Shown here piece after piece: positions 1 through 20,373 of a stretch of DNA of 20,373 bases. Position numbers and translations under genes: made by a program. The notes under the pieces were generated by a model. The model was not told the origin of the DNA, did not search any database, and saw only the letters and a program-made list of their open reading frames with translations. The DNA lies in IMG/VR virus record IMGVR_UViG_3300030451_001131, positions 1-20,373 of that record; one strand, written 5' to 3'. The stretch is from a virus. Positions within the stretch are counted from its first letter, which is position 1, and the number at the start of each line of letters is the position of its first letter.

Positions 1-3000
1 ACCGTCAATGTCACAACCAGATCCACCCAAGAAGGAGATTAGGGAGGAGTTCTGGATGTAAGGTGATGCCTCAATAACGGGCAAATCTAAGAAAGCATTT
101 AATAGTGGGAAGGTATACTTGGATGCATCCTGTTCTACAATAAGAGGATCAGGATTCGTTACAGTTCCACTGTATAGAGATGCACTAGAAAGAACGTTAT
201 CTAATATACCCCAGTTTGTAGTTAATGCAGATACAACATTAGCACACTCAGGTGCAGATGGGTCTACTGTAATAGAACCATTAGAAATAGGAGTAATCTG
301 TGAGAAGAAACCTGGTTCTAAATCATTTCTAATTGCTTTAATGCAAAGTTCTTTAGCGTAAGCAAATATTGCACGAGTATAATCTACTTCTTCAGTAACG
401 TGTGCTATAGCACCACTAGAGATGTATAAGTTTGCAGCTTCTACAATCTTAGAGTTACCACCATAACGTAAGTCATACTGGAATGCTCTAACGATATGAA
501 GAATATCATCAAGACATTGTTGATCTCCTGCAGATACTGTTCTTGTTACAGAATTTAAGTTTCCATATGAACCATCAGTACCTAATGCAGTAGTTACTAT
601 AGTGAATAGAGTATCAATTGCAGAAACTACGTTAGCACATGTCGGATTAGTTGCAGCTGTATCTGTTGCATGTGCAAGACTATCAGTTCCAATTGCTACT
701 TCAACTATAGAGAATAAAGTATCAATAGATGATTTAACTGCAGCACATCCACCAGGATCTACAGTAATTGTTAAATCTTTTGTTTGATTTAATCCATGCC
801 AACCTCTTACGTTAACAGTTTCATTAGCACAAACTTGTTGAGAAATATCACTTGCAAGTTCAAAGACTGCTCTTGCTTGGAACTCCTCACCATCTACATG
901 AGTAGTACCAACAAAGTAACCTGCATGATCATAAACTGCATCATTACCACCATGAGCAATATTATATGCAACAGCTCTCAATACATCAGAAGCATCATCC
1001 TTACAATTATCATTATGACCAGGAATTGCAAAACCAGGATCATTGATTGGATCAGTTGATCTAGGATATGCCTTAGTACTTCCATCTCCATGTGTACAAC
1101 TTAACTGTAATGATTCTCTAGAAATTTTGACTGTAGAAGTTGCGTAACTAATGGCATCAGCAACAGCACTCTGATAAGTGTGAGGTGTTGTATTGGTTGA
1201 AGGAATAGTATCCAATACTAATACATCAAATGTATTAGTAGTTACATTAGCAATCGTAATCCACTTGTTAGCAATTGGATCTGTTGAACGAGGATATGCG
1301 GTTGTTCCACCACCACTATGAGTACAACTAAAGCTTATAGCACCAACATCAAACTTAACTTTATCACCAGCACTAAATCCATGATTGTTAATGGTGACAG
1401 TCATAATACCCGTTGAAGGATTATATGCACCACCAGTTGCTGTATGTGTTGTTGGAGCAGTAAATGTATTTGCACCAACAGTCAATGTCAATGCACCTGT
1501 AGTTGCATTGTAAGATCCTGCAGAAGGAATGTAATTATTAATAGTAGATGCAGTTGCCCTCTTAACACCGTTTGTAGTAGCAGATGCAAATGTATGTGCA
1601 TAGTTACCACCCTGTGTAACTGAGTTATTAAGAGCAGAATCAAATACGTGTGTTGTTGTATTGGATGACTTACCAACATCAAGAGTAATTGTAGTACCAG
1701 TTACTGATTGTACAGTGACTGCGGTATCATAAGATCTGTCACGTTTTTGTTTGATACCATTAGCAATTGCAGATACAAATGTATGAGCATCAGTATTTGT
1801 AGAAGGTTGAGTTTCTAGAACTTGTATTGTAAAGTTTGTAGTATCAACAACAGTTACTTTTTGCCATTTACCAGCAATAAAGTCAGAAGAACGTGGATAA
1901 GTCTTAGTTGATGGTGTACCACCATATGCACAACTGAATGATATGCTATCGTTGTCAAACTTAACCCAATCACCATTTCTCATTCCATGAGCTGCAGTAG
2001 TGGTGATATTCATAATACCCGTTGTTGGGTTGTATGTTGTACCAGTTGTTGCAGTATGAGTATCAATAGTTGCACGAGGATATGCATGTTGTGTTGCTTG
2101 ACTATCCTCATCACACTTGAATGTTATTGCACCTTGTGCAAGTTTGATTGATGTGTTGGCAGTAATTGTATGGTTACCAATAGTTAATTCCATCAATCCT
2201 GTAACAGGATCGTAAGTTGCACCTGAAGGTGTGTAAGTTACTGGTAAAGTAGTACCAACGTTTACAGTGAATGTATTTGTAGTTACATTACCTACACTTA
2301 ACCAACTATTAGATACTGGATCTGTTGACCTTGGATATGTGTGTAGTGAGAATTGATTATCCATCTCACATCTAAAGGTCAATGAATTATTTGCTATCTG
2401 AATTTTTTCTCCAGCAGTAAATCCATGATTATTGATGGTTACTGTCAATACACCTGTAGCAGGTTCATATGCTGCTCCAGTTACTGTGTGTTGTGTAAAT
2501 CCAACATCATTATAAACTATTGCTCTTTCAACTGCATTAGCAATAGCACTAGACCATGTATGTGCAGTTATGTTAGAAGATACTCCTACCTGAACACGAA
2601 TTTGATTAGCATCTAATACCTGAACACCAATCCATTTGTTATACCATGGATCAGTAACACGAGGATATGATTTGATAGATGCACCACTATCTTGTGCACA
2701 TGTAAACTTAATTGATTCTGGAGCAAACTTAACTCTATCACCATCAACAAATGGATGACCTGCAATGGTCAAATCCATATATCCAGTAATAGGATTATAT
2801 GAACCTCCAGTTGGTTGGAATTGATATGTTGAAGTTCCTTGGAAGGTATGAGCAGTTGTATTAGTAGGTGTTGTACCGTTTAATGCATTGATTGTAATAT
2901 CATTACCTGATACTGCGTCAATAGGAACATCAGTTAGACTAGAGATATAACGTTCTACTGCTTCAGCTGCAATGAATGAATTGTTTTTGTTAAGTAAATT

Positions 3001-6000
3001 AGCAGCATCAGCAACACTATTATTAACTACGTTATCTAAAGTTGTTAACTCATAATGTTGAGGATGAGTACTATGAGGATGTCTAAGAATTGGTAAGTTA
3101 CGTATAACTTTAGAAGCATAACCTTTTGCATAGTTAAATGCTTCTACATACTTACTTTGATTACTTGTAGTTACTTGTGTAATGAAGTAATTAGCAGCAT
3201 CATAAACTCTATCATTACCACCCCATTTTAAGTTGTGATAAACAGATTTTTCAAGGAAGTCTTTAATATCATCAGTACAATTTTGTGTTCCACCTGTTAC
3301 TGTATATGATGGGTTTGCAGCAAGCATTCTCTTAACTGCAACCTCAGCAATCATTTCAGCATTTGCAGCAAGTGCATCTGCAGCATCAGCTTGCTTATTA
3401 TTATATGGGAAAGTATTTGGAGTTCTAAATGGTTTTCTTATATCTTCAAAAGTACCATCTGTTCCAGTTGCACTTCCAATAGAATTGATACCAATATTAA
3501 GAACAAAAGTTCTGTTATCAAGAACATCATCAATAGCCCATGTACCATTGATTCCTGATGTGCTACTACCTGCTATTACAACACCAGCAGAGACACCTAC
3601 GTTTGCTGTAATTGTTGTTGGACTTACAGAAGTAATTGGGATTGCGGTGTTATATGCAGGATCAGTTGATCTTGGATATGAATGACTAGTTGTATAATTA
3701 TCTTTACTGCACTTAAATGCCAATTTACCAGCACCAATAGTTACAGTATCTGAAGTTGTGAATGAGTGAGACCCAATGGTCATTACCAATTCACCTGTAA
3801 CAGCATCATAAGTTGCTGTAGTTACATCTTTCTGTACACTACCAGCAGTAATTGTAATTGCATTAGTTACTGTACCACCAGTATATTGGTGAACATGATT
3901 TCTAAATCCTGGTTGAATATTATGTCCAGTATTAACTTTAACTGTAAGTTTGCCAGCACCAAAACTCCATTCAGTAATTGGTGTAGCAACTACATCTGCT
4001 ACAGCATTAAATGTAGTGGGTCCTATTACTAAATTGCTAGATCTAGTAGCAGAATTTTCATGATATGATTTAACATATCCATATGCTTCCTCTGCAATAA
4101 ATTCTTGGTTATTTCTAATTGATTCAGCACCATCTCTATAACGATCTGTTTGAGAGATCTTAGTAAATCCATAAGGAGAGTTTCTTAGTGATGCTAGAAC
4201 GTAGTTGTTAGATGCAATAACTGATTGGTCACCAGTTGGATTTAAAGTAGCATTAACATTACTAAACTCACCTCTGACAACAAACTGAGTAGAGTAACCA
4301 TCAGCACGTTCAATACGATGAGTAACATACTTACGTCCATTTAGATCTGAAGTATTATCTAAGATACTAACAGTTGATCCAGTTGCAGTTGCAGTATTTG
4401 TTGTAGACTGAATATCTGCTGTTTTAAGTACAAAAGTAATAGTAGTGTTTGAACTATTGTACCTAGCATGACCCATACCTAAGGCAGTATTGGTTGGTAG
4501 TGTTGGAGTTCCAGATCCTAAAGAGAAATTAGCAATATGATATGTCTTACTTAATGCTTCTGATCCAGTTCCACTAAAGTTAAATTTAAGACCACATTCC
4601 CCAAGAGTTATCCAGTTACCAAATAATGCAGTAGTTAAACCATTGTCTGCAGTGCTTATAGTAACAGTAACTTCACCAGATGATAAAGACCAAGAAGTAT
4701 TAGTAGAAGAACCAAAATTAATTGCAGAACTTTGGAAACCATAGAGGATAATTTCTTGACCAACTTCATAGTCATGGAACCCAGTTGCAGTGGTATTAAT
4801 AATAGGACCACTATAGGTAGCTTGAGTTGCTAGTGAGGTGTCTATAGTTGTTACAGAGAACAACTTAGTTGCAAGATCAAATCTATGATATCCACTACCA
4901 GATGTGGTAAATGTTAGAGTTACAGGATCATCAGTAACACCATCAGCAGCTTTCTGAACAGCGTTAGCAGCAGATGCTGCAAGTCTTATCCAGTTAGCAT
5001 TTTCAACATAAACGTAGTAAGTAGTTCCATCAGTAAGTCCACTGATTCCACCCATCTTACTTGAACGATATATTACACCATCCCCAGTTTTAAATCCATG
5101 AGTATCAATAAAGATATTGTTACTCTCTGGCATAATTTTACCAGTGCTAAACTTATGAAGTTTAGTATCTGTAGATACTGTTGTTATATCTTTTCTACCT
5201 GTTGTTGAAGTAGTTGAAGTAGCGTTTGGCCAAGTATCAAAAAGTTGAATAGTATTAGCATCAACCTTCCTCACATAGTACGCTGTACTGTCGATTAAAC
5301 CGCCTAGAGCAACAGTGTTTTCATCTTTCTGATAGTAGACCTGGTCCCCTGTTTTAAGTGTATGTGCAGTAATTGTAATACTATCTGTAGTCAAATTGAC
5401 CTTAGTGGAATCAGCAGGGAAAGCAACTGTTTCTCTCTCAGCATTAATAGTATGCTGATAAATCTGGTTAGAGATTGTCTCTAATTCTGGTCTTAATGAT
5501 TCAGCATCTGATACGTCAAATCTATCAGACACACCTGCATTATTAATGTCAGTAATAATATTTGCTGCTACAGCATCATAGAATACTTTTTCAGCGTCTT
5601 GGAATACATCATTAACACCTGAGGTAATAAGTATTTCAACACTACCAGTTGAGTATGGTGATGCTTGAGGACCTGTGAAATTAATAGTTTGAATTGTACC
5701 AAGTGTACCTGAAGATCCACCTTGTACAAAGTAACCAGTTTGTAGAGTTGTATTGTTACCTGTGTGGTTAGTAAAGGTAATTTTAAATAAGTTATCACCA
5801 CGGAATTTATCACCAGGTATAGATGGGATTTGTCCCAATTCTGGTTCGTAGTAAAGTCTTTGTTTGTCATCAAACACAAACGCATACTTCCAAGTATGAA
5901 TTACTGAACTCTGTGGGTCTGATGGGTTTTGTAGTGCATCTCTGAATACAACACCAAACACATACGTCTCGTTAGACGCTTTGATCATGTGACGATCACG

Positions 6001-6948
6001 ATTTTGTGGTCTAACAATTACACGACGTAAGTTGTCACCAATTAGTGAACAGTTTCTAGGAAGTGAAATTGGGTTGTCTTCTAGATACTCACCACCAGAT
6101 ACGATCAGTGAAACGTATTCATCACTAGGATCTGGGACTGCTTTCTGTAAAGTGTAAGCAATTTGTGCTGCTTTTTTAATAGTTTTAACTGGTCTTGCAG
6201 CTGAACGACCATCGTTAGCATCATTACCAATAGTTTGTGATACGTAAACACGACCACCAGTGTCATTAGTAGCAACTTGATATACAAAATCAGTGGTAGC
6301 AATTCTTCTTGACTGATCAGTTAGAGGAGGAGTGTCAGCAGTTGGATAGAATGTAGTACCAAAAGTAGGACTTGTAACGTCTGTATCTTCAAAGTTTATT
6401 AAATTAGGAGCACGAAGAGCAAGTGCAGGGTTGATAATAGTATCAATATCAAGGTTTGTAACCTGTGCAGTATCAGAAATGATAGAACGAGTTGTTCTAA
6501 TCTGACCTTCTACATCGAGTTCATACTGAGGATCGTTAGTATTAACACCAACACGAATATTATTTGCCTGATTCTGATTTAAAACTAAGGCATCTTTTTC
6601 ATTAGCACCTGTACCTACAGCTAATTCAATAGATTCATCACCTTGAAGTTGTAAAGAACGTACCTTTCTATATGCAAGAGTATTACCTGCAGTAATTACA
6701 CCTAAATTTGAACTACTAAAACTTAAAGTATCATCATCTACCTTCGCAACCGTGTAAATTCCATCAGTCTCACCTCCAGTTAAAAAGTCAATATAAAGTT
6801 TTTCATTGCCTATAAAACCATGGGCAACAGAAACTATATTGACAACTCCTGCAGCTGTTCGACTATACGTTGCGTTTATCCAAGCACCTGTGGGTTTTAC
6901 ACCAGAAGCCTCAATTCTCTGTTGTTGGGAATTAAACTTAAGACTCAT
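1..6948 (-). CDS. Giant modular virion structural protein / tail fibre (partial, 3' end outside window)
   Basis: I read every codon from the ATG at 6946-6948 to base 1 and found no stop, so at least 2316 residues are encoded and the gene continues past the left edge. The start follows AAGGA (6956-6960) with 7 nt spacing; this ribosome site overlaps the stop of the 177-aa gene. The N-terminus (MSLKFNSQQQRIEASG) leads to an HGF-type module (His42), then a pectate-lyase-like beta-helix segment at residues 231-361 (GGRVYVSQ, GNDANDGRSA, GGEYLEDNP, SLIGDNLRR, AFVFDD). The middle holds many repeats: HGF/GDxV modules (His529, His617), three helical FIAEEA-like motifs (about 950, 1199, 1325), three GGN helical motifs (1242, 2000, 2163) and seven YPRxxDP modules (1091-1967). 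The last visible residues (LPVIEASPYIQ, FLGGSGCDIDG, 2290-2316) again look like the beta-helix of cyanophage fibre-like proteins. Probable role: very large host-contact or baseplate-attached fibre. Family recognition is from memory; receptor and exact location are unknown. Confidence 0.93.
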   Translation of the reverse strand, partial: MSLKFNSQQQRIEASGVKPTGAWINATYSRTAAGVVNIVSVAHGFIGNEKLYIDFLTGGETDGIYTVAKVDDDTLSFSSSNLGVITAGNTLAYRKVRSLQLQGDESIELAVGTGANEKDALVLNQNQANNIRVGVNTNDPQYELDVEGQIRTTRSIISDTAQVTNLDIDTIINPALALRAPNLINFEDTDVTSPTFGTTFYPTADTPPLTDQSRRIATTDFVYQVATNDTGGRVYVSQTIGNDANDGRSAARPVKTIKKAAQIAYTLQKAVPDPSDEYVSLIVSGGEYLEDNPISLPRNCSLIGDNLRRVIVRPQNRDRHMIKASNETYVFGVVFRDALQNPSDPQSSVIHTWKYAFVFDDKQRLYYEPELGQIPSIPGDKFRGDNLFKITFTNHTGNNTTLQTGYFVQGGSSGTLGTIQTINFTGPQASPYSTGSVEILITSGVNDVFQDAEKVFYDAVAANIITDINNAGVSDRFDVSDAESLRPELETISNQIYQHTINAERETVAFPADSTKVNLTTDSITITAHTLKTGDQVYYQKDENTVALGGLIDSTAYYVRKVDANTIQLFDTWPNATSTTSTTGRKDITTVSTDTKLHKFSTGKIMPESNNIFIDTHGFKTGDGVIYRSSKMGGISGLTDGTTYYVYVENANWIRLAASAANAVQKAADGVTDDPVTLTFTTSGSGYHRFDLATKLFSVTTIDTSLATQATYSGPIINTTATGFHDYEVGQEIILYGFQSSAINFGSSTNTSWSLSSGEVTVTISTADNGLTTALFGNWITLGECGLKFNFSGTGSEALSKTYHIANFSLGSGTPTLPTNTALGMGHARYNSSNTTITFVLKTADIQSTTNTATATGSTVSILDNTSDLNGRKYVTHRIERADGYSTQFVVRGEFSNVNATLNPTGDQSVIASNNYVLASLRNSPYGFTKISQTDRYRDGAESIRNNQEFIAEEAYGYVKSYHENSATRSSNLVIGPTTFNAVADVVATPITEWSFGAGKLTVKVNTGHNIQPGFRNHVHQYTGGTVTNAITITAGSVQKDVTTATYDAVTGELVMTIGSHSFTTSDTVTIGAGKLAFKCSKDNYTTSHSYPRSTDPAYNTAIPITSVSPTTITANVGVSAGVVIAGSSTSGINGTWAIDDVLDNRTFVLNIGINSIGSATGTDGTFEDIRKPFRTPNTFPYNNKQADAADALAANAEMIAEVAVKRMLAANPSYTVTGGTQNCTDDIKDFLEKSVYHNLKWGGNDRVYDAANYFITQVTTSNQSKYVEAFNYAKGYASKVIRNLPILRHPHSTHPQHYELTTLDNVVNNSVADAANLLNKNNSFIAAEAVERYISSLTDVPIDAVSGNDITINALNGTTPTNTTAHTFQGTSTYQFQPTGGSYNPITGYMDLTIAGHPFVDGDRVKFAPESIKFTCAQDSGASIKSYPRVTDPWYNKWIGVQVLDANQIRVQVGVSSNITAHTWSSAIANAVERAIVYNDVGFTQHTVTGAAYEPATGVLTVTINNHGFTAGEKIQIANNSLTFRCEMDNQFSLHTYPRSTDPVSNSWLSVGNVTTNTFTVNVGTTLPVTYTPSGATYDPVTGLMELTIGNHTITANTSIKLAQGAITFKCDEDSQATQHAYPRATIDTHTATTGTTYNPTTGIMNITTTAAHGMRNGDWVKFDNDSISFSCAYGGTPSTKTYPRSSDFIAGKWQKVTVVDTTNFTIQVLETQPSTNTDAHTFVSAIANGIKQKRDRSYDTAVTVQSVTGTTITLDVGKSSNTTTHVFDSALNNSVTQGGNYAHTFASATTNGVKRATASTINNYIPSAGSYNATTGALTLTVGANTFTAPTTHTATGGAYNPSTGIMTVTINNHGFSAGDKVKFDVGAISFSCTHSGGGTTAYPRSTDPIANKWITIANVTTNTFDVLVLDTIPSTNTTPHTYQSAVADAISYATSTVKISRESLQLSCTHGDGSTKAYPRSTDPINDPGFAIPGHNDNCKDDASDVLRAVAYNIAHGGNDAVYDHAGYFVGTTHVDGEEFQARAVFELASDISQQVCANETVNVRGWHGLNQTKDLTITVDPGGCAAVKSSIDTLFSIVEVAIGTDSLAHATDTAATNPTCANVVSAIDTLFTIVTTALGTDGSYGNLNSVTRTVSAGDQQCLDDILHIVRAFQYDLRYGGNSKIVEAANLYISSGAIAHVTEEVDYTRAIFAYAKELCIKAIRNDLEPGFFSQITPISNGSITVDPSAPECANVVSALTTNWGILDNVLSSASLYSGTVTNPDPLIVEQDASKYTFPLLNAFLDLPVIEASPYIQNSSLISFLGGSGCDIDG
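930..3835 (-). repeat. Seven divergent YPRxxDP modules in the left giant protein
   Basis: A module recurs with the pattern YxPxTGxMxxTIxxHxF, GDxVxF, SFxC, YPRxxDP, WxxVxxV, TFxVxV. Its YPR element starts at residues 1091, 1428, 1538, 1623, 1684, 1885 and 1961 (bases about 3678, 2667, 2337, 2082, 1899, 1296 and 1068). Spacing is irregular (61 to 337 residues), and the copies at 1623 and 1961 are degenerate or incomplete, so this is diverged module duplication and not a simple tandem repeat. At the DNA level the YPRSTDP codons give near-identical 20-mers on the plus strand, for example around 1048-1068 and 3658-3678. The module is probably a small beta domain lining the fibre. Confidence 0.85.
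5866..6258 (-). other. First half of pectate-lyase-like beta-helix domain in the left giant protein
   Basis: Residues about 231-361 of the left giant protein. The string GRVYVSQTIGNDANDGRSA, followed by RPVKTIKKAAQIA and GGEYLEDNPISLP, is the opening of the right-handed beta-helix found in many phage tailspikes and cyanophage structural proteins. SLIGDNLRR and IVRPQ are typical turn and strand elements. AFVFDD and RLYYEPELG follow before the repeats begin. Relatives I recall continue the helix soon after this point; here similar sequence only reappears near residue 2290. Confidence 0.75.
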
Positions 6949-6955
6949 TTACCAA

Positions 6956-6960
6956 TCCTT
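6956..6960 (-). promoter_or_regulatory. Ribosome binding site of the left giant gene
   Basis: AAGGA lies 7 nt upstream of the ATG at 6948 and overlaps the TAA of the 177-aa gene. It is the clearest Shine-Dalgarno site in the window, and it supports the chosen start. Confidence 0.8.
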
Positions 6961-7492
6961 ACGATACGAGTGTGATATCTACTAATCCAACCCACTTAAC
7001 TGTGGAACTGGATGTTACTGATTTAACTTCAAAAGTGAAATATGGGGATCCTCCAATTTGAATAGCGTCTGGAGTAACACTCCAATCTTCTTGTCCTGGT
7101 GGATTCGCAGCAATAATATTTTCATATGCAGCAGCTACAGTGGGAACCCCTGTTGCTGATACGGTAACAACTATATCAAATGTAGTAGCATACACATAAG
7201 TATTAGTTGTTGTTTCTTGACCAAATACTCTTGCCTTTACAAAAGCAACTCTATCTGCAGCAAGTGCAGGTGTGTTAGTTGCCAAGGCAGTAGTACCATC
7301 TAATGTTAACTGCAATGTATTATTAGCAGCGTCGGTCTGTCTTTTAAGAATATAGATGTCATGGTTCGCATCAGTGAAATTATCACTAGTCATATGCATA
7401 GATGATATGTTCTTAAGCTCGTAACTTGTGTTAAGAACTTCTTTAGAACCTACAGCGTATCCACCGACTGATGAGAAATTTTTGGTTGGCAT
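6959..7492 (-). CDS. Small virion structural protein (177 aa), late expressed
   Basis: A complete 177-residue protein starting MPTKNFSSVGGYAVG. It resembles small conserved cyanophage structural proteins that begin KNFSSVGGY and end in a KWxxxVxIxxVS-type strand (here VKWVGLVDITLVS). It has no signal peptide, membrane segment or catalytic motif, and the composition (Thr, Ala, Val-rich) suggests a beta protein. The ATG at 7490-7492 lies 22 bases downstream of a perfect T4 late promoter box. GAGG (7505-7508) sits 12 nt upstream of the start, a slightly long spacing. The stop TAA at 6959-6961 is 10 bases from the next start, so it heads a late unit with the left giant gene. A role in attaching or seating that fibre is inference from adjacency only. 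Confidence 0.9.
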   Translation of the reverse strand: MPTKNFSSVGGYAVGSKEVLNTSYELKNISSMHMTSDNFTDANHDIYILKRQTDAANNTLQLTLDGTTALATNTPALAADRVAFVKARVFGQETTTNTYVYATTFDIVVTVSATGVPTVAAAYENIIAANPPGQEDWSVTPDAIQIGGSPYFTFEVKSVTSSSTVKWVGLVDITLVS

Positions 7493-7513
7493 GACGTTAT
7501 ATTACCTCAGGTT

Positions 7514-7521
7514 TATTTATA
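7514..7521 (-). promoter_or_regulatory. T4-type late promoter (TATAAATA) overlapping a stop codon
   Basis: The minus strand reads TATAAATA here, a perfect match to the T4 late promoter used by gp55-type sigma factors and also found in T4-like cyanophages (NATAAATA). The stop TAA of the 2505-aa gene (7517-7519) lies inside the box. Transcription would start about 5-7 bases downstream, leaving a very short leader before the ATG at 7492. It is in the correct orientation to drive the 177-aa gene and the left giant gene. Confidence 0.85.
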
Positions 7522-10500
7522 CCTTGACTTTAGTAGTTGTGAATCTACCAGTAAAGGTTGATGACGATGTTGCTTCAGATGATTTGTTCAAACTGATGTT
7601 AACATTGTTACCAACTACAGCAACTGTAGCGTCCATCAAATCATTATCTGAGGTGATTGAATTAGTCACTGTGTTGTGTGCTGTAGTTCCAGCTGCAGAG
7701 CATATGCTAGTCACTTCAAGCATATGTACTTTACCATCGTTACTTTCAATAGTAACAAGAGTTTTTGCACCCTTGTATGCTGTTTTATCAAACTGAATGA
7801 TAGTTGCATTTGATGCGAATGATGTTAATTCACCACCTTCAACACGACAATCATCAAGTTCTACAAAGTCAGCAGTAGAATCAAAGACTGTTAGATACGA
7901 TGTTGTACCACCGTTCCAACCTCTATTGATTTTCCATGCAGCCTCAGCAGCATTAGCATCTAAAGATATAAATTCTTTACTATCTAATTGAGTAACAAAA
8001 TCTTGTTGTAAAACATCAAGTCTTGATCTGGCAGTAACTGTGTTAGTGATTGCAGTAACTGGGAATGATATATCATGTGTAGGTGTTGATCCTCCAATTA
8101 AGTTACCAGCTATTGTAATAACTTCCTGTTCTTCATAATTAGAACCACCTGCAACTTTGACTACTGAAGCAATATTTCCACTACCATCACTAGTTACTGT
8201 AAATGTAGCACCAACACCCTCAAATTGACCAGTAGATGATACAGCACTGTATGTTTGTGATGTTCCATAATTACCTGGTACAGAAGTTATGGTTCCGATT
8301 GTATCAACAGCACCTTGAACTGGAACTCCTCTAAGTCTAAAACCACTAGAAATTTCAATATCTTTTTTGGATCTAACCTGTAAGATACTTGCTCCAGAGA
8401 AAGTAACTGCAAGTGGATCACCTGCTGCAGTACCATTAAATGTTGCAGTTCCTGCAACGTCAAATGTCTTAGCAGTTCTAAGTGTAAACTTAGTTTGACT
8501 GAGTGATATGGAGTTAACACCTTGGTTAAAGAACTCAAATGTATCTTCGTCTGCACCTGGTGCTGATTCGGTCAACACATAAGTATCTTGGTCAACGTCT
8601 CTAACACCACCAAGAGAAACAAAATCACTTCCGTTATAACCCTCAAACTGTAATTGAGTTGTGTTATATCTGATAGCACCTGCTCTGCGGTTATCAGCAA
8701 CTGGACGTTGGTTTGTAGTACCTGCAGGAACTACGAATGATCCAGTTGTGTCACAAAGAATATCTTTACCTGCACCTGGTTTTAATACTACACCTGTACC
8801 ATCTATATCAGTAACAGTAATAGTTCTTCCAGTTCCACCACCAGCTGCAGTAATTGTAAGTGTTTCGCCAATTCTATAATTCTGACCTTTCGCAACAATA
8901 GTTACAGCAGAGAAATCCCCAGACGCTACTGTGACTGTTACAGTACACCCAGTACCATCTCCAGATGAAGTAGTTGCTGTTGCTGTGTATGTTCCGTCTG
9001 TATATCCAGATCCAACTCCTGTAACTGATACTGCAAGTATTTCACCAAAGGATTTAACTCCTAGAGTACTATTATTAGCAATAACATTATCTCTTACACG
9101 TAAAAGACCTGCATCAAGATTACCTGAGAATGTAGCGTCACCAGTAGCGGTATCAATTTTAAATACCTCAGTTCCACCAGCAGCATCTAAGATATTAAAG
9201 TCTTGATCTGTTCCACCAATAATAGTAAAGTTACCTTGCCCTTTTGGTGAAACTTTAAGATCAACATTAAGATCTGTACCAACAGTTTCAATTAATCCAT
9301 CATTATTAATTTTTATCTGCGTTTCTGGAGCACCAATTGTTACTGATTCATTAGTAGCATCTACTTTTAAGAAAGGATTTAGAGTAGCAACATCACTATC
9401 TACTTGGAAATCTAATGTTTGTAATGTAGCAGTAGGTCCGACATATCCTTTTTGTACACCTGATACAGTTAATCCAATTGAATTAGCACCAGCTCTGAAG
9501 TATCCAGTTTGAGTATTAGATGCAAGTTTAAATGATGGTGCAGTTGCAGTTCCATCTGCTAGAGAAATTGTTGCAGAAGAAATAATACTGTTTCCACTGG
9601 TAGTTAAATCAGTAATTGATGCAGAAGTCTGAACATTAAGAGTTGCAGAAGATAATGCTCCAGTAGTACTAATAGTTCCACCTGAGGTGATACCACCTGT
9701 GACGCTAATCGAACCAGAACCGTTTATATTTTTGAATGTTGTATTACCATCTTTATCAATAGCCCATAACTGAGATGTAGCAGAACCATCATACCCAAGT
9801 TCAATTGGAGTAATATCAGAAACAGTAGCAACTTGAATTGCAATTGCTGTACCAGTAGTTTCTAGTTTTAATGGTGGTGTGTCTATTAATAATAAAGTAT
9901 CATTAGCAAAGAAACCAAAACCTGCTTCAGCTACAACAACGCTATCAAGATAACCTGCTTTAGTTACTGTATATTGGAAACCAGATCCATTTCCTGCAGT
10001 ATCAAAGGAAGGATCCGCAGTTAGAACATCACCTACTGAATAAGGTCCTCCTGTTGTAGAGATATTAGTTACACTTGAAACTGAACGATCGTCTGCGTTT
10101 ATTGTAAATGAAACACCAGAACCAGCATTACCCAACTCGGAGATATCTGCTGTTACTACGTCAGTTGCTTTATATCCTGTACCTTGATTAGTAAATGTCC
10201 AACTAGTTGCTGTTCCTGCAGCTCCAACAACAACAGTTGCTGTAGCACCATATCCAAATACTCCTTGACTTCCAACACCAGTAGATACTGTAAAGTTATT
10301 ACCACTTTGAGGTACAGAACCATATTGAATAGTATCTGCAGATGTCCATGTAGATTTAACTACTAGATATCCCACTGCATTAGCTTGACCTGGTACCCCA
10401 ACCTGTTCAAATTCAAGTGCTGAGGGATTAGATGATGTAATAGAGAATGATTTACCATCCATACTAGAATCGGATAAATCAAAGTTATATGAGTTGTAAC

Positions 10501-13500
10501 TTAATACTGCTGTTGCAGGTGATTCAGTTCCACCAATAAAGAAGACAGATTCAGTTGATTCTGCTGCAGTGGATGTAGCAGTTGTTGCTGACGTAGTAAG
10601 AGTTTCATTGATCTGGAAAGGACCGCTAGTGACAGTTGCGATACGTAAGAAATTTTCTCCAAGGAAACTGATAGTACCACTAGCACCACTTGTTCCACCA
10701 GTAACTGTTTGTCCAACACTGAAGGTTGCTCCACTATATGCAGAAACTACAATAGTTCCACCCATCGCTGCGTGGTTTGCACAGACATAGTAATAGGTAC
10801 CAGGTTCAGTATTTGTAAGATCCCAAATAATATCTCCAGTTGTAGCACCATTATTTGTTACACCATCAGTTGTTCCAAGTACTTCGGAAGCTTGATATGC
10901 ACCAGATACCTTTTGAATCCATAATGGATGACTGCTTGCAGTAGCAGTCATGGTTAATGTAAGTTTATCTCCCTTCTCAACAGCAAAAGAAATATCATCT
11001 CCAGATGCTGTTCCTACAGAAGATGTTCTTGTAAATGTGTAGTCAGTATTAGATCCACCAGTAGTAGAAACTTCATATGCTTGATCATCACTATCAGAAT
11101 ATCTGAATGGGATATATGCTCTATCAGCGTTAGTTACTGCAAAAGTGCTTGTTGGATTATTTCTAACTTTTATATTATTATAATTTGATTCTGTGTATCC
11201 AGAACCAGCAGTTAGTGTACCTGTAAGACCAATAACGGTAAGAGTTGCAGTTGCCTGAGTAATTACACCACCACCAAGTAAAGAAATTCCTGTGTATGTA
11301 CCAGGTACATAACCAGATCCACCATTGGTAATAGTACCTGTTAAAGGTAAAACTTTTAAATCTAATTTTGCATCTGAACCTGCACCACCTAGTAGAGTAA
11401 GTGTTGGTGTAGTAGTATATCCTTCACCTCCACCTGTGACAGTGATACCAGTTATAGTACCAGATTTTTTATTGAATGTTGGGGTAAGTTGTGCATCTGT
11501 TGTTGGATTACCACCATCAATTTTAATTGTAGGTAAGATAGAATATCCTCTACCTGGATTTGTGACAGTAACTGAATCAATCGCATATCCCAGAACTGCA
11601 GTACCTACAGCACCAGTTCCTGTTGAGTCACCTGTAGAGTTGTTAACTGTTACTGCAGGAGTGCTAGTAAATCCACTACCAATTGCACCTATTGCAAATG
11701 CCTCAAGTCTATATCCAAGATTTGCTTGAATATCTCCAGCAGATCCACCACTATCAGTGATAGTTACGATTGGCGTTGCACTATATCCATTACCTGCATC
11801 TGTAATTGTTGGTGTTTGTAATTCTCCACCAGACTGTGTGACAGTAGCAGTTGCTGTCTTACCTGTAATGGTGTGAACTTCAGAAGAACCACCTGCAGTT
11901 AGGTTGATTACTGCTCCACCTGATGTTGCACCTAATTTAATTGTGTCCGTAGTAGAAGCAACAACAAAATAAGTAGTTCCACTTGTTAAACCAATATTGA
12001 TTGATCCACCACCATTACCATATACTACTTCATCACCTACAACAAATGGATGAGCTGCTAAAGTAATAGCATCAGTTGCTGAGTTGACAGCACTTATAAT
12101 GTCAAATGAATTGTCGTTAGGTGCAGCAATTGTAAGTGTTGGACTAACATATCCAGTACCAGTCCCACTGACTGTCAATCCTACAACTTTACCTGAATTA
12201 GTTTTTAGTGTCGCAGTTGCAGTTGCTTCAGTTCCACCTCCACCAGGTGCTGCAATTACTACATCAGGAGGGGCAGTATATCCAGAACCAGGATTAGTTA
12301 ATGTAATACTGTTTATAGTACCTCCAGATACAAGTGTTGCAGTTGCTGTAGCAACATTATTTGGGTTACTAACTGCAGTAAATTGCTGTTCAAAACCTGC
12401 ATATTCACTTCCTTCAGAAACAATATTTACAGTGGCAATTCCTAAACTGAATACTGTAAGGTTTTTATTTGTGAAAAGACCGTAGCTAGAGAAACCAGCT
12501 TGCTCATTACCTTCAACTCTAAATGATAAACTACCATCAACAGTACTATCAATACTTGTATATTTGTTAGCGTCAAAGTAAAGTTTTTCTGGAGAGATAA
12601 TCTCTGCATTTAATGTAATATCTTCATTGGATGCAGGGTCAACAATGATAGCACCAGAAGTAGAACTTAAAGTATTACCAGAAAGTCTTAAATTACCTGT
12701 CTGAACATATGCAGGATAGATGTTAGTAGTACCAGTAGCATCTGATAGAGTGATGCTTGCAGCAGTTGATGTTGTAGACTGTGAAGTGAAATTAACTGTT
12801 CCAGTTCTTTGGTTAACAGTAAGAGCAGAACCTATTCTATAATCACCTTCTTGGTCAACTGATTCGTAGTAAACTTTACCATCATTAAGTTCTTCTACTT
12901 CATTTGCTTGTACTGCTAGATCAGGATCATTAGTAGAGTCTTTACCAGATCCAACATACTGGAAACTATGTCCAGTTAGATTTACTATAGTACCTCTACC
13001 ATCAGAAGTAACACCCTTTACACCATATACACTTGAACATCCTGATGCATGTACCTCAGCACCAAACTGTGAATAGTCAGCAGTGGCAACAGAACTTGCT
13101 GAGTCTCCACCATTAGAACGAATATCTTTAATTCCTTTACCACTATTAGTTGTAGCTGTAGTAGCATCGTCGCCATTGAAATGATACAATACTACAGTGT
13201 TAAGATCAGATGAATACTCACCTGTTGTTGGTGTAAAGTTACCAGTAAAACGACCTGAACCTTTACTAATTCTTATTTCATCAATATGACCTGCAAATCC
13301 ATTTGCACCAGAGTTATAATCTCCACCAATAATTAACGGTTTTGTAGAACCATAGTCATTAGCATCTGTATAAGTAGAACCTACCTGAGTTCCATCAAGG
13401 AATAATTTTGTGCTACCACCAAACCTTGCTACTGCAACGTGATACCATGTACCAGTTGATAAAGTACCACCATTTGCTTGCGATGTATTTCCTACTTTAT

Positions 13501-15034
13501 AATGTAAGGTAGTACCATCTAAGTAAAGAACGGGTGCTGTATCTGTGGTAGATCCACTTCTTAGATCTATAATAGTTTGGGTTCCAGATACACTAGAAGG
13601 ACGTATGAATGCTTCTATACAGAAGTTAGTAGTACCTAGACCAAGATCTGCATCTGTTGGTACATTAAGATAGTCGCCAGTACCATCAAGTAATAGTGAT
13701 GCTGATCCAAATTTCTTTTGAGCAGTATCTAATTGTGCGTCACCGTTAGTAACTGCTGCTACAGGAGTTGCAACACCTGTAGAAAATAATCCTGTTCCTT
13801 TACCATTAAGGAAAATGTATGTACCATCATTAGAATCAACGGTACCATATGCTTCTGCTTTCTTATAAGTTACGTTACCTGTAGTTGATCCCGATGCTGC
13901 ATCAGCGAATGTAAAACTGTTAGCATCTACAACAGTAACTGCATAATAGTTATCGGAAGCACTACCAGTGATAGCGTCTGCATATATGACATCAGCAGTT
14001 GTCAGTCCGTGGTTGGTATTCGTGACTGTAACAGTGTTTCCTGTTCTAGAATATGTACCAGATTTAAAGGTATCTTCTAGTTGATATATTATTTCAGAAG
14101 ATGCGAAAGTACCAGAGACACCATTTAATTTTAAACGTGCTTTACCAGTACCATATACACCAGTCGCCCCTTCAAGAGTTTTGATGCTGTTACTATTGAA
14201 ATAGAAATAGCAATCAGCCATTTCCACTCTCATTCCATTAGTAGCAGTAATACCTATATTATTAGGTGTAATAAATGTACATTCATTAAAGACAAATCCA
14301 AGTGTGCCTGTAGAAGAACTCCAAAGTGCACCATCTAAGTATGCACCACCACCTGCCTTGTTAGTTCCAGTAGCGTCGTATCCATAAGGATCAGATGCAC
14401 TGGTAGGACTTCCTTTTGGGAAGAAAGTACATCTCTCAACAACAGGAACTTGTGTATTATTTGTATTGCTTGCTACCGTAATTCCGTATTTTGGTGACTT
14501 CCACCCTCTTAATTGTAAGTCAGAGACCCTAGTATCACCTTCTAGCACCAACAGATGTTCGTCTTCTGAAGCTGCTGTATTCTCTATTATTGTTGTTCTT
14601 TGATCAGATCCTTTAATACTGACATTATCTGGCACTGTTAAAGGAGCAGTTTCCTGATAAACACCAGGTGATATAACAATTTGATCTCCAGCCTGAGCAA
14701 CAGTCAATGCTTTAGCAACAGTTAGAAACGCAGTATCTTGATGTTTACCACCAGCACCACCATTTCCTAACGTAGTAGTATCGGCACCATTTTTTGCGAC
14801 ATACCAAATATTGCCAGGACCATTAGTAATGTCCGTAGCAAGCATTGAGGTTGTAACCTCACCCGTATTGGGTTTCTGGTTAGCAATCTCAACAATCGTG
14901 CCAGCATTGTTTACATAAAGTTTTCTATCAGCAATATTAAGAGCGACTTCACCATCGGTGATATTAGAAGTCGTCGGTACTACTGTCGCTGTCGTCGATC
15001 TCTTTAGTTTGATTCTCGTCGGTTCGGCTGCCAT
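7517..15034 (-). CDS. Giant tail fibre / adhesin with LamG-like, GxGY-repeat and cupredoxin-like domains (2505 aa)
   Basis: Start MAAEPTRIKLKRST at 15034, preceded by a weak GAG with 10 nt spacing; the N-terminus (residues 1-53, IKLKRST, DGEVALNIADRKLY) resembles the Mtd N-terminal domain used by phage fibres for attachment. Residues 75-290 look like a beta-helix (FLTVAKAL, GDQIVISPGVYQE, SIKGSDQRTTIIEN). Residues 336-392 form an NHGL module. Residues 430-625 are LamG-like. Residues 895-1290 hold the main GxGY repeat block, with further copies near 1616, 1703, 2006 and 2048. Residues 1340-1432 are cupredoxin-like. The C-terminal part (GSFVVPAGT, QRPVADNRRAGAIRYNT, DVDQDTYV, then FVELDDCRVEGGE) matches conserved ends of cyanophage structural proteins. 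No protease or enzyme active site was seen. It most likely forms a long tail fibre contacting the host surface. It is unusually long and overlaps the upstream coiled-coil gene by 71 bases. Confidence 0.95.
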   Translation of the reverse strand: MAAEPTRIKLKRSTTATVVPTTSNITDGEVALNIADRKLYVNNAGTIVEIANQKPNTGEVTTSMLATDITNGPGNIWYVAKNGADTTTLGNGGAGGKHQDTAFLTVAKALTVAQAGDQIVISPGVYQETAPLTVPDNVSIKGSDQRTTIIENTAASEDEHLLVLEGDTRVSDLQLRGWKSPKYGITVASNTNNTQVPVVERCTFFPKGSPTSASDPYGYDATGTNKAGGGAYLDGALWSSSTGTLGFVFNECTFITPNNIGITATNGMRVEMADCYFYFNSNSIKTLEGATGVYGTGKARLKLNGVSGTFASSEIIYQLEDTFKSGTYSRTGNTVTVTNTNHGLTTADVIYADAITGSASDNYYAVTVVDANSFTFADAASGSTTGNVTYKKAEAYGTVDSNDGTYIFLNGKGTGLFSTGVATPVAAVTNGDAQLDTAQKKFGSASLLLDGTGDYLNVPTDADLGLGTTNFCIEAFIRPSSVSGTQTIIDLRSGSTTDTAPVLYLDGTTLHYKVGNTSQANGGTLSTGTWYHVAVARFGGSTKLFLDGTQVGSTYTDANDYGSTKPLIIGGDYNSGANGFAGHIDEIRISKGSGRFTGNFTPTTGEYSSDLNTVVLYHFNGDDATTATTNSGKGIKDIRSNGGDSASSVATADYSQFGAEVHASGCSSVYGVKGVTSDGRGTIVNLTGHSFQYVGSGKDSTNDPDLAVQANEVEELNDGKVYYESVDQEGDYRIGSALTVNQRTGTVNFTSQSTTSTAASITLSDATGTTNIYPAYVQTGNLRLSGNTLSSTSGAIIVDPASNEDITLNAEIISPEKLYFDANKYTSIDSTVDGSLSFRVEGNEQAGFSSYGLFTNKNLTVFSLGIATVNIVSEGSEYAGFEQQFTAVSNPNNVATATATLVSGGTINSITLTNPGSGYTAPPDVVIAAPGGGGTEATATATLKTNSGKVVGLTVSGTGTGYVSPTLTIAAPNDNSFDIISAVNSATDAITLAAHPFVVGDEVVYGNGGGSINIGLTSGTTYFVVASTTDTIKLGATSGGAVINLTAGGSSEVHTITGKTATATVTQSGGELQTPTITDAGNGYSATPIVTITDSGGSAGDIQANLGYRLEAFAIGAIGSGFTSTPAVTVNNSTGDSTGTGAVGTAVLGYAIDSVTVTNPGRGYSILPTIKIDGGNPTTDAQLTPTFNKKSGTITGITVTGGGEGYTTTPTLTLLGGAGSDAKLDLKVLPLTGTITNGGSGYVPGTYTGISLLGGGVITQATATLTVIGLTGTLTAGSGYTESNYNNIKVRNNPTSTFAVTNADRAYIPFRYSDSDDQAYEVSTTGGSNTDYTFTRTSSVGTASGDDISFAVEKGDKLTLTMTATASSHPLWIQKVSGAYQASEVLGTTDGVTNNGATTGDIIWDLTNTEPGTYYYVCANHAAMGGTIVVSAYSGATFSVGQTVTGGTSGASGTISFLGENFLRIATVTSGPFQINETLTTSATTATSTAAESTESVFFIGGTESPATAVLSYNSYNFDLSDSSMDGKSFSITSSNPSALEFEQVGVPGQANAVGYLVVKSTWTSADTIQYGSVPQSGNNFTVSTGVGSQGVFGYGATATVVVGAAGTATSWTFTNQGTGYKATDVVTADISELGNAGSGVSFTINADDRSVSSVTNISTTGGPYSVGDVLTADPSFDTAGNGSGFQYTVTKAGYLDSVVVAEAGFGFFANDTLLLIDTPPLKLETTGTAIAIQVATVSDITPIELGYDGSATSQLWAIDKDGNTTFKNINGSGSISVTGGITSGGTISTTGALSSATLNVQTSASITDLTTSGNSIISSATISLADGTATAPSFKLASNTQTGYFRAGANSIGLTVSGVQKGYVGPTATLQTLDFQVDSDVATLNPFLKVDATNESVTIGAPETQIKINNDGLIETVGTDLNVDLKVSPKGQGNFTIIGGTDQDFNILDAAGGTEVFKIDTATGDATFSGNLDAGLLRVRDNVIANNSTLGVKSFGEILAVSVTGVGSGYTDGTYTATATTSSGDGTGCTVTVTVASGDFSAVTIVAKGQNYRIGETLTITAAGGGTGRTITVTDIDGTGVVLKPGAGKDILCDTTGSFVVPAGTTNQRPVADNRRAGAIRYNTTQLQFEGYNGSDFVSLGGVRDVDQDTYVLTESAPGADEDTFEFFNQGVNSISLSQTKFTLRTAKTFDVAGTATFNGTAAGDPLAVTFSGASILQVRSKKDIEISSGFRLRGVPVQGAVDTIGTITSVPGNYGTSQTYSAVSSTGQFEGVGATFTVTSDGSGNIASVVKVAGGSNYEEQEVITIAGNLIGGSTPTHDISFPVTAITNTVTARSRLDVLQQDFVTQLDSKEFISLDANAAEAAWKINRGWNGGTTSYLTVFDSTADFVELDDCRVEGGELTSFASNATIIQFDKTAYKGAKTLVTIESNDGKVHMLEVTSICSAAGTTAHNTVTNSITSDNDLMDATVAVVGNNVNISLNKSSEATSSSTFTGRFTTTKVKV
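10739..11017 (-). other. Cupredoxin-like (type-I copper) domain inside the 2505-aa fibre
   Basis: Residues about 1340-1432. The domain has FAVEKGDKLTLTM (1350-1362), SSHPLWIQ with His1369, a GVTNNGATTGDIIWDL segment and GTYYYVCANHAAMGG with Cys1418, His1421 and Met1424. The Cys-x2-His-x2-Met ligand loop plus an upstream His is the type-I copper set of amicyanin-like cupredoxins, followed by the final strand TIVV. All four ligands are present, so copper binding is plausible but unproven. It lies between the GxGY repeats and the rest of the fibre. Confidence 0.82.
11165..12352 (-). repeat. GxGY beta repeats in the 2505-aa fibre
   Basis: A short unit of the form (V/L)TxxGxGYxxxPxVxI recurs about eight times at residues 895-1290. 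Examples are NPGSGYTAPPDVVI (914-927), GTGTGYVSPTLTI, DAGNGYSATPIVTI, IGSGFTSTPAVTV, NPGRGYSILPTIKI, GGEGYTTTPTLTL, GGSGYVPGTYTGI and AGSGYTESNYNNI. It is interrupted by an AHPF/GDEVVY module around 979-1056. More distant copies occur near 1616, 1703, 2006, 2048 and 2295. The copies differ strongly in DNA sequence, so they are old duplications. They probably form a stacked beta rod. Confidence 0.85.
13160..13747 (-). other. LamG / concanavalin A-like lectin domain in the 2505-aa fibre
   Basis: Residues about 430-625. The order of signature strands fits the laminin-G type 3 jelly roll: FGSASLLLDGTGDYL (442-456), FCIEAFIRP (471-479), GTWYHVAVAR (528-537), KLFLDGTQVG (543-552), IDEIRISKG (584-592) and VVLYHFNGDD (614-623). 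Such domains usually bind carbohydrate, often with calcium. In a fibre this suggests recognition of host lipopolysaccharide or capsule, which is inference. Confidence 0.88.
14165..14812 (-). other. Predicted beta-helix domain in the 2505-aa fibre
   Basis: Residues about 75-290. IWYVAKNGADTTTLGNGG is followed by FLTVAKALTVA, GDQIVISPGVYQETAPL and SIKGSDQRTTIIEN, the usual opening of pectate-lyase-like right-handed beta-helices in phage fibres. Later turns RCTFFP (201-206), ECTFI (251-255) and DCYFYFNSN (274-282) are typical of stacked coils. No catalytic residues can be assigned, so a binding or structural role is more likely than polysaccharide cleavage. Confidence 0.7.
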
Positions 15035-15185
15035 TTAAAGCATTCTCAGTTTGTTGTTCTGTTATACTATTTAACTGACTTTGTAAATCGGATATTTTTG
15101 CTTCCAGCATTACATTTGTCAGCGTCAAATCAGAAATTTTTTTCTGTAATGTTGCAATAACAATTTGTACATTCATTCCAGTCAT
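14964..15185 (-). CDS. Small coiled-coil protein overlapping the giant fibre gene (73 aa)
   Basis: Residues 5-45 show a heptad-like pattern (VQIVIATLQKKISDLTLTNV, MLEAKISDLQSQLNSI), which predicts a parallel coiled coil. The C-terminus is polar and acidic (DDSDSSTDDF). Similar short coiled-coil proteins next to fibre genes occur in T4-like cyanophages. The first ATG at 15185 is 14 bases after the TAG of the 558-aa gene; an internal ATG at 15176 (Met4) could be the true start. Neither has a strong ribosome site, but GGGGGTA (15208-15214) lies just upstream. The last 23 codons overlap the start of the 2505-aa gene in another frame. It may act as a fibre trimerisation chaperone or connector; that is inference. 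Confidence 0.78.
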   Translation of the reverse strand: MTGMNVQIVIATLQKKISDLTLTNVMLEAKISDLQSQLNSITEQQTENALNGSRTDENQTKEIDDSDSSTDDF

Positions 15186-15199
15186 AAGTCATAATGATT

Positions 15200-16876
15200 C
15201 TAAAACGTACCCCCGTCGATTGTGTTTGTCCAGACTGGAATTCCAGCTGAAGTGACGGTAAGTATTTGATAAGATGTTGTAGCATCTGCACCTGTACCAG
15301 GAGATGCTATGTTAGCAGCAGCAGTAACTTGCATTGGAGAACTGCCATCACCATAAGGAATACCATACTGGGTAAAGGATGAAACACCTGTACCACCATA
15401 TTGTACAGCAAGGTCAGTATCTAGTTCTAGGTCACCAAGTACAACTGTACCACGATCACCCGTTACACCAAAGACTGTACCAGTGTCTGTAGCATTCTCA
15501 ATGAATGTCCAAGCACCAGCTCCGTCAGCACCACCTGTGCGGTCATAACCAAAGAAACCAAATTGAGCAGCACTACCTGTATGATAGTGTACTTTCACAC
15601 CTCTATCTAGGGCATCATTTGCACCACGTACAACAGTTATTGTTGCACCAGCATCAATGTTTTGTGTGATTGCATTGTTCAATGCTAAGGTTTTTGTACC
15701 AGTAGTGATTGTAGCGATAGTTGTCGCACCTGCAATACCAGTTCCAGATACTGCGTCACCAACACTCAAACCGTCTATTTTATCAACAACTAAATCAGTT
15801 GCACCAGAAGTAGCATTAGTGTTGACAGTTAAGACGACGGTAGGATCAGCAAGTTCAATGGTAGGATCATTAACTGACATATTTGCCGAGTTAACTGTTG
15901 TTGTCGTACCATCAATCTGTAGGTCACCTTTAATAATAACCAAACCTGATGCATCTCCACCTGCAGGATCAGGGTCAAGTATCAATTCTTGAATAGAGTT
16001 GATAGTAGATAGTGTATTACCATCTAACTTGAGGTTATCAATCTCAATTTGACCAGTCTGAGCTGTATTACCAGAGATGTTTGTTTGACCATTAAAGGTA
16101 ACACCATTCTGGAAAATAGTTGTGGAGTTAACAGTTAAGTTATCTGTATTTGCATCACCAATTTGAGAATCTCCTTCCACAAGAAGTTCACCAACAGATG
16201 CCTTTCCTCCAATACCTACACCACCAACAACTTGGAATGCACCAGATGTTGAGTTAGTAGAAGCAGTTGTGTCTGCTATTTTGATTGCTACTCCGTTGTC
16301 ATACTCCCAATCAGCACCTTCAACTCTAACTTTGTCTAGAGTTGTCTCATCATAACGAATAGAACCATCTTTGTTAGTACCGAAAGCGATCTTCATATCA
16401 TCAGCGATACGCAAGTCGGGGGTACCTGCAGCACGTTTGATGTCTAGAACACTGTCAGAATCATTGAAGACAAATTCTACATCTCCAGTAGTACCAAATT
16501 CTAGTTCTTGACCGTCTTGTATAACGACCTTACCAGTACCATTAGCAGCAATCACTAGGTCAGTGTCTGCAGTACCAGTTGTTATGGTGTTAGCATTTAA
16601 GTTTATATCATCTACATTCCAGTTATCTACCTTTGAGTTGCTATCTACAATGACTGCAGAACTACCAGTAAGAGTACCTGCGACATGATCGAGCATGTCA
16701 GTGAAATACTTACCACCTACTATTTGGGCAGCACCGTTATTATCACCAACAAACAGGCGGTCATCCGCGTTTGCTTGTGTACCGTTACCACCAATAGTTA
16801 CGGCTAATTCACCGTAAGTAATGGTTCCTGGTGCTGTTGCCCCAGTACTCCTTTTAATGAGTATATTTGATGCCAT
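15200..16876 (-). CDS. Tail-fibre-like virion structural protein (558 aa)
   Basis: Starts MASNILIKRSTGATAPGTIT; residues 1-55 (ELAVTIGG, DDRLFVGDNNG) resemble the Mtd-type N-terminal fibre domain and parallel the N-terminus of the 2505-aa protein. The middle contains GGVGIGGKASVGELLVEG (218-235) and DLQIDGTTTTVNSANMSVND (318-337), both typical of fibre beta repeats. DRGVKVHYHTG and FGFFGYDRTG (424-448) match a conserved cyanophage fibre motif. The C-terminus (VQYGGTGVSSFTQYGIPYGD, 491-510, ending DGGTF) is also typical. A roughly 75-residue module (347-420) separates IELADPT from the DRGVKVHYH motif. The ATG overlaps the preceding stop as TAATG, with GGGGGTA 9-15 nt upstream. Likely a fibre or fibre-adaptor on the baseplate. 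Confidence 0.93.
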   Translation of the reverse strand: MASNILIKRSTGATAPGTITYGELAVTIGGNGTQANADDRLFVGDNNGAAQIVGGKYFTDMLDHVAGTLTGSSAVIVDSNSKVDNWNVDDINLNANTITTGTADTDLVIAANGTGKVVIQDGQELEFGTTGDVEFVFNDSDSVLDIKRAAGTPDLRIADDMKIAFGTNKDGSIRYDETTLDKVRVEGADWEYDNGVAIKIADTTASTNSTSGAFQVVGGVGIGGKASVGELLVEGDSQIGDANTDNLTVNSTTIFQNGVTFNGQTNISGNTAQTGQIEIDNLKLDGNTLSTINSIQELILDPDPAGGDASGLVIIKGDLQIDGTTTTVNSANMSVNDPTIELADPTVVLTVNTNATSGATDLVVDKIDGLSVGDAVSGTGIAGATTIATITTGTKTLALNNAITQNIDAGATITVVRGANDALDRGVKVHYHTGSAAQFGFFGYDRTGGADGAGAWTFIENATDTGTVFGVTGDRGTVVLGDLELDTDLAVQYGGTGVSSFTQYGIPYGDGSSPMQVTAAANIASPGTGADATTSYQILTVTSAGIPVWTNTIDGGTF

Positions 16877-17097
16877 TAGAAGCTACCCCCGTTGATAGTT
16901 ACGTTATTCAATACATTTGTTGGCACAAATTTTGTGTTAGAAGCGTCATATATGAGTAATGCTCCATCGGCAATACCACCTTGCGAAGTATCCGTAAGGT
17001 CTACATCGGACATTCCTCCGATAGTACCGCCACCACCACCAGTGGCGACTCTTGTTACTCTTGGAACCGCTTGGTCTCCAAATCTTAGTCTTGCCAT
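16876..17097 (-). CDS. Small glycine-rich structural protein (73 aa)
   Basis: A 73-residue protein: MARLRFGDQAVP at the N-terminus, a five-glycine stretch at 20-24, then MSDVDL (29-34), ALLIYD (46-51) and TKFVPT (55-60), ending NGGSF. The pattern DVD...G.LLxYD...KFVP is common in phage fibre-associated proteins, and MARLRFGDQAVPR is recalled from cyanophage structural proteins. Both ends are TAATG junctions, with the 112-aa gene upstream and the 558-aa gene downstream. GGGGGTA (17106-17112) precedes the start. The C-terminal GGSF resembles the GGTF end of the 558-aa protein. Function is unknown; a linker or adaptor is likely from context. Confidence 0.88.
   Translation of the reverse strand: MARLRFGDQAVPRVTRVATGGGGGTIGGMSDVDLTDTSQGGIADGALLIYDASNTKFVPTNVLNNVTINGGSF
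16884..16890 (-). promoter_or_regulatory. GGGGGTA translation element before the 558-aa fibre gene
   Basis: The same heptamer recurs in the last codons of the 73-aa gene, ending 7 nt before the ATG at 16876. It is followed by CTTCTAATGGC, closely like the CTGTCTAATGGC of the preceding junction. Confidence 0.6.
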
Positions 17098-17435
17098 TAG
17101 ACAGTTACCCCCTCAAGTACGCTGACAGAACCTTCTAGTACTCTTGATTTAATACCAGAGGTCGAAGTAATTACGACATCATATACATAACGACCTGACT
17201 TCATTGCAGTCGTTTGTCCATTTGTGAGAGATAATTGAATCTGCCCACTAGTTGCAGGTGATAGAATTGCAGCAGTTACAGTAGTGGACGTACTACTTGT
17301 ATAATGCTTTTTGATTTTACATGCTACTGTATATCCAGTTAAGTTAAATACTGTCCCATTATCGTTTTCAATAGTGAAGTCGATGATGAAATCAGAACCT
17401 TGATATATCAGTAAATTGGATACAGCACTAGCCAT
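17097..17435 (-). CDS. BppU-like beta-sandwich baseplate/structural protein (112 aa)
   Basis: A 112-residue protein with YQGSDF (11-16), FNLTGYT (30-36), QIQLSLTNGQTTAMKSGRYV (65-84), YDVVI (85-89) and VLEGSVSV (99-106). This order of QGxDF, LTGY, LSLT, GRYxYDV and GxVxV is shared by the N-terminal domain of BppU-type upper-baseplate proteins and by small structural proteins of marine phages. It is the first gene after a late promoter, and its ATG at 17435 lies 30 bases downstream of that box with only a weak AGAGA upstream. The stop overlaps the next start (TAATG). It probably docks fibre components to the baseplate; the family match is from memory. Confidence 0.88.
   Translation of the reverse strand: MASAVSNLLIYQGSDFIIDFTIENDNGTVFNLTGYTVACKIKKHYTSSTSTTVTAAILSPATSGQIQLSLTNGQTTAMKSGRYVYDVVITSTSGIKSRVLEGSVSVLEGVTV
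17106..17112 (-). promoter_or_regulatory. GGGGGTA translation element before the 73-aa glycine-rich gene
   Basis: GGGGGTA in the last codons of the 112-aa gene ends 8 nt before the ATG at 17097. GGGGGU can pair with the anti-Shine-Dalgarno ACCUCC using one G-U wobble, so it may act as a ribosome site at this TAATG junction. Confidence 0.6.
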
Positions 17436-17464
17436 TCTCTACAACTATATTATTTAGCTTAAAC

Positions 17465-17689
17465 CTATTTATCCTCTTTCTGAACCAAAGTATTAACAAG
17501 TGCTTTAAGTTCCGCTACTTCATCTTTTAAAGTTGCCATTTCCGCTTCTTTCCTCTTTGCTTCTTTTCGAGCTTTTCTGTAAGCCTCATATGCAGTTACG
17601 TCAGTATTCAAAATTGCATTAGAATTTGGATCCCTGCCAAGTTGAGTATGTCCCTCGACAGGAATCAGTTCAATTACATCTTTTTCCAT
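17465..17689 (-). CDS. Small coiled-coil structural protein (74 aa)
   Basis: Residues 8-30 (LIPVEGHTQLGRDPNSNAIL) form a compact conserved-looking head; residues 33-71 are a highly charged helix (AYRKARKEAKRKEAEM, then LKDEVAELKALVNTLVQ) that predicts a coiled coil. Proteins with VEGHTxLGRDPNSxAIxN followed by a coiled coil occur next to structural genes in T4-like cyanophages. The ATG shares its A with the TAA of the upstream structural gene (TAATG at 17687-17691) and no strong ribosome site is visible, so translation is probably coupled. The stop lies within a late promoter box. The role is unknown; a scaffold or oligomerisation helper for the preceding structural protein is possible. Confidence 0.88.
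   Translation of the reverse strand: MEKDVIELIPVEGHTQLGRDPNSNAILNTDVTAYEAYRKARKEAKRKEAEMATLKDEVAELKALVNTLVQKEDK
17466..17473 (-). promoter_or_regulatory. T4-type late promoter (GATAAATA) overlapping a stop codon
   Basis: The minus strand reads GATAAATA, matching the cyanophage late consensus NATAAATA. Two bases of the TAG stop of the 74-aa coiled-coil gene (17465-17467) fall inside the box. A start 5-7 bases downstream gives a leader of about 25 bases before the ATG at 17435. It would drive the 112-aa, 73-aa and 558-aa genes and probably read on into the giant fibre gene. Confidence 0.75.
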
Positions 17690-20373
17690 TATGCTAACGC
17701 TATTGCTCTAAAGTCTTTTACTCTAGGTATGTATGGTTGTCTCCAACTTAGAAGACTGATCTTAATCTGGAATGCATCAAAGTCATCAGTATCCTCTACA
17801 CTAAATTCATAATCAGTAAATGTGGTTAAATCATTTTGAGGAACTAACTCACCGCTATCTGGTTTTCCATCAGTATTAAAGAACTGGAATGGTAGGTCGT
17901 CAAGATTACCTGCATAACCAACAGGCACTAACTTATACATCACAACAATCTTAGACTGATTGAATGTATTGGCAGCAAGCATGACCTTAATACCACTAGC
18001 ACTCTTCTCTAGTCTTGCTACCTTAGTAATATAGTTAGCAGCACACTCACCACCGATACCTGAGGTTGGAGTGATGTTATTGTACTGGTTTGCTGTAGTG
18101 ATAACAGCACACTGAGTTAAATCAATTACAGGAGATAAATGCGATACCTCAGTACCAAGAGTTATTTCCATAGTAAATGACTTAGCACTGTTCATTCTAT
18201 TGATCTCATTTAACTGATTAGCAATAATCTTAGTATCTGGGAAGTAATTCTCCTCAGCAATAGTAATGTCTTGCCATGCAGCATCCTTAGTAAATGATGT
18301 CTCTGCAGTCTCGCCAGCAGGGAAAGGACCACATGAGGTTCCGCTAGTACCTTTGACTCTAGCAATGATACTTGTCATTGGTTCTACCTGACTCTGTATC
18401 TGTGGTGTAAGAACATCCCAAGGAACGTTTTGCGATACAACCATATTAGGTCCACCACAGTTAATACTCTTACCTGCATTCTTACCAGTAATCTTCAAGT
18501 TGTAAGAGTGTGGACTATTAATAGAAATCAATCCACCTGTAGCACTATTATGAGTTGTATTGATTAAGGTCAATGGAATACCTGCAAGGTTATAGCATTG
18601 TACAACTGCATCATTAGCATGTGTTAATCCAGTACCTGAACCCGAAGTTCCTGAATAATTTCTACCAGCAGCATTTATAGTAATGGTATTACCTGAGACA
18701 CTTTCATATGCAATAATCTCATCTTGACTACCATCTTCAGCAGCTCCAAGTATCTTAAGGAAACCAAGATTAGTACTACTAATAGGAGAACCACCTATGT
18801 TTGGACTTGCTGTATTACCATGGAATTGAGATGCATCATCAACAGTTAATGAAAGATCAGTTGCAGATAATCCATTTACCATATTAATAGCAGTATCTGC
18901 TACTTCAGAGACTGCTCCACTAAGTTCAATATAGTTGAGATTAGACTGCATACCATGATTACTATGGAATATTCTGATCTCATCAGTAGCTTGATTAGGT
19001 AAAGCGGTAGATGTTGTCTGGATTGCATTAGACCTTAGATTCAAATATCCACCATTTGCTTCACCTAATTGTGCATTTTCTAGTACAAGTGTACTATTTG
19101 CTAATGTAGATGGAATTGTAAACTCTGCTCTATAGATCTTAAACATAAGATCCTCATATTGGGTAGGAGTCCAAGTAGAAGCGTTTTGAGACTTAAATAA
19201 GACACCGATGTATGGTTGTTCGGATATTTTCTCTCCTGCATGTGCAGCATCAATAGCATCTCTACCAAGTAATGATATGAATACCTTATACTGGTTAGAA
19301 TCAGATGTAAGAACAAGTGCATGTTCCTTTCTAAATGGAAGGAATACAGGTGCTTTAAATGTAAACGTAGTAGGTTTAGAAGCATCTGTAGATGTGAATA
19401 CATCATCAGGATCTTTAACTACTTTAGATAAAGGTAGAATATCCTGTGTTGGAGTTCCATTTTCTACAGTTCTAATATCCAAAGCAACAGGTATTTCAGC
19501 GTCTTTAGTGAAGAAGAATAAATCAACCTTAGTTAAGTACACACCACCTTCAAGAACTGAGTCCTCAACTAGGAATGTTTGTGCTAGTGGGTCACACCAT
19601 CTAGTCTCTGTTTCCTTCGATACACTAGAACTAGTCAAAGTTCTAGCATCCTTCATATCCTCAGATGTCACCTTAGCATTTCTAACTGAGATAATTGTCT
19701 CCTGAGTTGTTTGTAATAAACCTGAAGATGTAAATTCTGCTTCACCGTTAGAATCTGATACACCAACTACCTTACTATTATCAGCAGTGTCGCTCAATCT
19801 GAATAGTTTAGTACCAGTCTTAAATTTCTGATTACCTTTAACATTTGGGGCATCAATAAAGAATGATCCTCTTAATTTACCTTTCTTGTCAGTAACTAAG
19901 TCTTTATTATTAACCTTAGCAATAGCACCAGATGTTTCACCAACAATATAGTCATTGATCTTAGGTGAACCATAATATGTTCCTTTTGCCTGATCAGCAA
20001 GAGACTTAGTATCAATATTAATGAATGCCAAGTTAGACTTGTAATCACTAATAGATGTAATATCTGAACCGTCTAATGGGTTAATTTGGAATCCTTCGTT
20101 TGGAGCTGCAACTCTTCCTTTAAATCTAAACTTACCATTTCCTTTAGTAACATGAACTGTCTCCCCAATCTGGAATGGAATACTATTTGTCTTCGCATCA
20201 GTAGATGGATCTTTTACCAATCCCATGATTTTAGGTGTAACTAATTTCTTGGGAAGTGCAATACCATCAAAGAAGGCATAGAACTTAGTTCTTGGTTTTA
20301 GTTTCTGACATACAAACTCAATGTTTCTAGAACGCATAAACTGAATATGCTCAACAGAAACAACTCTACTACC
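17689..20373 (-). CDS. Large tail/baseplate-associated structural protein (partial, 5' end outside window)
   Basis: The frame is open from the right edge to the TAA at 17689-17691, giving 894 visible residues. The first in-frame Met (20337) is internal: it is preceded by GSRVVSVEHIQF without a stop, and FMRSRNIEF...KPRTKFYAFFDG is a mid-protein motif of large cyanophage structural proteins. Further landmarks are WCDPLAQTFLVED (bases near 19596), VDLFFFTKDAEIPVALDIRT, EQPYIGVLFKSQNASTWTP and QYEDLMFKIYRAEF, all recalled as conserved in this family. The C-terminal third carries LSLTVDDASQFHG, EEIIAYESVSG-like strands (seen as DEIIAYESVSGNT) and ends YIPRVKDFRAIALA. It is likely a large tail or baseplate-linked protein. 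It is coupled by TAATG to the 74-aa gene. Total length is unknown. Confidence 0.93.
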   Translation of the reverse strand, partial: GSRVVSVEHIQFMRSRNIEFVCQKLKPRTKFYAFFDGIALPKKLVTPKIMGLVKDPSTDAKTNSIPFQIGETVHVTKGNGKFRFKGRVAAPNEGFQINPLDGSDITSISDYKSNLAFINIDTKSLADQAKGTYYGSPKINDYIVGETSGAIAKVNNKDLVTDKKGKLRGSFFIDAPNVKGNQKFKTGTKLFRLSDTADNSKVVGVSDSNGEAEFTSSGLLQTTQETIISVRNAKVTSEDMKDARTLTSSSVSKETETRWCDPLAQTFLVEDSVLEGGVYLTKVDLFFFTKDAEIPVALDIRTVENGTPTQDILPLSKVVKDPDDVFTSTDASKPTTFTFKAPVFLPFRKEHALVLTSDSNQYKVFISLLGRDAIDAAHAGEKISEQPYIGVLFKSQNASTWTPTQYEDLMFKIYRAEFTIPSTLANSTLVLENAQLGEANGGYLNLRSNAIQTTSTALPNQATDEIRIFHSNHGMQSNLNYIELSGAVSEVADTAINMVNGLSATDLSLTVDDASQFHGNTASPNIGGSPISSTNLGFLKILGAAEDGSQDEIIAYESVSGNTITINAAGRNYSGTSGSGTGLTHANDAVVQCYNLAGIPLTLINTTHNSATGGLISINSPHSYNLKITGKNAGKSINCGGPNMVVSQNVPWDVLTPQIQSQVEPMTSIIARVKGTSGTSCGPFPAGETAETSFTKDAAWQDITIAEENYFPDTKIIANQLNEINRMNSAKSFTMEITLGTEVSHLSPVIDLTQCAVITTANQYNNITPTSGIGGECAANYITKVARLEKSASGIKVMLAANTFNQSKIVVMYKLVPVGYAGNLDDLPFQFFNTDGKPDSGELVPQNDLTTFTDYEFSVEDTDDFDAFQIKISLLSWRQPYIPRVKDFRAIALA

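Follow-up and report, generated by a model that had tools for sequence, protein, structure and literature searches.

A tail-fibre-like cyanophage protein with a predicted beta-helix interrupted at one loop by a long modular insert that includes phycobiliprotein-like modules

Background

The closest described relatives of the protein analysed here are the tail fiber proteins of the cyanophages P-HM1, P-HM2 and MED4-213 (earlier 'YapH', PHROG 5342). They are orthologues, encoded in the same gene order and having the same interrupted helix, with an insert of 1,512-1,620 residues against 1,929 in the present sequence by the same measure. The predicted fold of the joined flanks resembles that of tailspikes and polysaccharide lyases built on a right-handed beta-helix, represented by the K. 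pneumoniae K1 capsule lyase (7w1d) and LKA1 gp49 (4ru4), and that of the glycoside hydrolase BT_1002 (5mqp), none of which, to our knowledge, carries such a modular insert at this loop.

Phycobiliproteins (PF00502), chiefly CpcA and CpcB, have fold, sequence and the bilin-attachment Cys and Asp columns in common with helical modules predicted within the insert; the modules of the present sequence differ in lying within a giant virion protein and in having Asp in place of the Arg of C-x-R-D. The same helical modules occur, in other genes, in the 'short tail fiber' T4-GC734, whose gene is near cpeT in several phages, and in the gp7-like wedge protein. A literature search, in which few subscription papers were covered, found no description of phycobiliprotein-like domains in cyanophage virions. 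The function of phage bilin genes has been called a mystery (PMC3037559), and what a phage gains from pebS is still treated as an open question (PMC13198022).

The sequence analysed, called the window, is the whole 20,373-base stretch of IMG/VR record IMGVR_UViG_3300030451_001131, a metagenome contig of a Prochlorococcus-type virus. The evidence collected below makes it highly probable that its leftmost gene encodes a cyanophage tail-fibre-like protein with one beta-helix and a modular loop insert, subject to module gain and exchange and including phycobiliprotein-like modules.

Results

The giant gene and its neighbourhood

The gene and its upstream neighbours were located as follows.

1..6948, minus strand: putative giant virion (tail-fibre-like) gene, truncated, residues 1-2316
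6268..6948, minus strand: N-terminal region, residues 1-227
6959..7492, minus strand: upstream neighbour, a conserved virion protein of 177 aa, assigned in P-HM2 and S-PM2 to the T4-GC512 family
7517..15034, minus strand: upstream neighbour of 2,505 aa, annotated in P-HM2 as baseplate wedge subunit (gp7)

The reading frame starts with an ATG at 6948 and runs off the left edge at position 1, its 2,316 codons being free of stops up to the contig end, as the original prediction (at least 2316 codons) had stated. Full-length relatives of this subtype with a similar insert measure about 4,190-4,213 aa. On the minus strand the order is a structural gene truncated by the right edge (17689-20373), a 558-aa protein, the 2,505-aa gp7-like protein, the 177-aa protein and the giant gene. 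This order is common to the window, P-HM1, P-HM2 and MED4-213, with a 'tail fiber' orthologue in each phage (3,677 aa in P-HM2, 3,763 aa in MED4-213), and the giant gene of the window likewise comes after the genes for the gp7-like wedge protein and the T4-GC512 protein. The protein matches PHROG 5342 (tail fiber protein, T4-GC513) with 1281 bits; the P-HM2 tail fiber covers 67% of the window query at 62% identity, indicating a full-length relationship, and over residues 1-361, which comprise the N-terminal region and the start of the helix, identity to P-HM1, P-HM2 and MED4-213 reaches 82-83%.

In T4, the corresponding position is occupied by the genes for the baseplate pin, the short fibres and the whiskers. 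By this analogy, the protein would most likely be part of a spike or fibre joined to the particle near its baseplate.

In the gp7-like neighbour (7517-15034), residues 450-591 match the concanavalin-like domain Laminin_G_3 (E 2e-20), and residues 1349-1430 match the plastocyanin-like family Copper-bind below threshold. Residues 24-98 of the giant protein (6655-6879) resemble a stretch of this neighbour (13850-14065) with 33% identity (E 6e-8), and represent a further predicted module common to the two genes.

Two flanks of one predicted beta-helix

Helix coordinates were taken from the near-identical contig L006 by using three HMMs built on the family (S0, S1 and S2). Insert borders were obtained from the same HMMs and from the gaps of relatives.

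6145..6267, minus strand: S0, cap or first coil of the beta-helix, residues 228-268
5866..6111, minus strand: S1, first part of the beta-helix, residues 280-361 (GEYLEDNPI ... YAFVFDD)
88..5865, minus strand: site 2 insert, residues 362-2287, 1,926 residues
1..87, minus strand: S2, where the beta-helix resumes, residues 2288-2316, truncated at the contig end

These borders closely match the original prediction, which placed the start of a beta-helix at residues 231-361 and its return at 2290-2316. S2 is intact in L006 (residues 2288-2424), in L008 and in P-HM2. The position of the insert is fixed, between '...YAFVFDD' and '...ASPYIQN'.

The distance between the flanks was measured in two ways. 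In the first, every retrieved ORF was searched for segment A (201-372) and segment B (2256-2316), giving a gap of 18-21 residues in one group of relatives and of 437-3,152 in all the rest, with 1,929 in the window. In the second, based on the family HMMs and a broader sampling, the S1-S2 gap ranged either from about -2 to 31 or from 313 to 3,149 residues; two values, 71 and 94, fall outside both ranges. The relatives with neighbouring segments named in the original prediction thus exist, by the dozen, and the two segments are not always far apart. In alignments of the empty site, GEYLEDNPI...YAVAFDD is followed by a short loop and then by SPYIQNCSIISFLGG...TNSATNFGTYALR. The uninterrupted stretch was found in one place in at least 33 phage records; among the rows listed, P-SSM2, S-PRM1 and S-CAM9 have it with 92-96% covered.

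The window protein is too long to be folded whole, and AlphaFold2 was applied to L065, a natural relative with a 432-residue insert, whose S1 and S2 regions are clearly homologous to those of the window. In the resulting model (pLDDT 77.4, pTM 0.74) the flanks correspond to about residues 46-167 and 596-724. Solved helices were aligned along both: 5mqp_A with 205 residues over 50..719 (Z 16.6), 7w1d_H with 192 residues over 34..714 (Z 16.3) and 4ru4_B with 185 residues over 50..713 (Z 15.2). Because the aligned residues exceed what either flank holds, both L065 flanks belong to one helix, a continuity read off the aligned ranges and lengths rather than off per-residue correspondences. Residues 228-361 and 2288 onward are accordingly predicted, via this relative, to be one right-handed, pectate-lyase-like beta-helix domain.

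That the two segments are instead independent domains, with nothing interrupted, could be argued from the fact that each half scores alone with its own HMM. This reading is already contradicted, and very improbable, since relatives with an empty site have the halves joined directly at the same point and single solved helices span both halves of the L065 model. Equally, the window being a metagenome contig and the region repetitive, the long insert might be an artefact of repeat-driven misassembly. This is scarcely credible: the same architecture is present in the isolated phages P-HM1, P-HM2, MED4-213, S-PM2, Syn1 and S-RSM4, and in L006, an independent IMG/VR contig, the gene extends to 2,685 residues, with a 99% match to the window over residues 1005-1725 and a gap of the same length.

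Contents of the insert and their variation

Repeats other than the helical modules were mapped within the insert by module matches or, for the first entry, by windowed self-BLAST.

4879..5403, minus strand: imperfect repeat pair, residues about 516-600 and 604-690 (E about 1e-8)
3595..3828, minus strand: beta module (MB) copy 1, residues 1041-1118
1816..2817, minus strand: MB copies 2-5, residues 1378-1455, 1488-1565, 1573-1634 and 1632-1711
997..1443, minus strand: MB copies 6-7, residues 1836-1912 and 1917-1984

The recurring beta modules are 78 residues long, and self-similarity within the insert reaches E = 4e-28 in windowed self-BLAST, far beyond chance. A figure of about 1900 residues of repeats had been proposed. 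As a description of the whole insert it is overstated, because residues 362-1030 are not chiefly copies of the beta and helical repeat families; the stretch rich in repeats is 1031-2287.

Comparison of close relatives suggests that the size of the insert shifts quickly. L069 and L072 are 95.8% identical outside gaps, and L072 is longer by 420 residues, equal to four beta modules. Between L157 and L159 (98.9% identity) a single 77-residue block differs, inside a helical module. L138 contains one clean block of 1,787 residues lacking in L137; most of its 19 MB matches fall within this block. Modules are also found elsewhere. Helical modules are carried at site 2 by 138 proteins, at a second site (site 1, see below) by 34 and C-terminal of the helix by 30, in addition to other ORFs. 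Modules of the P-HM2 fibre score no lower against modules of short-tail-fibre and gp7-like proteins than against their own siblings (for example 66 vs 52 bits), and one module of L065 is 47% identical to one in the P-HM2 gp7-like protein. Taken together, the differences between close relatives and the matches across genes form a pattern that would call for both duplication and exchange among virion genes. Growth by repeated module gain, as originally proposed, is thereby sustained, through whole-module differences in close relatives and modules common to other virion genes; that the insert forms a long projection is plausible.

Helical modules resembling phycobiliproteins

Three helical modules were recognized in the window by module matches; at the first there is also a PF00502 match, at residues 1180-1232.

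3097..3381, minus strand: helical module 1, residues 1190-1284, Cys1224 in C-T-D-D
823..1059, minus strand: helical module 2, residues 1964-2042, Cys1982 in C-K-D-D
325..594, minus strand: helical module 3, residues 2119-2208, Cys2145 in C-L-D-D

The Pfam match in the window's protein (P0001) scores 25.8 bits against a cut-off of 22.2, single excised modules being weaker (best E 2.1e-4). The cut-off is also passed in 3 of 16 phage genomes, and matches lie in giant ORFs of S-RSM4, DSL-LC03, S-PM2, P-HM2 and Sf-CH11; among 14 control genomes Synechococcus elongatus alone gave a match. Profile A4, built for the module, was compared with PDB sequences and returned phycobiliproteins only (best E 3.9e-6), the match spanning mainly the first 55 or so module positions; over the CARDIGY stretch, viral aKCeRDigyivdA is aligned to CpcA AKCARDIGYYLRM. 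In structural comparisons, residues 390-570 of the L065 model match the globin-like fold of phycoerythrin and phycocyanin with Z 15-17 (up to 16.8), 129 residues being superposed at about 2 A in several rows, with a Foldseek E of 4e-4. A low-confidence model of the window's own module gave phycobiliproteins in all 50 rows listed (Z about 10-11.6), and the model of the window's own insert is likewise of low confidence (pTM 0.27).

In CpcA the bilin is held by Cys84, Arg86 and Asp87, which correspond to the motif columns C, R and D of the modules. Among 149 modules less than 60% identical, these columns are conserved at 92%, 79% and 95%, and most relatives retain the bilin-attachment motif K-C-x-R-D. 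In all three copies of the window the attachment Cys and the Asp are kept and Arg is changed to Asp; because this Arg is missing, these copies are named phycobiliprotein-like and not phycobiliproteins.

By sequence profile and modelled fold, the helical modules are distant homologues of phycobiliproteins. The alternative is convergence, a generic helical bundle in which C-x-R-D arose by chance: high structural scores come easily to helical folds, the sequence match is confined mainly to the first part of the module, the Arg is missing in the window, and no free-standing viral phycobiliprotein was seen. Convergence is nonetheless unlikely, as phycobiliproteins are the only hits obtained from sequence without structure, PF00502 passes its cut-off in the window and in the 3 phage genomes and, of the controls, in the cyanobacterium alone, the columns aligned to the bilin-site motif are among the most conserved of the module, and the modules detected in named phage records were all in cyanophages.

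A DNA pattern for K-C-x-R-D-x-G-Y-x-x-D-A detected 8 contigs, all from MAGs and all with giant phage-like module ORFs; no free cellular source of the module was found among them. Contigs L280-L287, which have giant module-bearing ORFs, are binned as Rhodobacteraceae, Proteobacteria, Planctomycetaceae and Lewinella MAGs; they are probably of viral origin and were misbinned or belong to viruses that infect other hosts. L214 (1-2132 aa) and L256 (2782-aa ORF) each contain 12 phycobiliprotein-like modules in a single ORF, mostly with C-x-R-D.

Two insertion loops

A second insertion loop, located from the gaps of relatives, lies one coil earlier, between S0 and S1.

6112..6144, minus strand: site 1, second insertion loop, unfilled in the window (11 residues, 269-279)

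In other relatives site 1 holds an insert of 146-1128 residues; in L078, L080, L170, DSL-LC03 and others it is filled and site 2 is empty. For 157 distinct proteins scorable at both sites, site 1 is empty and site 2 filled in 97, both are empty in 35, and site 1 is filled and site 2 empty in 25; both loops are filled in none of the 157. The nominal Fisher p of this exclusivity is 8e-13, relatedness being ignored. Neither the second loop nor the likeness to phycobiliproteins figured in the original prediction.

In a tree of the helix core, which has a distant root, long branches meeting at the outgroup and unsettled bootstrap, the 42 site-2 rows form two groups, one of 37, including the window's kin, and one of 5 located among site-1 rows. 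A single clade of site-2 rows is disfavoured (p-AU 0.013, moderate) and a single clade of site-1 rows is rejected (p-AU 3e-36). Given these groupings, repeated use of both loops is the better reading, the window's loop having probably been filled on two or more occasions and the other loop several times.

The long insert may alternatively be ancestral, the relatives with adjacent segments having lost it by deletion. Such a history would be compatible with the large in-frame length changes that occur, as between L157 and L159, and with a root resting on distant, long-branched outgroups. It is, however, quite unlikely. Almost every distant relative has an empty loop, and these include many short fibre proteins (450-1,500 residues); the 5-row site-2 group lies among relatives that have an insert at site 1 and none at site 2; and under parsimony a filled ancestor would require more events.

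Bilin genes of module-bearing phages

A further, doubtful hypothesis is that virion modules still bind bilins, made or attached by phage enzymes (HO1, PebS/PcyA, CpeT). Of 11 module-bearing genomes, 9 have the bilin-lyase-like gene cpeT, against none of 5 module-free genomes (Fisher p 0.005, uncorrected for phylogeny). A bilin reductase is encoded by P-HM1, P-HM2, MED4-213, P-SSM2 and ACG-2014j; in P-HM2 it occurs together with cpeT and with modules of the gp7-like protein having an intact K-C-x-R-D. In ACG-2014j (L270), S-RSM4 (L267), Syn1 (L268) and S-PM2 (L266), cpeT adjoins the module-bearing short-tail-fibre gene or is at most 4 genes away. This adjacency may be incidental, because tRNAs and small genes are abundant there as well.

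The S-type lyase is the enzyme expected for the Cys84 site. Its gene, CpeS, was found in none of the 11 module-bearing genomes and only in S-CBWM1, where no module was found, which argues against phage-encoded loading of a Cys84-type site. Modules are present in DSL-LC03 and B23, where neither cpeT nor cpeS nor a bilin reductase was found; P-SSM2 encodes a bilin reductase, and no module was found in it. From the alignment, the stacking residue beside the bilin pocket seems not to be kept in the modules.

Some additional features of these regions were noted. In ACG-2014e and Sf-CH11 cpeT is at a similar distance, 2 kb, from a module-bearing gene. In P-HM2 (L269, 2500-34500) it directly precedes a tail-fibre run (a YadA domain protein and two tail fiber proteins), in which no modules were found. 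The S-PM2 record annotates 16 tRNA genes within the giant fibre gene (L266 8057-12884; record 168556-173383). ARAGORN detected no tRNA inside this gene and nine just upstream, near cpeT, so that the annotated coordinates look wrong.

Discussion

The gene would encode a tail-fibre-like virion protein, in a conserved block between baseplate-wedge and neck genes. The chain would exit a right-handed beta-helix at one fixed loop, pass through a long string of independent modules and return to complete the helix; other lineages would use the second loop, one coil earlier, instead. Since the ends of the insert would be anchored at adjacent rungs, modules could be gained or lost in frame without upsetting the helix, and the insert could therefore grow and shrink by recombination between repeats and trade modules with giant virion genes. 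Close relatives and shared modules point to such growth, shrinkage and exchange. The dominant module types are the 78-residue beta modules and the helical modules homologous to phycobiliproteins; the latter were presumably acquired in the distant past from cyanobacteria that served as hosts and are today distributed over various virion proteins of cyanophages. Most likely, a tail spike or fibre bears the insert as a side arm, which may display domains contacting ligands or the host surface, or may set its reach; its modules would probably be adhesive or serve as spacers.

A helix loop thus accommodates insertions of as many as 3,149 residues; relatives in which the site is naturally empty exist, as does an alternative loop, so that the gain and loss of large arms by viral spikes could be studied directly in loop-filled and empty relatives. 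Many phycobiliprotein-like modules are borne by cyanophage virion proteins. Prochlorococcus hosts of the bilin-gene phages have no phycobilisomes; if virion modules did bind bilins, the bilin genes of these phages would serve the phage's own particle, and binding by any one module would give phage bilin genes a concrete, testable role.
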